From Alloacidobacterium dinghuense (GTDB lineage: Bacteria > Acidobacteriota > Terriglobia > Terriglobales > Acidobacteriaceae): DNA of 64,000 bases. Each line of letters starts with the position of its first letter. Position 1 is the first letter of the stretch. Below are positions 1-64,000 of this stretch, in pieces. The position numbers and the translations under genes were made by a program. The stretch is from contig NZ_CP060394.1 in NCBI RefSeq assembly GCF_014274465.1, positions 310,001 through 374,000 on the forward strand, written 5' to 3'. The notes under the pieces were generated by a model. It did no database searches. It was not told the origin of the DNA and worked only from the letters and a program-made list of their open reading frames with translations.

Positions 1-160
1 GCGTCAGCTTGCTGTGCCGCATGCCTGAGTAGTCGCCGTGATACAGCGGCCAGCTATCCGGCGTAGGCTTCAGTATCTGCGCTGAATCAAGATTCTGCGC
101 CGTCAGCAAAGACGGCAGAGAAAGCGCGGCAAGAACCAATCCCTGTTTCAGCAACGTCAT
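1..160 (-). CDS. PQQ-dependent dehydrogenase, N-terminal fragment
   Basis: Partial gene running off the left edge; only about 53 residues are visible. It begins with a hydrophobic Sec signal ending near LLTAQN, then a segment containing DSWPLYHGDYSGMRHSKLT. That segment resembles the start of the eight-bladed beta-propeller of quinoprotein (PQQ) alcohol/glucose dehydrogenases, where W-x-x-Y/H-G-D-x-x-x-x-R-(H/Y)-S is typical. The enzyme would be periplasmic and oxidise an alcohol or sugar. It lies 34 bases downstream of the dihaem cytochrome c on the same strand, so that cytochrome is the likely electron acceptor. An in-frame ATG at 181 would add seven residues and cannot be excluded. Substrate cannot be told from this fragment. 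Confidence 0.7.
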   Translation of the reverse strand, partial: MTLLKQGLVLAALSLPSLLTAQNLDSAQILKPTPDSWPLYHGDYSGMRHSKLT

Positions 161-194
161 ATTGGCAGAAAAGCCCCTCATGCGATCAGCGAAA

Positions 195-1064
195 TCAGCG
201 CAGCGTTTGCAGATACGCCATCAGGTTATGGATATCAGCGTCCGTGTACTTGCTGAAGAGGTCCACATGCGCATCCACCGGCGAGTCGACGACATACTTC
301 ACGTTTGTGGTCGACCACGAATGATAGGTCCCATTCTCGTCGCGCAGTCCGATGACAAACTCATCCTGATATGCGAGCACTCCCGAAATCTTCTCGCCCG
401 AAGGAAGTGTCACCGTCACGCGGCTCTTGGCTTCGCGCGGATACAGCATGCGCTCTTCCAACTGAAGCCCCTGGTAGCGCGCGGCGATGCCTGCAAGATC
501 GCCTGTAGGTGAATGGCAATTCGCGCAGCCTCCCGCGCCATCGAAGTACTGCTTGCCCTGGTCAACGTTTCCCGTTTGCAGATCGGAGACGTCTACGCCG
601 CGACGCTTCCCATTCTGCGATGCAGCCTTGGCCGCCTGCGCGTGAATAAACGCCACGAGACTCAGCACTTCATCATTCGAGAAGTTGAAGGAGGGCATAT
701 TCTTCTGCGGTCGCCCGTCGCGCACAACCTCAGAGATTTTGTCTCCGCCCACATCAGCCAGCACCAGCTTCGACCGAGTCAAATCAGGCCCTGTCTCGCC
801 GCCCATGGCATCGCGGCCGTGACAAAAAGAGCAGTTCTGATCGAAGAGATCCCCGCCGGCCTTCGCCAGATCCGACGTATGCGACACGTTCGCTGCCGCT
901 GTTTCGCCTTTCACCGGCGAGCCGGATTGGGTGGTTTGGTTCTGTGGCGTCGTCGGAGTGCCCGACTGAAATCCAGAGGCTGCATAGATAGGCGTCCGCA
1001 CGGCCTGAGAGACAAGAATTCCACCGCCTGCGGCTAACAGTGCTGCACCTAAAAATCTCTTCAT
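195..1064 (-). CDS. Dihaem cytochrome c, periplasmic
   Basis: 289 residues with an N-terminal export signal (about 1-29), a low-complexity Thr/Gln/Ser linker (32-60) and two haem-binding CxxCH motifs, CSFCH at 78-82 and CANCH at 180-184. Met123, in a K-N-M-P segment, is a good axial ligand for the first haem. The second cytochrome domain is unusual: after its CxxCH comes a beta-rich stretch of about 65 residues (roughly 205-270) before the terminal helix that normally closes a cytochrome c fold. Its position just upstream of a PQQ dehydrogenase, same strand, suggests it carries electrons from that enzyme to the respiratory chain. An AGGA lies 12-13 bases before the ATG. The family call is firm; the partner is inferred. 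Confidence 0.9.
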   Translation of the reverse strand: MKRFLGAALLAAGGGILVSQAVRTPIYAASGFQSGTPTTPQNQTTQSGSPVKGETAAANVSHTSDLAKAGGDLFDQNCSFCHGRDAMGGETGPDLTRSKLVLADVGGDKISEVVRDGRPQKNMPSFNFSNDEVLSLVAFIHAQAAKAASQNGKRRGVDVSDLQTGNVDQGKQYFDGAGGCANCHSPTGDLAGIAARYQGLQLEERMLYPREAKSRVTVTLPSGEKISGVLAYQDEFVIGLRDENGTYHSWSTTNVKYVVDSPVDAHVDLFSKYTDADIHNLMAYLQTLR

Positions 1065-1454
1065 ATTTAGTAAAAATCCTCATCCATCCGAGATGAACAG
1101 CGCCGGAAAATGCCATAACGACAACTATCCCGGATACTTGATCAATCGCATGAAATCATATTTCAGTTGAAACGGTTGCAAAGCCATTGTTTCAGAACAG
1201 TGGCTATCCGGAAAGCCGACTTGGGCCATCTGCGCAAAAAAATTCGAGCCGGATTCGGTCATCGTGTGTGCACAGCACCGCCCATGCAGCAAGCGCAGGA
1301 GCACCCTGCAAAAAAATGCCCCGTGTCGGCACGGGGCACTCAGAGTTCATGGAAATTACGGATACTACTCAATTGCTTACGAGAATGATACTGCGGGTTT
1401 AGTGATGCAAGCGTCGTTTTGCGCCAACCATGCCATCCTCAGTCGGTTTCTGTG
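1065..1454. other. Non-coding gap upstream of cytochrome c
   Basis: About 390 bases with no convincing gene. Short open frames here lack ribosome-binding sites and recognisable products. The part next to 1064 should hold the promoter of the cytochrome/PQQ unit. The only clear structure is the terminator at 1311-1338. Confidence 0.6.
1311..1338 (-). terminator. Rho-independent terminator
   Basis: Perfect 9-bp stem (TGCCCCGTG at 1317-1325 with CACGGGGCA at 1330-1338) and a TCGG loop, flanked on the left by a run of A. Read on the minus strand this is a GC-rich hairpin followed by at least six T. It lies downstream of the small gene ending at 1455 and would end that transcript before the cytochrome c gene. 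Confidence 0.85.
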
Positions 1455-1790
1455 CTACGGCTTGGTCCATTGATCGGCGTGGCGCTTGAGCCACCAGCAG
1501 GGATCATCGCTCCCTCGCGGAAAAATCGCGCGCGCGCATTCCACCTGCTGTGAGCCGGTCCAATCAAGCTCATATTTCCCGTCCTTAAGCGGAACGGCGA
1601 GGAACTGGTTCACCTTGACCGAGCCGAGTGCCGTTCCGTGGGCCAGACGATAGCGGTAGACCAGCCAGTCTCCGGCATAGGAGATCAGCAAAGCCGCCAA
1701 CAATACCACCATCGACCGTTCCAGAAGTGCACGCACGGATCTGGCAAAACCTCCATCACGTCCGGGAAATGCGACAACCGACCTATCCAC
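1455..1790 (-). CDS. Small single-pass membrane protein, unknown function
   Basis: 111 residues from a GTG start, or about 86 from an internal Met at residue 26. One membrane segment (about residues 27-45) is followed by a hydrophilic tail that ends in a Trp/Cys-containing segment with DDPCWWLKRHADQW. I do not recognise a family. It is bounded by a terminator on each side (1311-1338 downstream, 1870-1895 upstream), so it is probably a single-gene transcript. The dense use of Trp and Cys near the C-terminus and the well-placed terminator support a real gene; the start is uncertain. Confidence 0.55.
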   Translation of the reverse strand: MDRSVVAFPGRDGGFARSVRALLERSMVVLLAALLISYAGDWLVYRYRLAHGTALGSVKVNQFLAVPLKDGKYELDWTGSQQVECARAIFPRGSDDPCWWLKRHADQWTKP

Positions 1791-1869
1791 AATAACTTAC
1801 AAGAGCGAGTGGGCGCAGGGAATTATGGCCTGATTTGTTGGAATTGAGATGAAGTGTCCGAAAATAAAG

Positions 1870-1895
1870 AAAGCCGCCCTGATACGGGCGGCTTT
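1870..1895. terminator. Rho-independent terminator, possibly bidirectional
   Basis: Ten-bp perfect stem AAAGCCGCCC (1870-1879) / GGGCGGCTTT (1886-1895) with a six-base loop. On the minus strand it is followed by TTTCTTTATTTT and would end the PBP1A-glutaredoxin transcript. On the plus strand it is followed by a shorter T run. Confidence 0.9.
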
Positions 1896-1926
1896 TCTGA
1901 TTATACGGAACAGCTAAATGACTGAT

Positions 1927-2160
1927 TCAGCCCAGCAGATGCTCCAGACGGTCCATGTCGAAGCCGATCATGACTTCGTTATCGACGACAATCGTCGGGG
2001 TCGACTGGCTGTTTAAATCCATCAGTTCCTGCAGCGCCTTCGGATCGGCGGTCACATCCTTGTATTCAAAGGGGATCTCGCGCGAACTGAAGAAATGTTT
2101 GGCAGCAAAGCACGGTGGGCATCCGGGCTGGCTATAAAGAATGACACGTTTCTGCGACAT
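1927..2160 (-). CDS. Glutaredoxin-family thiol-disulfide protein
   Basis: 77 residues from the ATG at 2160 (MSQKRVILYS). The frame stays open to a TTG at 2196, which would add 12 poorly conserved residues and overlap the end of the PBP1A gene; the shorter start fits the family better. The protein is a bare glutaredoxin/thioredoxin fold: beta strand, then the redox motif CPPC, and the cis-proline loop T-P-T-I-V-V. CPPC occurs in glutaredoxin-like proteins of the NrdH/YruB type rather than the classical CPYC. It is probably cytoplasmic, since it has no signal. It lies 32 bases downstream of the PBP gene on the same strand and ahead of a strong terminator, so the two may be co-transcribed; a functional link is not evident. 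Confidence 0.85.
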   Translation of the reverse strand: MSQKRVILYSQPGCPPCFAAKHFFSSREIPFEYKDVTADPKALQELMDLNSQSTPTIVVDNEVMIGFDMDRLEHLLG

Positions 2161-2192
2161 AACTAATAGATGCAGCACTTTATGTGCAGGCT

Positions 2193-4406
2193 TCAATGAA
2201 TTGACTGGGTCGGAACCTTCACCGCAGCCTGCGCCAGGTGCACTGGTCTCGGTGCAGTTTCACCGGGAAAAGTTTCGTTGTCCTTGCCTGCGATGGCGGC
2301 GCGCATAAAGTCGACCCAGAGCGGCAGCGCGGCCTTTGCTCCGGTTTCCTTATCACCGAGCGACTCGCGGTTGTCGTAGCCCACCCAGACGCCGCAGGTC
2401 GTCGAAGGTGAGAAGCCGAGAAACCAGGCGTCGGTGAAATCACTGGTCGTGCCGGTTTTGCCGCCGATGGGATGGCTCAGCACCGCCGCATCCTTGGCAG
2501 TCCCACTGCGGGTCACTTCGCGCAGCAGAACCATCATGGTTCGCGCCACCTTCGCGCTGGTTGCCTCCGTAACTTCGGGAGTGTCTTCCATCAGCGGAGC
2601 GCCTTCAGCCGTCGTCACGCGCCGGATCAGCCGAGGCGCAATACGAATGCCGTCATTGGGAAAGGCGGCGTAGGCGGCCATCTGCTGCTCAAGCGACACC
2701 TCGACCGATCCGAGCGCCACTGGAAGGTACGCCGGAATATTGGCTGTGATGCCGAACTGATGAGCAACATCGATGACCTTGTGCATGCCGACCCGCTCGG
2801 CAAGCTTTAGTGCCGGAATGTTACGGGAATCGGCAAAAGCCTTCAGTAGGGTGATGTTGCCGAGGTAGTTGCCCTCGTAGTTGTGCGGCGTGTATCCGCC
2901 GAATGAGGTTGGAGCGTCGAGAATTCTCTCTTCGGGAGTCGCGCCTTCCTCGATCGCGGCGGTGTAGACATAGGGCTTGAAGGATGATCCGGTCTGCCGC
3001 TCCGCCTGCGTTGCGCGGTTGAACTGCGACATGTTGAAGTCGCGGCCGCCGACCATGGCCAGAACGTCGCCGGTAGCATTGTCCATCGCCATCAGCGATC
3101 CCTGCACGCCGGAGTCTTCTTCGAGCGTTCCGCGCAGCAGATTGCCCTCCTCTTCGCGCAGTTGAACGTAAATGATGTCGCCCTGCTTCAGGAATCCATC
3201 CGCCGTCCGGAATCCGGTCCATGTCCAGTCATCCGGCGTCAGCACAAGCTGATCATCGCCAACTCGCGCCGTGACCTGGTAAGGAAGAACACCTGTCACC
3301 AGCGCATGAATATAAGCTCCAGTCTGCGGCGGAACAACCCAATCTGGATGCTTGAACCCCTCCATGCCAACGCCGCCCGCAATGACGTTGAGTAGATGGC
3401 CGCGCCAGCCGTGACGGCGCTCATAACCAGCCAATCCGTCGAGCACTACGCGGTTTGCCGTTTCCTGCAGGTCGAGATCGAGAGTGGTATAAACCTTCAG
3501 CCCCGCCTGATGCACCTGGTCGGACCCAAACTTCCGCTCCAGCTCGCGTCTGACCTCCTCAACGAACCACGGAGCCACGCTGTTCGGAGGAGCCTCGATA
3601 TGCAGCCCTAACGGAGCCGAGCGGGCAACATTCGCCTGGGCAGCGGTAATGACGCCGTCCTCAAGCATGGAATTGATGACCATGTTGCGTCGCCGGAAGG
3701 CCCTGTCAGGATTGAGCACCGGAGAATACTCGGTCGGTCCCTTCGGCAGACCTGCCAGCAGCGCCGCTTCCGGCAGGGTGAGGTCTTTGGCCTGCTTGCT
3801 GAAGTAATACTCCGACCCAGCCTCAAACCCATACACTCCACGCCCCAGGTAAATCTGGTTGGCATACAGAGCAAAAATCTGCTGCTTCGTGAAGGTGTGT
3901 TCGATCTGAATGGAGAGCAAAACCTCCTGCAACTTGCGACCGAAGGTACGCTCGCTCGAAAGGAAGAGGTTGCGCGCCAACTGCATCGTCAGCGTCGAGG
4001 CGCCCTGTGCGCGGTTTTTCGAAGTCAGATCGTGATAGGCCGCTCCAATCACGCGAAAGAAGTTTACACCCCAGTGGCTCTCGAAATTCTTGTCTTCAAT
4101 GGAGATCACTGCCTCGCGGAGCAGGGGAGAGAGATCGTTGTAATTGACCAGAACGCGGCGTTCGAGAGCAAACGAGCCGAAGATGCGACCGTGCGCGTCG
4201 TAGAGGTCTGTGGTGGTGTTGGGCCGGTAACGCATCAGGTCATCAATCTGTGGAAGATTGACCGAGTAGACCAGCATGAATCCACTCATGGAGCCAACGA
4301 CGACCGCCAGCAGCAGCAGTACCGCCAGCGCTACACCGCCAGCTACCTTGCGCCGTCCCGCGCCGGGGCGAAAGCCGCCGTTAGTTGCTTGAGGCCGCTG
4401 CTTCAA
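2193..4406 (-). CDS. Class A penicillin-binding protein (PBP1A type)
   Basis: 737 residues, a bifunctional peptidoglycan synthase anchored in the inner membrane. Order: short basic cytoplasmic tail, one transmembrane helix (about 23-47), GT51 glycosyltransferase domain with E-D-K-N-F at 104-108 and GASTLTMQLARN at 135-146, a linker/OB-like region, then the transpeptidase with all three penicilloyl-serine motifs: S474-S-F-K477, S527-R-N529 and K650-T-G-T653. All catalytic residues look intact. The start is a TTG at 4406 with no strong ribosome-binding site; an alternative start before the membrane helix is possible. It lies next to a Prc/CtpA-like protein (4459-5688), a family whose active members trim cell-wall proteins, which makes a joint role in wall growth plausible but unproven. 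Confidence 0.93.
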   Translation of the reverse strand: MKQRPQATNGGFRPGAGRRKVAGGVALAVLLLLAVVVGSMSGFMLVYSVNLPQIDDLMRYRPNTTTDLYDAHGRIFGSFALERRVLVNYNDLSPLLREAVISIEDKNFESHWGVNFFRVIGAAYHDLTSKNRAQGASTLTMQLARNLFLSSERTFGRKLQEVLLSIQIEHTFTKQQIFALYANQIYLGRGVYGFEAGSEYYFSKQAKDLTLPEAALLAGLPKGPTEYSPVLNPDRAFRRRNMVINSMLEDGVITAAQANVARSAPLGLHIEAPPNSVAPWFVEEVRRELERKFGSDQVHQAGLKVYTTLDLDLQETANRVVLDGLAGYERRHGWRGHLLNVIAGGVGMEGFKHPDWVVPPQTGAYIHALVTGVLPYQVTARVGDDQLVLTPDDWTWTGFRTADGFLKQGDIIYVQLREEEGNLLRGTLEEDSGVQGSLMAMDNATGDVLAMVGGRDFNMSQFNRATQAERQTGSSFKPYVYTAAIEEGATPEERILDAPTSFGGYTPHNYEGNYLGNITLLKAFADSRNIPALKLAERVGMHKVIDVAHQFGITANIPAYLPVALGSVEVSLEQQMAAYAAFPNDGIRIAPRLIRRVTTAEGAPLMEDTPEVTEATSAKVARTMMVLLREVTRSGTAKDAAVLSHPIGGKTGTTSDFTDAWFLGFSPSTTCGVWVGYDNRESLGDKETGAKAALPLWVDFMRAAIAGKDNETFPGETAPRPVHLAQAAVKVPTQSIH

Positions 4407-4458
4407 CTGTGTGGACCCGTGAATCGGAAACGAGAAGGCGAATACGAAAATACTGACG

Positions 4459-5688
4459 CTAGGCGCTCTTTTGCTTTAGAAGATCGAGAGCCTTATTGAG
4501 TTGGTCGTCCGGGTGAGACTCCGGCTTTTGCGCAGTCTGCTGGTTGTTGTCCGGACCCTCCTCCGCCGCCAGATACTGATCGATGTTCGGAGCCACGACC
4601 ACATTCGGCGTTACAGCTTCATCCTGAATCTTTTTGCCGGAAGGCGATTCATACTTTGCCACCGAAAGAATCAGGGCAGAGCCATCGGGCATTTCGATGG
4701 TCTTCTGCACTGTGCCTTCACCGAAGGTACGGTCGCCGACCACGTCGCCGCGCTTGTTGTCCAGGATCGCCGCAGCTACCAATTCGCCCGGACCGGAAGT
4801 TCCGTGGTTGACAAGAACCGCAAGTGGCGCAGATGTGATGAACTTTCCCGGTTCGGCGGTAAAGATCTGCTTCGGCACTTTCTGACCCTCAAGCGAAGCA
4901 ATCGTGCCCGTTTGCAGGAAGGCATTTGCCAGCCGGACTGCCTGGTTCTCGTCGCCTTCGGCTACATCGCGTAGGTCCAGCAATACCTTCTTGTTGCCAT
5001 TCTTCTGCATCGAGCGGAGGTGGGCCTCAATATCGTCGACGCGCGCCTTGGTAAGAACGATTGGCTTGAGATAGAGGATGCTTGAGTTCTCGTATTGCTG
5101 TTCGCCCATTGTCGGGGCAATAATCGCGCTTCGCGTAAGGGTAATTTTGTCAGGTTCCGACTTGCCGCGATTCGGACGAACCAAAGAGAAGGTAACGTCA
5201 CTTCCCGGTTTGCCCTCAAGCATCAACCGGATCATGGCCAAGGACATTTCCCGGGTCGACTGGCCGGCAATGGACTCGACGATGTCGCCATCCTGAATCT
5301 GTTCGCGTTCTGCTGGGCTGCCAGGCATGACGGAGACGACGGTTGCGTATCCGAAGCGCTTGGAGATATTGAGTCCAACCTGCGCTGTGCCTTCATTTGC
5401 ATGGGCCTTGTAGGCCGTGTATTCGACAGGAGTCAGATAGCTGGAATCGGAGTCGAGCGATTCCAGAAGGCCGTGCAGCGCTCCATTGGTGACGTTGGCG
5501 ATGCTTGGTTCAACGACGTAGTCGCTTTGGATCTTATGCAGAACTTCTTCGTATACACCAACCTGTCGATAGGCGCCATCATTCTGCGTTCCGGCGCGCA
5601 CGCCGCTCAGGCCGAATCCGCCGAGGAAAACAACAATCACTAGAAGTACAGAAATTGCAAGGATGGCGCGCTTAAAACCTTTAGACAT
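4459..5688 (-). CDS. S41-family (Prc/CtpA-like) protein, probably catalytically dead
   Basis: 409 residues from the ATG at 5688; the frame extends upstream but residues before this Met look non-coding. An N-terminal membrane anchor (about 8-30) is followed by a helical region, a PDZ domain (about 98-185, with the G-L-N-I carboxylate-binding loop near 105) and an S41 core. In active family members the core carries N-x-G-(S/T)-A-S-A-S-E with the nucleophile Ser, and F-G-K-G 25 residues later with the base Lys. Here the matching segments read NHGTSGPGE (294-302) and TFGEG (321-325), so the nucleophile position is Gly299 and the Lys position is Glu324. The usual D-L-R-x-N-P-G-G is also altered (DLRDVAEGD, 238-246). 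The fold seems kept and the chemistry lost. It sits beside PBP1A, suggesting a structural or adaptor role in the envelope. Confidence 0.85.
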   Translation of the reverse strand: MSKGFKRAILAISVLLVIVVFLGGFGLSGVRAGTQNDGAYRQVGVYEEVLHKIQSDYVVEPSIANVTNGALHGLLESLDSDSSYLTPVEYTAYKAHANEGTAQVGLNISKRFGYATVVSVMPGSPAEREQIQDGDIVESIAGQSTREMSLAMIRLMLEGKPGSDVTFSLVRPNRGKSEPDKITLTRSAIIAPTMGEQQYENSSILYLKPIVLTKARVDDIEAHLRSMQKNGNKKVLLDLRDVAEGDENQAVRLANAFLQTGTIASLEGQKVPKQIFTAEPGKFITSAPLAVLVNHGTSGPGELVAAAILDNKRGDVVGDRTFGEGTVQKTIEMPDGSALILSVAKYESPSGKKIQDEAVTPNVVVAPNIDQYLAAEEGPDNNQQTAQKPESHPDDQLNKALDLLKQKSA

Positions 5689-5835
5689 AGCTGAACTCAG
5701 GCAGCCGGGAGCTGTTAGGAAGATGATACTCCAGTAATGTGCGTTTTGGCTCCCGTGGTTTTGGTTGGCGAAGGCTGGCGAATCCATCTGACAGGCCGAA
5801 TCTGATGGAGTCGGTGAGGCGATTGGCGCGGGCCT

Positions 5836-7440
5836 TCAGGCTCCTCGCGTTACCTCCGCGGCTATTTTGCGTAGGTTTGGGAGGACGTCGCCGATGACGG
5901 TGGGGTCGGATTTGCGTTTTCCGAGGGCGAAATAGAGACGTTTGTAGTGGTCGAAGAGGCGGTTGTAGGTGGAGTGGGCTTCCGGATTGGGCGTGAAGGT
6001 TTTGTAGCTTAGGCACATGCTGGCCTGTGCGTCTTCGATGGATGGGAAGGCTTTGGCGGCTAGTAGGGCGAAGATGCCGGAGCCAAGACTGGTGGGGATT
6101 CCGGCGGGGACTAGGACGGGCTTGCCGAGGACGTCGGCGTAGACCTGGTTGAGGACCTGGTTGTTTTGGGGGATTCCGCCGGCGTTGATGACGCGGTCGA
6201 CGGGAACGCCGTATTCGGCCATGCGGTCGAGGATGATGCGGGTGTGGAAGGCGGTGCCTTCGATGGCGGCGTAGAGCTCGTCCTGGGCGGTGTGGATGAG
6301 GTTCCAGCCGAGGGTGACGCCGCCGAGCTCGGAGTTGACGAGGACGGTACGGTCGCCGTTGTCCCAACTGAGGCGGAGAAGGCCGGTCTGTCCGGCGCGG
6401 TAACTTTCGAGGCCCTTGGATAATTCGGAGACTTTGTGTCCGGCGCGGCGGGCGATGGCTTCGAAGATGTCGCCCGTGGCGGAGAGGCCGGCTTCGACTC
6501 CGGTGTAAGCGGGGTGGACGCTGCCGGGGACGACGCCGCAGACGCCGGGGACGAGGTTGGCCTTCTTCTGCATGGCGATGATGCAGGTAGAGGTGCCGAC
6601 GACATTGACCACGTCGCCCTCGCGGCAGCCTGCGCCGATGGCGTCCCAGTGCGCGTCGAAGGCGCCGACGGGGATGGGGATTCCGGCGCGCAGGCCCATG
6701 GCTTCGGCCCATTGGGGCGAGAGATGGCCGGCGAGTTTGTTGGAGGTTTCGTAGCTGCCTGCGAGTTTTTCGCGGATGCCTTCGAAGAGCGGATCGAGTT
6801 TAGAGAGGAATTCCTGTGAGGGCAGGCCGTCCCATTTCGGGTTCCACATCCATTTGTGGCCCATGGCGCAGACGCTGCGTTTCGCCTGCTTTGCGTCGGT
6901 GACGCCGCAGAGAGTTGCGGCGACCATGTCGCAGTGTTCGAAGGCGGTGACGAAGCGGCCGCGCTTGTCGGGGTTGTGGCGGAGCCAGTGGAGGAGCTTG
7001 GCGAATCCCCACTCGTGGGAGTAGACGCCGCCGCACCACTCGATGGCTTCGAGCTGTTCGCGGTGGGCGAGCTCGGTGATTTGCTGCGCTTCCTCTTTGG
7101 CGCGATGGTCGCACCAGAGGTAGTAGTCGTCGAGTGGCTGGAGGTTTTCGCCGACTGGGATGACGCTGGAGCCGGTGGTGTCGAGCGCCATGGCTTCGAT
7201 CTGGGAGCCGTCGATGCCTGCGTCCTGGATGGCCTGACGAGTGGCTTTGACGAGGGCGTCCATCTGGTCCTGATGGGACTGCGTGGCGTAGTCGGGGTCT
7301 TCGCGCTTGCGGTGGAGCGGGTATTCGGCGACGGCGGTGGCAAGGCGGCCTTTTGCTACATCTTCCCCGCCGCGGGCGCTGTCGAGGAGGGTGACGCGCA
7401 CGCTTAGGGTTCCGAAATCTACGCCTGCTATTGTGGACAT
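5836..7440 (-). CDS. araB: Ribulokinase (FGGY family)
   Basis: 534 residues, cytoplasmic. Phosphorylates L-ribulose with ATP to L-ribulose 5-phosphate, the middle step of L-arabinose breakdown. The N-terminal FGGY half begins with the nucleotide-binding GVDFGTLSVRV and the C-terminal half carries GAFDAHWDAIGAG, GTSTC and the G-G-I-P-Q-N-N segment found in ribulokinases. Length is that of typical AraB (about 530-570). It is the last gene of a leftward unit: AraD, symporter, 70-residue membrane protein, isomerase, kinase. A 273-base gap rich in palindromes separates it from the isomerase, so its expression may be partly uncoupled. Confidence 0.92.
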   Translation of the reverse strand: MSTIAGVDFGTLSVRVTLLDSARGGEDVAKGRLATAVAEYPLHRKREDPDYATQSHQDQMDALVKATRQAIQDAGIDGSQIEAMALDTTGSSVIPVGENLQPLDDYYLWCDHRAKEEAQQITELAHREQLEAIEWCGGVYSHEWGFAKLLHWLRHNPDKRGRFVTAFEHCDMVAATLCGVTDAKQAKRSVCAMGHKWMWNPKWDGLPSQEFLSKLDPLFEGIREKLAGSYETSNKLAGHLSPQWAEAMGLRAGIPIPVGAFDAHWDAIGAGCREGDVVNVVGTSTCIIAMQKKANLVPGVCGVVPGSVHPAYTGVEAGLSATGDIFEAIARRAGHKVSELSKGLESYRAGQTGLLRLSWDNGDRTVLVNSELGGVTLGWNLIHTAQDELYAAIEGTAFHTRIILDRMAEYGVPVDRVINAGGIPQNNQVLNQVYADVLGKPVLVPAGIPTSLGSGIFALLAAKAFPSIEDAQASMCLSYKTFTPNPEAHSTYNRLFDHYKRLYFALGKRKSDPTVIGDVLPNLRKIAAEVTRGA

Positions 7441-7451
7441 CTGTTACCTCA

Positions 7452-7510
7452 GGGGCTGAAGCCCCCCCTTTTGTTGATCTTTGAATGCGCGAGCTAAAGT
7501 CCGCACCTAC
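7452..7510. repeat. Short GGGGC-TGAA-GCCCC hairpin and degenerate GCTAAAG-CCGCAC element
   Basis: Between the isomerase and ribulokinase genes. The first element is a 5-bp stem (7452-7456 / 7461-7465). The second, GAGCTAAAGTCCGCACCTAC at 7491-7510, is a decayed copy of the GGCTAAAGCCCGCAC element seen again at 13311-13327. The ggggct(a/g)aagcccc theme also appears at 9163-9175, on the other side of the isomerase gene. Confidence 0.6.
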
Positions 7511-7521
7511 CTTGTTCTGAT

Positions 7522-7550
7522 CCCACATCTCTTTGAGATGTGGGGCACCC
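7522..7550. repeat. Palindromic intergenic repeat, GATGTGGGGCACCC type (copy 1)
   Basis: Perfect 10-bp arms CCCACATCTC (7522-7531) and GAGATGTGGG (7535-7544) around a 3-base loop, followed by GCACCC. Preceded by CCTACCTTGTTCT, which recurs before copy 2. Three further copies with the same tail lie at 7605, 9204 and 9250. Confidence 0.8.
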
Positions 7551-7604
7551 GGTGTTAAGGACCCGCGCCTACCTTGTTCTTGATAGAACTCACATTTGTG
7601 GTCT

Positions 7605-7647
7605 CCCACCCTATCGCGCAACTACAGCGCGATAGGATGGGGCACCC
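7605..7647. repeat. Palindromic intergenic repeat, GGGGCACCC-tailed (copy 2)
   Basis: Arms CCTATCGCGC (7610-7619) and GCGCGATAGG (7627-7636), with outer CCCA / TGGG pairing, then GGGGCACCC ending at 7647. The stem sequence differs from copy 1 but the outer frame and tail are the same, so the stem varies while the fold is kept. Confidence 0.8.
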
Positions 7648-7713
7648 GTTGTTCGTGGCTTGTACGCAACTGCAGATCCTTCGCTCCGCTCAGGATGACT
7701 TCCCTGAGTGGGG

Positions 7714-9135
7714 TTAGGCGTTGGGGTTCTCGTGGTAGTGCATATCCCAGCCGAGGTAGCGCGTCGATGCTTCGTAGACTGGGCTGGCTACGGTTGAGAA
7801 ATTGGCGGCTACGTGGTGCTCGAATCCGCGTTCGCAGATGAAGCGAAGTAACTTCTGCATCTTCGGGATGTGGACTACGCCTGCGCCGCCGAAGGTTTCC
7901 AGCGGATCGCTGGTGAATTCGCCTTCGCCAACGTAGCTGCGGATTTTGCCGTTGAAGTCGTCGGTGGAGAAGCGGAGATAGCTCATGGCTCCCGCTTTGA
8001 CGCGGCCTACGCAGGTGCCGAAGGTGTTTTCTTTGCCGACCGTGCCGGCGATAATTTCCTGGTAGTCCATCTTGACGTCGGCGAAGAAGTGCTTGGGCAG
8101 GTTGGAGCAGTGGAAGCAGACGGCCTTGTCGGGGTCGTCGCCATAGTTGTTGTTCCAGTCGAGCAAGGCACTGGGTGTTTCTGACGCGAGAGCGAGGCCG
8201 TACATGCTGAGCACGCCGACGACGTCGGTTTCGCAGGCGCTGGAGAAGAGGTTCTCGCTCATCATGCTCATGACGGTGCATGGGACGACGCCGAAGTATT
8301 CTTCGAGCGAGGTCCAGCACTGGATGGCGCTGATGGTGCAGTAGGTTTCCTTCATCCAACCGTCGATGACCGCGCCTAGCTTGGCCATCTTCATCAAGGC
8401 TGCCTCAGGGATTCCACTGGTAGACACGTAGGACTTGATGGCGGCTAGTTTGGATTGTGCTGTGTCGTCGGTGTCCTTCATGCGGGCGATGCGGCCCATG
8501 ACTTCTGAAAGATCAAGTGTTTCGACGGAGATGCCGTTGAGTTCGAGAAGCTTTTCGCTGTAGCGGACGGTATTGAAAGCCGCAGGGCGAGCGCCGATGG
8601 CGCCGATGCGAAGGTTCTTGAAGCCGTTGACGACTCGGCAGACTGCCGCGAACCAGGCGAGATCTTTTTTGAAGGCGTCGGAGCTGGGCGAGACGGTGTG
8701 GAGCGCGGTGAGCGAGTAGGGGATGCCGTACTGCATGAGGTTGTTGCAGGCAGACATCTTGCCGCAGAAGCTGTCGCGGCGGTTGGCGATCTTCATGATG
8801 TCGGCACGATCGGGCGTGGCCTGCACGAGCACAGGGACTTTGAGCGTGGAGAGGCGAATAGCGTCGACGATGGCGCGCTCTTCGCCGAAGTTGGGCAGGG
8901 TGACGATGATGCCGTCGATCTCTTCGCGATGCTGCTTGAAGAGCTCGGCGCAGTGGCGGGCGTCGTCGGGGGTCTGGACGGCTCCGTGCTGCGTCTGCTC
9001 GGGCGTGAGCACGATGCTTTTGTAGCCGGCGGCGTCGAGTACCTTGGTCATCTCTTCGCGGCCTTCTTTCGCGAGGTGGTGCGGGAAGAATCCGCGGCTG
9101 CCGACAATGACTGCGAATGTGAGTTGCTTTTTCAT
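7714..9135 (-). CDS. L-fucose/L-arabinose isomerase superfamily protein; likely the arabinose isomerase of this operon
   Basis: 473 residues. The start resembles fucose/arabinose isomerase-fold proteins (beta strand, then G-S-R-G-F-F-P), with a Rossmann-like N-terminal half (G-I-I-V-T-L-P-N-F-G-E-E), a central S-A-C-N-N segment, and a C-terminal half with likely metal ligands in G-x-x-x-D-G-W-M-K-E-T and E-H-H-V-A-A-N near the end. It lacks the hallmarks of classical AraA (about 500 residues, W-F-V-x-G-S-Q-x-L-Y-G near the start). Because ribulokinase, AraD and a sugar symporter share the unit and no AraA is present, I infer it converts L-arabinose to L-ribulose: a non-orthologous replacement. 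Another aldose/ketose pair remains possible. Confidence 0.8.
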   Translation of the reverse strand: MKKQLTFAVIVGSRGFFPHHLAKEGREEMTKVLDAAGYKSIVLTPEQTQHGAVQTPDDARHCAELFKQHREEIDGIIVTLPNFGEERAIVDAIRLSTLKVPVLVQATPDRADIMKIANRRDSFCGKMSACNNLMQYGIPYSLTALHTVSPSSDAFKKDLAWFAAVCRVVNGFKNLRIGAIGARPAAFNTVRYSEKLLELNGISVETLDLSEVMGRIARMKDTDDTAQSKLAAIKSYVSTSGIPEAALMKMAKLGAVIDGWMKETYCTISAIQCWTSLEEYFGVVPCTVMSMMSENLFSSACETDVVGVLSMYGLALASETPSALLDWNNNYGDDPDKAVCFHCSNLPKHFFADVKMDYQEIIAGTVGKENTFGTCVGRVKAGAMSYLRFSTDDFNGKIRSYVGEGEFTSDPLETFGGAGVVHIPKMQKLLRFICERGFEHHVAANFSTVASPVYEASTRYLGWDMHYHENPNA

Positions 9136-9162
9136 CTGGTGGGTCCTTTGGAATTTCCCTCA

Positions 9163-9235
9163 GGGGCTACAGCCCTTTATTGCATGTCTTAAATTTGTGG
9201 TCTCCACCCTTTGCTTCGCAAAGGATGGGGCACCC
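9163..9235. repeat. GGGGCTACAGCCC hairpin and GGGGCACCC-tailed palindrome (copy 3)
   Basis: Two elements just upstream of the isomerase gene. GGGCT/AGCCC (9164-9168 / 9171-9175) resembles the hairpin at 7452. CCTTTGC (9208-9214) / GCAAAGG (9218-9224) with outer CCA/TGG pairing is followed by ATGGGGCACCC ending at 9235, the same tail as copies 1, 2 and 4. Confidence 0.75.
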
Positions 9236-9249
9236 GATATCCTGCCAAG

Positions 9250-9277
9250 CCCACATCTTTTCAAGATGTGGGCACCC
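9250..9277. repeat. Palindromic intergenic repeat, GATGTGGG-CACCC type (copy 4)
   Basis: Perfect 10-bp arms CCCACATCTT (9250-9259) and AAGATGTGGG (9263-9272), 3-base loop, tail CACCC. Nearly the same sequence as copy 1 (7522-7550), on the opposite side of the isomerase gene. Confidence 0.8.
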
Positions 9278-9282
9278 AGACA

Positions 9283-9495
9283 TTACCTTCTTACGCGCGG
9301 CCAGAAGCGGATTGTGTAGACCAGCCCAGCGATTGCCATCATGCCGCCCCACCATATCGAGGGGTGCAGGTTGAATAAGACAGGCGGATGCGCGGGAGGG
9401 TTTGCCAACTCCCAGAAACCTATTGCTGTGATGATGACGCCGTAGATGAGGAAGAGGACGCCGGCGAAAAACCAGATCGACATTGATTCGCGCAT
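9283..9495 (-). CDS. Small two-helix membrane protein next to symporter
   Basis: 70 residues with two predicted membrane helices (about 6-28 and 45-62) joined by a Pro-rich loop (ANPPAHPP) and a basic C-terminus. I do not recognise a family. It starts 9 bases after the symporter stop, so it is translated from the same message. The arrangement suggests an accessory or stabilising subunit of the sodium symporter, but that is inference from position only. Confidence 0.65.
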   Translation of the reverse strand: MRESMSIWFFAGVLFLIYGVIITAIGFWELANPPAHPPVLFNLHPSIWWGGMMAIAGLVYTIRFWPRVRR

Positions 9496-9504
9496 TTTTC
9501 TCTC

Positions 9505-11244
9505 CTACCAGAAGATTACGTTGAGAACGACGAAGAGGACGGCGATGATTCCGGCCCAGATGATGGGTTTCTGGAACCAATGGTCATCGTGTTCTTCGGG
9601 AATTTTCGATGCGCCGTAGACGAGGCCTTCGAGCTCAGCTTCGGGCTTGGGCTTGGTCATGAGGCTGACCACGATGGTGACGATGACGCAGACGAGCCAT
9701 GACCACAGAGCTCGGTACATGTCTTCGGCCATGGTTTTGGCGTCGGCAGAGAGCGCGACGTAGCGCAGCGCCGAGGGGTCGTTGTGCACCCATGCCCAGA
9801 GGCCGATGGCGGTGAGGGTTCCGGCGAGCAAGCCCCAGAATCCAGCTGCCCTGGTGGCGCGCTTCCAGAGCATGCCGAGAATGACGGTTCCGAAGAGCGG
9901 CGCGATAAAAAAGCTGAAGAGCGCCTGCACGTAATCCATGATGCTGGCTGCGTGCTGAACGAGATACGCGGTGCCGACGGAGATGAGCACGCCGATGAAG
10001 GTGCACCAGCGGCCCATCGCGACATAGTGCTGGTCGGTGGCTTTCTTGTTCAGGAATGCGCCGTAGATGTCGTAAGTCCAGACGGTGGAGAAGGCACTGA
10101 CGTTGCCTGCCATTCCGGACATGAAGCCGGCGATGAGCGCGGTGACGCCGAGGCCGAGGAGTCCGGGACTGCAATAGCGGACGAGCATCAGGGGAAGGAC
10201 TTCGTTGTAACTATGCTGGCCGGTGGCGGCTGCCTCCGGCGCTCCGACGAGATGGAAGGGCAGCACGGAGAGCGCGAGCAGGCCGGGAAGGATGACGATG
10301 AACGGGACGGCCATCTTGAATCCTGCGCCGATGATGGGGGCCATGCGCGCAGCGCGCAGGTTGTGCGCGGAGAGTACACGCTGGACTACCAGAAAATCCG
10401 TAGTCCAGTAGCCGAAGCTGATGACCATGCCGAGGCCGAAGACGATGCCGGTCCAGTGGATGCCCATTGGGTTGTCGTGAAAGTGGCCGAGGGTGCTCCA
10501 GAGATGGACGTAGTCGTTGCGACCGAGGTTGGTGAGGATTTGCTGGCGGAGGTTCGTCCAGCCGCCGACTTCGATGAGTCCCAGGATGGGAACGAGCAAT
10601 GCGCCGAGCCAGATCAAAAGAAATTGCAGGACTTCGTTGAAGATTGCCGATCGCAGGCCGCCGAGGGCGACGTAGAGGGCGACGGTAATGGATGAAACCC
10701 AGATGCTGAAATTGAGGTTCCAGCCGAGGACGACCTTCATGACGATGGCCATCGAGTACATGTTGATGCCGCTCATGAGGACGGTCATGAATGCGAAGCT
10801 GACGGCGGAGAGTGCGCGGGCTCCATCACCGTAGCGGAGGTGCAGGTAGCCGGGGACCGAGTGGGTTTTCGAGATGTAGTAGAAGGGCATCATGACGATG
10901 CCGAGGAAGAGCATGGCGGGGATCGCGCCAATCCAATACCAGTGCGTGGCGAGGATGCCGTACTGGTATGCGGAGCCGGCCCAGCCCATCAGTTCGAGCG
11001 ATCCGAGGTTGGCGGAGACGAAGCTGAGGCCGGCGATCCAGGCGGTCATTTCGCGGCCGGCCATAAAGAACTCTTCGCTGGTGTTGGTTGAGCCCTTCAG
11101 GTAGAAGCCGATGAAGATGACGATGGCGAAGTAAACGGCGATGACGAGTATGTCGACACCGTTGAGATGGGCGAGTGATTTGCCTTGAAAAAAAGCCAGA
11201 GCCTGGGGATGGCTGAAAAGGCGGTGGGCGTATTGAAAGGGCAT
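9505..11244 (-). CDS. Sodium:solute symporter (SSS family), probable L-arabinose uptake
   Basis: 579 residues with about 13-14 hydrophobic helices, an inner-membrane transporter of the SglT/SSS fold. Features: the first core helix with V-Y-F-A-I-V-I-F-I-G-F, the G-S-T-N-T-S-E-E-F-F-x-A-G-R-x-M loop typical of SSS proteins, and A-N-L-G-S-L-E-L-M-G in the second helix near the sodium and substrate sites. It couples inward sodium flow to uptake of a small solute; between AraD and the isomerase/kinase genes the solute is most likely L-arabinose. The N-terminus before residue 28 is hydrophilic and variable. Second gene of the araD-led operon. Confidence 0.9.
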   Translation of the reverse strand: MPFQYAHRLFSHPQALAFFQGKSLAHLNGVDILVIAVYFAIVIFIGFYLKGSTNTSEEFFMAGREMTAWIAGLSFVSANLGSLELMGWAGSAYQYGILATHWYWIGAIPAMLFLGIVMMPFYYISKTHSVPGYLHLRYGDGARALSAVSFAFMTVLMSGINMYSMAIVMKVVLGWNLNFSIWVSSITVALYVALGGLRSAIFNEVLQFLLIWLGALLVPILGLIEVGGWTNLRQQILTNLGRNDYVHLWSTLGHFHDNPMGIHWTGIVFGLGMVISFGYWTTDFLVVQRVLSAHNLRAARMAPIIGAGFKMAVPFIVILPGLLALSVLPFHLVGAPEAAATGQHSYNEVLPLMLVRYCSPGLLGLGVTALIAGFMSGMAGNVSAFSTVWTYDIYGAFLNKKATDQHYVAMGRWCTFIGVLISVGTAYLVQHAASIMDYVQALFSFFIAPLFGTVILGMLWKRATRAAGFWGLLAGTLTAIGLWAWVHNDPSALRYVALSADAKTMAEDMYRALWSWLVCVIVTIVVSLMTKPKPEAELEGLVYGASKIPEEHDDHWFQKPIIWAGIIAVLFVVLNVIFW

Positions 11245-11325
11245 GCTCTTAATTGCCTCGGTTATTGTGACTGTCCTTGTTCATAGGCACTTGCATAAGT
11301 CTCGAATCGAACTGGGGGAAAGCTC

Positions 11326-12018
11326 TCAACCTTTTTGTCCGTAGGTTGCATGGGCGCCGTGTTTGCGGAAGTAATGGCGATCCAGCAGGGCCTGGGACAC
11401 TCCTTTGCATTCTGGGTTGAGTGCTGTTGTGTAGAAAGCCATGCGAGCGACTGCCTCAAGCACTACCGCGTTGTGTGCAGCGTCCGCTGGTGTCCTTCCC
11501 CAGCAAAAGGGAGCGTGGCCAGCGACGAGTACTGCGGGTACTGCTTCAGGGTCGAGGTCGCGAAAGCGCCGAACGATGGCGAGGCCGGTGTTGTGCACGT
11601 AGTCGCCATTGATGTCGTCTGCGGTGATTTCGTCGGTTACGGGAACCGGACCATAGAAGTAGTCGGCGTGTGTGGTGCCGTAGGCTGGGATGCTCCGTCC
11701 AGCCTGTGCCCAGGCGGTGGCATATTCAGAGTGCGTGTGTACAACGGCTCCGATTTTGGGGAATTCGCGGTAGAGCAACAGGTGCGTGGCGAGATCGGAT
11801 GAGGGACGTAAATCGCCTTCAACGATTTTGCCATCGAGGTCTGTAATCACCATGTGCCCGGCGTGCATTGATTCGTACGGAACCCCGCTTGGCTTAATGG
11901 CAACGAGGCCTGTCTGGCGATCGATGCCGCTGACGTTTCCAAAGGTGTAGAGAACGAGGCCGCGACGAACCAACTCAAGGTTGGCTTCAAGAACTTGTGC
12001 GCGGAGATCGTCTAGCAT
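11326..12018 (-). CDS. araD: L-ribulose-5-phosphate 4-epimerase
   Basis: 230 residues from the ATG at 12018, which has GAGGA seven bases upstream; the frame also extends 13 residues further but without such a site. Class II aldolase/epimerase fold, zinc-dependent and cytoplasmic: converts L-ribulose 5-phosphate to D-xylulose 5-phosphate. The zinc-binding H-T-H is at 94-96, preceded by S-S-D-L-A-T-H, with a third His in V-A-G-H-A-P-F. G-N-V-S-G near residue 27 is the phosphate-binding loop. It is the first gene of the leftward arabinose operon; the control region to its right (12019-12190) holds a LacI-type operator motif and is shared with the regulator gene. Confidence 0.93.
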   Translation of the reverse strand: MLDDLRAQVLEANLELVRRGLVLYTFGNVSGIDRQTGLVAIKPSGVPYESMHAGHMVITDLDGKIVEGDLRPSSDLATHLLLYREFPKIGAVVHTHSEYATAWAQAGRSIPAYGTTHADYFYGPVPVTDEITADDINGDYVHNTGLAIVRRFRDLDPEAVPAVLVAGHAPFCWGRTPADAAHNAVVLEAVARMAFYTTALNPECKGVSQALLDRHYFRKHGAHATYGQKG

Positions 12019-12117
12019 GGTATTTGTCCTCGTGCAGAAAACAGCTGCAGTGGTCATCTTACTAAAGCGATTTATGAAATGCTCTTACCAGATTTTTCTC
12101 AGGTAAATGGATTTTCT

Positions 12118-12131
12118 GGCAAACGTTTACT
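12118..12131. promoter_or_regulatory. LacI-family operator-like motif between araD and lacI-type gene
   Basis: GGCAAACGTTTACT, centred on the palindrome AAACGTTT. It matches the better palindrome GGTAAATGTTTACC (45064-45077) at 11 of 14 positions. Its place in the divergent araD/regulator region fits autoregulation plus control of the arabinose operon. Related motifs occur near the GH51 and TonB genes. Confidence 0.6.
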
Positions 12132-12190
12132 AGCGCTTTGACCTTATGCAATTTACACTTGCCAAGTCAAGCGGAAGATCGCTTTTATCA

Positions 12191-13285
12191 ATGATCAAGA
12201 AAAGACCCAGAAAGACGAAGAGTGAGAAGAAGCGGCTGGACATTCGCGATGTAGCGAAATACGCGCGTGTCTCCATTGCCACCGTTTCACGCACTATCAA
12301 CCGTGTACCGACCGTAGATAAAGAGCTTACCAAGCGCGTTTGGAAAGCGATCGAAGAACTGAACTACTTCCCGAACACGCAGGCGCGCGCACTCGTTTCT
12401 GGACGAAGCCGGCTATTTGGTTTGCTCATCTCAGAAATCACGAATCCCTTTTTCCCCGAGCTGATTCAAGGGTTCGAGGACATTGCCATTGAGAATAATT
12501 ACGAGATTCTGATCGGGTCGACGAACTACGATCCGGAGCGCATGGAGATTTGCGTTCGGCGCATGATTGAGCGAAATGTGGAAGGCGTGGCCGTGATGAC
12601 CTTTGGCATCGAAGAGCCGCTGCTTGACGAGCTGGTTTCCCGCAATATCCCCATGGTGTTTGTGGACGCCGCGCCGCCAAGCGAAAATGTCAGCACGCTT
12701 GCGGTGGACTATCTCCATGGGATTCGCGAGGGGGTGCAGCATCTGGGGGCGCTGGGGCACCGCAAGCTGGGGTTTATCAGCGGACCGATGCACCAGAGAA
12801 GCTGCCAGCTTCGCAAAGAGGCATTTCTGAGTTCGGCCGCGGAGATCGGCGTGCGGCCTGCTCCGGAGTGGCTGGTGGAAGGTGACCATACGCTCGAAGG
12901 CGGGATGCAAGCGATGGAGCAGATTTTGAATAGCAAAGACTTGCCGACGGCGATGATGTGTTCGAACGATATGACAGCGATTGGCGCGCTACGTGTGCTG
13001 GCCAGCAAGGGTTTGCGCGTTCCTGATGACATTTCGGTCATCGGCTTTGACGATATTCACCTTGCCGAGTTTGTTTATCCTCCGCTGACCACGGTACGAA
13101 TGGCGCGGAATGACCTGGCCAGGGCGGCGTTTGGTGCGCTGCGTTCGCATGTGGAGCCCACGCACAGCCATGCGAAGAAGTCGTGGCACATTCAGACGAA
13201 GCTTACGGTGCGGCAATCGACCGGCTATCCTCCGGGGACGGCTATGAAGAAGGCGAAGATGCGCAAGGTGGCGGAGATGGAGTAG
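12191..13285 (+). CDS. LacI-family transcriptional regulator, probable arabinose regulator
   Basis: 364 residues from the ATG at 12191; an in-frame ATG at 12146 would give 379. A basic tail is followed by the LacI helix-turn-helix (L-D-I-R-D-V-A-K-Y-A-R-V-S-I-A-T-V-S-R) and hinge (residues about 17-75), then a periplasmic-binding-protein-like sensor domain starting at L-F-G-L-L-I-S-E-I-T-N-P-F-F. D-D-I-S-V-I-G-F-D-D and P-P-L-T-T-V are typical of the C-terminal half. Such proteins repress genes until a sugar binds. It is divergent from the arabinose operon and has an operator-like palindrome between, so it most likely responds to L-arabinose or a derivative. The short C-terminal tail rich in Lys and Met is unusual. 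Confidence 0.9.
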   Translation: MIKKRPRKTKSEKKRLDIRDVAKYARVSIATVSRTINRVPTVDKELTKRVWKAIEELNYFPNTQARALVSGRSRLFGLLISEITNPFFPELIQGFEDIAIENNYEILIGSTNYDPERMEICVRRMIERNVEGVAVMTFGIEEPLLDELVSRNIPMVFVDAAPPSENVSTLAVDYLHGIREGVQHLGALGHRKLGFISGPMHQRSCQLRKEAFLSSAAEIGVRPAPEWLVEGDHTLEGGMQAMEQILNSKDLPTAMMCSNDMTAIGALRVLASKGLRVPDDISVIGFDDIHLAEFVYPPLTTVRMARNDLARAAFGALRSHVEPTHSHAKKSWHIQTKLTVRQSTGYPPGTAMKKAKMRKVAEME

Positions 13286-13310
13286 TTGGAGAGGTGCGAA
13301 AAAGTTCCCG

Positions 13311-13331
13311 GCGGCTAAAGCCCGCACTTAT
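13311..13331. repeat. GGCTAAAGCCCGCAC element
   Basis: CGGCTAAAGCCCGCACTTATT just after the LacI-type gene: a short GGCT..AGCC hairpin related to the decayed copy at 7491-7510. A hairpin here could also act as a transcript end, but there is no T run. Confidence 0.5.
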
Positions 13332-13557
13332 TTTGTGGCTCCCTTATGGCACGGCTTCGGCACTCTATCGGGTCAGTTATTTGCTGAGATTATCCTGCGA
13401 TGGTGTCTTCCTTTCTTCGTTGCCAGCAGACGAGGGTGACGTGCAGGAAAGGGCGTATTCAGAAATTGCTGAGAGCGCGTGGGAGGCGTCTCCGTAATTG
13501 CGCCTACCGGAGCCTCCAAAGAAAACGAAGAAAAATAGGTGGTCAGCAGCACGAGGA

Positions 13558-13892
13558 CTACCTGGGGTGGGCAGGGTCGTCGGGGAATAGAAACGCCTCC
13601 GCATCCGGCAAAATTCTCGCGAAGAAATGCCAGATTGCAACTGCGAAAGGGATTCCGAGGACGAATGCGATGACCCAGGGAGAGACATTGCTGTGGTCAC
13701 CATGTCAGCGTGCGTGGTGAATGTACGCATCGGCACATAGGAAAGAAAATTGCCGACGCCCATCACGCAAAGCCAGAAGAAGAACATTGCCAGGCGCGCA
13801 TATTCTTTCGCTTTGCCTTTGTATAAAGCAGGCGGCTGACGATGTACGAATTCCTTTGTCGATGAGAACTCTTTCGAAGGGACTGGCTCGCC
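13558..13892 (-). pseudogene. Frameshifted small membrane protein
   Basis: Two overlapping minus-strand frames together spell one plausible protein. The upstream frame gives a hydrophilic start and a helix containing LAMFFFWLCVMGVGNFLSYV, then P-M-R-T-F-T-T-H-A-D-M. At about 13697-13703 the sense shifts by one base and the second frame continues D-H-S-N-V-S-P-W-V-I-A-F-V-L-G with a helix ending W-H-F-F-A-R-I-L-P, stopping at 13558. Adding one G at ATGGTGAC would restore a single frame. No start codon is seen after the in-frame stop at 13893-13895. It could be a true relic or a sequencing error; the family is unknown to me, though the two-helix pattern is protein-like. The rest of 13286-13557 holds only the repeat at 13311. 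Confidence 0.55.
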
Positions 13893-13919
13893 TTAATCGT
13901 ATTTACTGGCGACCTAAGA

Positions 13920-14834
13920 TCAGCGAGTTTTTGTATTCGTCGGAACGGGCATCGGTCGTGCGCGGCCTGTGGCGATTTCGAGAAATGCGTGCGCCGCGCG
14001 CGTGAGTGTTTTATCTTTGCGAAAAACGAGAGCCAGCTCGCGACTTAGGCGAACGCCTTCCACTTTGAGGGTTTTCAGAAGGCCATTGCGCTCGTCATCG
14101 CGAATGTTGGAACGCGGCAAGAAGCCCATTCCCAGGCCTGCACCGATGAGGCGCTTGAGGAGTTCGCTGGAGTCGACTTCCATGGCGATGCGCGGCTGCA
14201 CCTCGTTGCTGCGGAAGGTGTCGTCAATCTGCTCCCGCTGTCGCCCGTGCTTGGGTAATAAAAGAGGATATTGCAAGATCTCTGAGAATTTGACCTGGTC
14301 ACGGGTTGCCAGAGGATGTGTCTTGGGGACGACCAGAACCAGGTCATCCTTGTGAATGATGTCCACGGTAAGGCGGACATCTTTTACCGGAAGAGAGACG
14401 ATGCCGAAGTCGACTTCGCGGTTGAGAACGGCCTCAAGCGATCGTGCACGGTCCGCACGGACGATAGAGAGATTAACGCGGGTGTACTGCTTCTTGAATT
14501 GGGCGAAGACCGACGGCAGGACGTATAGGCTGGTGGCCTCGTTGGCGCTCACGGAGATTTCTCCGCGCGGTGAACGATGTAGTTCACCAATAGCAACCAT
14601 TATGTGGCTGTGGACCTGCAGGCAGTGCTCGGCAAATGGTTCGAAGAGACGCCCGGCGGCAGTGAAGGTAACCTTGCCGCCGTCGCGATCGAAGAGTCGA
14701 GCGCCAGCCTCGTTTTCGAGGGAGCGTATCTGCGCTGAAATGGCTGGCTGGGTGACGCCCAGTTTCTCAGCGGCGCGGGAAAAGCTTTTTAATCTGCTTA
14801 CTTCCAGGAAAGTTCTGAGCTGCTCGAAATCCAT
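13920..14834 (-). CDS. LysR-family transcriptional regulator
   Basis: 304 residues. N-terminal winged helix-turn-helix (1-60) with F-S-R-A-A-E-K-L-G-V-T-Q-P-A-I-S and the L-E-x-E-x-G-x-x-L-F-x-R segment that defines the family, followed by the two-lobed effector-binding domain (about 90-290) with G-A-G-L-G-M-G-F-L-P. LysR proteins often control a divergent neighbour, but here the next intact gene to the right is on the same strand 142 bases away and the left side holds a pseudogene, so its target is not evident. The C-terminal tail (PMPVPTNTKTR) is variable. Confidence 0.92.
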   Translation of the reverse strand: MDFEQLRTFLEVSRLKSFSRAAEKLGVTQPAISAQIRSLENEAGARLFDRDGGKVTFTAAGRLFEPFAEHCLQVHSHIMVAIGELHRSPRGEISVSANEATSLYVLPSVFAQFKKQYTRVNLSIVRADRARSLEAVLNREVDFGIVSLPVKDVRLTVDIIHKDDLVLVVPKTHPLATRDQVKFSEILQYPLLLPKHGRQREQIDDTFRSNEVQPRIAMEVDSSELLKRLIGAGLGMGFLPRSNIRDDERNGLLKTLKVEGVRLSRELALVFRKDKTLTRAAHAFLEIATGRARPMPVPTNTKTR

Positions 14835-14976
14835 TTAAGAATGAGTCCCCACGTGGTGTTTGGGTTGGGGTTGCGATTGAGGTTGTTTATAGTGCTTATA
14901 TCCCGAAGCCAATGGAAATGCCAGCATAAAGAACTTTTGTAAGCAGGCGAAGCTATGTTCCGTGCGAGTTCTGCGC

Positions 14977-16431
14977 TTAGCAATGTTTTAATGCCGCATG
15001 CGCTGCATGATAGCCGCACATGCCATGAACGCCTCCAATTCCAGGTGTCGAAGCGGAACAAAGAAAGATATTTGGATCGGACGTAGAGTAATTTCTTCGG
15101 GTTGGACGAAAGATGGTCTGCCAAAGCGTCATGGCTCCGCCGCTAATGTCGCCGCCGAGAAGGTTGGCATCCATCGATTCAAGCGTGGCGGGCGAAGAGA
15201 TGTGACGGGCGAGGACGCAGTCGCGAAAACCTGGTGCGAAGCGCTCTATCTGCGCTTCAATCCGATCGGTCATATCGAAGGTTGAGCCGTTGGGTACATG
15301 GGAATATGCCCAGGCGATATGTTTGCCTTGAGGGGCGCGGGTCTCATCGAAGAGCGTTGGTTGAGTGAGTAGCACGAAGGGACGTTCGGGGTGCTGTCCA
15401 TCTGCAATTGCACGTTCTGAGGCAGCGATCTCTTCGAACGTACCACCGAGATGGACTGTTCCGGCACGCAGGCAATCGGCAGCCTTCCACGGAATGGGCT
15501 CGGTGAGTGCATAGTCAACCTTGAACGTGCCAGGACCAGGCTTGAATGTCTCCAGACTGTGCCGAAAAGCTGGGTTCAGACGGTGCCCAGTGATTGCAAG
15601 TAATTGGCGAGGGCTGATGTCGCAGAGAAAAAGCGTGTTACGTTCAAAGGGATCAAGTGAAGTGACGGGTGAGTTGGTGTGGATGCATCCACCGAGTTCT
15701 TTCAGGATTGAAGCAAGCGCGTTGGTGATGGACTGCGATCCTCCGCGAGCCATGGGCCAGCCTACTGCATGCGCTGCCGCTGCAAGCATGATTGCACCAG
15801 AGGAACTAAGAGGCGCAGCGAGCGGAAGAAACGAGTGAGCGGCGATGCCAGCGAAGAGAGCGCGAGTCCGCGCTTCTTTGAAAAATGTGCTGGCGAATAG
15901 TTTGGCAGACGCAAAGGCAGAAATTCCAAAACGCGCGAACAGAAATGGATGGCGCGGCATATGAATGACGGGTTGCAGAACCTCAGCTGCGATTTGAGAC
16001 CAATTCTCTGCCAAAGGCTTGAAGATTCGGTACCACCGGCTGCCATCGTTGCCAAGCATATGTGCTGCATCGCTCAGGCTGTGCTCCAATATCACAGCGG
16101 TGCCATCATCGAGCGGATGCGCCAGAGGAAGTGGAGGGTGAATCCATTCGACTCCGTGCTGGCTGAGCGGCAGAGAAGAAAAAAAGGGAGATCCTGCGGC
16201 CATGGCGTGAATTGCCGCACCGAAGTCATGGAGAAAACCTGGAAGAGTGAGCTCTAAGGTGCGAGCGCCGCCGCCGATCGTTGACTGTGCCTCGTGAAGC
16301 TCGACTCCATAACCCGCTTCTGCAAGAACAATGGCGGCGGCCATGCCATTGGGCCCGGAGCCGACAACAACGGCGTGGCATCCGTGGAGTTGATGATGCT
16401 TCTGTCCGATAAGAAGGCTGTTGTCACTCAT
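14977..16431 (-). CDS. FAD-dependent oxidoreductase, phytoene-dehydrogenase-like
   Basis: 484 residues. Near the N-terminus (about 18-50) lies the FAD-binding Rossmann motif V-V-V-G-S-G-P-N-G-M-A-A-A-I-V-L-A-E-A-G followed by a Glu-containing H-E-A-Q and G-G-G-A-R-T. This is the COG1233 amine-oxidase/phytoene-desaturase group. The C-terminal motif G-G-V-H-G-M-C-G-Y-H-A-A is also typical. Substrate is unknown; several acidobacterial members have no carotenoid genes nearby, and none are here. Its ATG overlaps the stop of the lipase-maturation-factor gene (ATGAGTGA), so the two are translationally coupled. Confidence 0.85.
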   Translation of the reverse strand: MSDNSLLIGQKHHQLHGCHAVVVGSGPNGMAAAIVLAEAGYGVELHEAQSTIGGGARTLELTLPGFLHDFGAAIHAMAAGSPFFSSLPLSQHGVEWIHPPLPLAHPLDDGTAVILEHSLSDAAHMLGNDGSRWYRIFKPLAENWSQIAAEVLQPVIHMPRHPFLFARFGISAFASAKLFASTFFKEARTRALFAGIAAHSFLPLAAPLSSSGAIMLAAAAHAVGWPMARGGSQSITNALASILKELGGCIHTNSPVTSLDPFERNTLFLCDISPRQLLAITGHRLNPAFRHSLETFKPGPGTFKVDYALTEPIPWKAADCLRAGTVHLGGTFEEIAASERAIADGQHPERPFVLLTQPTLFDETRAPQGKHIAWAYSHVPNGSTFDMTDRIEAQIERFAPGFRDCVLARHISSPATLESMDANLLGGDISGGAMTLWQTIFRPTRRNYSTSDPNIFLCSASTPGIGGVHGMCGYHAAHAALKHC

Positions 16432-18112
16432 GGGGCGGAAGGGGCTCCGGCCATTGCGCGACGTCGAAAGCGCCGTCGGGTTTCACAGTTAATGCGGGGG
16501 CATAGAGGCCGAGCAGTTGACGTTTCCACCATAGACCCGTTGCACGCTTCTCTGCCATGGAAGTGAACCAATACTGCCAGAGTACCGCGCGGACGTATTT
16601 CGGTGGGGACTGATGAAATGGATCGCCAGCGAAGAGTTGAATCACACTGGTGCTTGTCGTCAGCAGTCGCTCTTCCGTAAGTGGCACGATCGAGTTCTGT
16701 CGCCAATCGCCGAGGGAGGCGAACCATAGGTTCCAGTCGAACCTCGGTTGATAGGGCGCATAGACGCGTGGTGGTTCATTGAGTGCCTGCGGTTTGTATT
16801 TGAAGGGATAGGCCGTCCAATTTTCGCCGTCATATGAGCCCTGGAATTCAATTTCGTAGCGGCCACGGGTCATGACAGCGAATAGGCCATATTGATTGGC
16901 AATCCGAAATGGTTCAAGTGCCGCAATCGGCGCCGATGGTAACGGAGCTTGACGCCACAGCATGTGGATGAGTTCGGCTGTTGTGACGTAGAACACCCAT
17001 GTGAGGAAGACTGCGCTCATGGCGAGTCGGACTGCTGAAGCATGTTTCCGCCAGCTTTTCTTAAGTGGAGCAGGCTTTGGTTCCGATGGCGCGTCGCTTG
17101 CGGTCTCCGGCAGAGGCAAGAGGTCCTTTGCCTGAGTCTGTTCCAGGGGAAGATCTGGTTCGGAATTGAATAGTACAGGTCGGAATCGTTGCGAGAGAAT
17201 GCGCACGATACATTGATCGTCGAGGAGCAAGAAACCCTGCGACAGAACCAGATAGTTCAGGAAGGTGTAATTCGCCGTTGCGATCACAACGATTTGCCAA
17301 GGTGTGACGATGAAGAAGCAAGCAATACGAAATCGCCGCGGGAGGAAAAACAGGAAGACGAGTGCCAGTTCCATCGTGAGTGTTGCGCCGACCGTGAAGG
17401 CGTGAAACCAATGCGGCAGATGTTGCAAATACCAGCCGATCCAAGTGGGCAGCGGGCCATTCTGGTAATACTCATCCATCGCGGTGAAGTGGCGCCACTC
17501 CTGGTCGCCACTCAGAAGCTTTACCAATCCGGATTCAAAGTAAATGCGAAACCACTCCCACAAGAGCAGGAAGAGGCTGGCCCGGGATGGAGCGGACACC
17601 ATTCCGAGTCCGGGCCAGAAACCTCGCGGCGCGAAAAAAAGCGAGATGAAGCCCGCCTCGAGTAGCATTCCATCGGACTGATAGTTGGAGAAATCACCGG
17701 CGGCACTGACGAAGGAAAGGAAGCAGGCGAAGCAAACCAGCAAGGTGAGGCGCGGCCAGACATTGATGGTGACGAGCAGGGAGGCGATCAGTCCGGTGAC
17801 CGTGACGCCGATGAGTGCATGGTTGCTGGTTGAAAACCAGAAGAGGGTAGGCGCAAACCAGAAGCGTGTAAGTCCGGGCAAGGAGCGATCTACGGCCTGC
17901 AGGTATTGTTGAGCTGGCAAAATACCTTCCGGTCCGATGAGACCACGTATTTGAAAAACCAATGAATAAAAGGCTGAGAAGTAGATCAGTCCGAGAGCTC
18001 GGAGGAATATCCAGCGCGGAATGAGGTGGCTGGTCCTGCGTGAGTCGTCTGGCTCAGTTGACTCGGTCTCCGGACCGAAGATTCTTTGCAGGATAGAACT
18101 ACTCCTTATCAT
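16424..18112 (-). CDS. Lipase maturation factor family membrane protein
   Basis: 562 residues from the ATG at 18112; the frame runs on to 18205 but that would overlap the divergent AlkD gene. About eight to ten hydrophobic segments fill the first 330 residues, with W-I-F-L-R-A-L-G-L-I-Y-F, S-A-A-G-D-F-S-N-Y-Q-S-D-G-M-L-L-E-A-G and W-x-W-F-R-I-Y-F-E-S-G-L-V-K-L, which match the LMF1/LMF2 family. The C-terminal soluble domain contains W-x-A-Y-P-F-K-Y-K-P. In animals LMF1 helps lipases fold in the ER; the bacterial role is not established. It is coupled to an FAD oxidoreductase and divergent from AlkD with 65 bases between starts. Confidence 0.85.
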   Translation of the reverse strand: MIRSSSILQRIFGPETESTEPDDSRRTSHLIPRWIFLRALGLIYFSAFYSLVFQIRGLIGPEGILPAQQYLQAVDRSLPGLTRFWFAPTLFWFSTSNHALIGVTVTGLIASLLVTINVWPRLTLLVCFACFLSFVSAAGDFSNYQSDGMLLEAGFISLFFAPRGFWPGLGMVSAPSRASLFLLLWEWFRIYFESGLVKLLSGDQEWRHFTAMDEYYQNGPLPTWIGWYLQHLPHWFHAFTVGATLTMELALVFLFFLPRRFRIACFFIVTPWQIVVIATANYTFLNYLVLSQGFLLLDDQCIVRILSQRFRPVLFNSEPDLPLEQTQAKDLLPLPETASDAPSEPKPAPLKKSWRKHASAVRLAMSAVFLTWVFYVTTAELIHMLWRQAPLPSAPIAALEPFRIANQYGLFAVMTRGRYEIEFQGSYDGENWTAYPFKYKPQALNEPPRVYAPYQPRFDWNLWFASLGDWRQNSIVPLTEERLLTTSTSVIQLFAGDPFHQSPPKYVRAVLWQYWFTSMAEKRATGLWWKRQLLGLYAPALTVKPDGAFDVAQWPEPLPPHE

Positions 18113-18177
18113 AGATGTTGGACATGATAGCTGTTTCGGTATGTTGCCTGCTCTCAAAGTAGACTGTTGATCGGAAT

Positions 18178-18906
18178 ATGGTGGTCGAGAAGCAAACGCG
18201 AGCAAATCTTGAACGAGAGATGAAAGAGGCAGGCGATGCAGCCCGGGCCCTGCAAGTGGCGCGCTATTTTAAAAGCGGCAAGGGTGAGTACGGCGAAGGC
18301 GATGTCTTCTTAGGGATTCCAGTTCCTGCCATGCGCAGAATTGCGTTGAGACATCGCGCACTTTCTCTGCCTGATTTGCAGAAGCTGCTCAATTCGAGAA
18401 TCCACGATTTTCGCGCGGCGGCACTTGAGATTCTCGTCATACAGTATGCGCGCGGCGATGAGAAGCAACGCAGGGTGATCGTCGACTTTTATTTCAAGAA
18501 TACGAGTCGAATTAACAACTGGGACTTGGTGGATGCTTCAGCTCGCCCCATTCTCGGAGAGCACCTGAAAAGCCATCCACGAAAGATCCTGCGCAAGCTG
18601 GCGAAATCGGCCAGTTTGTGGGAGCGGCGTATCGCAATGGTCTCTACCATGACACTGGTGTGGGCAGGGGAGCTAGACGATGCTATGGAGATGGCTGAGA
18701 TGCTGCTCGATGATGGGCATGACCTGATTCATAAAGCAGTGGGATGGGTATTGCGCGAGGCGGGTATCAAAGATAGGGCGCGATTGATTCAGTTTCTGCG
18801 GACGCACTATGCGAAGATTCCCCGAACGACGTTGCGCTACGCGATCGAGCATTTTCCTGTTGCGCAGCGTAAGAAGATGCTTGCAGGCATGTTTGATTTC
18901 ACTTGA
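18178..18906 (+). CDS. DNA alkylation repair protein (AlkD-type HEAT-repeat glycosylase)
   Basis: 242 residues of helical, HEAT-like repeats without membrane segments. AlkD enzymes remove N3- and N7-alkylated purines from DNA without flipping the base. The segment N-N-W-D-L-V-D (about 113-119) carries the Trp115/Asp119 pair that matches the catalytic site of characterised members, and W-E-R-R-I-A-M follows about 30 residues later. Length fits the family (about 220-240). It stands alone on the plus strand between the divergent lipase-maturation-factor gene and the polysaccharide cluster; no link to its neighbours is apparent. Confidence 0.9.
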   Translation: MVVEKQTRANLEREMKEAGDAARALQVARYFKSGKGEYGEGDVFLGIPVPAMRRIALRHRALSLPDLQKLLNSRIHDFRAAALEILVIQYARGDEKQRRVIVDFYFKNTSRINNWDLVDASARPILGEHLKSHPRKILRKLAKSASLWERRIAMVSTMTLVWAGELDDAMEMAEMLLDDGHDLIHKAVGWVLREAGIKDRARLIQFLRTHYAKIPRTTLRYAIEHFPVAQRKKMLAGMFDFT

Positions 18907-19023
18907 AACTTCGACCAATCTGTCACTCGATTACTTTGGTTTGCCTACTTATTAAGTCGGAACTATCCAATGTATAAGACCCTTTATATTCTTTGAGTGG
19001 CAGCCAATCCTAATTATGGGAAG

Positions 19024-19956
19024 ATGAGCTTGCGCGAATCCGCTTTGGTCAGTGTGGTGATTCCAACGTGTAAACGTCCACACCTGGTAGCGCGTGCTGT
19101 GGAGAGCGCTCTCAGGCAGAGCTATTCCCCAATTGAAGTTTTAGTGGTGGTTGATGGTCCGGATGTAGAAACGGCTCGGGCCTTGGGCGGAATCGAGGAT
19201 GCGCGCCTTAGAGTAATTGTGCTCGAAGAAAATGTAGGTGGCTCGGATGCGCGGAATCTTGGTGTGCGTGAAGCATGCGGCGAATGGGTGGCTTTTTTAG
19301 ATGATGACGATCAATGGATGCCAGAAAAGATCGAGAAGCAAGTGGATGCTGCTTGGGATGTTCTGCTTCGCCATCCGGTCATTAGCTCCAGGTTACGTGC
19401 TTATGGTCCTGACGGAGATCAGGTATTGCCGCGTCGGCTCTACGCCACCGGCGAGAACATGGGAGAGTATCTCTTTTGCCGGGATAGCTTTTTTTATGGC
19501 GATGGAATGTTACAAACTTCGACGCTCCTAGCGAAGCGAAGCCTATTGTGCGAAGTCCCTTTTGTAAGTGGGCTGAAGCGACATCAGGACTGGGACTGGT
19601 TGTTAAGGGTTGCCGCACGACCCGATGTGGAGATCGTCATGCTTCCCGAGGCGCTGACTCTTATGCGTACCGGCGGTCAAGGTGAAAGCGTGAGTCAAGG
19701 CACAGATTGGAAAACATCCCTTGCCTGGGCTAAGCAGGTTCGTCCCACGATGAGTGCCCATGCCTATTCATTTTTCATTGCGACTGAATGTGCCTCTCGG
19801 GCACGTAAATGTCGAGCGGGGCCGTTTGTACAAGGGCAACTGTTTTGGGAATTCCTTTGGAACGGCCGATTCGGCTTAAAGCAGTTTGTGATCTTTATGT
19901 CGTTTTGCTTGTTGCCGGAAAACCTACGCCATAAACTGCGCAGCCTTAGACAATGA
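19024..19956 (+). CDS. Glycosyltransferase family 2
   Basis: 310 residues from the ATG at 19024; a GTG at 18997 would add nine. GT-A fold: V-S-V-V-I-P-T-C-K-R-P at the N-terminus, V-V-V-D-G-P-D, and the metal-binding F-L-D-D-D-D-Q-W near residue 95. A second acidic motif, H-Q-D-W-D-W-L-L, acts as the usual acceptor-side E/D-D. No membrane helices, so a cytoplasmic or peripheral enzyme adding one sugar to the lipid-linked repeat unit. It opens the exopolysaccharide cluster, 53 bases upstream of the GmhA-type gene. Donor and acceptor cannot be read from sequence. Confidence 0.88.
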   Translation: MSLRESALVSVVIPTCKRPHLVARAVESALRQSYSPIEVLVVVDGPDVETARALGGIEDARLRVIVLEENVGGSDARNLGVREACGEWVAFLDDDDQWMPEKIEKQVDAAWDVLLRHPVISSRLRAYGPDGDQVLPRRLYATGENMGEYLFCRDSFFYGDGMLQTSTLLAKRSLLCEVPFVSGLKRHQDWDWLLRVAARPDVEIVMLPEALTLMRTGGQGESVSQGTDWKTSLAWAKQVRPTMSAHAYSFFIATECASRARKCRAGPFVQGQLFWEFLWNGRFGLKQFVIFMSFCLLPENLRHKLRSLRQ

Positions 19957-20009
19957 GCAGATCTAAGACCAGCAGATCCAGGGAATAAATGGGGAGATTT
20001 TAAGCGGAT

Positions 20010-20618
20010 ATGAGTGTGCACACTATGCTGTTTCTGCAAGCGACGCAGGAAACTGCTGTTCGACTGGAGCCATCGTGTCTGGATCGTATGGCAGAGCTTT
20101 TGGCAGGGGTCCGTGATAACGGGGGGCGGGTATTTTTTCTAGGAACCGGAGGTGGCGCAGCGAATGCCAGCCATGCTGTCAATGATTTCAGGAAGATCGC
20201 CGAAATAGAGTGTTATGCGCCAAGTGACAATGTTTCGGAGTTGACTGCGCGTACGAACGATGATGGTTGGGAAACTTGTTATGCCAACTGGCTGCGCGTT
20301 AGCAAGCTGAATGCGCGCGATGCTGTAGTAGTGTTTTCCGTTGGGGGCGGCAGTATTGCGCACGGTATCAGTCTTAACATTGTGCGTAGTGTTGAGCTTG
20401 CGACACAAGTAGGAGCAAAGGTTCTCGGGGTTGTAGGACGAGATGGAGGCTATACCGCCCAGGTGGCGGACGCGTGTGTCATCATCCCCACAATCGTCGA
20501 AGATATGGTCACACCACTTGTTGAAGCCTTTCAGGCCGTCGTGTGGCATCTTATTGTTTCCCACCCGCGGCTCAAGGTGAACAGTACCAAGTGGGAGTCA
20601 ACACTGGTTTCAGCATGA
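20010..20618 (+). CDS. gmhA: Sedoheptulose-7-phosphate isomerase (SIS domain, GmhA type)
   Basis: 202 residues. The single SIS domain carries G-T-G-G-G-A-A-N-A-S-H-A at about 46-57, matching the G-N-G-G-S-A-x-x-A-x-H phosphosugar loop of GmhA, and ends with a helix containing E-A-F-Q-A-V-V-W-H-L, where GmhA has a zinc ligand. The reaction converts sedoheptulose 7-phosphate to D-glycero-D-manno-heptose 7-phosphate, the first step of activated heptose synthesis. The stop overlaps the start of the GmhB gene (ATGA), and hddC and hddA follow about 5 kb downstream, which secures the assignment. Confidence 0.88.
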   Translation: MSVHTMLFLQATQETAVRLEPSCLDRMAELLAGVRDNGGRVFFLGTGGGAANASHAVNDFRKIAEIECYAPSDNVSELTARTNDDGWETCYANWLRVSKLNARDAVVVFSVGGGSIAHGISLNIVRSVELATQVGAKVLGVVGRDGGYTAQVADACVIIPTIVEDMVTPLVEAFQAVVWHLIVSHPRLKVNSTKWESTLVSA

Positions 20619-21169
20619 GGCGTGCAGTATTTCTTGATCGCGACGGAGTCTTAAACAGCAATATCTGGAATCCGGCAACGGGTGCATATGAATCGCCGCT
20701 GAGGCCCGAGCAATTCGAACTCCTTCCGAAAGTGATTTCTGCATTGCATTTACTGCAGGATGACGGCTATCTCTTATTCCTTGTTTCAAACCAGCCCAAC
20801 TATGCCAAGGGTAAGGCGACCATGCGTACGCTTGACGCGATTCATAGACGCCTTGAGACCGCTATGCTTGAGGCTTGCATTTCATTCGCCGCCTATTACT
20901 ACTGCCTCCATCATCCTTTGGTAACTGGGGATTGCTTTTGCCGGAAGCCGTCGCCATATTTCCTTCTAAAGGCGCGCGATTTGTTTGCGCTTGATCTCCG
21001 ACAATCCTGGATGATTGGCGATCGCCAAACGGATATCGAGTGCGGGCTGGCGGCAGGGGCGCGAACTATCGGAATAGGCGCGCTATTTCCGCCAGCAGCA
21101 GAGGCGGATCATATTGCCGCTGACCTATGGCAGGCAGCGCAAATCATAGTGCGCGATCTAAACAGCTAG
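20615..21169 (+). CDS. gmhB: D-glycero-D-manno-heptose-1,7-bisphosphate 7-phosphatase (HAD, GmhB type)
   Basis: 184 residues from the ATG at 20615, which overlaps the gmhA stop by ATGA. HAD motif I is F-L-D-R-D-G-V-L-N near the start, motif II S-N-Q-P, and motif IV G-D-R-Q-T-D. The zinc loop of the GmhB/HisB-N group is present: C-L-H-H, then C-F-C-R-K-P. It removes the 7-phosphate of the bisphosphate, giving heptose 1-phosphate for nucleotide activation. Its last 12 bases overlap, tail to tail, the stop end of the transaldolase on the other strand. Confidence 0.9.
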   Translation: MRRAVFLDRDGVLNSNIWNPATGAYESPLRPEQFELLPKVISALHLLQDDGYLLFLVSNQPNYAKGKATMRTLDAIHRRLETAMLEACISFAAYYYCLHHPLVTGDCFCRKPSPYFLLKARDLFALDLRQSWMIGDRQTDIECGLAAGARTIGIGALFPPAAEADHIAADLWQAAQIIVRDLNS

Positions 21170-21907
21170 TATCGTGGCTTCTTTCCGGATGTCGATTTGA
21201 TAACCAGCAGCGCACGCGTCACGATAAAACATACGGACTGTTTCCTGGGAAAAGGTATCGAGATTTTTGCCGATGAGGCTGAGTTTGCCGAGCATCTCTG
21301 GGAGCAAAGTGATAATGTGGCAACCTATGTCTTCTGCCTGAAATATATTCAGCACTTCGCGCGGGCTTGCCCACAGGAGTTCTACATTCCGTAGCGGTTC
21401 CAGCATTCGAACCGCATCTCGCATGAGAGGTGCCGGGTTAATGCCTGTATCAGCGATACGCCCAGCGAAGACAGAGATGATGGTGGGCGTGTCTGGATCC
21501 AAGCAGTCTGCCACACGTTCAATCTGTGCCAGCGTGAAGAGCGCCGTGACATTCAGCGCCACACGGCAGCGGGAGAGCCGGCGCAATGCCGGTCCTGTAA
21601 ATGCGCCCCATGTGTTCGTAACGGGCATTTTTACATTTACATTTGGCCCCCAGGCGGAGATAGTTAGCGCCTGTTCCTCCATGGTCTCGGGATCGTCAGC
21701 TAGCACCTCAAAAGACACAGGGCGGTCCGGAATCACCTTGAGGAGCTCTCTGGCAAACGCTTCGTAGTCGACAACCTGCGCCTTGCGCATAAGTGTCGGA
21801 TTTGTTGTGAATCCCTTGATGCGCGGATCTGCCGACCATGTGATTAAACTGCCGAAGTCAGCTCCATCACAGAATAATTTGACGCGTAGTTGATCGATTT
21901 CAGGCAT
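21158..21907 (-). CDS. Transaldolase-family protein
   Basis: 249 residues of a TIM-barrel class I aldolase: F-C-D-G-A-D near 12-17, T-T-N-P-T-L at 34-39, and the Schiff-base Lys93 in N-V-K-M-P-V-T-N. C-terminal G-R-I-A-D-T-G is also typical. It is shorter than classical transaldolase (about 315) and like the small TalB-related / fructose-6-phosphate-aldolase group. Transaldolase links fructose 6-phosphate and erythrose 4-phosphate to sedoheptulose 7-phosphate, the substrate of GmhA. Its position in a heptose-containing polysaccharide cluster suggests a dedicated supply enzyme; activity on sedoheptulose 7-phosphate is inferred, not shown. Confidence 0.85.
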   Translation of the reverse strand: MPEIDQLRVKLFCDGADFGSLITWSADPRIKGFTTNPTLMRKAQVVDYEAFARELLKVIPDRPVSFEVLADDPETMEEQALTISAWGPNVNVKMPVTNTWGAFTGPALRRLSRCRVALNVTALFTLAQIERVADCLDPDTPTIISVFAGRIADTGINPAPLMRDAVRMLEPLRNVELLWASPREVLNIFQAEDIGCHIITLLPEMLGKLSLIGKNLDTFSQETVRMFYRDACAAGYQIDIRKEATILAV

Positions 21908-21931
21908 GTATTCTCGTTTGTTTATGGGGTG

Positions 21932-22873
21932 TTAAGTCTGCGATTCGATGGTGAGTGGATCGCACGCGGGCTTAAGAGAAGATGGCAGGGAACCATGTTT
22001 CTGGCCGAAACTTGTGAACGACAAGGTGCTATCTCTTCCAGCGATACGGCCATAGAGGAAACGTTGCCTCATTACGAGGTAGACGAAGTGTGGGTTACCG
22101 ATCAGATATCTGCGCCAGAGACGCCTGGGTTCATGTATCAGGCGGTAAAGCCACTCCAAACCCAACCTATGGGTCCATCGTGGTGCACGTCTCCGTAGAC
22201 CGCATTGGGTATCGAAGGCAGCTCCGACTGACATGGCTGCTCCAATTGGAAGCGTGGAGCAGTTTTCGTGCATCCATATCTCCTGTTTGGGAGCTCCAAG
22301 CGCCACAAACAAAAGATCTGGTGCGGCTTCCGTGATGAGCTGGCGAATATGAGCGCACTCCATTGAGTCGCGCTCAAATCCTAAGGGAGGGCAATATGTA
22401 CCGGCTATCGACAGGGCTGGATAACGCCGCTGCAATTGTCTAGAAGCTAACGCTGCGGCCTCAGGCAACCCTCCGAGAAAGAAAACTCTTAAACCATATC
22501 GTGCGGAATCGCGGCAAAGGATCTCCATGAGCTCGCCTCCCGGAACGCGGCTCGTCAACTTCCCTCCGAGAATTTTGGATGCAAGCACGACGGAAATACC
22601 ATCCGGAACATTCAGCGCAGATGCATGCAAGGCTTCGAAGAGGCGGTCATCTTTCTGCGCTACAGTGATCAATTGTGCGTTTGGGCCCATAACGAGAAAT
22701 GGCGCTGCGGAGGAACGCCGCCGAAGCGCATCGATGATTTGTTGGGAGGCCTCCTCCATTGTCAGGCAATTGACAGGGACACCGGCGATCGGGCATCGGG
22801 GTTGTGCGGGGAATGGCCTCGAAAGCTTCTTCCGGCTCTTGACCTCTATATCGAAGAATCTGCTCAGACTCAT
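21932..22873 (-). CDS. WecB/TagA/CpsF-family glycosyltransferase (GT26)
   Basis: 313 residues from the ATG at 22873, with AGGAAG about 10 bases upstream and overlapping the previous gene's stop (ATGA). Family motifs: C-P-I-A-G-V-P-V-N near the start, G-P-N-A-Q-L-I, the catalytic-Asp segment V-P-D-G-I-S-V, F-L-G-G and L-G-A-P-K-Q-E-x-W. The basic C-terminal region (R-R-x-x-R-x-x-L) resembles the membrane-docking appendage of TagA. Such enzymes add ManNAc(A) or similar to an undecaprenyl-linked acceptor early in assembly. Donor here is unknown. The last part of the C-terminus (S-L-P-S-S-L-K-P onward) is poorly conserved. Confidence 0.88.
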   Translation of the reverse strand: MSLSRFFDIEVKSRKKLSRPFPAQPRCPIAGVPVNCLTMEEASQQIIDALRRRSSAAPFLVMGPNAQLITVAQKDDRLFEALHASALNVPDGISVVLASKILGGKLTSRVPGGELMEILCRDSARYGLRVFFLGGLPEAAALASRQLQRRYPALSIAGTYCPPLGFERDSMECAHIRQLITEAAPDLLFVALGAPKQEIWMHENCSTLPIGAAMSVGAAFDTQCGLRRRAPRWTHRLGLEWLYRLIHEPRRLWRRYLIGNPHFVYLVMRQRFLYGRIAGRDSTLSFTSFGQKHGSLPSSLKPACDPLTIESQT

Positions 22874-23841
22874 GGCCAAAAGACTTCCTTTCTGCGATAG
22901 AAAAACTCGGGAGAAACTCCATTCGCCACGCAGGTATTCGGAAACAATTCGTCTTTCACACGTTGGGCAAAATAGGCAGGCGAAGCAAGAAAGGAGAGGA
23001 CAAGCGCCATAAAGGCTCCTCCATAGTGCTTTGCACCAAGGTTCATATTTAAGCATCGAAGCTGCCGTTTCGCCTCGAGCCTTCTCGCCGAAATCCTGGT
23101 TTCAAGCAGCGAAACGAGATCGGCAAAGGGTAGTGCCTTCTGGTCCGATAAATGCGACAACAGCAGGTACTGAATGTAGAGTCCGTGTAACTCCTGGATG
23201 TACGAATATCGCGAACTGATACTTGAAGCATTCTGCCGAAAACCCAGGAGTATCTCCGGCAGTAGATGAATGTCATACTGGAGGGCCATTCGCCACCAGA
23301 GGTCTGCATCTTCAGCATGCGCCAAATTGCGGTATCCACCTACCGCGAGGGTTTTCTCAACATTCAGGGCCACGGTGGGATGACAGATTGACAATAAGTA
23401 GCCGGATTGTACGATTTGTCGTAGCTCCTGCGGCGATCCGCGGCTGCTTCGAAACAGCCCCATGCTGTGGCTCGATGGATAATACTCAGCCAGAGAATAA
23501 AACATACCAGCGTCGGGCTCTCGTGAAATGTGTTCCTGGATGCGCTCGATCCTTTTCGGGTAGGAGACGTCATCGGCGTCCTGACGTACGAGCCAGCCTG
23601 TTTTCGCCTCCCGAAGCAATCGGTTCAAAGTCGCTGGAAGCCCAGCATGTGCCTGTGAGAGTATGCGAAGACGATTGTCCCGTATAGCTTCCAAGTATTC
23701 AAGGCTGCCATCCGTTGCTCCATCGACGACGACAAGAATGCTGAAGTTGCTTGCTGTTTGCTGAAGGATGCTTTCCATCGCCTCTGGCAAGAACGGCATT
23801 GCATTGTAAACAGGCAGGCCGACGGTAATTGAGTGTTGCAA
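22870..23841 (-). CDS. Glycosyltransferase family 2
   Basis: 323 residues from a TTG at 23841, chosen because GAGGAG lies just upstream (23848-23853 region) and because the GT-A core starts at once (I-T-V-G-L-P-V-Y-N). The frame is open for a further 29 residues that look unrelated. Motifs: V-V-V-D-G-A-T-D-G-S, the metal-binding R-Q-D-A-D-D near residue 90, and an acceptor-side E-D-A-D-L-W-W-R. The C-terminal region has one hydrophobic stretch (A-F-M-A-L-V-L-S-F-L), a possible membrane contact. It heads a three-gene minus-strand block (this gene, GT26, transaldolase) inside an otherwise plus-strand cluster. Confidence 0.85.
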   Translation of the reverse strand: MQHSITVGLPVYNAMPFLPEAMESILQQTASNFSILVVVDGATDGSLEYLEAIRDNRLRILSQAHAGLPATLNRLLREAKTGWLVRQDADDVSYPKRIERIQEHISREPDAGMFYSLAEYYPSSHSMGLFRSSRGSPQELRQIVQSGYLLSICHPTVALNVEKTLAVGGYRNLAHAEDADLWWRMALQYDIHLLPEILLGFRQNASSISSRYSYIQELHGLYIQYLLLSHLSDQKALPFADLVSLLETRISARRLEAKRQLRCLNMNLGAKHYGGAFMALVLSFLASPAYFAQRVKDELFPNTCVANGVSPEFFYRRKEVFWP

Positions 23842-24192
23842 GGTTACTCCTCGAGGCAGTTTTGGGCATGGACCTCCATCCGTCTGTCCTGGCGGTGAGT
23901 AGGAAGAATCCAAGGCTAAGTCAAGCAATAAGTAACAGCGTACTAAGTTATTGGTCTAGTTATGGACATATATCGCTGGATATGTGTCACAAGTCAAGTC
24001 AAATGCATAATTTACAAGAAAACTTCGGTAATGTTTCCAGCCGGGGCAGAATTTGTTAGCGTTTTCTGCAAATCAGCAATCGACACGATTATGCTTAGTA
24101 ACTCGCTCATCGCATTTTTGGACCAACGAGCTAGTTGGCTCCTTTAAGAAAAGTAGTATTCAGAAGTACCTGCAGTCTTTGATATCTGCCCA
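23842..24192. promoter_or_regulatory. AT-rich divergent control region inside the polysaccharide cluster
   Basis: About 350 bases, clearly richer in A and T than the flanking genes, between the minus-strand glycosyltransferase and the plus-strand epimerase. It should hold the promoters of both blocks. Visible structures: GACATAT (23962-23968) against ATATGTGTC (23980-23988), and the near-palindrome CCAACGAGCTAGTTGG (24123-24138, 14 of 16 symmetric), a possible operator 55 bases before the epimerase start. I see no gene. Confidence 0.5.
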
Positions 24193-25188
24193 ATGTTTAC
24201 GAGTTCATCTGCCAATGTCCAGGGACGCCGATACTTTCTGACTGGTGGGACCGGTTTCATCGGCAGCCATCTTGCAGGTGCGCTTCTTGAGGATGACTGT
24301 GTCGAAAGCGTTACCTTGTACGACAATTTCTCCTCCGGGCGTGAGTGGCATTACGAAGCGCATGAGAGCGATCGTCGGCTTCATGTGCGGCGCGCCGATC
24401 TACAAGATCTAACGGCCTTGACCGAGGCGATGGCTGGGTATGACGTTGTGGTGCACTTGGCGTCGAATCCAGACATTGCTCGTGCAGTGTTCGAGCCTCA
24501 GATTGATTTCGAGCAGGGGACACGGTTGACGAACAACGTCGTCGAAGCCATGCGTCGATCAGGCGTCAGGCGGTTGCTGTATGCCTCCGGAAGCGGTGTT
24601 TACGGCGACCTTGGCACCTATGAAGTCAATGAGGATCACTGTCCATTGATTCCGATATCGACCTACGGTGCGAGCAAACTCGCTGGCGAGGCGTTGATCG
24701 CCAGCTACTGTGCGATGTTCGATCTAACCGCATGCGTGTTTCGATTCGCAAATGTGGTAGGCGCCCGGCAGACTCATGGCGTCGGACTTGATTTCGTGCG
24801 CCGGTTGATAATCAATCCGAAGAGATTGCAGATTCTTGGAGACGGGAAACAAAGCAAGTCCTATATTCATGTTTCCGATGTTGTAAGTGCTCTGCTACGT
24901 GTCGAGGCGCATTCTAAAGAACCCTTCGCTATCTTCAATGTTGCCAGCGAGGACGCGATTACGGTGACGGAGATCGCGGAGCTTGCTGCAGAATGTCTGC
25001 AGCTGAATGTGCTACCGGACTTTGAATACACCGGCGGCGACCGGGGTTGGAGGGGCGACGTGCCAGTCGTCCGACTTAATTGCAACAAAGTCAGGGGATT
25101 GGGTTGGGCATGCCGCTATACAAGCCGCGAAGCCATTCGCATCGCCTTAATGGAAATGATTGCCGACGGGCGAGTCTGTTATGCATAG
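24193..25188 (+). CDS. NAD-dependent nucleotide-sugar epimerase/dehydratase
   Basis: 331 residues of the extended short-chain dehydrogenase family. N-terminal NAD motif F-L-T-G-G-T-G-F-I-G-S-H (about 15-26), D-L-Q-D at 64-67, the active-site Tyr/Lys as Y-G-A-S-K (about 154-158) and S-G-S-G-V-Y-G before it. It resembles UDP-glucose 4-epimerases and GDP-sugar 4,6-dehydratases/reductases. As it directly precedes hddC and hddA, it may act on the GDP-heptose or another nucleotide sugar for the polymer; sequence alone does not decide. Its stop overlaps the hddC start by 8 bases. Confidence 0.85.
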   Translation: MFTSSSANVQGRRYFLTGGTGFIGSHLAGALLEDDCVESVTLYDNFSSGREWHYEAHESDRRLHVRRADLQDLTALTEAMAGYDVVVHLASNPDIARAVFEPQIDFEQGTRLTNNVVEAMRRSGVRRLLYASGSGVYGDLGTYEVNEDHCPLIPISTYGASKLAGEALIASYCAMFDLTACVFRFANVVGARQTHGVGLDFVRRLIINPKRLQILGDGKQSKSYIHVSDVVSALLRVEAHSKEPFAIFNVASEDAITVTEIAELAAECLQLNVLPDFEYTGGDRGWRGDVPVVRLNCNKVRGLGWACRYTSREAIRIALMEMIADGRVCYA

Positions 25189-25936
25189 CGATCTACCTCC
25201 TCTCGCAATTCTTGCCGGCGGGCTTGCCACGCGCATGCGGCCTGCGACGAATGATGTTCCGAAATCCATGCTCAAGATCAGTGGCGAGCCCTTTGTCGCC
25301 CACCAATTAAGACTGTTGGTTGGGCAAGGCATCGAGGACATCGTCATCTGCTGCGGGCATTTCGGAGATCAGATCGAGGCCTTTGCGGGTGATGGGGCAA
25401 GATTCGGATGCCACATTCGATATTCCTATGACGGCAATAGTCTACTGGGAACAGGCGGCGCACTGCGACGCGCTGTACCACTGCTGGGCGACAGCTTTTT
25501 CGTGATGTACGGTGACAGCTACCTGTTGGCAAACCCGGTGCGCGCATGGAGAGCCTTTCTTCTCTCAGGGAGGCCGGCATTGATGACAGTTGTCAGGAGC
25601 GACAGGCAATGGGATGCGAGCAATGTTGAGGCGGTAGACGGAGAGATCCTTTTCTATGACAAGCATAGCCGCACGCCAAGGATGCGCCATGTCGATTATG
25701 GCCTGAGTCTGATGCGATCCAGCGTCCTTGCCCCTTGGCCAGATGATGAGCGATTTGACCTCGCTGATGTAATGCGGGATCTAGCCACGAATCGAAGGCT
25801 GGCTGCACATGAGGTACATACTCGGTTCTACGAAATCGGATCTCCTGAAGGCTTTCGTGCGACGGAGCAGATGTTGGAAGCTCTTCGGAAATCGAGAGAG
25901 AGCGAGCTGCTATCTCTGGCCGGGTGCGAACGGTGA
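25181..25936 (+). CDS. hddC: Nucleotidyltransferase, probable D-glycero-alpha-D-manno-heptose 1-phosphate guanylyltransferase
   Basis: 251 residues from the ATG at 25181. Sugar-phosphate nucleotidyltransferase fold: A-I-L-A-G-G-L-A-T-R-M-R-P, followed by V-P-K-S-M-L, then L-L-G-T-G-G-A-L and the metal-binding Y-G-D-S-Y. Transfers a nucleotide to a sugar 1-phosphate. Next to an HddA-type kinase and in the same cluster as gmhA and gmhB, GTP and heptose 1-phosphate are the likely substrates, giving GDP-D-glycero-alpha-D-manno-heptose. Overlaps both neighbours, so it is translationally coupled. Exact nucleotide preference is inferred from context. Confidence 0.85.
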   Translation: MHSDLPPLAILAGGLATRMRPATNDVPKSMLKISGEPFVAHQLRLLVGQGIEDIVICCGHFGDQIEAFAGDGARFGCHIRYSYDGNSLLGTGGALRRAVPLLGDSFFVMYGDSYLLANPVRAWRAFLLSGRPALMTVVRSDRQWDASNVEAVDGEILFYDKHSRTPRMRHVDYGLSLMRSSVLAPWPDDERFDLADVMRDLATNRRLAAHEVHTRFYEIGSPEGFRATEQMLEALRKSRESELLSLAGCER

Positions 25937-26919
25937 TTATAACGCGTACGCCCCTGCGCATTTCTTTTGGCGGTGGTGGCACGGATTTGCCGTCATACTA
26001 TCGAGAATTCGGGGGCTTTGTACTATCAGCCGCCATTAATAAGTACGTCTATATCACCATCAATAAAAGTTTCTTGCCAGGATACTTCCTGAAGTATTCA
26101 GAGATGGAACATACACAGACATGTGAAGAGGTGAGGCATCCGCTTTTTCGGGAGGCATTGATGTTGCACCAGGCACCTCGTCCGCTGGAGATCGTAAGTA
26201 TTGCCGATGTTCCGGCTGGAACAGGTCTGGGCTCATCGGGAGCATTCTTAGTGGGCCTGATCCACGCTCTTTATGCATACGAGCGAAAGAGGACAACTGC
26301 CGAGACACTGGCGCGCGAGGCAGTCGATATCGAAATGAACCGTTTGAAGGAGCCCGTCGGCAAGCAAGATCAGTACGTTGCTGCATATGGCGGTCTTCTT
26401 TGTCAGGAATATAAATCCGACGATTCAGTAAGTATGACTGTTTTGAGGGTCAGCGAGACGGCGCTTAAGGAACTTCGCGACTCACTCATGCTCTTCTTTG
26501 TCGGACAGACGCGTAGCGCTTCGGCGCTGCTTGACGATCAAAGAAAGCGTTCGGAGCAGCGTGAAAAGGACATGTTGGATGGGCTGCATTTCGTGAAGCA
26601 GCTTGGGCAGGAGATACGCCGTGTGCTTGAAGCGGGCGCAGTACATGAACTTGGCCTACTTATGCATCAACACTGGTTACGGAAGCGAGGCCGATCGAAA
26701 GGTATGACGAATGATCGAGTGGATGAATTGTACGAGCTAGCCCGAAGCCGCGGTGGCGCGACCGGCGGTAAGCTCGTAGGCGCCGGTGGCAACGGCTTTC
26801 TACTGTTACACACCCAGGACAGAAAGCGTCTCCGCGCAGCCATGGCGGACGCGGGAGCCAGCGAGATGGAGTTCAATTTCGATTTTGACGGCTCAGTCGT
26901 CATGATGCGCAACGCTTAG
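25933..26919 (+). CDS. hddA: D-glycero-alpha-D-manno-heptose 7-phosphate kinase (GHMP family)
   Basis: 328 residues from the GTG at 25933, which overlaps the hddC stop as GTGA and gives the usual HddA start I-I-T-R-T-P-L-R-I-S-F-G-G-G-G-T-D-L; a GTG three codons earlier is also open. GHMP motif 2, G-T-G-L-G-S-S-G-A-F, lies near residue 95 and motif 3, K-L-V-G-A-G-G-N-G-F, near 283. The enzyme phosphorylates heptose 7-phosphate at C1 in the alpha configuration, which is the GDP-heptose (S-layer/capsule) branch rather than the ADP-heptose branch of lipopolysaccharide core, where HldE is used. Confidence 0.9.
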   Translation: MIITRTPLRISFGGGGTDLPSYYREFGGFVLSAAINKYVYITINKSFLPGYFLKYSEMEHTQTCEEVRHPLFREALMLHQAPRPLEIVSIADVPAGTGLGSSGAFLVGLIHALYAYERKRTTAETLAREAVDIEMNRLKEPVGKQDQYVAAYGGLLCQEYKSDDSVSMTVLRVSETALKELRDSLMLFFVGQTRSASALLDDQRKRSEQREKDMLDGLHFVKQLGQEIRRVLEAGAVHELGLLMHQHWLRKRGRSKGMTNDRVDELYELARSRGGATGGKLVGAGGNGFLLLHTQDRKRLRAAMADAGASEMEFNFDFDGSVVMMRNA

Positions 26920-26932
26920 ACCTGAGGATGAT

Positions 26933-29272
26933 ATGGCCGTTGCCCCTGTGAGGATTGCGCAAGTTCCTGATCTTCGTGCCATCCGCGAAGACGAGATGAC
27001 ATTGGGAGGAGCGACGGCAGTACTCAAAAAGCGCTGGGCGATTTTTTTATGCATCTTTGCTGTGTTCTTGGCGGCGACCACGTTGTATTGCCTGTTTGCA
27101 ACACGCCGCTACGAGGCAACCGGTCAGATTCAGATACAAAAGGATAGTTCGGGGGCCTTCGGGCTTGAGGGCAGCGTGATGGGTGATGCTGCTGACTCCG
27201 CTTCTGATGCACTGGACTACAACATAACGTTGCAGACAGAAGCGAACATCCTAAACTCCGAGTCGCTGGCACTCCGCGTAATTCAGGATCTTCATCTCGA
27301 AACGACCGAAGACTTCTATCCGCCCTCGAAAACACGGCATGAGCGGCTACTTCCACCGTGGCTCTTCTTCTGGAAGAGGCCGGTCGAACCGTTGGCCGTA
27401 CCTCTCGATCATGCGCCGAACCGGCGCTATGTGGTTCTCAAAATATTTGCGAGTCATCTGAAGGTGGAGACGGTGACGGGCACACGGCTAATCAATGTCA
27501 GCTATTCGAGTCCTGATCCACGCCTCGCCGCCGAGGTGGTGAATCATCTGACCAGCGCCCTTATGGATTACTCGTTTCAAGCGCGCTTCACAGCCACAGC
27601 GCAGGCGTCGAATTGGCTCACGACACAGTTGGACGATTTACGGAAACAGACAGAGGATTTGCAGGCTAAGGCGATCACTCTTCAGCGTGACACGGGTATG
27701 TTTGGGGACGACGAGTCACACAATGTAGTCTTGGCGCGGCTCGAAAGCCTAAACGAAGCCTTGGCCGCAGCGGAGTCGAATCGTATCTTGAAGGAGGCGG
27801 TCTATCGCGCTGCCCGTAGCGGCGACCCCGAGTTGATCTCAGGACTTAGCGGGAACGCCAGCGTTGGTGCTGTTGCGTCGATGGCGAATTCATTGAGCCT
27901 GATCCAGAACTTGCGAACTCAGGAGGCGACGGCAAAAGCAGAACTGGACGAGGACAAGATCAGATATGGCAGTGCTTATCCGCGTATCGCAGAAGTACAG
28001 GCAGAGCTGAATGGAATCGAGAAGGAAATACAGGATGAGGTGCACCGCATCGGCGAGCGGGCTCGAACGGACTATGAGATTGCTTCACGAGCTGAAACTT
28101 CGGCGCGCGACGCATTTGAGGGACAGAAGAAGGTCGTCAATGCCTTGAATGACAAGGCGATTGCCTATGGTCTCGCAAAGCAGGAGGCTGATGAAAGTCG
28201 TGACGTTTATGAAGGGCTGCTGGCAAAGCTGAAACAGGCGGGAGTACTTGAGGGATTGCGATCCACCAACATTACAGTAGTAAATCCCGCGCGTGTGCCC
28301 CCTCCGAATCGGCCGAAAAGCCCGAATGTTTTGCTCTATTACGCAGCCGCCATCGTCGGTGGTTTTATCTTCGGTGCCGGAGCGGCATTTCTTCGAGATC
28401 TTAGCGACACCAAGGTTAGATCACTTGAAGAACTGGAGCGATTAACTGGAAACCCGCTGTTAGGACTGATTCCGGAGATACGAAAGGGTCGAACATTATC
28501 CCGCAATCCTTGTCAAACAAGCGCGCTCTTATACTCAAAGCCGTCCAGCGATCCGCAGACATTCCAAATTGTGTCATCGACTTACATTAGCAGTCCCTTT
28601 GTCGAAGCATTGCGCTCCCTACGAACGTCACTTATGTTGTCGCGCAGCAGTAAGGCTCCACAAGTAGTACTCGTGACGAGCTCCAATGCAGGCGAGGGAA
28701 AAAGCACGGTGTCACTCAATTTGGCAACCGTGCTGGCCCAGCAGGGCGTACGCGTTCTTTTAGTGGACGCTGATTTGCGGCGTCCAGTGCTGCATGCCCG
28801 AATGGGATTGCAGGTACAAAACGGTCTCAGTGAAGCCTTATCAAGCGATCATATTCACCCTCAGTCGCTACCGAGCGACAAAGTGCCGAATCTCTATGTC
28901 CTGTGTGGCGGTACGGTTCCTCCCTTTCCAGCAGAGTTGCTGGCATCGCGAAGGATGCGTACTTTGGTGGCGCGATGGAGGACGGAGTATGACTTCGTAG
29001 TGATGGACGGACCGCCGGCTCTTCCAGTTACTGATGCGATTGTTCTGGAGCAGCTCTGTGATGCAGTGTTGCTCGTAGCTCGATACGGAGCTACGGAGAA
29101 AAAGGCGATCCACCGGAGCCATCAGATTCTTAGTAGGCAATTGCCAGAGCACGTTATGTTGGGCACCGTCCTCAATGCTGTACCGGGACGATCTTCCGAC
29201 TTCTACGAATATTATGGCTACCGCAGCCGTACATATAACGCTGAAGGAGTGACAAATGCAGCTCCGGAATAG
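26933..29272 (+). CDS. Wzc-type polysaccharide co-polymerase with tyrosine autokinase domain
   Basis: 779 residues, inner membrane. First helix about 36-58, then a large periplasmic Wzz/GumC region with long coiled coils (about 215-460), second helix (about 475-495, after the Pro-rich V-P-P-P-N-R-P-K-S-P), and a cytoplasmic BY-kinase domain. This has Walker A S-S-N-A-G-E-G-K-S-T (about 583-592), Walker A' L-L-V-D-A-D-L-R-R-P and Walker B V-V-M-D-G-P-P. The C-terminus holds a Tyr cluster (D-F-Y-E-Y-Y-G-Y-R-S-R-T-Y), the usual site of autophosphorylation. The two-in-one form is as in Gram-negative Wzc. GAGGAT lies just before the ATG. Controls chain length and export together with the Wza-type gene it overlaps by 17 bases. 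Confidence 0.93.
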   Translation: MAVAPVRIAQVPDLRAIREDEMTLGGATAVLKKRWAIFLCIFAVFLAATTLYCLFATRRYEATGQIQIQKDSSGAFGLEGSVMGDAADSASDALDYNITLQTEANILNSESLALRVIQDLHLETTEDFYPPSKTRHERLLPPWLFFWKRPVEPLAVPLDHAPNRRYVVLKIFASHLKVETVTGTRLINVSYSSPDPRLAAEVVNHLTSALMDYSFQARFTATAQASNWLTTQLDDLRKQTEDLQAKAITLQRDTGMFGDDESHNVVLARLESLNEALAAAESNRILKEAVYRAARSGDPELISGLSGNASVGAVASMANSLSLIQNLRTQEATAKAELDEDKIRYGSAYPRIAEVQAELNGIEKEIQDEVHRIGERARTDYEIASRAETSARDAFEGQKKVVNALNDKAIAYGLAKQEADESRDVYEGLLAKLKQAGVLEGLRSTNITVVNPARVPPPNRPKSPNVLLYYAAAIVGGFIFGAGAAFLRDLSDTKVRSLEELERLTGNPLLGLIPEIRKGRTLSRNPCQTSALLYSKPSSDPQTFQIVSSTYISSPFVEALRSLRTSLMLSRSSKAPQVVLVTSSNAGEGKSTVSLNLATVLAQQGVRVLLVDADLRRPVLHARMGLQVQNGLSEALSSDHIHPQSLPSDKVPNLYVLCGGTVPPFPAELLASRRMRTLVARWRTEYDFVVMDGPPALPVTDAIVLEQLCDAVLLVARYGATEKKAIHRSHQILSRQLPEHVMLGTVLNAVPGRSSDFYEYYGYRSRTYNAEGVTNAAPE

Positions 29273-30185
29273 CGCGGGGGGCCTAATTCTGGTTTGCCTT
29301 CTGATTAGCTTTGAGCTTGGACAGTCCAGGGTTGCAGATGGACAAACAGGCACTTCTACAGGGAATATCCGCGAAAGCCTATTGATAGGTCGCGGCGACC
29401 TATTGCATATCACCATCTTTCGTGAACCGGACTTGGAACAAAAAGTGCGCGTAAAGGATTCGGGAGAAATCGACTTAGAACTTGCTGGACCACTCAAAGT
29501 AGCAGGGCTTACACCCTCAGATGCAGCTCGATCCATTGGGGAGATCTATAAGCAAGAACACTATCTCAATCACGCGGAAACTTCAGTTGTTATCGAAGAA
29601 TATGCCACGCAGAGCATAACGGTTCTTGGTCAAGTAAATAAGCCCGGGGCATTTACTGTAACTACCGGACGTGGCTTGCTCGACGTGCTCGCAATGGCTG
29701 GAGGTTTAACGGAAGCAGCGGACAGGCATATCACGATCAAGCGCGCGGAGCAAAACGTTAAGAGCGTTGTGTTTCTGCCGAACGATGCAGTTGCCAGTCT
29801 TCAGGCTGAAACGGTCGTCTTTCCAGGGGACACGGTGCTTGTGCCCAAAGCTGGAATCGTATACGTGCTTGGTGATGTTGCTCGCCCCGGTGGATATGTC
29901 ATGCAGGATGACGCGGGATTGACTGTGTTGCAGGCCATTGCCTTGGCGTCGGGGGCAAACCGGACGGCGAACGAAGGTGCGACCAGATTGATTCGTAAGG
30001 TGAGTGGGAGCTATCAGGAGAGCACCATCTCTTTGCGCGATATGGAGCGGGGGAAGAAGCCGGACCTCCAACTCGAAGCGGATGACGTGCTTTACATTCC
30101 CTTCAGTATGGCAAGAAATGTGGTTCTGGGTACATCCAGTATTTTGTCTTCAACGAGTTCGGCAGCCATTTATGCAGCACGATAA
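29256..30185 (+). CDS. Wza-type polysaccharide export protein
   Basis: 309 residues with a signal peptide (about 1-29) but no clear lipobox Cys, unlike enterobacterial Wza. Poly_export domain (about 42-115, with G-R-G-D-L-L-H-I-T-I-F-R-E-P-D-L) followed by two SLBB domains (about 121-200 and 205-285; V-L-G-Q-V-N-K-P-G-A-F and V-L-G-D-V-A-R-P-G-G-Y mark their starts). Forms the outer-membrane/periplasmic export channel for the polymer. Overlaps the Wzc stop upstream and the Wzy-like start downstream. The missing acylation Cys suggests the channel is held in another way. Confidence 0.9.
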   Translation: MQLRNSAGGLILVCLLISFELGQSRVADGQTGTSTGNIRESLLIGRGDLLHITIFREPDLEQKVRVKDSGEIDLELAGPLKVAGLTPSDAARSIGEIYKQEHYLNHAETSVVIEEYATQSITVLGQVNKPGAFTVTTGRGLLDVLAMAGGLTEAADRHITIKRAEQNVKSVVFLPNDAVASLQAETVVFPGDTVLVPKAGIVYVLGDVARPGGYVMQDDAGLTVLQAIALASGANRTANEGATRLIRKVSGSYQESTISLRDMERGKKPDLQLEADDVLYIPFSMARNVVLGTSSILSSTSSAAIYAAR

Positions 30186-31503
30186 AAAATACGAGACCCG
30201 GGCCGCACTATGGCTACGACAAGTTGAAATTGAAAGCGTCATATCCGCCTGTATTCTCGCGTTCTTTGCGATCCAGGGAGCAATTCCTGGTATAGCTCCA
30301 AACGAAGCAAACGAGATGACCAATACGGCGGCTACTGGTCTAAGCAAGATTGTTGGCATCGGAGCGCAGATTCTGGTGAATGGTGGAATTTGCGTTCTTT
30401 TGCTTTTGCATCTGCGCCGTCTGCGACGTTTTGCGTTCTCCTTGCAGTGGGCAGTCTTCATTGCGGCTTTTGCTGTCTGCTCAACACTGTGGTCCCAAGA
30501 TGCTTTGACAACTCTTCGGCGGTCCATTCCGTTTGCGCTGGCTACCTTGTTTGCCCTGTACTTTGCATCAAGATTTCAGACTGGGCAGCAGCTATCGATT
30601 TTGGTGAGCACAATGGCCGTATTGGCTCTTGTAACGATCTGTCTGGCGTTATTTGTGCCATCGATTGGAATGGAAGCATCCAGAGGACATTTCGGCAATT
30701 GGCAGGGAGTCTTCACGCAGAAGAATGCCTGTGGACGTGCGATGGTATTTAGTTCGGCGGCGCTGCTTTCTATTGGCCGCGTAAATGTCAGGCGTCTTGT
30801 TTACTTTCTGCTGTTCTCATTTGTGCTCGTGATGAGTGGATCTCGTGCAGCCTGGATGATTGAGGGGGGCTTGCTGTTTGGCTACGGCCTATTGCGTCTC
30901 CTGGAACGCTTCCAGCCATGGAGTCGTGCGCTTGCCTTGCTTGTTGCAGCGTTCGTTGTGGCAACTTCAGCTATCGCTGCGTGGATGTATTTCCCGGTGC
31001 TTACTGACTTACTAGGGCGAGACGCGACTCTGAGTGGGCGAACGGCGATCTGGCAACAGGTGTGGGCAGCAATCCTTAAGCATCCGATGTTGGGCTATGG
31101 CTTCGCTGCATTCTGGCAGGGCATGAAGGGCGAGTCATACAACGTCATTCTCGCATTGCGTTTCGTGGTCTTCCATGCGCACAATGGCTTTCTCCAAATC
31201 TGGCTCGAACTCGGCGCTGTCGGCCTACTGCTGTTTCTCTTGAGCTACTTGCGTGCTTGGCGCAAGCTCTGGCCAATTCTGCAGTCAGAGAGTATGAGAA
31301 GTTCATTTTGGATGATCTTTGTGCTCCTCTTGGTGGGCGTGTATGACTTGGACGAAAATACACTGCTCACATTCAATGGCCTCTTCTGGGTCTTGTACGT
31401 TAGTGTGTTGGCCAATCTAGAAATCCTGGCACGTGAACACATGGAGCGGCGGCGATTCGCCCTTGGGCCCGCGAAGTTGGCTGCGTGCCTACGCACGCCA
31501 TGA
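30172..31503 (+). CDS. O-antigen ligase/polymerase family membrane protein (Wzy/WaaL-like)
   Basis: 443 residues from the ATG at 30172, 14 bases inside the Wza-type gene; the longer open frame is a shadow of that gene. About ten to twelve hydrophobic helices. The periplasmic loop carries the Wzy_C signature: L-S-G-R-T-A-I-W-Q-Q-V-W, H-P-M-L-G-Y-G-F and H-A-H-N-G-F-L-Q-I-W-L-E-L-G, in that order. Either polymerises lipid-linked repeat units or ligates a finished chain; in a Wzx/Wza/Wzc cluster without lipid A core genes, a polymerase (Wzy) is the more likely role. Confidence 0.85.
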   Translation: MQHDKKYETRAALWLRQVEIESVISACILAFFAIQGAIPGIAPNEANEMTNTAATGLSKIVGIGAQILVNGGICVLLLLHLRRLRRFAFSLQWAVFIAAFAVCSTLWSQDALTTLRRSIPFALATLFALYFASRFQTGQQLSILVSTMAVLALVTICLALFVPSIGMEASRGHFGNWQGVFTQKNACGRAMVFSSAALLSIGRVNVRRLVYFLLFSFVLVMSGSRAAWMIEGGLLFGYGLLRLLERFQPWSRALALLVAAFVVATSAIAAWMYFPVLTDLLGRDATLSGRTAIWQQVWAAILKHPMLGYGFAAFWQGMKGESYNVILALRFVVFHAHNGFLQIWLELGAVGLLLFLLSYLRAWRKLWPILQSESMRSSFWMIFVLLLVGVYDLDENTLLTFNGLFWVLYVSVLANLEILAREHMERRRFALGPAKLAACLRTP

Positions 31504-31514
31504 TCTAGATCGGC

Positions 31515-32726
31515 ATGGTGACGACGCAGATCGTTTACGCGGACGCTGACATGTGCTCAGCGGAAGTAACCGGCCGTTTTTACCGTCCTGAACTGGATGT
31601 TCTCCGTTTCTTCGCGTTCTTCGCGGTTTATCTCTGTCATAGCATTTCGAACGATACTGTGGCAGGAACTTCAACGACAAACAGCAATAGCCTGATTCAC
31701 GTATTAGCTGCAATCAAAGATGCGGGGAACTTTGGAGTCTGCCTCTTCTTCATGCTCAGTGCCTTTCTTATCACTGAGCTTCTGCGCCGTGAGCAGAAGG
31801 CGCATGGAAGTATTGAAGTGGGTGCCTTTTACCTGAGGCGCATGCTTCGCATCTGGCCGCTGTATTTTGGTATTACCATTGTTTATTTCCTGGGTGGACG
31901 GTACTTTCATGCAATGCGCATGGAGTCAGGCCGAGTCCTTGCGTACTTCTTCTTAGCGGGAAACTGGTACATTGCGCTTCATCCCTGGATACAAACGCCT
32001 CTGCGCTCTCTCTGGAGCATTTCAGTAGAAGAGCAGTTCTACCTAGCGTGGCCTCTACTGGCCAGGTTCGGTGGCGTGCGATGGCTTACCAGCGCGTCTA
32101 TCGGGGTCGTTCCAGTTTCAATATTGACCATATGCGTTATATCCGTTGACTCGATGTATGCACACAATACAGTATGGCTGAACAGCTTTACTCAGTTTCA
32201 ATTCTTTGCCTGGGGTGCGCTGCTTGCGCTTGCCTTGAACGGAGGTACACCTAAAATCGGCCATATGGCTCGGTGCGCATCGGGATGCGCAGGTGTCGGG
32301 TTGTGGTTGCTCGCAGCGTACGCGACCGGAATCAAACGGCCGGGAGTGCAAGCCTCTTGCTTGCAATTCTGCCTAGGTTATGAGCTTGTCGCATCCGGAT
32401 GCATATTGCTATTGCTCGCGGCGTTGGGTGCGCCAAGACGGCGTGTCCCTGCATGGGTAATCTACCTCGGCAAGATTTCTTTCGGATTGTACGTCTTTCA
32501 TGAAACAGCATTCTTAATTGTCGATGAGGTACAAAAGCATTCAACCAATTCTGTACCTTCTTTTGCGGCTTGGACGTCTCAACACTCTGCGCTCAGTCTG
32601 ATACTCAACAAGGCGTTGGCTTTCTGCGTAACAGTTCTGCTGGCTATGCTGTCCTATCACTTCTGGGAGAGCCCATTCTTACGACTCAAACAAAAAATTA
32701 CCCGAGTTCAATCACGAGGCACTTAA
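31515..32726 (+). CDS. Acyltransferase 3 family membrane protein (OafA-like)
   Basis: 403 residues, about ten membrane helices. The N-terminal signature is present: Y-R-P-E-L-D-V-L-R-F-F-A-F-F, then the His of L-C-H-S, and F-Y-L-R-R-M-L-R-I-W-P-L-Y-F with S-V-E-E-Q-F-Y-L further on. These proteins move acetyl or other acyl groups onto extracellular sugars. It probably decorates the repeat unit. Starts 11 bases after the polymerase stop and its stop TAA overlaps the next ATG (TAATG), so it belongs to one long operon. Confidence 0.9.
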   Translation: MVTTQIVYADADMCSAEVTGRFYRPELDVLRFFAFFAVYLCHSISNDTVAGTSTTNSNSLIHVLAAIKDAGNFGVCLFFMLSAFLITELLRREQKAHGSIEVGAFYLRRMLRIWPLYFGITIVYFLGGRYFHAMRMESGRVLAYFFLAGNWYIALHPWIQTPLRSLWSISVEEQFYLAWPLLARFGGVRWLTSASIGVVPVSILTICVISVDSMYAHNTVWLNSFTQFQFFAWGALLALALNGGTPKIGHMARCASGCAGVGLWLLAAYATGIKRPGVQASCLQFCLGYELVASGCILLLLAALGAPRRRVPAWVIYLGKISFGLYVFHETAFLIVDEVQKHSTNSVPSFAAWTSQHSALSLILNKALAFCVTVLLAMLSYHFWESPFLRLKQKITRVQSRGT

Positions 32727-33871
32727 TGCAATCGAGAAGAGTACTCGTCTACCGCAACGAACTTCTCCCACCGTCTGAGACCTTTGTCCTTTCGCAGGCA
32801 CGCGCGCTTCGAAGATTTCAACCCTTGTTTGCAGGCCTTGAGCGGGTACGTGGCGGTCTGGATTTGACTACGCACCCGGTCATTACCTTGTGCAGGTCCG
32901 AGGCATGGCATGAAAAAGCTAAGCGCAGAATCTTCCTGAGAACGGGACGAAGCCAGAAACTCACCGCTGTAGTAGCGAAACAAAATTCTCAAGTCGTACA
33001 TGCGCACTTTGCTATCGATGCATGCGCTGTGTTGCCTGTCGCGAAGGAGCTGAGAGTTCCACTCATCGTGACCTTACATGGATATGACGTCTCGTGTACC
33101 GACGAATTTCTGAAGGTCTGGCCAACGACCAGAACGTATTTACGGCGCAAAGAAGAGCTGTGGGAGTATGCAACATTGTTTGTCTGCGTTTCCGAGAGCG
33201 TTCGTCGGCGTGCACTTGTTCGCGGCTTTCCCCAACAGAAGCTCTGGGTCCACCGGATCGGCGTGGAACTTTGTAGCAAGAAACAGCGAGAGGAAAAGCG
33301 CGATCCAAGATTAGCGCTTTTTGTTGGCAGGCTGGTTGAAAAGAAAGGGTGTATTCATTTGATCCGCGCGATGAGTGGCGTGCAGAAAGCCATCCCTGAA
33401 GCCCGGCTCGCCATCGTTGGAGATGGGCCCTTGCGGAGAGCATTGGAGCACGAGGCTGCATTGCATTCAAGCAATATCGTTTTTCTCGGTCATCAATCGC
33501 ATGCAATTGTGCGGCAGTGGATGCGACGAGCCAGTGTGCTGGTAGCCCCGAGCGTTCCAGCAAGTAGCGGTGATTGCGAAGGTCTGCCAACGGTGCTCTG
33601 CGAGGCCCAAGCTGAAGGCTTGCCTGTGGTCGCATTCGCTACGGAAGGCGTTACAGAAGCCCTGCCAGCGGATCGGCGAAACTCTCTGCCGAGGGCGGGT
33701 GATGTTTCCGGTTTATCTCAGGAAATCATTCGCTTTATGGAGGACGATCGGATCTGGCAACAAATAAGTGACGCAGGAAAATACTACGCTGGACTTCACT
33801 TTGACCTGGCGGCGCAGACGCACTTGCTCGAGAACAAGTACGAAGAGGTGATTGCGAGGGGGCATGCCTGA
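32726..33871 (+). CDS. Glycosyltransferase family 4
   Basis: 381 residues from the ATG at 32726; upstream codons in this frame belong to the acyltransferase gene. GT-B fold: N-terminal half with V-H-A-H-F-A-I-D and T-L-H-G-Y-D, C-terminal half with F-V-G-R-L-V-E-K-K-G, G-D-G-P-L-R and the donor-binding E-G-L-P-T-V-L-C-E-A (E-x7-E). No membrane helices. Adds one sugar during repeat-unit assembly. R-L-V-E-K-K-G-x-x-x-L is common to GT4 enzymes using nucleotide-diphospho sugars; donor unknown, GDP-heptose being one candidate. Confidence 0.9.
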   Translation: MQSRRVLVYRNELLPPSETFVLSQARALRRFQPLFAGLERVRGGLDLTTHPVITLCRSEAWHEKAKRRIFLRTGRSQKLTAVVAKQNSQVVHAHFAIDACAVLPVAKELRVPLIVTLHGYDVSCTDEFLKVWPTTRTYLRRKEELWEYATLFVCVSESVRRRALVRGFPQQKLWVHRIGVELCSKKQREEKRDPRLALFVGRLVEKKGCIHLIRAMSGVQKAIPEARLAIVGDGPLRRALEHEAALHSSNIVFLGHQSHAIVRQWMRRASVLVAPSVPASSGDCEGLPTVLCEAQAEGLPVVAFATEGVTEALPADRRNSLPRAGDVSGLSQEIIRFMEDDRIWQQISDAGKYYAGLHFDLAAQTHLLENKYEEVIARGHA

Positions 33872-35138
33872 GTCGGCCAGCTTGCAGAGGAATACGCTAT
33901 GGATGATTGCAGGCCATGGAGTGTCTCTAGTTTTTCAGGCTGCATATTTCATCCTGATCGGCCGAACGCTCGGAAGCCATGATTACGGAGCATTTGTCGG
34001 TGTTGTCGCTCTCGTCAATGTTCTCAGTCAATTTAGCAGCTTAGGAATGGAAATGATTCTCGTGCGCAATATCAGCCGGGTGCGCGAGTCATTCTCGACC
34101 ACATGGGGCAGCGCTCTGCTAATTAGTGCCTGCGGATTTGCAGTGCTTCTCATTTTGGCTATAGCAATCGGTCATTTCACTCTTAAACCAGAATTGCAAC
34201 GGCTGATTCCCTATATTGCGCTGTCTGACGCTTTGTTCGGAAAGATCTGGCAACTTTCAAGCCGCGCCTTTCAAGGGGCAGGCATGTTGACACATACTGC
34301 GAGATTAACAGCGCTTTCGAATATCACCCGTGCGGTGTCCGCTTTGGGGCTGTTTCTTCTGGTGTTGGTTACGCATTGTCATGCTGATGCGCTCTTGTGG
34401 ACGCGGATTTATTGGCTTTCCTCACTCGCAACAGCCATCGTCTCTTTCAGCTGGGTTACAAGGTCTTTGGGATGGCCTGCCTTCGCACGTATCCAAATGT
34501 GCGATCTAACGGATGGTTTGAGCTTTTCGCTGTCCAGTTCTTCGATTTCTGTTTATAACGACATCGATAAGACTTTGTTAGCAAGCATGGGTCAGCTGCA
34601 GGCAGCGGGGATATACGCCGCGGCCTACAGAATTATTGATGTTGCCAGCGTTCCAATTTACGCCATCTATACAGCGGCCACGCCGCGCTTTTTCCGCGAG
34701 GGCGGGCGCAGAGTGTGTAATGCATCTGCGCTTGCCGGGCGATTGTTGCGCCGGACGATTCCGTATGGTGTCGTCATGGCTCTGTTGCTCTTCGCAGGCT
34801 CTTCATTTTTACCCCTTGTATTTGGGAGATCGTTTCGGGGCTCGGTGGAGGCGTTGCGATGGCTGTGCCTGCTGCCGCTGATTCGCGGGCTACACTACGC
34901 ATGGGGGACGACTATCACTGGATCCGCGTCACAATGGTATCGAACAGCCACTCAACTGGGAGCCGCAGGAATGAATCTGCTTCTCAATGTCGCGCTGATT
35001 CCACGCTGGTCATGGCGAGGAGCAGCCATAGCTAGTTTGCTTACAGATGCCGCCTTGGCCGCAGGGAGCTGGGTTGTTTTGCAATATCTTCGGGCTAAAG
35101 AAGACGCGCGAACAATTGCGATTACGCAGCTTGTGTGA
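33864..35138 (+). CDS. Polysaccharide flippase (Wzx-like, MATE/MOP superfamily)
   Basis: 424 residues from the ATG at 33864, which follows GAGGGGGC and overlaps the GT4 stop by 8 bases. Twelve or more hydrophobic helices, with the early motif F-I-L-I-G-R-T-L-G-S-H-D-Y-G-A-F typical of lipid-linked oligosaccharide flippases. Would move undecaprenyl-linked repeat units across the inner membrane to the polymerase. It is the last gene of the export operon and ends 18 bases before the convergent GH28 gene, with no clear terminator hairpin between. Confidence 0.88.
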   Translation: MPESASLQRNTLWMIAGHGVSLVFQAAYFILIGRTLGSHDYGAFVGVVALVNVLSQFSSLGMEMILVRNISRVRESFSTTWGSALLISACGFAVLLILAIAIGHFTLKPELQRLIPYIALSDALFGKIWQLSSRAFQGAGMLTHTARLTALSNITRAVSALGLFLLVLVTHCHADALLWTRIYWLSSLATAIVSFSWVTRSLGWPAFARIQMCDLTDGLSFSLSSSSISVYNDIDKTLLASMGQLQAAGIYAAAYRIIDVASVPIYAIYTAATPRFFREGGRRVCNASALAGRLLRRTIPYGVVMALLLFAGSSFLPLVFGRSFRGSVEALRWLCLLPLIRGLHYAWGTTITGSASQWYRTATQLGAAGMNLLLNVALIPRWSWRGAAIASLLTDAALAAGSWVVLQYLRAKEDARTIAITQLV

Positions 35139-35156
35139 TCGCAGATTGCGCCTATC

Positions 35157-36740
35157 TTAGAATTCTGCCGATTCGGCGGTCGAAATTTCTTTGTCTTTTA
35201 TCTTTGGACAGCCAAAGAGACGGAAGCTTGCCACCTTGCGCAGGCGAAAAGGGGAATGATTGTCGCCAGGAAGCTTGATGCGGAAAAGATCGGCATCTGT
35301 AACCGTATCGAGCACAAAGGCGGGACGCGTATCCGGCGAATCGTAGGCAATCTCAACGTTTGTAAGCTCGATATTGTTTACGTGACGAATATAGAATCCG
35401 TGTGCGGGCATCGGGCCGAACATGTGCGGGTCAGGGTAGCCGACTTCATTTTCGGCGGGTTGAAGCGCTGCCATCTCCGCCGTTCCGCCACCTTGATGAT
35501 GCAGGTAAACATTGCTGATCTTCAAATCGGTGATTGGATGGTCGGGGATTCCACTGATGATCGCCGCGTATTTCGAAACCGCGTTGTAGCTGACGATATT
35601 GCTGAGGATGATTCGGCGGCAATTGCCGATGGGAACGCCCTTCGGGCCTCGCATCCGGCTGCCAAGACGAATAAAGATGGGCGCTTCAGAGATATCGCGC
35701 ATGGTGATGTTGGTGAATGCTATGTCTTCCAGCAGCGCGCCATCTTCACTTTCAAGCGCAATGCCATTGCAGCCTTCGAAAACGCAGTTTGAAACAGTAA
35801 TGTTCTTGAATCCGCCATTCGATTCGGTGCCGAATTTGATTCTTCCTGTTCGAGGCACGTGAAAGTCCGGCGGGAACTTCTTGAAAGTGCCGTCAAGCAG
35901 CGTTCCGAGCTCGTAGCTGCCGCTCAAGTAGCAATTCGTGATGGTTACATTCTCCGTCGCGCGGGCGTAACCCAGAGCAAACGAACTCTTCGGGCAGATG
36001 CCGTCGTCCCACGGCGAATTGACGGCGCAATTCGAGACGCGAACGTTCTTGCAGCAGTCGATATCGATGCCATCGCGATCGGTATCGATTTTTAGATTGT
36101 CGATGATCAGGTTATCTACGCCTGTAGCGAGGACGCCGAAGTGACCACCTTTCAGAATGGAGAAGTTAGCGAGCGTGACGTTGCGGCAGCTCTTGAGTGC
36201 GAGCGCCTTGTTGCCGATACGTGGTTCCTCGGCGCGCGGTTCTTCGCGTGAGCCACGGCTCAGGCCTTTGCCCCAGATAAGACCCGGGCCAAAGATGGAT
36301 ACATCGTGCAGATTTTCTCCCCAGATCAGGCTGTTGTGCCAATGGTTGTGGCCGTAGTCCTGGTAATCTTCCCAGGGAGCATTCGACTCAGCGGGGTCGT
36401 ACCCGTCGCTGCGGTCGGTTGGAGTTTCGGCTGCAAGGATGGTCGCGCCTTGCATGATTTGGAGGGCAATGTTGCTTTTCAGACGGATGGAGAATGAATT
36501 GTAAGTGCCGGTGGGGAAGAGTACCGTGCCGCCGCCTGCATTGGCTGCTGCATCAATAGCCCGATTGATCGCGGGCGAGTCGATGGTCTTGCCGTCGCCG
36601 GTAGCACCGAAAGAGCGCACGTCATAAATACTGCCGTGGGGCTGGCCTGAGGCAGACTGCGCAACGAGGCTCATAGGGGCGAGCGCCCCCGCCGCTCCAA
36701 TTGTGGTGTATTTCAGAAAATCGCGGCGCGGCTGTTGCAT
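35157..36740 (-). CDS. Glycoside hydrolase family 28 (polygalacturonase-like), Tat-exported
   Basis: 527 residues. Twin-arginine signal P-R-R-D-F-L-K-Y-T at 4-12 followed by a hydrophobic stretch, then a parallel beta-helix. GH28 active-site segments are recognisable: D-T-D-R-D-G-I-D (first Asp cluster), S-P-W-D-D-G-I (Asp pair) and the R-I-K motif in G-R-I-K-F. The usual G-H-G is altered to G-S-Y, as in some rhamnogalacturonan or exo-acting relatives. It would cut galacturonan or a related pectin backbone outside the cytoplasm. GGAG lies 9 bases before the ATG. Substrate type within GH28 cannot be fixed here. Confidence 0.9.
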   Translation of the reverse strand: MQQPRRDFLKYTTIGAAGALAPMSLVAQSASGQPHGSIYDVRSFGATGDGKTIDSPAINRAIDAAANAGGGTVLFPTGTYNSFSIRLKSNIALQIMQGATILAAETPTDRSDGYDPAESNAPWEDYQDYGHNHWHNSLIWGENLHDVSIFGPGLIWGKGLSRGSREEPRAEEPRIGNKALALKSCRNVTLANFSILKGGHFGVLATGVDNLIIDNLKIDTDRDGIDIDCCKNVRVSNCAVNSPWDDGICPKSSFALGYARATENVTITNCYLSGSYELGTLLDGTFKKFPPDFHVPRTGRIKFGTESNGGFKNITVSNCVFEGCNGIALESEDGALLEDIAFTNITMRDISEAPIFIRLGSRMRGPKGVPIGNCRRIILSNIVSYNAVSKYAAIISGIPDHPITDLKISNVYLHHQGGGTAEMAALQPAENEVGYPDPHMFGPMPAHGFYIRHVNNIELTNVEIAYDSPDTRPAFVLDTVTDADLFRIKLPGDNHSPFRLRKVASFRLFGCPKIKDKEISTAESAEF

Positions 36741-36759
36741 ATGGTTCGCTCCCCCAAAG

Positions 36760-36770
36760 TGGTCTGACCT
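36760..36770. promoter_or_regulatory. Palindrome TGGTCTGACCT upstream of GH28 gene
   Basis: GGTC-T-GACC is a perfect odd palindrome 20 bases upstream of the GH28 start. TGGTCnGACCA-type sites are bound by GntR-family regulators of uronate/pectin genes in other bacteria. No such regulator is in the window, so this is suggestive only. Confidence 0.4.
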
Positions 36771-36838
36771 CTTAAAAACGATACATTACTCCCTGGAGAT
36801 TTGTCCGCATGCAAATGCTCTAGGGAAGATTCTAAGGT

Positions 36839-36865
36839 GGAGCGTTCCCGGGTGCGGAACGCTCC
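36839..36865 (-). terminator. Hairpin after prolyl-tRNA synthetase gene
   Basis: Perfect 10-bp arms GGAGCGTTCC (36839-36848) and GGAACGCTCC (36856-36865) with a 7-base loop, 8 bases past the proS stop on the minus strand. No T run follows, so it is a strong hairpin but not a textbook terminator; it may instead protect the message end. Confidence 0.6.
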
Positions 36866-36872
36866 GATTGGA

Positions 36873-38624
36873 TTAGACCGCTTTCTGTAGCGTCGTCGCC
36901 ACGTCAGAGATGGCAACGTCAGCGCTGGAAGAGGTGGCGCGCGTTACGATCTCGACTTTGCCTTCGGCAGTTTTTTTGCCAACGTTGATGCGGTAAGGAA
37001 TTCCGATCAGATCGGCGTCCTTGAATTTGACTCCGGCGCGCTCCTCGCGGTCGTCGAGGAGGACGTCGAATCCAGCCCCTTCCAGATCTGCGGCAATCTG
37101 TTCGCCGACGGTTAACAGTGCGGAATCCGACACGTTCGTAATCGTCACCACAACCTCAAATGGAGCAATCGAACGCGGAAGCCAGAAGCCGTTGGCATCG
37201 TTGCTCTGTTCAATGGCCGACGTCAAAATGCGCTCGATGCCGATGCCATAGCTACCCATGATCGGAGTTACCTCCTTACCGTTCGGGTCAAGGACACGTG
37301 CACCCATGCTCTCAGAGTACTTATAGCCCAACTTGAAGATATGGCCGATCTCAACTGCTTTTGCCACCTTCAGCGGAGAGCAGCATTGCGGGCAACTTTC
37401 GCCCTCAACCACACTGCGCACGTCCGCGGCAATCGTCCATTTGAAATCGCGTTGAGGCGTCACGTTTCGATAGTGATAGTCGAGCTTGTTGGCGCCGCAG
37501 ACCATGTTCTGGCGCCCTTCGAGAGCGTGGTCAAGGATGACTATGACGCCCTCTTCACCGATGGCCTTAGCGGGAACCAGACCGATTGGTCCGAGGAAGC
37601 CTGCCGGACCGTGGATGTAGCGGTCGAGTTCTTCTGGCTGCATCGGCCTCAAGTCGGATGCTTTAATCAGACCAAGCAGCTTTGTTTCGTTGACCTGGTG
37701 ATCGCCGCGCAGAAAGACAACCACCGGGCTCCAGACTGATTCGCCCCTGGCTTTCTTTGTTTCTGCCATATAGGCGACGCACTTGATGTCCTGCGCTTCA
37801 GAGATATTGAAGAACTTCGCGACATCAGCAACTGCTGCGATACCCGGAGTTGTAACCAATTCCGGCATGCCGTCCCCAGTTGCATCAAGCTCAGTGACAG
37901 GCGAGAGCTGCGAAACTGCCTTTTCAAGGTTGGCAGCGTAGTGGCATTTGGGGCAGCTAACGATGATGTCCTCGCCTGCATCGGTATAGACCATGAATTC
38001 CTGCGACTGCGAGCCGCCCATAGCGCCGGAATCGGCTTCGACGGCAACAAAATTCAGTCCGCAGCGCGTGAAGATGGCGCGATACACCTGATCGTGCAGG
38101 TCAAAGCTCTTATCGAGACCAGCCGCGTCCAGATCAAAGGAGTAGCTATCTTTCATGATGAATTGCCGGACACGCAACAGCCCTGATTTCGGACGTGGCT
38201 CATCACGAAACTTGGTCTGAATTTGATACCAAATTTGCGGAAGTTGTTTGTAGCTGCGCAGTTCCTTCCGGGCGATGTCGGTCATGACCTCTTCGTGCGT
38301 GAAGCCGAGGCTAAGCCATGCGCCCTTGCGGTCCTGCAGGCGGAACATATTCTGCCCAATCGCCGTCCAGCGGCCGCTTTCTTCCCAAATGGTAGAGGGG
38401 TGAATGGCGGGCAGGAGAAACTCCTGGCCAATCTTGTCCATTTCTGCGCGTACGACGCCGATGATCTTGTTGATCGAGCGCTGTCCGAGAAACAAGTAGG
38501 AATAGATTCCAGCACCAAGCTGCCGGATGTATCCGGAGCGGACAAGGAACTTGTGGCTGGCGACTTCGGCATCTGCCGGAGCCTCCCGAAGTGTAGGAAT
38601 GAACAATTTCGACCAACGATGCAT
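36873..38624 (-). CDS. proS: Prolyl-tRNA synthetase (bacterial type)
   Basis: 583 residues from the ATG at 38624 ([14 protein letters not shown]); the frame reaches 38726 but the family starts here. Charges tRNA-Pro in the cytoplasm. Class II motifs: G-I-Y-S-Y-L-F-L-G (motif 1 region), [17 protein letters not shown] (motif 2) and G-S-Y-G-I-G-I-E-R (motif 3). The insertion editing domain typical of bacterial ProS lies between motifs 2 and 3 (about 225-400), and the anticodon-binding domain is C-terminal. Housekeeping gene that divides the pectin/arabinan genes; no functional link to neighbours. Confidence 0.96.
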
Positions 38625-38976
38625 GTTTACTTTGTGCTTTCTCAATAATTGGGATGGGGCGTAAATTCTCATTCTAACCGCTACAGTCCTCATGAAAGGA
38701 TCTGCATCGATTGCAGGCTTGCGCAATTATCTTTGATGATCGTTGCAACCTTGGCATGGAGATATGGGCTGTTCGGGCGCGAGAGCGATCATTGCCTTTA
38801 CGTCTACAGCAGGGAATGCTCAAGGGCCGATCGTCTGTGAGCTGAATGATAGAGGTGGTCGCACTTCTCAGCTCGTGAGAGTTGACAAGCTAGTCCCAAA
38901 CGCTTCCGAACCGGATGGCGCGCGAGCTCTTCTAAAAGAGAACACAGATAGCCTGCTTAAGATCACAACATTGTCC
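38625..38976. other. Divergent intergenic region between proS and GH51
   Basis: About 350 bases holding the two divergent promoters. A 71-78 codon plus-strand open frame (38743-38979) has no credible ribosome-binding site or recognisable product and is not called. The two operator-like motifs at 38977 and 39068 flank the likely GH51 promoter. Confidence 0.5.
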
Positions 38977-38990
38977 TGAAAATGTTTACT
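38977..38990. promoter_or_regulatory. LacI-family operator-like motif upstream of GH51 gene
   Basis: TGAAAATGTTTACT, 71 bases before the GH51 start. Matches the palindrome at 45064-45077 at 11 of 14 positions, including the whole AAATGTTTAC core. Confidence 0.5.
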
Positions 38991-39060
38991 CAATGGGTGA
39001 AATTCTAGAAAGAGGAACGGCTGTATACTGGCAGCGCCACGTTCCCTGAAAGGTGACTAA

Positions 39061-40977
39061 ATGTCAAGGAAAACGTTTGCCAAATTCATAGTCCCGACGA
39101 TCTGCCTCGTCGTATCGGCAGTAGTGTGTGCACAAACTGGAGAGGCGCCCGCCATCCTGACAATTCAGGTCGATAAGCCTGTGTCGAAGGTGAGCCCGAC
39201 GCTATATGGGCTGATGACGGAAGAGATCAACTTCTCCTATGATGGCGGCCTCTATGCGGAGATGGTTCGCAACCGGACCTTCCGGCCTAACAGGTCGAAC
39301 GTTCCGAACTGGATCCTTGTTGAAGATGGTTCTGCGCAAGCAAGAATGAGCATCGACCAGGGCACGGGGCCAAGCGAAGCGCTTCCACACAGCCTTCGCC
39401 TTGATGTTGCCAGAGCTGATGAGTCAAATCCGGCCGGCGTTCTCAACGAAGGTTACTGGGGAATGCCGCTGCGTCCCAATACCACCTATCAAGGCTCTTT
39501 CTATGCCAAGGAAGACTCGACAGTTGTTGGGCCCGTGACGATCGGCCTCATCGCTAATCAGAGTGGAAAGGTTCTCGCCACGACTACGATTTCGGGGGTC
39601 ACCACAGACTGGAAGCAATACACCTTCACCCTAAAGACTGCAGCGATTGAGCCGTCAGCTGCAAATCACCTGGTGCTCACAGTTGCACATCCCGGCGCAC
39701 TTTGGCTAAGCCTCGTTTCGCTGTTTCCTCCTACTTACCGTGACCGAGTCAACGGCAATCGCATTGACCTGATGGAGAAGCTAGGGGCCATGCATCCCGC
39801 CTTTCTGCGTTTCCCTGGCGGCAACTATCTCGAAGGCGATCACATACCCGAGCGCTATGAGTGGAAGAAGACCATCGGACCGCTCGTTGATAGGCCGACG
39901 CATCCCAGCCCATGGCGCTATCATTCATCGGATGGTCTTGGCCTGCTTGAGTTCCTGGAATGGTGTGAAGACCTGAAGATGCAGCCGGTGCTTGCAGTCT
40001 ATGCGGGATACTCGATGGCGCAGGAGCATGTGAATCCGGGAACAGATCTTGATCCTTATGTTCAAGACGCTCTGGATGAGATTGAGTACGTCGTCGGTGG
40101 GACGGACACGAAGTGGGGTGCGGTTCGCGCGAAGAATGGACACCCGGAACCGTTCCAGCTGAACTATGTCGAAATCGGTAACGAGGATTTCTTCGATCGC
40201 TCCGGTAGTTACGATGGGCGCTATGCGCAGTTCTATAAGGTGATTAAGGCGAAATACCCTGATTTACAGCTGATCGCGACAACGCCTGTGAAAAGTATTC
40301 GCCCTGATGTAGTCGATGATCACTACTACAGGCGCGCAACAGAATTCTTCAATGACACAACGCACTACGACAAGACAGATCGCACCGGGCCCAAGATCTT
40401 TGTGGGTGAGTGGGCGACGCGTGAAGGTTCCCCGACACCGAACTTTGGTGCGGCACTGGGTGACGCCGCATGGATGACGGGGATGGAGCGGAACAGCGAC
40501 ATTATTGTGATGGCCGCGTATGCGCCGTTGTTCGTGAACGTGAATCCCGGCGGTATGCAATGGGAAACGGATCTTATCGGCTATGACGCGATGCGCAGCT
40601 ACGGTTCGCCCAGCTATTACGCGCAGGTGATGTTTGCAGATTACGTCGGCGACGAGACACTTGCATCCAGTCTGGAAAATGGAGGGCCGAAACTGTTCTA
40701 CTCGATCACGCGGGACTCGAAGGACAAGCGGCTTTATCTGAAGCTGGTGAACGCGTCTTCAAAATCGCAGACAGTCGACATCAAGTTCTCAGGCGCAAAT
40801 CTCGCGAGCACCGGAAAACTGGTGAGTTTAGAAGCGCACGACACGCAAGCTACCAACACGATCGATCAGCCTAACAATATTGTTCCGGTTGAAAGCACGC
40901 TGCCGAATGTGGGCAGCACTCTACATCACACCATGCCGGCATATTCAATTCAGGTGCTGTCGTTGGATCAGCGCTGA
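39061..40977 (+). CDS. Alpha-L-arabinofuranosidase, GH51, secreted
   Basis: 638 residues with a Sec signal (about 1-24, ending V-V-C-A-Q-T). A beta-sandwich/CBM4-like region (about 80-225) is followed by the TIM barrel and a C-terminal beta-sandwich, as in larger GH51 enzymes of plant-biomass bacteria. Acid/base Glu375 is in E-I-G-N-E and nucleophile Glu450 in V-G-E-W. F-R-F-P-G-G-N-Y (here L-R-F-P-G-G-N-Y) is also a family marker. Removes terminal alpha-L-arabinose from arabinan, arabinoxylan or arabinogalactan outside the cytoplasm, supplying the arabinose operon at 5836-12018. One operator-like motif lies 71 bases upstream and a second overlaps the first codons, so LacI-type control is likely. 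Confidence 0.93.
   Translation: MSRKTFAKFIVPTICLVVSAVVCAQTGEAPAILTIQVDKPVSKVSPTLYGLMTEEINFSYDGGLYAEMVRNRTFRPNRSNVPNWILVEDGSAQARMSIDQGTGPSEALPHSLRLDVARADESNPAGVLNEGYWGMPLRPNTTYQGSFYAKEDSTVVGPVTIGLIANQSGKVLATTTISGVTTDWKQYTFTLKTAAIEPSAANHLVLTVAHPGALWLSLVSLFPPTYRDRVNGNRIDLMEKLGAMHPAFLRFPGGNYLEGDHIPERYEWKKTIGPLVDRPTHPSPWRYHSSDGLGLLEFLEWCEDLKMQPVLAVYAGYSMAQEHVNPGTDLDPYVQDALDEIEYVVGGTDTKWGAVRAKNGHPEPFQLNYVEIGNEDFFDRSGSYDGRYAQFYKVIKAKYPDLQLIATTPVKSIRPDVVDDHYYRRATEFFNDTTHYDKTDRTGPKIFVGEWATREGSPTPNFGAALGDAAWMTGMERNSDIIVMAAYAPLFVNVNPGGMQWETDLIGYDAMRSYGSPSYYAQVMFADYVGDETLASSLENGGPKLFYSITRDSKDKRLYLKLVNASSKSQTVDIKFSGANLASTGKLVSLEAHDTQATNTIDQPNNIVPVESTLPNVGSTLHHTMPAYSIQVLSLDQR
39068..39081. promoter_or_regulatory. 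Second operator-like motif overlapping GH51 start
   Basis: GGAAAACGTTTGCC inside codons 3-7 of the GH51 gene. Contains AAACGTTT as at 12118 and matches the 45064 palindrome at 11 of 14. Centre-to-centre distance to 38977-38990 is 91 bases. Being coding sequence, it may be chance. Confidence 0.35.
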
Positions 40978-41310
40978 AACAACGCCTACCCAGGCGGCGG
41001 CCCCCTCCCCCTCCCCCGCATCTCGCGTCTTTATTTTTCAATGAGATAGCGGGGGATCATCCCCCGCTATGCTGCTGATTCTGCTAGGGTTAGGTCGGTT
41101 CTGGTGTTTTCAATCACTTAGCGGGGGATTGTTCCAAAAGCTGGTATTGCTTCAGTCCTCTTTTAATGCCCTTATATCTAGGATACCAACTTAGGCGAAA
41201 TAGTACGCCAATTCTGGCTTCCTATTAAGTTATTTAGATTCATTAGTTATGACAGGTAGTAACCAGGAAGGTACTTGACAAGGATTTTGGGGGCAAAATT
41301 ATCTCCAAGA
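40978..41310. other. Gap between GH51 and TonB receptor: C-rich tract and repeats
   Basis: No gene. It holds a C-rich run at 41001-41018 (three tracts of five G on the minus strand), an imperfect direct repeat (41035-41057 and 41107-41129, 20 of 23 bases the same) and the palindrome at 41046-41070. The rest, 41130-41310, is AT-rich and unremarkable. Confidence 0.6.
41046..41070. repeat. Long perfect palindrome ATAGCGGGGGAT-C-ATCCCCCGCTAT
   Basis: Twelve-bp perfect arms (41046-41057 / 41059-41070) around a single base. It could cruciform or end transcription of GH51 as a hairpin without a T run. The left arm with 11 upstream bases recurs at 41107-41129, so it is likely part of an interspersed element. 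Confidence 0.75.
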
Positions 41311-41347
41311 AAAAGGGCGCTCCCCGCTTAGTCGGAGCACCCCTTTT
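41311..41347 (-). terminator. Rho-independent terminator of the TonB receptor gene
   Basis: Interrupted stem AAAAGGG-C-GCTCC (41311-41323) with GGAGC-A-CCC(C)TTTT (41334-41347) and a 10-base loop. On the minus strand the stem ends in TTTTT, 43 bases after the receptor stop. Confidence 0.85.
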
Positions 41348-41389
41348 CTGCCTGAATAAACTCCCCCTTCTAGCCGCTTGATAGATTTT

Positions 41390-44300
41390 CTAGAAGAAGA
41401 ATTTCGCCCCAAGTTGCAGGCGCCGAGCGTCGTAGGACGAGGTGACTTGCCCGAAGTTCCCATCCGACGAGTTCGCGTCAATCCCCTGGAACTGGGTGTG
41501 ATTGAACGTATTGTAGGATTCGAACCGCAATTCAAGTTTTGGTCCGGCTTCGTTTGAAGTAAGCGGAATGTTCTTGAACAGCGACATGTTGAAGTTGAAG
41601 AGTCCGGGCAGGATAACCGCATCTTTTCCCGAGTTCCCGAACCCTTGATTTGTGCCACCATTCCACGGGGCGACTGGATTTGCGAAGGAGCTTGTGCTAA
41701 ACCAGGCAGTCTGCTTCTTGGGGTAGGACACACCTGTTACCTGGTTCTCACGGTTCGTAGCGCCGTTGCCACCTAGTCCAAGTGAATCAGGCCCTGTGTA
41801 GTTGATCGGCTGGGGTAGCCCCGATTGCGCGAATGTAATTCCAGAGAACACCCATCCTCCGAGGATCGTGCGCTCAGCCGTGTTTGAGCTGTGCAGGAAC
41901 CAGGGAAGATTGTAGATGTAGCTAGCGTTGAAGATGTTGCGTCGATCGAAGGCGCCAGACCCATAGTCGTAATGCGCATTGAAGGGGTTTGTAAGTTGAT
42001 TTAGATCGTTGCTCACCTCGTCGAGCTCGTGTGACCAGGTGTAGGAGAACTGCACTGTCCATCCGTGCCGGTTCTCTATACGCAAACCTGCCTGGAGTGA
42101 GTTGTAGTTGAAATTGGTTTCATTCTCCTCCTGCTGGACGCCGCTGAAGCCGGGGAAAATTCGGTACAGGTTGGCGTTTGGTTGAATGCCAAGAGCAACA
42201 TTGGCAGTGTTGGTGGCGACTGCCTGCCGTTTGGCATAACCCACCGCGGGATCGGTTAATGGCAGGGTATTAATCTGTCGATCGTCGTTCTGGTCCCAAC
42301 CCAACGAACCAACATATTGCAAGACGGCGACTATCGATGGTGCTACCTGCCGTTGTACTCCGAGGCTATACATTGCAGTTCCCGGAGGCGAGTACTGATA
42401 CTTGAGGTTGGTAAGAGTCGATGGAAATGTTTGAGATGTTGTGCTTCCAGTCAGAGCGCTGCTATTTGGGTTGGAGAAGTAAACATTGTTGGCGGAAGGC
42501 TGATAGGCAAAGGGTGGATTCAAGGCTGCGTTGTATACATCGTTGCCCTGGACACGCTCAAAGAACATGCCAAATCCGCCCCTGAGTACAGTCTTTCCGT
42601 CTCCGGTGACATCGTAGGCAAAACCGACTCTCGGCTGCCAGGTGTCGTACCGATTCTGAACGTTTCCGCGGGGGAAACCATTCACTCCGGCCTCGCGGAT
42701 GCCATTGAGGTAGAACGGCTGGTTGTTAAAGCTCGTGAGTGAAGCGGGGTTCAGGGTTCCGTCTGGATTGAGCGGATACCCTTGGGTCGTGTCGTAATCC
42801 GCGGGAACGAAATTCGCGAATTGGTCGAATCGTTCGAAGGCGTGCGGTAGTCCATCGAAGCGAAGTCCGATGTTGAGAGTCAAACGCGGAATGATTTTCC
42901 AGTTGTCGTTAGCGTAAAAGCCATAGTTATTGTTCACCCAGTGCTTGCCGGCAAGAAACTGCAGCTGAGTAAAGCTAGCGGCATCGCCCAGCAGGAAGTT
43001 GACATACGAATCCTGGGCAAAACTGCTGTTGTTGAACACTGCCGTGCCCTGCGTATTGGCCTGCAGTTGCTGATTCTTAACGGCGTGCAACCAACTAAAT
43101 CCGAACTTGAACTGATGCTTTCCATGCGTCCACGACACGTCGTCCCGAGGTTCATAACCAAAGTACGAATTTTTCCATGGGTAGTAGCTGGAACTCCAGT
43201 TGACGCTGTATGGAGCTTGCAGGTCGATCTCTGGCATACGACTTCCGACATTGTTTGCCAATGGGAAGAAGCTGCTCGCCGACCATCCGGATGGCTGCGC
43301 TGAAATGCCAACAGGATCAAGATTGATGGTGTTGCCACTGAAGAGGAACGAGGTCTCATTCAGCAGCGACGGGGTATAGGTCTGCGTGAGTTTCAAACTC
43401 GAGGACCACGAGGGGTTGAGCATGGCTGTGCCCACGGTTGGGTACGTGCTGTCACCCCACAGCGGTGGGTAGTACGTCTGGGTAACTGCATCGTGCAGGT
43501 AATGGCCACTGAACTGGAACTTCGAACTGAAGTTGTGGTCGATGCGCACGACGTCTTCACGAACGTCGGTAGGCTGGGGAATCGACGAGATGTATTGATT
43601 GGTTCCGAGGTTTGGCTTTGGGAATGTGCCCGCATTCAACTCGAGGAGTGCGTTGGGATCCATCAGGTTGGCAGGAATGGTGTTGTTCGGGAATGGCTGG
43701 CCAGGAGTCAAACCATCCTGCGTGTATAGGGCCTGCTTGGCTGGATCAGTAGTGACGGGGACGATCGGAATCTTTCCGTTAGCCGGAACTTGATATGCCA
43801 ATGACTGTCCTGCAGTCGGGAAATTCGCCGCAGCAATATCGTTCACAACGTTGGGCGAACTTCCTTGAATGAGTCTTCGCCACTCTTCATTCACAAAGAA
43901 GAATGTTTTGGTTTTTCCTTCGTTATAGACGTGGGGAATCCACACGGGGCCGCCGATGTTGAAGCCGGGTTCATTTAGACGGAACTCGGGCCGCGGTTTG
44001 CCGGCGAAGTTAATGAAGTAGTTGTTGGCGTCGTAGTCCTCATTCCGGTTGAAGTACCAGACTGCGCCATGGAAGTCGTGGGTGCCCTGTTTGAGAACCA
44101 TCAGGATGGTCCCGCCAGAGCCGATGCCGTAATCAGGGCCATAATTGCTGTCGAGCGTTTGAAATTCCGCGAGTGCGTCCATCGAGGGCAGGGAACTGAA
44201 GCAGCCGCCGCAGCCGCGGTCGTTCAGTTCGCCTCCATCCAGCATGTAGATGTTGTGGGTTACGCGGGTTCCATTGAAGCTGATACCGTTAGCGGAGGTG

Positions 44301-44827
44301 AGAGCATTCACGCCGCTAAACAACGGCAAATTATTCGATTTGCCCATGCCCAAGGCTGCAAGCGCGGTCACGTTGCGACCGTTGGTTGCCAACTGCGTGA
44401 CCTGCTGACCACTGATGAGGTTGCTGAGTTCGTTGGTTTCCGTTTGAATCTGCAGTGCGTCTGCCTGGACAGTGATCGTTTGGCCGGCAGCGCCAATCGT
44501 AAGCTTGACATCTTCTTTCAGAGTCTGGCCGGTGTTCACTGAGATGCCGGTCCTGGTGTAATTCACAAAGCCGCCCGCTGATGCGCTCAGTGTGAAATTG
44601 CCAACGCCTACGTTGGCAAACAGATAAATACCATCGTTGTTGGATACGGTTTGCCTTACCTGGCCAGTTGCAGGATTGGTAAGCGAAATGGCGGCATTCG
44701 GAACAACGGCACCGCTGGGATCCAGTACTGTTCCGGTTATGGTTGCGTTTTCCTGCGCCCAACTGCGTGGCGCAAGTGTCAGGGCGAGGATAACGACACT
44801 CGCCAATATGAATCGAGAACGAAGCAT
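41390..44827 (-). CDS. TonB-dependent receptor, Oar-like, with carboxypeptidase-regulatory domain
   Basis: 1145 residues. Signal peptide 1-24; CarboxypepD_reg beta-sandwich (about 28-112: A-T-I-T-G-T-V-L-D-P-S-G-A-V-V-P-N-A); plug domain (about 125-245, with N-G-R-N-V and the Y-M-L-D-G-G-E segment); then a large outer-membrane beta-barrel ending in aromatic F-F-F. This is the expanded Acidobacteria family of putative oligosaccharide or peptide receptors. A Cys-rich loop D-R-G-C-G-G-C-F lies in the plug. AGGAGG at 44833-44838 is five bases before the ATG. The gene is divergent from the isomerase/GH116/GTPase unit; a perfect LacI-type palindrome in the shared control region suggests carbohydrate cargo. 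Confidence 0.93.
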   Translation of the reverse strand: MLRSRFILASVVILALTLAPRSWAQENATITGTVLDPSGAVVPNAAISLTNPATGQVRQTVSNNDGIYLFANVGVGNFTLSASAGGFVNYTRTGISVNTGQTLKEDVKLTIGAAGQTITVQADALQIQTETNELSNLISGQQVTQLATNGRNVTALAALGMGKSNNLPLFSGVNALTSANGISFNGTRVTHNIYMLDGGELNDRGCGGCFSSLPSMDALAEFQTLDSNYGPDYGIGSGGTILMVLKQGTHDFHGAVWYFNRNEDYDANNYFINFAGKPRPEFRLNEPGFNIGGPVWIPHVYNEGKTKTFFFVNEEWRRLIQGSSPNVVNDIAAANFPTAGQSLAYQVPANGKIPIVPVTTDPAKQALYTQDGLTPGQPFPNNTIPANLMDPNALLELNAGTFPKPNLGTNQYISSIPQPTDVREDVVRIDHNFSSKFQFSGHYLHDAVTQTYYPPLWGDSTYPTVGTAMLNPSWSSSLKLTQTYTPSLLNETSFLFSGNTINLDPVGISAQPSGWSASSFFPLANNVGSRMPEIDLQAPYSVNWSSSYYPWKNSYFGYEPRDDVSWTHGKHQFKFGFSWLHAVKNQQLQANTQGTAVFNNSSFAQDSYVNFLLGDAASFTQLQFLAGKHWVNNNYGFYANDNWKIIPRLTLNIGLRFDGLPHAFERFDQFANFVPADYDTTQGYPLNPDGTLNPASLTSFNNQPFYLNGIREAGVNGFPRGNVQNRYDTWQPRVGFAYDVTGDGKTVLRGGFGMFFERVQGNDVYNAALNPPFAYQPSANNVYFSNPNSSALTGSTTSQTFPSTLTNLKYQYSPPGTAMYSLGVQRQVAPSIVAVLQYVGSLGWDQNDDRQINTLPLTDPAVGYAKRQAVATNTANVALGIQPNANLYRIFPGFSGVQQEENETNFNYNSLQAGLRIENRHGWTVQFSYTWSHELDEVSNDLNQLTNPFNAHYDYGSGAFDRRNIFNASYIYNLPWFLHSSNTAERTILGGWVFSGITFAQSGLPQPINYTGPDSLGLGGNGATNRENQVTGVSYPKKQTAWFSTSSFANPVAPWNGGTNQGFGNSGKDAVILPGLFNFNMSLFKNIPLTSNEAGPKLELRFESYNTFNHTQFQGIDANSSDGNFGQVTSSYDARRLQLGAKFFF

Positions 44828-44946
44828 CTTAACCTCCTAATATTCAAGTCAGTCGTCGCAAGACTATTTATGTGCCTCGTCTACTGCTAAGTATCTGTAA
44901 CGAGGCAATGCAGGCCCGTTCGAAAAGCGGTCAATTACAGTGTGAC

Positions 44947-44958
44947 GGAAACGTTTTC
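44947..44958. promoter_or_regulatory. Operator-like motif nearer the TonB gene
   Basis: GGAAACGTTTTC with the AAACGTTT core, 120 bases upstream of the receptor start. Second such motif in this control region. Confidence 0.4.
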
Positions 44959-45016
44959 TGAGTCTTTCAGCTTCGTTTAGGATTTCCGTGCTTCTTCACA
45001 GAAAATCCCTTTACTC

Positions 45017-45035
45017 GGATCGCTTCTTACGATCC
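45017..45035. promoter_or_regulatory. Inverted repeat GGATCG-N7-CGATCC
   Basis: Perfect 6-bp arms (45017-45022 / 45030-45035) with a 7-base spacer, between the two LacI-like motifs. Spacing of 13 bases centre to centre of arms suits a dimeric regulator of another type, or a leader hairpin of the receptor transcript. Confidence 0.4.
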
Positions 45036-45063
45036 TCGTTGATACCAAGACACTTCCTTAAGT

Positions 45064-45077
45064 GGTAAATGTTTACC
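45064..45077. promoter_or_regulatory. Palindromic LacI-family operator GGTAAATGTTTACC
   Basis: Perfect 6-bp arms GGTAAA/TTTACC around TG; the best member of the motif set in this window. A second inverted repeat, CACTT-N4-AAGTG (45051-45064), abuts it. It sits between the TonB receptor (start 44827) and the isomerase-fold gene (start 45290) and could control both. Confidence 0.65.
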
Positions 45078-45107
45078 GGCGAGGATGCTAGCTCTCCCAT
45101 CACAAAA

Positions 45108-45137
45108 TTGTCAAGTAACTCAGCGGGATTGTATTGA
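45108..45137 (+). promoter_or_regulatory. Possible sigma-70 promoter for isomerase/GH116/GTPase unit
   Basis: TTGTCA (45108-45113), 18-base spacer, TATTGA (45132-45137). About 150 bases before the ATG at 45290, and 30 bases downstream of the LacI-type palindrome. Plausible but weak at the -10. Confidence 0.35.
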
Positions 45138-45289
45138 TTAACGTTCAAAGATCGTAACGGCCCGACGTGGAGAGTGTGGATAGGCTTAACGTTGCGTTGA
45201 AGTCGTCACTTAGCGGTTGGACTGTGACGGGTTATGCTGGACTGCGCTGGCAAGCGCTCCATTCAATGGATGCCCAAAAGGGAGGTTCG

Positions 45290-46915
45290 ATGGCTGTAAC
45301 GAAGGACATAATCAAAGAAGTGGTGCTCATTACGAGCGGCGACCTGCGGCAGTCCGCAAATCTGGCTTGTTGGCCTGCACAAGAAGAGATGGAACGCGAA
45401 CTGACGCGAAGTCTCGAGCAGGAAGGGGTGCGCGTAAAGCGTGCTTTTCCTGTCGATCTCCTCAAAGGACACGGATTCATTTCCAGCCAGCGAATGGGCA
45501 TGGATATTTTTGCTGACATTGATCCGAAGGCGAATCTGATATTCGCCACGGCCGCCTGGCAGTATACGCATCATGTGTTGCCTGGATTACGCAGTCATCG
45601 TGGACCGATTCTTACAATTGCTAACTGGTCGGGGAAGTGGCCGGGCTTAGTTGGATTGTTGAATCTCAACGGTTCACTGGTGAAAGCCGGAGTAAAGTTC
45701 AGCTCCCTCTGGAGCGAAGACTTCAAAGACAAGTTCTTTCTCAACGGATTGCGAGCGTGGATCAGGGATAAAGAGGTTGTTCACGATACTAGCCATGTAC
45801 GCGATCTCGATGCCGGGCAACTTCCATCTGACGCGAAAAATCTCGGGACAGATCTGGCAGCTTCACTGAAGAGACGAAAGGCGATTTTAGGAGTGTTTGA
45901 TGAAGGCTGCATGGGTATGTACAACGCGATCATTGATGACGAGTTGTTGAACCCAACCGGAGTTTTCAAAGAGCGTCTCAGCCAGTCGGCGCTTGTGGCG
46001 CGGATGCGTACTGTTCAAGACGAGGAAGCGGCCGACATCCGGCATTGGCTGGACAAAAGAGGACTGCGATTTGTTACCGGTCCTGACGAGACGAGTGATC
46101 TTACGGACAAGCAGATCCTCGAGCAGTGCAAAATGTATATCGCCGCAGTTCGCATCGCGCATGAGTTCGGCTGCGATGCGATTGGCATTCAATACCAGCA
46201 GGGGTTGAAGGACATGGCGCCTGCTTCAGACCTGGTGGAAGGGCTGCTGAACAATGTAGAGCGTCCGCCTGTTTATGATGTGCAGCCGGGCAAGGAACTT
46301 TATCCGGGGCAGCCGGTACCGCATTTCAATGAAGTGGACGAGGGAGCGGGGCTCGACGCACTGGTGACGAATTTGTGCTGGAATGCGCTTCAGCTTGATC
46401 CGGCTACGACACTCCATGATGTTCGCTGGGGTGAGCACTTCACGGGCAATGGCATTGATGATTTCGTCTGGGTGCTGCAGATATCAGGGGCGGCTCCTGC
46501 AAGCCATTTTGTTGGTGGATATAAAGGAGCATCGAGCGAACGTCAGCCACCCATGTATTTTCCGCTGGGCGGGGGCACGCTGAAAGGCATCGGCAAGGCT
46601 GGGGAAATTGTCTGGAGCCGGGTGTTTGTCGAAGGGGGATCTCTTCACGTTGATATTGGCAGAGGTTCGGTGGTGGAGTTGCCTGCTGAGGAGACGGCTC
46701 GCCGATGGAGAAGCACCACTAGTCAATGGCCGCTGGTCAGCGCTATTTTTCATGGCATTACGCGAGACGCCTTCATGGCGCGGCATCGGGCGAACCATGT
46801 GAGCATCGCCTACGCGCCAAATGTTGCTGTGGCGAGCAAGGCTCTCGCGGTCAAGTCCGCGATGTTTCATGAGATGGGAGTGAAGGTTCACCTGTGTGGC
46901 GAAATCCACTTCTAA
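45290..46915 (+). CDS. Fucose/arabinose isomerase-fold protein of unknown substrate
   Basis: 541 residues from the ATG at 45290, preceded by a perfect GGAGG (45281-45285) five bases away; the frame is open for 41 more residues that look non-coding. No signal peptide, so cytoplasmic. Segments typical of the L-fucose isomerase superfamily: D-E-G-C-M-G-M-Y-N-A (metal-site region), G-C-D-A-I-G-I-Q-Y-Q, and near the end R-H-R-A-N-H-V-S-I-A-Y, where the fold places a metal-binding His. It is clearly different from the isomerase at 7714-9135. It is followed by a Tat-exported GH116 and a G3E GTPase. Sugar isomerisation is likely; the sugar cannot be named. Members of this type are often annotated only as hypothetical. 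Confidence 0.75.
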   Translation: MAVTKDIIKEVVLITSGDLRQSANLACWPAQEEMERELTRSLEQEGVRVKRAFPVDLLKGHGFISSQRMGMDIFADIDPKANLIFATAAWQYTHHVLPGLRSHRGPILTIANWSGKWPGLVGLLNLNGSLVKAGVKFSSLWSEDFKDKFFLNGLRAWIRDKEVVHDTSHVRDLDAGQLPSDAKNLGTDLAASLKRRKAILGVFDEGCMGMYNAIIDDELLNPTGVFKERLSQSALVARMRTVQDEEAADIRHWLDKRGLRFVTGPDETSDLTDKQILEQCKMYIAAVRIAHEFGCDAIGIQYQQGLKDMAPASDLVEGLLNNVERPPVYDVQPGKELYPGQPVPHFNEVDEGAGLDALVTNLCWNALQLDPATTLHDVRWGEHFTGNGIDDFVWVLQISGAAPASHFVGGYKGASSERQPPMYFPLGGGTLKGIGKAGEIVWSRVFVEGGSLHVDIGRGSVVELPAEETARRWRSTTSQWPLVSAIFHGITRDAFMARHRANHVSIAYAPNVAVASKALAVKSAMFHEMGVKVHLCGEIHF

Positions 46916-46927
46916 AGCGATCAACGA

Positions 46928-49645
46928 ATGACAGATAAGTCGAAGCTGGATCGGCGGGAATTTCTGCGGCACGCGGCTGGCGCCGTCGGCGCGTCAACCC
47001 AAATCGGACAGTGGCCCGGACAAGAGCTGAGCCAAGATGAGGAGGCCAAGAGCAGGCGAGCCGTAACTACGCAGGCGGATGAGGAAATTCATTTCCCGAG
47101 GCAGTTTCGTGGTCGCCAGCTCAAAATGATTTCTTTCCCGTTGGGTGGAGTAGCCGCTGGCAGCATTGGCTTAGGCGGACGCGGACAGCTTTGCAATTGG
47201 GAGATTTTTAATCGTCCGAATAAGGGATTTCGCCCGCCCTACGCGTTTGCATCCATTTGGGTACAGGCGGGAAGTCAGAAACCTGTTGCCCGTGTTCTCG
47301 AGTCGCGTCTTCTTCCACCATATGAGGGACAGGACGGGCTGGGCTCAGAAAACGCTCCCGGTCTGAGTCGTCTTGAAGCTGCGGTTTTTACCGGGGGATA
47401 TCCTCTGGCTCACATTGACTTTCAGGATCGATCACTGCCGGTGCAAGTGGAACTCGAAGCCTTCTCGCCATTCATTCCTCATGAGCCGGACGATTCAGGA
47501 TTACCCGTAGCTATTCTGCGCTATCGCGTAACAAATTCTGGTCACGGGGCGGCAAAAGTCAGCATTGCATATTCCCTGGACAATCCCGTGAAGACAAGCG
47601 AGAGGAATCATGACAAGCGCCTCAATGAGTTTCGGTCAACGGGGAGTGCAGTAGGGCTTTTGATGTCCAATCCTGGTTTGGCGGCTGACGATCCTATGGC
47701 TGGCAGTTTCGCATTGGCGGCGATGCCGAGTGCCGGCGCCCAGGTCTCACATTGGGTCGGATGGCCAAAAGGTCGGTGGTGGAATTCGCCGCTGCTCTTC
47801 TGGGACCAGTTTTCGAAAGAAGGAGATTTAGGAGCGCAGCCAGAGCCCTTTGATTCGGTTGGAGTCCTGTGTTTGCAGAACACGATCCTGCCGGGGCATT
47901 CTGCAAGTTTTCAATTCATACTAAGCTGGCATTTTCCGAACCGCACGCCAGAGTGGTGCGGTTGGACGGCGCCTCCGGGAGAAGAGAAGACGGTTATCGG
48001 CAATTACTATGCCACCCGCTTCAAAGATGCCTGGGAATCTGTAACCTACGCAGCCAGGAATCTGGATAGCCTGGAATCGCGAACACGGATGTTTGTCAAT
48101 GCGTTCAACGTAAGCACACTGCCTGCTGCGATAAAGGATGCGGCCAGTGCAAACCTCTCGACGTTAGGGACAACAACGTGTTTCCTCACTGCCGACGGGG
48201 AATTCCACGGCTTTGAAGGCAGCGACGACAAGCTGGGGTGTTGCTTCGGAAACTGCGCGCATGTGTGGAACTACGAGACGGCGACGACGTTCCTCTTTCC
48301 TTCGTTTGCAAGGTCTCTGCGCAAAAGTGCCTTTGGCTATTCCATGGACGAAGCAGGCGCGATTCATTTTCGACAACTGTTGCCCGACGGCAAGGCGCGT
48401 TCCGGATTTGCGGCGGCGGATGGCCAGATGGGTCAGATCATCCACGCGTGGCTCGACTGGAAGCTTTCCGGAGACGACGCATGGTTGCGTGGCATCTGGC
48501 CGCGCGTGAAAAAGGCTCTCGAGTTTGCCTGGGCGCCGGACGGATGGGATGCAAATCGCGATGGCGTTCTAGAAGGCGTCCAACACAACACATACGACGT
48601 TGAGTTTTACGGTCCGAATCCGATGTGCGGCATTTATTATCTGGGCGCGTTGCATGCATGCGATGAGATGGCGCGAGCTGTAGGCGACAACTCCTCCGCG
48701 AGCGAATACGAACGTCTGTTTGAAGAAGGGCAACGGTGGATCGACACGAATTTGTTTAATGGCGAATATTACGTCCAGAAGATTCGTGGATTCCGAAAGG
48801 AGGAGATCGCACCGAATTTGACCAGTAACATGGGCTCAGAAAACACAGAAGCCCCCGAGTATCAGGTAGGCAACGGTTGTCTGGTTGATCAACTGGTCGG
48901 GCAGTATCTGGTTGATGTGGGAGGCATGGGAGCGCTGACATCTCAAGAAAATATACGCACAACCCTGCGATCTATTTACCGGTATAACCACAAGCGATCG
49001 CTTGCCGACCACGACAATGTAGAGCGCACGTACGCGCTCAACGAAGAATCGGCAGTCGTTGTCTGTGACTACGGAAAGGCCGAACGACCGCATATTCCGT
49101 TCCCGTACTATGCCGAGGCGTGGACGGGACTGGAATACACAATTGCGGCATTGATGATTTCGTGGGGCATGGCTGATGAGGGGATCGAGATCGTGCAGAA
49201 TGCCCGCCTGCGCTTCGACGGCGAAAAACGGAATCCATGGGACGAAGCCGAGTGTGGACATCATTATGCTCGAGCCATGTCATCCTGGTCGGCCTTCATG
49301 TCGATCAGCGGATTCAGCTATGACGGTACGAGAGCAGCGGTAGTCGCAACGCCACGACTTCCTCATTCCGGATTCAAGTGCTTCTGGGCAACTGGAACGG
49401 GTTGGGGCACATTTTCCTATCAAGGCCAGGCAAGTGCTGTGCAATTCAGACTGAAAGTTCTCGCAGGTAATCTTCGCTGCCGCTCCCTTGAGATCTCAGC
49501 GGCGGGAACAGCAGCAATTGTGCACTACGGCGGAGAAATATTGCTGAGTCATGCAGCGAAATCTGGTGAGAATTTGATCGTGACGCTCCAGGACGTAGCG
49601 AATCTGTCGGCTGGTAGCGAACTGCGAATTGAAGCACTGATATGA
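46928..49645 (+). CDS. GH116 glycoside hydrolase (GBA2-like), Tat-exported
   Basis: 905 residues. Twin-arginine signal D-R-R-E-F-L-R-H-A-A-G-A. N-terminal beta-sandwich (Glyco_hydr_116N: F-P-L-G-G-V-A-A-G-S-I-G-L-G-G-R-G) followed by the (alpha/alpha)6 catalytic domain. Q-H-N-T-Y-D-V-E-F-Y-G-P-N holds the likely nucleophile Glu, and E-A-E-C-G-H-H-Y-A-R-A-M-S-S-W lies in the acid/base region. GH116 members act as beta-glucosidases, beta-xylosidases or glucosylceramidases. Twelve bases after the isomerase-fold gene and overlapping the GTPase start (ATGA). Export to the periplasm in folded form via Tat would suit a cofactor- or metal-loaded enzyme; GH116 domains can bind calcium. Substrate unknown. 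Confidence 0.9.
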   Translation: MTDKSKLDRREFLRHAAGAVGASTQIGQWPGQELSQDEEAKSRRAVTTQADEEIHFPRQFRGRQLKMISFPLGGVAAGSIGLGGRGQLCNWEIFNRPNKGFRPPYAFASIWVQAGSQKPVARVLESRLLPPYEGQDGLGSENAPGLSRLEAAVFTGGYPLAHIDFQDRSLPVQVELEAFSPFIPHEPDDSGLPVAILRYRVTNSGHGAAKVSIAYSLDNPVKTSERNHDKRLNEFRSTGSAVGLLMSNPGLAADDPMAGSFALAAMPSAGAQVSHWVGWPKGRWWNSPLLFWDQFSKEGDLGAQPEPFDSVGVLCLQNTILPGHSASFQFILSWHFPNRTPEWCGWTAPPGEEKTVIGNYYATRFKDAWESVTYAARNLDSLESRTRMFVNAFNVSTLPAAIKDAASANLSTLGTTTCFLTADGEFHGFEGSDDKLGCCFGNCAHVWNYETATTFLFPSFARSLRKSAFGYSMDEAGAIHFRQLLPDGKARSGFAAADGQMGQIIHAWLDWKLSGDDAWLRGIWPRVKKALEFAWAPDGWDANRDGVLEGVQHNTYDVEFYGPNPMCGIYYLGALHACDEMARAVGDNSSASEYERLFEEGQRWIDTNLFNGEYYVQKIRGFRKEEIAPNLTSNMGSENTEAPEYQVGNGCLVDQLVGQYLVDVGGMGALTSQENIRTTLRSIYRYNHKRSLADHDNVERTYALNEESAVVVCDYGKAERPHIPFPYYAEAWTGLEYTIAALMISWGMADEGIEIVQNARLRFDGEKRNPWDEAECGHHYARAMSSWSAFMSISGFSYDGTRAAVVATPRLPHSGFKCFWATGTGWGTFSYQGQASAVQFRLKVLAGNLRCRSLEISAAGTAAIVHYGGEILLSHAAKSGENLIVTLQDVANLSAGSELRIEALI

Positions 49646-50709
49646 ACGCACCACTTCAAGTGAAGAGACCATGGATTGTAGTCGTGGGCGGCTTTCTGGG
49701 AGCAGGAAAGACGAGCCTCATTCTGACTGCTGCCGACCTTCTTGCGCGGAAAGGATTTCGTAGTGCGGTCACTCTGAATGACCAGGGCAGCGAATTAGTA
49801 GATACACGTCATGCAGAAATGCGCGGTATTACCTCCGGAGAAGTCACAGGAGGATGCTTCTGCTGCAAGTTTTCTGAATTGATTGGAGTGATGGATAAAA
49901 TACGCGGGCATTCGCCAGATGTCATCTTTGCGGAGCCCGTTGGGAGTTGCACTGACCTCGTGGCGACGGTCCTTTCTCCGCTCTTGCAAGAGTTCGGCAG
50001 TTACAGAATTGCGCCGTTGACTGTGCTCGTTGATCCAGCGAGAGTTGCCGTATTGTTTACCAGTGATGGCGATAACGACAACGCATTCCTGTTTCGGAAG
50101 CAGCTACAGGAAGCCGATCTGGTTTGTATCACCAAATCGGACATAAATCAGAGGGATGTAGCTCCCATTTCGAACATAAAGACCAGATATGTAAGTGCAA
50201 AGACCGGTCAAGGCGTCCAGGCATGGCTGGATGAAATTCTATCTGGTGATCTCATAGCAGGTGCAAAATCACTGGAGATTGACTATGAGCGATATGCACA
50301 AGCGGAGGCATCCTTAGCATGGCTCAATCTTAGCTTCAGTTTTGAGCCTGAGACTCCGTTTACTCCAGCTTCGGTAATTGGTCCTTTTATGGATCATCTA
50401 GATCACGCACTTACGGCCGCGGATATTGCAATTGCGCATTTGAAGATTTTTGGCAACTCGTCCTCCGGATGGTTAAAGGCGGCGATATGCGCCAATGGAG
50501 AGGAGCCTGTTGTAGAGGGAGACTTAGATGCTTCGCCGGCGCCCATACATGAGGTGGTTTTGAATTTGCGTGCAACCGGAGACCCGGCACAAGTGCGAGA
50601 TGTTGTTGAAGAGCAATTGCAATATCTCGCGGGCAAGAGATACCACGAGCGGCTGGATTGCTTTAGCCCCGCGCCCCCAAAGCCAGAACGAAGGAATCTG
50701 AGGTTGTAG
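49642..50709 (+). CDS. G3E-family GTPase (CobW/COG0523, putative metal chaperone)
   Basis: 355 residues. Walker A G-G-F-L-G-A-G-K-T-S (16-25), the family's metal-binding C-x-C-C as C-F-C-C (72-75), switch region with E-P-V-G near 98, and G4 motif T-K-S-D (164-167, Thr in place of the usual Asn). The C-terminal half (about 215-350) is a divergent CobW_C-like domain without a His-rich tail. COG0523 GTPases deliver Zn, Co, Mn or Fe to partner enzymes. The ATG overlaps the GH116 stop (ATGA), so it is translated with the glycosidase and isomerase-fold genes; a target among these two is the simplest reading. No cobalamin or nitrile hydratase gene is nearby. Confidence 0.85.
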   Translation: MNAPLQVKRPWIVVVGGFLGAGKTSLILTAADLLARKGFRSAVTLNDQGSELVDTRHAEMRGITSGEVTGGCFCCKFSELIGVMDKIRGHSPDVIFAEPVGSCTDLVATVLSPLLQEFGSYRIAPLTVLVDPARVAVLFTSDGDNDNAFLFRKQLQEADLVCITKSDINQRDVAPISNIKTRYVSAKTGQGVQAWLDEILSGDLIAGAKSLEIDYERYAQAEASLAWLNLSFSFEPETPFTPASVIGPFMDHLDHALTAADIAIAHLKIFGNSSSGWLKAAICANGEEPVVEGDLDASPAPIHEVVLNLRATGDPAQVRDVVEEQLQYLAGKRYHERLDCFSPAPPKPERRNLRL

Positions 50710-51022
50710 GGATACGCGAGGGGATCGCGCCATGAACCAGACGCGATCGGCGGTCGTTCTCTCGACAATATGTCGGTAATACAACTTCCTGAAGGATCTA
50801 CAACCATAGACACTTGCAAATCATGTAATTACTCGGCTGTCAATCGGGGAAACGAGCACACACTGTCACTTCTGCCAGTTTTCTGCCGGGCCCCATAGGC
50901 ATACGTTAGCTGCGTCAGCAGTCGTTCAGTGGCTGTGCTCTGAGTTTTCGAACTTACTGCTGGGAACAGTGTTGCTGTTTGTGAGTGCCCTTCCTCAGAG
51001 TATAGAAACCGGGAGTGTGTTC
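50710..51022. other. Control region of the RND efflux operon
   Basis: About 310 bases without a gene. CGACA-ATA-TGTCG (50763-50775) is a perfect-arm palindrome of the size bound by small repressors and may be an operator, although it lies some 250 bases before the adaptor start and close to the end of the GTPase gene. No TetR- or MarR-type gene is adjacent. Confidence 0.45.
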
Positions 51023-52291
51023 ATGCGGACTACGCGTGCGTTTCCCTTGTATGGATCGTCGCTGCTCGATTTGAAACAACGCAAGTGGACGACCCAATTG
51101 GTAAAGAGCCCAGACTGGGGCTCGGTGGCTATCGGATTATTTTTACTTGCGACGCTTGTTGGTTGCGCCAAAGAAGAACCGAAGGCTAAGCCGAGTCCGC
51201 CTGATGTCACGGTAGCAGATGTCGTGCAACAGGATGTTCCTGTTTACGGGGAGTGGGTGGCTCAACTGAACGGTCCGGTGAATGCCGAGATCACTCCAAA
51301 GGTGCAGGGCTACCTGCTGCAGCAGAATTATCAGAATGGCTTCTTCGTTAAGAAAGGCCAGCTTTTATTTACTCTCGATCCGCGCCAGTACGAGGCTGAG
51401 GTAGACCAGGCCAAAGCGCAGGTAGGTACCGCCGAGGCCAATTTGGCCAAGGCTAACAACGACGTCGCGCGCGATACCCCGCTGGCGGCCCAAAAGGCAA
51501 TCGCACAGAGAGACCTCGACACCGACTTAACCACCCAGCAGGCCATGCAGTCACAGCTGCAGGCCGCAAAGGCCAGTCAGGCGAACGCGGAGCTGAATCT
51601 TACCTGGACGAAAGTCTATTCACCAATCGACGGCATTGCTGGCGTTTCAAATTCGCAGATAGGCGATCTGGTGGGAACCAGCACGAAGATGGTGACTGTG
51701 TCACAGGTAAATCCCATCTGGGCTTACTTCAACCCGAGCGAGAGCCTTTTTCTCAAGTTTGCGCCAGAGGTTACGGCATTTATTACGGGGAGGCTCCCTA
51801 GGGGGAGTCGACCCCAGATGCCTGTCGAGCTGATCCAGGCGAATGATATCCCGTATTCCGCGAAGGGCAGAATCATTTATGTGAATCGGCAGGTTGGTAC
51901 AGGAACCGGCACGATCCAAATGGCCGCTGAATTTCCTAATCCGCAGGCTGTGCTCCGTCCAGGTGGATACGGCCGCGTGCGAATCAAAGTGGCTGACAAT
52001 GGCAACGCATTACTTGTGCCACAACCAGCTGTCATTGAAGTGCAATCGGATTACATGATTGTTGTGCTCAGTCCTGAAAACAAGGCAATGTTTCGGCCTG
52101 TAAAGGTGGGCGAACGAGTTGGGCCGAATTGGGTCATCACTGAGGGGCTGAAGCCGGGCGAGAAGGTTGTGGTCGAGGGCATTGAGAGGCTATCGTTGGC
52201 CGTCGCGGCAATGCCTCAGCTGGCAAAAGAGGGAATTCCCGTCAATCCGAAGCCATACGTGCCAGTTGCAGCCATTGGCGGAGGCAACTGA
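51023..52291 (+). CDS. RND efflux periplasmic adaptor, lipoprotein
   Basis: 422 residues from the ATG at 51023, which has GGGAG seven bases upstream; a TTG at 50969 is open but lacks this. Signal ends in lipobox L-V-G-C, so it is a lipoprotein held to the inner membrane. Order: lipoyl/barrel-sandwich halves (V-N-A-E-I-T-P-K-V-Q-G-Y and V-Y-S-P-I-D-G-I-A-G) around an alpha-helical hairpin (A-Q-V-G-T-A-E-A-N-L-A-K), then beta-barrel and membrane-proximal domains. AcrA/MexA family. Bridges the pump at 52294 and the channel at 55488. Unusually long, basic n-region of the signal. Confidence 0.93.
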   Translation: MRTTRAFPLYGSSLLDLKQRKWTTQLVKSPDWGSVAIGLFLLATLVGCAKEEPKAKPSPPDVTVADVVQQDVPVYGEWVAQLNGPVNAEITPKVQGYLLQQNYQNGFFVKKGQLLFTLDPRQYEAEVDQAKAQVGTAEANLAKANNDVARDTPLAAQKAIAQRDLDTDLTTQQAMQSQLQAAKASQANAELNLTWTKVYSPIDGIAGVSNSQIGDLVGTSTKMVTVSQVNPIWAYFNPSESLFLKFAPEVTAFITGRLPRGSRPQMPVELIQANDIPYSAKGRIIYVNRQVGTGTGTIQMAAEFPNPQAVLRPGGYGRVRIKVADNGNALLVPQPAVIEVQSDYMIVVLSPENKAMFRPVKVGERVGPNWVITEGLKPGEKVVVEGIERLSLAVAAMPQLAKEGIPVNPKPYVPVAAIGGGN

Positions 52292-52293
52292 TC

Positions 52294-55200
52294 ATGGCGA
52301 AATTCTTCATCAATCGACCCATCGTCGCGATGGTCATTGCGATTTTGATGGTGCTGGTCGGCGTGATCGCAACTCTCGAGCTTCCCATAGCGCAGTTTCC
52401 CGAGATTGCCGACCCGATGATCCAAGTGAAAGCCACCTATCCCGGTGCGGACGCGCAGACAATTGCTCAGTCGGTTGCAACTCCGATCGAGCAGCAGATG
52501 TCGGGTGTCTCCGGCATGAACTACATGTATTCATTGAGTGCGAGTTCCGGCGGCACGATGGGCCTCTATGTAGATTTTGCGTTAGGGACCAACATCAACA
52601 CCGACCAGATTCTGGCCCAGATGCGCAGCGGGCAGGCCAACTCGCAATTGCCATCTGAGGTGACCCAGCAAGGCGTGATCGTGCAGCCTGGGACGACTGC
52701 GCCATTTATGTTGCTCGACCTCTATTCTTCCGCCGGTACATACGACAACATTTTCCTGGCTAATTACGCCACCATCAATTTGCAGTATGCGCTGACTCGC
52801 ATTCAGGGAGTTGGCCAGGTTCAGATATTCGGCGCGGGACCCTATGCCATGCGCATATGGGTAAACCCTGATCGGCTAGCGAGCCTAGGTGTGACCGTGT
52901 CTGACATCACGAAGGCGGTCCAGGCTCAGAACAAGGTAAATCCTGCAGGCCAGATTGGAGGCGAGCCCGTCCCGGCCGGTCAGCAATTTACTTACAACGT
53001 GCGGGCTCCTGGCCGTTTACCTACGGCCCAGGAGTTTGGTGAGATCGTTGTCCGCGCAACGCCTGACGGATCGATTCTGCGGCTGAAGGATGTGGCGCGT
53101 ATCGAGCTGGGATCCCAATATTATTCGTATCAAGCGCGATTGGGAGTAGTGGGAGAAGGTAAGCCTGCACAATCCGCGGCCCTCGTCGCGCTATACCTCA
53201 CGCCCGGCAGCAACGCGCTGCAGACGCGAAGTAACGTCCTCAAGATGATGCAGGAAGCAAAAGGGCGGTTCCCGCAGGGCTTGGACTACATCGTAGCCCT
53301 TGACACGACCCTTGCCGTCAGCGCCGGTATCCACGAAATCTACAAGACACTGATAGAAGCTCTGATCCTAGTCATCATCGTCGTGTACATTTTCCTGCAG
53401 GGTTGGAGGGCAACGCTGATTCCGCTGCTCGCCGTACCCGTTTCACTGATCGGAACCTTTGTCGTCTTTCCGATACTCGGGTTCTCGATTAATACGCTAT
53501 CGCTTCTCGGGCTTGTTCTTGCGATTGGGCTGGTTGTGGACGATGCCATCGTCGTCGTAGAGGCGGTGGAACTCCATATCGAGCATGGGTTGAATCCCCA
53601 CGACGCTGCCGAGAAAGCGATGGAGGAGGTTTCGTCACCAGTCATTGCCATCGCACTCATTCTGGCCGCGGTGTTTCTTCCCACGGCCTTCGTTCCCGGC
53701 ATAACCGGACAGCTCTATAAGCAATTCGCAGTCACCATCGCGATTTCAGTGCTCTTCTCTGCATTTAATGCTCTGACGCTCAGCCCAGCGCTTGCCTCCT
53801 TGTTGTTGCGCCCTAGAAAAGAGGCGCGAGGGCCCCTCGGCATGTTCTTCCGCGGGTTCAACCGTGTCTTCGGGCATGCGACGGACGGGTACGTGAATGT
53901 GTGCAGGCACCTGATCCACAAGGCAATCTTTGCGTTTCTCATCCTCGGCCTGATCGTCGTTGGCGCCGGCTACTACGGGAAGAAAATCCCGACGAGCTTT
54001 CTACCTGATGAAGACCAGGGGTACCTGTACGGCGGGTTGCAATTGCCTAATGCGGCTTCGCTCCAACGCTCGTCGGATGCGGCACGCGCAGTTGAAAAAA
54101 TCATCATGGACACGCCCGGCGTGCAATATGTCAGCACGGTCGTCGGATACAGCCTGTTAAGCGGTGTTAACGCAACGTACAGCTCCTTCTTCTTTATCTC
54201 GCTGAAGCCTTGGGAAGAACGCAAGACTCCAGAGGAAAGCTACAACGGGATCAAGCGCCATCTGCAGGAAGCGCTCTCAAAAGATCCATCGGGGATTGCA
54301 TTTTCTTTCCCCCCGCCGGCCATTCCGGGTGTAGGCACTTCTGGAGGCGCTACTTTCATTCTTGAAGACAGGTCCGGTGGAAGTGTTGAGCTTCTTGCAA
54401 AAAATGCGCGGCTCTTTTGGGAGGAAGCGCGAAAACGACCGGAACTGGCGGGAGTCTTGACGACCGCACTGCTTAGCGTTCCTCAAGTTGGAGTCAACGT
54501 CGACAACGCCAAGGCCATGACTCAGCAGATCCAACTGGGTGACCTGTATCAAACGGTGCAGACATTTATGGGCGGGTCGCTGGTTAACTTTTTCAACCGC
54601 TTTGGCTTGCAGTGGCAGGTATATGTTCAGGCCGATGGCGATTTCCGGACCAACGCGGAGAATCTCGGCAAGTTTTACGTCAGGAACGCATCGGGTGACA
54701 TGGTTCCTTTGAGTACGCTTACTAGCACATATCCGCGCAGTGGCCCAGAGTTTCTCATGCGCTACAACCTGTTCAATTGCGTACAGATTAATGCCTCGGC
54801 GGCACCCGGTTACAGTTCCGGTCAGGTCATGGCAGCACTGGAAGACGTGTTCCACAAGACAATGCCCAGTCAGATGGGATTCGATTACATGGGAATGTCC
54901 TACCAGGAGCAAAAGGCGGCACAGGGTGTTTCTCCCGCTGTTATTTTTGGTCTGGCATTCTTCGTCGTCTTTCTCATCATGGCTGCGCAATACGAGAGTT
55001 GGACCTTGCCTTTCAGCGTATTGCTGGGTGTGCCGATCGCTGTGTTTGGAGCGCTCTTCGCACTTTATTACCGCGAGCTTGAAAATAATGTGTTTGCCCA
55101 GATCGGGCTAGTCATGCTGATTGGACTATCGGCCAAGAATGCCATTCTGATTGTGGAATTTGCCAAGCTCGAGTATGACAAAGGCAAGCCACTCATGGAA

Positions 55201-55485
55201 GCGTCCCTGACCGGCGCCAGATTGAGACTGCGACCCATTCTGATGACTGCATTCGCCTTCATTTTGGGTTGTGTGCCGTTGTATACGGCGACCGGTGCAG
55301 GCGCTATCTCGCGCCAGGTGCTGGGAACCGCCGTGATCGGGGGCATGCTCGCCTCCACCGTCATCGCAATCTTCTTCGTTCCGGTCTTCTTTGATGTAGT
55401 GGAACGCTTCGGCAACCTCTTCAGTAAAGAGAAAGAAAAACCGCCAGCTACTTTGCCAACCGTCACGCACTCGGAGGGGGACTAG
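52294..55485 (+). CDS. RND multidrug efflux transporter (HAE1, AcrB-like)
   Basis: 1063 residues, twelve membrane helices and two large periplasmic loops. Proton-relay residues are intact: the Asp pair in G-L-V-V-D-D-A-I-V-V-V-E-A-V-E (helix 4) and the Lys in G-L-S-A-K-N-A-I-L-I-V-E-F-A (helix 10). Starts M-A-K-F-F-I-N-R-P-I-V-A as typical for the hydrophobe/amphiphile exporters. Pumps drugs or other amphiphiles from the periplasm or inner membrane to the outside, driven by protons. Two bases after the adaptor stop; the outer-membrane factor follows two bases later. Confidence 0.96.
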   Translation: MAKFFINRPIVAMVIAILMVLVGVIATLELPIAQFPEIADPMIQVKATYPGADAQTIAQSVATPIEQQMSGVSGMNYMYSLSASSGGTMGLYVDFALGTNINTDQILAQMRSGQANSQLPSEVTQQGVIVQPGTTAPFMLLDLYSSAGTYDNIFLANYATINLQYALTRIQGVGQVQIFGAGPYAMRIWVNPDRLASLGVTVSDITKAVQAQNKVNPAGQIGGEPVPAGQQFTYNVRAPGRLPTAQEFGEIVVRATPDGSILRLKDVARIELGSQYYSYQARLGVVGEGKPAQSAALVALYLTPGSNALQTRSNVLKMMQEAKGRFPQGLDYIVALDTTLAVSAGIHEIYKTLIEALILVIIVVYIFLQGWRATLIPLLAVPVSLIGTFVVFPILGFSINTLSLLGLVLAIGLVVDDAIVVVEAVELHIEHGLNPHDAAEKAMEEVSSPVIAIALILAAVFLPTAFVPGITGQLYKQFAVTIAISVLFSAFNALTLSPALASLLLRPRKEARGPLGMFFRGFNRVFGHATDGYVNVCRHLIHKAIFAFLILGLIVVGAGYYGKKIPTSFLPDEDQGYLYGGLQLPNAASLQRSSDAARAVEKIIMDTPGVQYVSTVVGYSLLSGVNATYSSFFFISLKPWEERKTPEESYNGIKRHLQEALSKDPSGIAFSFPPPAIPGVGTSGGATFILEDRSGGSVELLAKNARLFWEEARKRPELAGVLTTALLSVPQVGVNVDNAKAMTQQIQLGDLYQTVQTFMGGSLVNFFNRFGLQWQVYVQADGDFRTNAENLGKFYVRNASGDMVPLSTLTSTYPRSGPEFLMRYNLFNCVQINASAAPGYSSGQVMAALEDVFHKTMPSQMGFDYMGMSYQEQKAAQGVSPAVIFGLAFFVVFLIMAAQYESWTLPFSVLLGVPIAVFGALFALYYRELENNVFAQIGLVMLIGLSAKNAILIVEFAKLEYDKGKPLMEASLTGARLRLRPILMTAFAFILGCVPLYTATGAGAISRQVLGTAVIGGMLASTVIAIFFVPVFFDVVERFGNLFSKEKEKPPATLPTVTHSEGD

Positions 55486-55487
55486 CC

Positions 55488-56879
55488 ATGATCGATAGGG
55501 CTTGGCTGGTTCTCCTCGTCTTAACGCTGACGGGCTGCACTGTAGGCCCAAATTACAAGCGTCCGCAGATCGCCGCTCCAGATGCCTACCGCGGACTCGC
55601 TCCCGACGCAGCGGCTCAGACCACAGCGTCGATTGCCGATGAAAAGTGGTGGACTGTCTTCGACGATCAACAACTGCAAGCCTTGATTCGTAAAGCACTG
55701 GCGCAAAACTATGACGTGCGCATTGCGGCGACTCGCGTCTTGCAGGCGCAGGCCCAGGTGGGAATCACGCGCGCGGATCAGTTTCCGGCCATTTATGGTG
55801 GCGCGTCTGCAGCCAACACACGCATACCTAAGACAAAACTGCTGGACGCGACAAATACCAGCTCAAACCTCGTGAACCTTTCACTGTCGTGGGAGCTGGA
55901 TTTTTGGGGAAAGTATCGCAGAGCAACTGAGTCGGCACGCGCCAGCTTGCTCGCAACAGAATGGGGTCAAAAGGCTGTGATCTGGAGCCTCGTGAGCAAT
56001 GTTGCGTCCGCATATTTTCAATTGCTGGAATTGGATGCTGAGATGGAGATATCGCGCCGGACGCTGACGTCCCGCAAAGAATCACTACGGCTGGTAGAGA
56101 TACGCCAAACCGGCGGCACGACCTCCATGATCGATGTACGCCAATCTGAGCAGCTGGTTTACACGGCAGCTGCGAGCATTCCTGATCTTGAACGGCGGAT
56201 CGAGCAGCAGGAAAATTTGATCAGCATTCTTTTGGGCGATAACCCCGAACCCATCACACGTGGAAAGACTCTAGTCGAAAACCACTTTCCACCCACGGTT
56301 CCCGCAGGTCTACCTTCATCTTTGCTGGAAAGGCGACCCGATATTCAATCTGCCGAGCAACAACTGGTTGCAGCCAACGCGCAAATTGGGGTAGCAAAAG
56401 CGGCGTACTTTCCAGATATCAGCTTAACGGCAATAGCCGGCTATAACAGTACAGCTCTTACGAATCTCTTCACAGGCCCGGCAGGTTTCTGGAGTTTCGG
56501 TGGCCAATTGGCTCAGCCTATCTTCACCGCCGGAAAGCTTCGCTCCAATGTCAGGCTGGCGGAGGCTCAACAGCAGGAAGGGGTGCTGTTCTACCAGCAG
56601 TCCATTCAGCAGGCTTTCGGTGAAGTTTCAGACTCGTTGATAGCGTACAGGAAGGACCAGGAATATCGTGCTCAGGAGGAGTTGTTGACTGTTGCGGCGC
56701 AAGACACCGTCCGGCTAGCAAATGTTCGCTATGATGGCGGCGTCACGAGCTACTTGGAAGTACTAGACAGTGACACACGATACTTCAACGCTCAAATCGC
56801 TTTGGCCCAAGCAGAGCTCAATGAGCGGCTGGCGCTGGTGCAACTCTACAATGCACTCGGCGGGGGATGGCAACAGTAA
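55488..56879 (+). CDS. RND outer-membrane channel lipoprotein (OprM/NodT type)
   Basis: 463 residues. Lipobox L-T-G-C at about 14-17 followed by T-V-G-P-N-Y-K-R-P, the usual start of mature OprM-like proteins. Two OEP repeats of long helices with beta-barrel strands; G-Q-L-A-Q-P-I-F and T-S-Y-L-E-V-L-D are family motifs. Forms the trimeric exit duct for the pump. Completes a three-gene operon. The gene ends in A-L-G-G-G-W. Confidence 0.94.
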   Translation: MIDRAWLVLLVLTLTGCTVGPNYKRPQIAAPDAYRGLAPDAAAQTTASIADEKWWTVFDDQQLQALIRKALAQNYDVRIAATRVLQAQAQVGITRADQFPAIYGGASAANTRIPKTKLLDATNTSSNLVNLSLSWELDFWGKYRRATESARASLLATEWGQKAVIWSLVSNVASAYFQLLELDAEMEISRRTLTSRKESLRLVEIRQTGGTTSMIDVRQSEQLVYTAAASIPDLERRIEQQENLISILLGDNPEPITRGKTLVENHFPPTVPAGLPSSLLERRPDIQSAEQQLVAANAQIGVAKAAYFPDISLTAIAGYNSTALTNLFTGPAGFWSFGGQLAQPIFTAGKLRSNVRLAEAQQQEGVLFYQQSIQQAFGEVSDSLIAYRKDQEYRAQEELLTVAAQDTVRLANVRYDGGVTSYLEVLDSDTRYFNAQIALAQAELNERLALVQLYNALGGGWQQ

Positions 56880-56910
56880 ACGCGGAGAGTCTGAATTTCG
56901 CGATGAATAA

Positions 56911-57597
56911 AACGATCAAGCAATTGTTCTTTCTCTTAGCCATCTCTGGGCTGATAGTTCGAATGCCACGGATGTCAGTTACCATGCGACTCTGGCGTAC
57001 TATGACATTCAGTCTCAGCTTCGGAGTCTGTTCCCAAACCTGCTTCTTGAAATCTGCAATGATGGTGGCAGAATGGTGGATTTTAGCAGCGCGGCGAACG
57101 GGGACTATTTCTCAATCTCGGATTCGTATGATCCGTTATCGAACCGGCGAGCCTTTTTCGATGCGAGCTATGTTCTGCCACCGGCAATGCTCGAAACCTA
57201 CGTTGAAAAATGGCCAACGGCGTCCATCGATAATTTTCGATATGTGTTGCGTAGCGGCATGATGGGGTGGTTCACGCTGATGCTTGATACGGCATGGAAT
57301 GCGGAAGAGCATGCAACCGCTCGTAAAGCAATCGCGCCCTATAAATCAGAGCTGAGACCCCTGATCAGAGAAGCTGATCTTTATCACGTTTCGCCTCGAC
57401 CTGATGGTGTTCACTGGGATGGGACCGAATATTTCGATGGCGTGCATGGCAAGGGTGTCCTCTTTGCCTTTCATGGATCATCAACTGACGAGCCACGGCA
57501 CGCATTTGTATTACAAGGCTTGAAACCGGAGGGATATATCAACTTTCATTTCAAGACCACACTTCCCAAGACCATCGTCTTTCAGGTCGCGAACTGA
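56911..57597 (+). pseudogene. C-terminal relic of a GH36-type alpha-galactosidase
   Basis: One open frame with no start, from the in-frame stop at 56908-56910 to TGA at 57595-57597 (228 codons). From about 56960 it reads like the last third of a bacterial alpha-galactosidase: L-F-P-N-L-L-L-E-I-C-N-D-G-G-R-M-V-D-F (acid/base region), D-P-L-S-N-R-R-A-F-F-D-A-S-Y, and S-G-M-M-G-W-F-T-L-M, ending with a beta-sandwich-like tail. The nucleophile region and the rest of the TIM barrel are absent, replaced by the end of the efflux operon. An ATG at 56903 opens another frame and is not the gene start. Likely a deletion remnant left when the RND genes and a galactosidase gene were joined. Confidence 0.75.
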
Positions 57598-57689
57598 TGA
57601 GAGACGGCGCACAAGTGTTTCTTCCTGTTTCGAATCCTTCAGAGCTCGTTTTTATTAAAGAAATTTCCAAGTGACACTGATTCGTGTAC

Positions 57690-58847
57690 TCAGTTGCCAG
57701 TTACGTGAATTGCCAGCATGGTAATATCGTCATCCAAGTCTTCGCTCAGACCACGAGCCGCCCACCGAGATAATTCCTGAAGCAAATGATCTGCAAATTG
57801 ATTTGCATCTGGGCTCTGTTCCATTGCAAGGAATTGCTTGAAGCGCTCTGCGCCGAATTCAAGACCCAATTGATTTGTAGTTTCCGGAATACCGTCGGTG
57901 TAAAGCAGGCACCAGTCGCCGCTCTTAAGGGGCAGGTCAACAGAAGAGTACGTTGCCCATGGAAATTTGCCGAGAAACAAGCCATTCTCTTCTATGGATC
58001 GTATCCCATCAGAGGAGGCACTCCAGAACAACAGGGGAGGGTGTCCAGCGCCTGCATACTTTAATGTTTTCTTTGCCATGTCGACGAAAAGGTATGCCGC
58101 TGTAACGTAATGATGCTGGAATTTGCCGCACAGCGTCTCGTTCAAACCCGATAATACCCGGGCTGGATCGGCAGCATGTGCAACTTGAGCGGCCAGTGCA
58201 ATCTTCAGCATTGAAGCGATGAGCGCGGCGGGCATACCGTGTCCAGAGACGTCGGCAACCAGAATCCCCATGCGTTCTTTGTCGACAATAATGAAATCAT
58301 AGAAGTCGCCTGCGACCGATGTCATGGGAATGTAGCGAGCAGCAATCTCCAGGCCTTCGAGGGTTGGGATCTCCGTTGGAAGAATTGACAGCTGGATTTC
58401 CCGCGCGGTCTCCATTTCCTTTTGGATCGTCTTCAATTGCTGCGCGAGTTGCTCGCGGATTCCGCGGAGCACTAGATGAGTTTCCACGCGCGCCATCACA
58501 ACTGCCGGTGAAAACGGCTTGTGAATGTAATCGACCGCCCCGACCTGGAAGCCTCTTGTCTCATCTTCAATCTCGGTTTGCCCCGTAAGAAAGATCACAG
58601 GGATATCTTTTGTATCCGGATTTGATTTCAATCGCGAACATACCTCGTACCCGTCCATCTCAGGCATCATGACGTCGAGGAGAATGAGATCCGGATAAGG
58701 TAGTGTGCTGGCTAGTTCAAGTGCCTTCGCACCGTTGGTCGCTATCCGAATTCTGTATGTGTCTTTCAGAATTGAATTCACGACTTGAATGTTGGCCGGA
58801 GCATCATCTACCAAAAGAATGGTCTTTTTTTGATCTGGCTGATTCAT
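57690..58847 (-). CDS. Response regulator with PP2C-type phosphatase output (RsbU-like)
   Basis: 385 residues. N-terminal receiver domain with L-L-V-D-D, phospho-acceptor Asp58 in L-L-D-V-M-M-P and H-K-P-F-S-P; a coiled-coil linker (about 130-155, E-M-E-T-A-R-E-I-Q); then a SpoIIE/RsbU PPM phosphatase with [14 protein letters not shown] and L-Y-T-D-G-I-P-E metal-binding motifs. Such proteins dephosphorylate an anti-anti-sigma factor to turn on a stress or envelope response. Its ATG overlaps the stop of the hybrid kinase (ATGA), which marks that kinase as its partner. No anti-sigma or STAS gene is in the window. Confidence 0.93.
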
Positions 58848-61800
58848 TTCACTTCCCGTTTCGCGCTCACATCGTCAGTGATCTCATCAAGCGTTACGAG
58901 CGCTTTCTCAAAATCAAACTCACTGATGAAAGCGCCTAACGCATCTAGTTTGGATTTCTCCACAACTACTCCAACCGCTTCCTGAAGACGATGAAATACC
59001 TCTTCCGCAGCTCCGTCACTTGCCTGGAGCAGGCTTTTGAGTTGAGAGATCGCATCAGCTGTCGCTTCTCCATTGAACGGCGGCTGCACTTCGTCGCTTT
59101 TGTTGAACTGCGGTTCGTGCAATACGCGCTTGATGATGTCAACCTGAGTTCCAAGGATTGCTGCAAACTCGTCGAGCAGTGGGAGGACCGAGTCACTTCC
59201 GTCGCGAATTGCTTTTTCCAGGTTCTGAGCCGCAGACTGGACATCGGTTATTCCAAGATTTCCGGCGACGCCTTTCGCCGTATGAGCGACGCGTTCCGCC
59301 AGCTTGAGATCCCCGCTCGCAATTGCAGCCAGAATCTCGGAGGCGGCGTCGCCTTGTTTCGCGGCAAATTGCATCAGCAGATTGCGGTAGAGATGCTTGT
59401 TACCCGCAACGCGATTCAGGCCGTCCGCCATATTGATGCCTGCGATCTCCGGTAGTCTCTCCTCATCAGGGGTGCTTACGGTTTTTTCTTGCGCCTCGGC
59501 GGTTTGCTTTGGACGCGGTTTTGCCCATCGCAGCAAAGTGGAAAACAGGGTATCCGGATCAATCGGTTTCGGCACATGATCGTTCATGCCTGCATCGAGG
59601 CAGCGTTGGCGTTCTTCAACAAGAGCATGAGCGGTCATTGCGATAATTGGGAACTTCTGCAAACGTGGATCACTCCGCAGCAGCCTGGTTGCGGTGATAC
59701 CGTCCATCTCGGGCATTTGCAGGTCCATGAACACCACATCGAATGGCGGAGGCCGATCGCCTTCAGTCAGGATTTTTACTGCTTCTCCACCATGATTGGC
59801 CAAGGTTACGATTGCTCCGGCGCTCTCCAGCAATTCCGTGGCAACCTGCTGGTTCATCTCGTTGTCTTCAACCAGCAGGATCCGGATGCCGGTCGCGTCG
59901 TGCAAAACGGCGTCGTCTTTTCTCGCGAGAGAACGGTGCTCCTCGGGCCCCGCAACACCGAACAAATCGACAAGAGTGTCATAGAGCAGCGACGAATTGA
60001 CAGGCTTCAGCAAGTAGCTGTCGATTCCAATTTCCTCCGCTTTCGCCCGGATGTCGTCTCTTCCGAATGCTGTCACCATCACGATTTTTGGAATGTGCTG
60101 CAGCCGATCACTGCGCTTGATGATGCGGCTCGCCTCCAGACCGTCCATCCCTGGCATGTGCCAATCCATCAACACCAGTCGATAAGGATCCTGAGAATCT
60201 GCGGCCACGATTTCCCGCACGGCATCCTCCCCGGACGAAACCGATTCAGCTTTGAGCGCGAATACGCGTAGTGCATCGGTCAGAATCTCGCACGCCTGTG
60301 CGTTGTCATCGACAACGAGGGCGCGAACACCCGCCAGATCAGGGATGAAGCGTTTGTGTTTCTCTGCGGTTCCAATGCCGAACCAGGCATTGAAATGAAA
60401 GGTGCTGCCTACGCCAGGCTCACTTTCGGCCCAGATGTTACCCTCCATCATCTCTACCAAGCGCTTAGAAATTGATAGCCCGAGCCCGGTGCCGCCGTAC
60501 TTTCGCGTCGTCGAGGTGTCCGCCTGCGCGAACGCTTGGAACAGGCGAGCGCTCTGCTCGGGTGTCATGCCTATGCCACTGTCGCGGACTGAGAACCTCA
60601 CCTTGACGCGGTCTGCCAGCTGCTCTTCCAGAGCAACTGTCACTAGCACCTCGCCGCGTTCGGTGAACTTGACCGCGTTATTTACGAGGTTGATCAGAAT
60701 TTGTCCAAGGCGTAGTGGGTCGCCGATCAGATTGGGCGGGATGTCGTGCTGTGGTGCGATCAAAAATTCGAGGTTCTTGTCGTGAGCCTTCTGACCAACA
60801 ATCGTCGATAGATTGTCGAGGACGTTTTCCAGCCTGAAATCTGTCTTCTCGATATCAAGCTTGCCCGCTTCGATCTTGGAGAAATCGAGGATGTCGTTGA
60901 TTATCCCAAGGAGCGCCTGCGCTGCAGATTTCACCTTCTTCAGATAGTCTTCCTGCTTAGGAGATAGTTGGGTCTTCAAAGCAAGATGTGTCATGCCGAT
61001 GATGGCGTTCATCGGTGTTCGGATTTCATGGCTCATGTTGGCCAGAAAATCCGACTTGGCTTTTGTGGCCGCTTCTGCGGCTTCTTTCGCAACTGCCAGC
61101 TCTGCAGCCTGTACACGTGTCTGTTCCAGCAGTTTCCTCGTCTCAAGCTTGCTGAGAAGGATCTTGGTATTGAGCGCCACGGTGGGTAAGAGCGCGTCGA
61201 GAAGCGCCTGCTGGCGTGCTGACACTGCGACGGAAGGCGCCAACTCAATAACAGCCAGAACAGCGTCTTGATTGATCACCGGTACAAAGAGGACGCACGC
61301 AGGCGTCACGATCCCGACACCTGCAGAAACCTGGAGAGGCTCATCCGTCGTCGAAGCAATCTGAAGGGTACGTCGCTCGATAGCGGCTTGGCCCACCAGG
61401 GCCTCGCCAAGCGCAAACTCCCGCGGTTTTGTCGAAATATCCGTTGCGAATGCGCCGACGCGAGCGAAGCGCGCACGGTCTTGTTCAGCTAGATAGAACG
61501 CGCCATACAGGAGATTGAACGACTCCGAGATCCGCGAGAGCAGGATTGTAGCGAACTCCGCTGAGTCGTCTGCTGATTGCAGTCGCTCAACCGTGGCAGC
61601 GACCTCAGCTTTGACCCATCCCTGCGTCTCGCGCTCTCGGGCGGCGGCCTGCAAGGCCTGCAAGGCACGGCTCATCTCGCCAATCTCATTGGGGCGGTGG
61701 AGATTGGTGATTGGTTCATCCAGACGTCCAGCCACCACATCCAGAATGCGGCCGCGGAATGATAACACCACCTTCACCACCTCGACCTGTACGATCGTGA

Positions 61801-62419
61801 GCGCAAGAATAAAGGATGCGGTCAGACCAAGTGTTATTACGATCCACGTGAACAGAATTGTGCGATGGGTCCTAAGAGTGAGTTCCTCCGATCGTTGGTC
61901 AAGTGTCGACCTCAACCCATCATCCAACTGGATCAGAGCTTGTCGGGCCTTGAGCAATTCAGGGTCTAATTTCCCACGCATCAGTTGCATGGCCTTGACG
62001 TTGTCACTGGCCAAGGTTGCGGCTCGTACAGGCCGTGAATCAGAGACCACCAGATCGAATTGGGTAGTAGCGACGTCAATCGTGCTTCCAAGATTTAGAC
62101 TGGCACGCTTCGCTTCGTCGACGGACTCGTGAAATTGTGTCACAGTCTCTTCGAGATGCGCGTCGATCACCTCCATCGTGTCGACGTCAGTTTCTGCAAT
62201 CTCCTTATACAGGAGAAGCCCGAATTGAGTGCTTAGTGAACGAGCAATGGTCAGATCGTGAAGTGCTTTGACATCGTTGTTGATCAGGTTGCTGTACCAA
62301 CCGTCGATTCTCTGCATTTCGATCGATGCATACGTCGCCCCTACGATAACCATGACGACCAGCGGGAGCAGGGCAATTAGAACCTTGGTCCGAATCTTGA
62401 AGTTAGCCAGCAGACTCAT
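58844..62419 (-). CDS. Hybrid sensor histidine kinase with GAF, two receivers and Hpt
   Basis: 1191 residues from the ATG at 62419, with GGAG eight bases upstream; the frame extends to 62542 without support. Order: helix 1 (about 13-31), periplasmic four-helix-type sensor (to about 185), helix 2 (188-212), HAMP (213-265), GAF (about 275-425), HisKA with His464 in N-M-S-H-E-I-R-T-P, HATPase with G-G-T-G-L-G-L-S-I, receiver 1 (L-V-L-M-D-W-H-M-P), receiver 2 (V-V-F-M-D-L-Q-M-P) and an Hpt domain with H-T-A-K-G near the C-terminus. A full internal phosphorelay, with the Hpt His free to pass phosphate to the receiver of the coupled RsbU-like protein. Confidence 0.94.
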
Positions 62420-62657
62420 TGAAAGCTCCGATCTAGAGAATCGGAAGTGCTGCTCCCGACGATGGACCATTGTAGCTGCGAAAGAGGAGTTTCGACCTAT
62501 TGAACTTCCGTTTACCAAAACTAAGGAGACTGCAACGGCCAATCATCGTTCAAGAAGAGCGTTTGAAGATATAAGATGGGCTGCTTCGACCTTGATTACG
62601 TTGGACAAGTTGATTGCTGACGTGACAGCCGTGCTGATGAGGTTGCATGATGTCTAA
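62420..62657. other. Divergent control region, kinase / GH127
   Basis: 238 bases between two divergent genes. No LacI-type motif like those at 45064 or 12118 is seen. An open plus-strand frame across 62268-62657 is a shadow of the kinase gene. Confidence 0.5.
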
Positions 62658-64000
62658 ATGGGAATCAGATTACAGGGACCAGCGCCAATTTCACGCAGAC
62701 GATTTCTTAAGACAGGTTCTCTTGCGGCTGGAGCGTTCGCCGGCAGATTATCCGGCCGTAATGCCTGGGGAGCAGAGACGACAATCGCGCCTCTCGCCGA
62801 GTTTAGCTACGGCGACGTGTTGATTTCGAGCGACCTGCCCGAGTCGCAACTGATGAACACCCATGCGGTGTTAATGGAGCTGAGTGAAGACAGTCTACTG
62901 AAGCCATTCAGGCAGATGTCTGGAATGCCGGCACCCGGCGAGGATCTCGGTGGATGGTACCAATACAATCCCGATTATGACTATCGCACAGGTTTTGATA
63001 CAGGGTTTGCGCCTGCGTGCACATTTGGACAATGGGTATCTGCGTTAGCTCGCGTCTTCGCCATTACTGGCGATCAGGCGACGCGAGACAAAGTACTGAG
63101 ATTAAACCAGCTATACGCGCAAACTATCACCGACGATTTCTACACTAAGAATCGCTTTCCAGCGTACACCTACGACAAGCTGTTGCTAGGATTGCTCGAT
63201 TCGCACACATACGTGAAGGATCCAGCAGCACTATCAATTCTAGAGCAAACAACGAATACAGCCTTGCCACACCTCCCTGGACATGCCGTAGAGCACGACG
63301 TCCCTTGGCGAACAGACAAGCCCAAGGACGATGCTTCATGGACATGGGACGAATCGTACACAATGCCGGAGAATCTCTTCCTGGCATACCAACGCGGCGC
63401 TGGGCGACGGTACTACGATCTCGGACTACAGTACCTTGATGACGAGACCTGGTTTGATCCGCTTTCGCGAAATGAAAACGTGCTGAAGGGCAGGCATGCG
63501 TATAGTTATGTGAACTCGCTAAGCTCGGCAATGATGGCTTACCTGGTTGCGGGAAGCGAAAAGCATCTGCACGCGGCGAAGAATGCTTTTGCGATGTTGC
63601 AGGAGCAGAGCTACGCAACAGGTGGGTGGGGGCCGGATGAGGCATTGCGTGCGCCTGACAGCAACGATGTATTCGACAGCTTGACGAACACCCACCACAG
63701 CTTTGAGACTCCCTGCGGTTCGTACGCCCACTTCAAGCTCACGCGGTATCTGTTGCGGGTAACCCGCGACTCTCGCTACGGCGACAGCATGGAGCGTGTG
63801 ATGTACAACACCGTGTTAGGAGCGAAACCTTTGCAGAGTGATGGTGAGAACTTTTACTATGCCGACTACAACTTTGATGGGAAGCGCGTCTATAAGCAGG
63901 CTCGCTGGGCATGCTGCTCGGGCACGCTGCCGCAGGTGGCAGCAGATTACCAAATCAACGCCTATTTCCGCGGCCCCCAAGCTGTATATGTGAATCTTTA
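62658..64000 (+). CDS. Beta-L-arabinofuranosidase, GH127, Tat-exported (3' end outside window)
   Basis: Open for 447 codons from the ATG at 62658 to the window edge. Twin-arginine signal S-R-R-R-F-L-K-T-G-S-L-A-A-G near 12-25. The (alpha/alpha)6 domain follows, with L-G-G-W-Y and Y-D-K-L-L-L-G-L-L-D-S-H. Catalytic/zinc residues of the family are visible: E-T-P-C-G-S-Y (Glu and Cys ligands) and W-A-C-C-S-G-T (nucleophile Cys and neighbouring Cys). Releases beta-linked L-arabinofuranose, as in plant hydroxyproline-rich glycoproteins, outside the cytoplasm, which complements the alpha-specific GH51 at 39061. Confidence 0.93.
   Translation, partial: MGIRLQGPAPISRRRFLKTGSLAAGAFAGRLSGRNAWGAETTIAPLAEFSYGDVLISSDLPESQLMNTHAVLMELSEDSLLKPFRQMSGMPAPGEDLGGWYQYNPDYDYRTGFDTGFAPACTFGQWVSALARVFAITGDQATRDKVLRLNQLYAQTITDDFYTKNRFPAYTYDKLLLGLLDSHTYVKDPAALSILEQTTNTALPHLPGHAVEHDVPWRTDKPKDDASWTWDESYTMPENLFLAYQRGAGRRYYDLGLQYLDDETWFDPLSRNENVLKGRHAYSYVNSLSSAMMAYLVAGSEKHLHAAKNAFAMLQEQSYATGGWGPDEALRAPDSNDVFDSLTNTHHSFETPCGSYAHFKLTRYLLRVTRDSRYGDSMERVMYNTVLGAKPLQSDGENFYYADYNFDGKRVYKQARWACCSGTLPQVAADYQINAYFRGPQAVYVNL

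Follow-up and report, generated by a model that had tools for sequence, protein, structure and literature searches.

Recurrent pairing of a COG0523-type G3E GTPase with a predicted exported GH116 glycosidase in Acidobacteriota, and a candidate tri-cysteine metal site

Nha3, the COG0523 activator of Fe-type nitrile hydratase, is described in PMC2770081 and PMC9164220 as a G3E GTPase with a CxCC motif that is encoded beside its single client. Many COG0523 clients are unknown, and their prediction from gene clusters has been suggested in the text of PMC9164220. Among glycosidases, the GH116 subfamily 4 (GH116-4) enzyme ExoMA2 of Microbacterium arabinogalactanolyticum (8ic6) is an exo-β-D-arabinofuranosidase that is active when made in E. 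coli; the main text of the ExoMA2 paper contains neither zinc nor calcium, and its passages on the enzyme refer to no GTPase and to metal only for affinity purification. The β-L-arabinofuranosidases of families GH127 and GH146 (clan GH-P) are described as having a zinc-coordinated cysteine (PMC10850190), and thus such sites exist in glycosidases, although there the cysteine is the nucleophile, whereas GH116 uses a glutamate. For the E. coli L-fucose/D-arabinose isomerase FucI, the Mn2+ ligands given in PMC6894278 are E337, D361 and H528. A search of open-access full texts returned no paper joining a COG0523/CobW metallochaperone with a glycoside hydrolase or DUF608, and the 2009 survey of COG0523 uses no word beginning with glycosid or glycosyl in its main text.

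The locus considered here lies in a window of 64,000 nt, the whole stretch of DNA that was analysed, from the Alloacidobacterium dinghuense contig NZ_CP060394.1, and all coordinates are positions within that window (Table 1). A sequence check found the frames of the isomerase-type, GH116 and GTPase genes open at the positions listed, with a gap of 12 bases between the first two and an overlap of stop and start between the last two, which is the layout that a preliminary description had reported for this trio. The intact C-F-C-C of the GTPase and the twin-arginine signal of the GH116 were likewise described correctly, and the TonB-type receptor gene attributed to the trio does lie next to it, but is transcribed divergently. 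The isomerase-type gene starts at its first-listed base with ATG, preceded by GGGAGG; an alternative in-frame GTG is present at 45167. The near-palindrome GGTAAATGTTTACC upstream, which has one match in the window compared with 0.04 expected, is a possible operator. The GH116 and isomerase-type genes are located upstream of the GTPase gene and an efflux set downstream, and no Fe-type nitrile hydratase is present among these neighbours. As with Nha3, a G3E GTPase with CxCC is encoded beside a single putative client; this likeness is drawn from gene context and the CxCC motif rather than from comparison of the GTPase sequences, and the client here, unlike that of Nha3, would be a glycosidase. 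Neither Rfam families (at the gathering threshold) nor tRNA genes were found in the window.

Table 1. Features of the locus, by position within the window
Feature	Position	Strand	Description
TonB-type outer-membrane receptor gene	41390..44827	-	OMP_b-brl_4; divergent
Near-palindrome GGTAAATGTTTACC	45064..45077	+	Between receptor gene and isomerase-type gene; candidate operator
Isomerase-type gene	45290..46915	+	L-fucose/D-arabinose-isomerase-type protein, 541 aa
GH116 gene	46928..49645	+	GH116 subfamily-4-type glycosidase, 905 aa, probable exo-β-D-arabinofuranosidase
N-terminal region with twin-arginine motif	46928..47017	+	DRREFLR, GH116 residues 8-14, before hydrophobic stretch
Catalytic nucleophile E430	48215..48217	+	GH116; ExoMA2 E431
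C438-C439	48239..48244	+	GH116; first half of proposed tri-cysteine site
Catalytic acid/base D557	48596..48598	+	GH116; ExoMA2 D557
C776	49253..49255	+	GH116; second half of proposed tri-cysteine site
GH116 stop/GTPase start overlap	49642..49645	+	ATGA, 4 bases
GTPase gene	49642..50709	+	G3E GTPase, COG0523 (CobW) family, 355 aa
Walker A of GTPase	49687..49716	+	GGFLGAGKTS
CxCC motif of GTPase	49855..49866	+	C72-F-C74-C75 (residues 72-75)

The window GTPase is predicted to be a G3E GTPase of the COG0523/CobW type from its Pfam cobW domain (73.7 bits, cut-off 20.7), a Walker A of the form GxxGxGKT and the CxCC motif, and the three cysteines, together with the glycines, K and T of Walker A, are invariant in all ten aligned rows. 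Among the named COG0523/G3E equivalogs of NCBIfam (CobW, PRK11537, HypB, ZigA and CobW-related selenoprotein), the best score, 64.8 bits, fell short of the cut-off of 180. GTPases of the window type, whether encoded beside GH116 or elsewhere, form a single clade (32 rows, SH-like support 95), for which a smaller tree of 11 rows gave 95/99 (IQ-TREE).

The partner protein carries the Pfam domains GH116N (Glyco_hydr_116N, 190.7 bits) and DUF608 (141.6 bits), both above cut-off, with no Pfam match beyond these two. Its best PDB match is ExoMA2 (454 bits, most of the length aligned), with which it shares the nucleophile, the acid/base and the two residues that the text of the ExoMA2 paper names as the key difference from the β-glucosidase TxGH116. 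The ExoMA2 subsite -1 residues H446 and R483 correspond to H445 and R482 of the window protein, and E430, H445, R482 and D557 are conserved in 78/78 usable GH116-4 rows, compared with 0/7 rows of a second, deeply separate GH116 lineage (GH116b, ~26% identical). The window GH116 is thereby probably an exo-β-D-arabinofuranosidase. The cysteine nucleophile of clan GH-P is absent from GH116-4, a glutamate occupying the nucleophile position in all 78 rows. The AlphaFold model of the GH116 (4 sequences, mean pLDDT 45.3) was too poor to use.

The twin-arginine motif and the hydrophobic stretch behind it mark the window GH116 as a likely Tat substrate. An RRx-hydrophobic motif is found in 22/23 GH116 rows adjacent to a window-type GTPase, in 14/14 rows co-occurring with one and in 30/33 other rows, as well as in 9/10 rows that lost cysteines and 7/7 deep-lineage rows; the misses are truncated rows (L282, L110, L287), a row in the wrong reading frame (L320) and one with RRDW (L310). 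Tat export was therefore rejected as a mark of GTPase-linked GH116s, the motif being almost universal among the relatives whether or not the GTPase is present.

Within a sample of 399 genomes of the window's class, for which the scans scored either five or at most two candidates per genome and may have missed further copies, the window-type GTPase was found in 27 genomes, spread by our count over 21 genera, and every one of these also encodes a GH116-4, which occurs in 94/399 genomes overall. The comparison of 27/27 with 67/372 other genomes gives a Fisher value of 4e-19, or 2e-18 (26/26) when G624 is left out, whose GTPase is of uncertain type, being broken by stops into two pieces with different best-matching queries; both values ignore kinship. 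The two genes adjoin in 18/27 genomes and are not neighbours in the other nine, where some of the GTPases lie beside sugar genes of other kinds (for example GH42 or a PfkB kinase). The adjoining pairs occur in three arrangements, with the GTPase gene following GH116, preceding it (L133, L276, L280) or facing away in divergent orientation (L135 and L283, which are one genome), implying that the neighbourhood has been rebuilt and kept, and a 4-base stop/start overlap is possible in 14 of the 23 same-strand pairs examined. The GTPase label switches 14 times on the GH116 tree, and thus the partnership appears to have been often lost or regained. In the class sample, 62 genomes have GH116-4 but lack any GTPase of this subfamily. 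Where members of the subfamily lie in a GcvH-like operon, a group to which G542 was assigned by genus alone, GH116-4 accompanies them in only 1/15 cases. The GH116b lineage has its own GTPase in four genomes. The GTPase is thus repeatedly paired with a predicted exported glycosidase in Acidobacteriota, and the conserved unit is this pair rather than the trio envisaged at the outset, which was rejected as a unit because no examined genome other than that of the window has the three genes contiguous. The refuting condition set at the outset, a lack of conservation beyond close relatives, therefore applies to the trio but not to the pair.

A candidate site for metal in the GH116 is formed by C438 and C439, which follow the nucleophile by 8 and 9 residues, and C776, which sits within a conserved DEAECGHHYAR segment; at the position of C438, ExoMA2 differs in having a serine, whereas it has cysteines at the equivalents of C439 and C776. 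All three cysteines are intact in every usable row from GTPase-bearing genomes (36/36, comprising 22/22 adjacent and 14/14 co-occurring rows; L279, with a truncated GH116, and L320 are excluded from this count and from the 78-row tree) and in the four deep-lineage partners of a GTPase, although the three deep-lineage rows without a GTPase likewise keep them. The 42 usable rows without a window-type GTPase, a subset that we picked across the identity range and in which L249 (a genome with a sister-clade GTPase, omitted from one Fisher test only) and L111 (G121, with a deep-lineage GTPase) were kept, comprise 31 with all three cysteines, nine that lost three, one that lost two and one that lost one; L, G and Y are seen in place of the cysteines among the natural losers. 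Presence of the site as such thus does not depend on the GTPase. The joint losses amount to four events, all among GH116 rows without a GTPase; counted as events, they give p = 0.084, so that the link is not significant and could be due to chance. Alternatively, two of the cysteines might form a disulfide and the third be free, an arrangement that might likewise be lost together. Comparison of 22 adjacent with 17 other rows revealed no additional C, H, D or E residue cleanly particular to the GTPase-linked GH116s, the only columns differing in frequency by more than 0.45 being 418 (C), 432 (C) and 395 (E).

The recurrent pairing raises the possibility that this glycosidase, for which no metal requirement is known, holds a metal bound by cysteines and loaded before export. 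We give about an even chance to the reading in which the GTPase works as an accessory protein dedicated to the GH116, loading metal at the tri-cysteine site prior to Tat export. The GTPase would bind a transition metal, most likely zinc, probably at its CxCC, like other COG0523 proteins, and, using GTP, would hand it to the freshly made and folded GH116 in the cytoplasm, with the cluster of C438, C439 and C776 as the likely landing site. The metal-loaded enzyme would then leave by Tat and remove terminal β-D-arabinofuranose from D-arabinan-like glycans. The isomerase-type protein may act in the same route, turning D-arabinose into D-ribulose, and would not be a regular client of the GTPase. 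A wider and more tentative proposal, which we think more likely wrong than right, is that the enzymes of GH116-4 and of the deep sister lineage are all metalloglycosidases. Their tri-cysteine site, at the active-site rim, would be filled with metal in the cytoplasm by a dedicated COG0523 GTPase ahead of Tat export, and they would be the first glycosidases among the clients of G3E metallochaperones.

The isomerase-type protein was the other client initially proposed for the GTPase, and as a predicted divalent-metal enzyme it could be the one served, with the GH116 nearby only through the shared D-arabinose route. It resembles FucI in weak Pfam matches (Fucose_iso_C 27.2 bits, cut-off 29.3; Fucose_iso_N1 24.0 bits, cut-off 28; Fucose_iso_C 30.3 bits, just above cut-off, in a six-frame search), which recur at E ≤0.01 in 21/21 (Fucose_iso_C) and 19/21 (Fucose_iso_N1) aligned relatives including the window protein. 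The conserved motifs around the three FucI Mn2+ ligands point to E348, D377 and H503, invariant in all 21 proteins, as probable metal ligands, a mapping made by eye on the motifs; the hhalign alignment itself was not significant (probability 1.4%). No PDB chain matched, either with the single protein (E 0.001) or with a profile (E 0.01), and the AlphaFold model (2 sequences, mean pLDDT 35.6) was too poor to use. PMC6894278 reports a 7.4-fold gain of a FucI from added Mn2+, but also crystals that took up Mn2+ from solution. The gene is enriched in GTPase genomes (19/27, compared with 26 strong hits in 150 relatives), lies within 9 kb of the pair in G003 and, in the MAG that contains L153 and also has GH116-4, directly precedes a GTPase branching as sister to the window-type clade. 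However, it is absent from 8/27 GTPase genomes and from G096, only six of the 26 relatives that have it carry the window-type GTPase, and among the 30 genomes examined it touches the pair in the window alone. Thus, the GH116 stands as proposed client by its co-occurrence and adjacency, whereas the isomerase-type protein does not, and we regard its service by the GTPase as quite improbable.

A GTPase that aids folding or Tat readiness of the GH116 without metal transfer, like a redox-enzyme chaperone, would fit the constant pairing with a predicted exported enzyme, the possible translational coupling and the lack of a reported metal in the passages on ExoMA2. To our knowledge, no COG0523 protein acts as a pure folding factor; the G3E and CxCC motifs of the window GTPase are intact, and the GH116 relatives without the GTPase nearly all carry the same Tat motif, which makes this reading unlikely. 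A zinc-sparing factor for metal shortage, with several clients and present in carbohydrate operons by chance, is decidedly unlikely: the facultative nature of the GTPase (absent from 62 GH116-4 genomes) and its occasional placement away from GH116, beside GH42 or PfkB genes, agree with it, but a zinc chaperone of general function would not be expected to follow a single subfamily of glycosidases through 27/27 genomes. That the two genes were simply inherited and moved together without functional connection is highly improbable, as the single clade of window-type GTPases is set against three arrangements, repeated loss, co-occurrence of the genes when apart and the separate GTPase of a second GH116 lineage. 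If loading of the GH116 by the GTPase is correct, a family thought to consist of plain acid/base glycosidases would become metal-dependent, metal loading would be one reason for sending GH116 folded through Tat, and a maturation step would be added to D-arabinan breakdown in Acidobacteriota. The GTPase clade has a single predicted client with a specified candidate site, and the relatives that have lost the cysteines provide a natural control.

As a further point in favour of the GH116-centred reading, a gene for DUF2961, which we take to be GH172, adjoins GH116 in L111 and L114, is one gene off in L275 and is present, by raw count, in 27/30 GTPase-bearing genomes. Exo-α-D-arabinofuranosidases are included in the GH172 family, as stated in the text of the ExoMA2 paper.

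The three genes that the preliminary description had read as one translational unit are real and lie where it had placed them (Table), with 12 bases separating the isomerase-type gene from the GH116 gene and the predicted start of the GTPase gene falling within the GH116 stop codon. The GTPase combines a cobW domain with an intact Walker A motif and an intact CxCC motif, and scores far under the cut-offs of all five NCBIfam equivalogs that it matches. The region between the isomerase-type gene and the receptor gene holds GGTAAATGTTTACC, a possible operator with a single match within the window.

Table. Features of the window and of loci carrying related GTPases
Sequence	Position of the feature or, for L handles, of the locus (strand)	Feature	Remark
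Window	5836-11244 (-)	second sugar-isomerase cluster	FGGY kinase, Fucose_iso_C protein (473 aa, 97.7 bits), sodium:solute symporter
Window	39061-40977 (+)	alpha-L-arabinofuranosidase-type protein	ASD1 and Alpha-L-AF_C domains; far side of receptor gene
Window		TonB-type receptor	upstream of isomerase-type gene, divergent
Window	45064-45077	GGTAAATGTTTACC	candidate operator
Window	45290-46915	isomerase-type gene	ATG 45290 preceded by a predicted good ribosome site
Window	46928-49645	GH116	
Window	49642-50709	COG0523 GTPase	
Window	50969-56879	HlyD-type, AcrB-type and outer-membrane efflux proteins	separate set, downstream of GTPase
L153 (MAG)	3191-5951	isomerase-type gene, then directly GTPase	GTPase frameshifted into two parts
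L149	7134-7985	MIP-type channel	adjoins GTPase
L240	10100-10984	MIP-type channel	adjoins GTPase
L141	5641-5958	ArsR-family regulator	next to GTPase
L155	5019-6374	URO-D/corrinoid-methyltransferase-like protein	near GTPase

At thresholds of E <=1e-40 for the GTPase subfamily and E <=1e-60 for GH116-4, the subfamily of the window's GH116, 48 and 94 of the 399 class genomes are positive, respectively. The neighbourhoods, inspected for all 48 except G542, which was placed by genus only in the GcvH-operon type, divide the GTPase genomes into 27 with a copy of the window's type (window-type), 4 with a copy beside the deep separate lineage GH116b, 15 of GcvH-operon type and 2 that fit none of these groups. 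Genomes that also carry GH116-4 number 27/27, 3/4, 1/15 and 1/2, respectively. Fisher's test of the co-occurrence gives 4e-19 (2e-18 without G624), related genomes not being independent, although the window-type genomes span 21 genera; GH116-4 occurs in 51 of 135 genera. The two genes are adjacent in 18 window-type genomes and apart in nine, among which the GTPase of G645 lies at a contig end and that of G624 carries internal stop codons and cannot be typed with certainty. Adjacent and non-adjacent copies form one clade (SH-like support 95; 32 rows, one genome being represented by two identical copies and G624 left out). Among 150 relatives, the isomerase-type gene occurs in 27 (26 strong), a GH116 of mixed subfamilies in 44 (E <=0.001) and the GTPase in 13 (E <1e-40), of which eight adjoin GH116 (seven window-type and one distant pair, in G121). 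The three closest matches in a scan of named genomes all adjoin GH116, in the orders GTPase-GH116 (L133), GH116-GTPase (L134) and divergent (L135).

Three cysteines of GH116-4, C438, C439 and C776, are intact in all 36 usable rows from window-type genomes (37 with L279, which is cut off before the site). The 42 rows without a window-type GTPase comprise 31 that are intact, one that has lost only C438, one (L310) that has lost two and nine that have lost all three, and in these nine C439 is always replaced by glycine and C776 by tyrosine or tryptophan. No other column among the 78 usable rows was found to separate intact from lost rows as cleanly; these groups are defined by the cysteine columns themselves, and the finding is therefore the joint behaviour of three residues distant in sequence, not their difference between groups. 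The GH116 tree requires four losses, and the association of the cysteines with the GTPase has a row-level p of 0.001 and an event-level value of 0.084, which is not significant.

Our preferred reading is that the GTPase, which belongs to a metallochaperone family, loads the GH116-4 glycosidase with a metal held by cysteines, because in this sample the GTPase always shares a genome with GH116-4, is often positioned, as judged from predicted starts and overlaps, for coupled translation with GH116, and it was not found in any genome of this sample whose GH116 has lost all three cysteines. However, many GH116s keep the cysteines without the GTPase, and the exo-beta-D-arabinofuranosidase ExoMA2 produced from E. 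coli is reported to be active; a disulfide at C438/C439/C776 in place of a metal is possible. The isomerase-fold protein had been offered alongside GH116 as a recipient of the metal, and is the weaker of the two candidates, since its gene is contiguous with the GH116-GTPase pair only in the window among 30 genomes. The trio is thus not a recurrent unit, and loading of GH116 is the part of the proposal that we retain.

In a PDB search the window GH116 matches ExoMA2 with 454 bits, whereas the beta-glucosidase branch reaches only 82 bits. The ExoMA2 paper gives E431 and D557 as catalytic residues and singles out R483 and H446 as what chiefly sets the enzyme apart from the beta-glucosidase TxGH116. 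By our own count the numbering of the ExoMA2 chain in the PDB alignment is shifted by 4, and the equivalents E430, D557, R482 and H445 are kept in 78/78 usable GH116-4 rows. DUF2961, which we take to be GH172, is encoded next to GH116 in two loci (L111 and L114), one gene off in L275, and is present in 27 of 30 GTPase genomes. Together with the co-occurrence of the isomerase-type gene, the DUF2961 genes near GH116 suggest that the substrates are D-arabinofuranosides and that D-arabinose is released from them. GH116b (L122, L260, L261 and L262), with ~26% identity to the window GH116 and its own GTPase, has the D-arabinofuranose-specific H and R replaced by D and T/N, and its substrate probably differs; C438, C439, C776 and C651 are intact in 7/7 GH116b rows (four with GTPase, three without).

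The isomerase-type gene is present in 19 of the 27 window-type genomes (21/30 with three further relatives) and does seem, from this distribution, to be part of the same biology as the pair. In G003 it lies <=9 kb from the pair with a DUF2961 gene in between, and in L153 the GTPase that follows it is sister to the GH116-linked clade (support 87), with GH116-4 on a different contig of that MAG. Matches of the protein to Fucose_iso domains are weak, Fucose_iso_C reaching 30.3 bits in a genome search, and a PDB sequence search returned none. E. coli FucI has motifs that look similar by eye to the invariant FNEVD-, LHDVR- and ANH-type motifs of this protein, and those of FucI bear E337, D361 and H528, which PMC6894278 names as metal-binding residues, but a profile alignment with FucI gives a probability of 1.4%, which is not significant. 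The second sugar-isomerase cluster of the window could be a source of the kinase step for D-ribulose; a Fucose_iso_C match above 90 bits occurs in 12 of 13 genomes searched. The alpha-L-arabinofuranosidase-type protein suggests that the neighbourhood may also handle L-arabinofuranosides.

Related GTPases occupy a recurrent operon (L130, L231-L239, L263-L266, L268-L270, L289 and others) that encodes aminotransferase-V/cysteine-desulfurase-like, GcvH-like, GTPase, 122-aa, 4Fe-4S and radical SAM proteins, some loci being incomplete; the 122-aa protein has no Pfam match. The remaining five GTPases of the 150 relatives, all from genus g92, sit in a different operon from GH116, with aminotransferase-V (cysteine-desulfurase-like), GcvH-like, 4Fe-4S and radical SAM partners (domains checked on L130). 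The GcvH-like operon, which may be an undescribed cofactor-assembly system, is found in Acidobacteriota and Planctomycetota and in partial form in Verrucomicrobiota. Elsewhere in the subfamily, GTPases neighbour MIP-type channels or an ArsR-family regulator, or lie near a URO-D/corrinoid-methyltransferase-like protein (Table).
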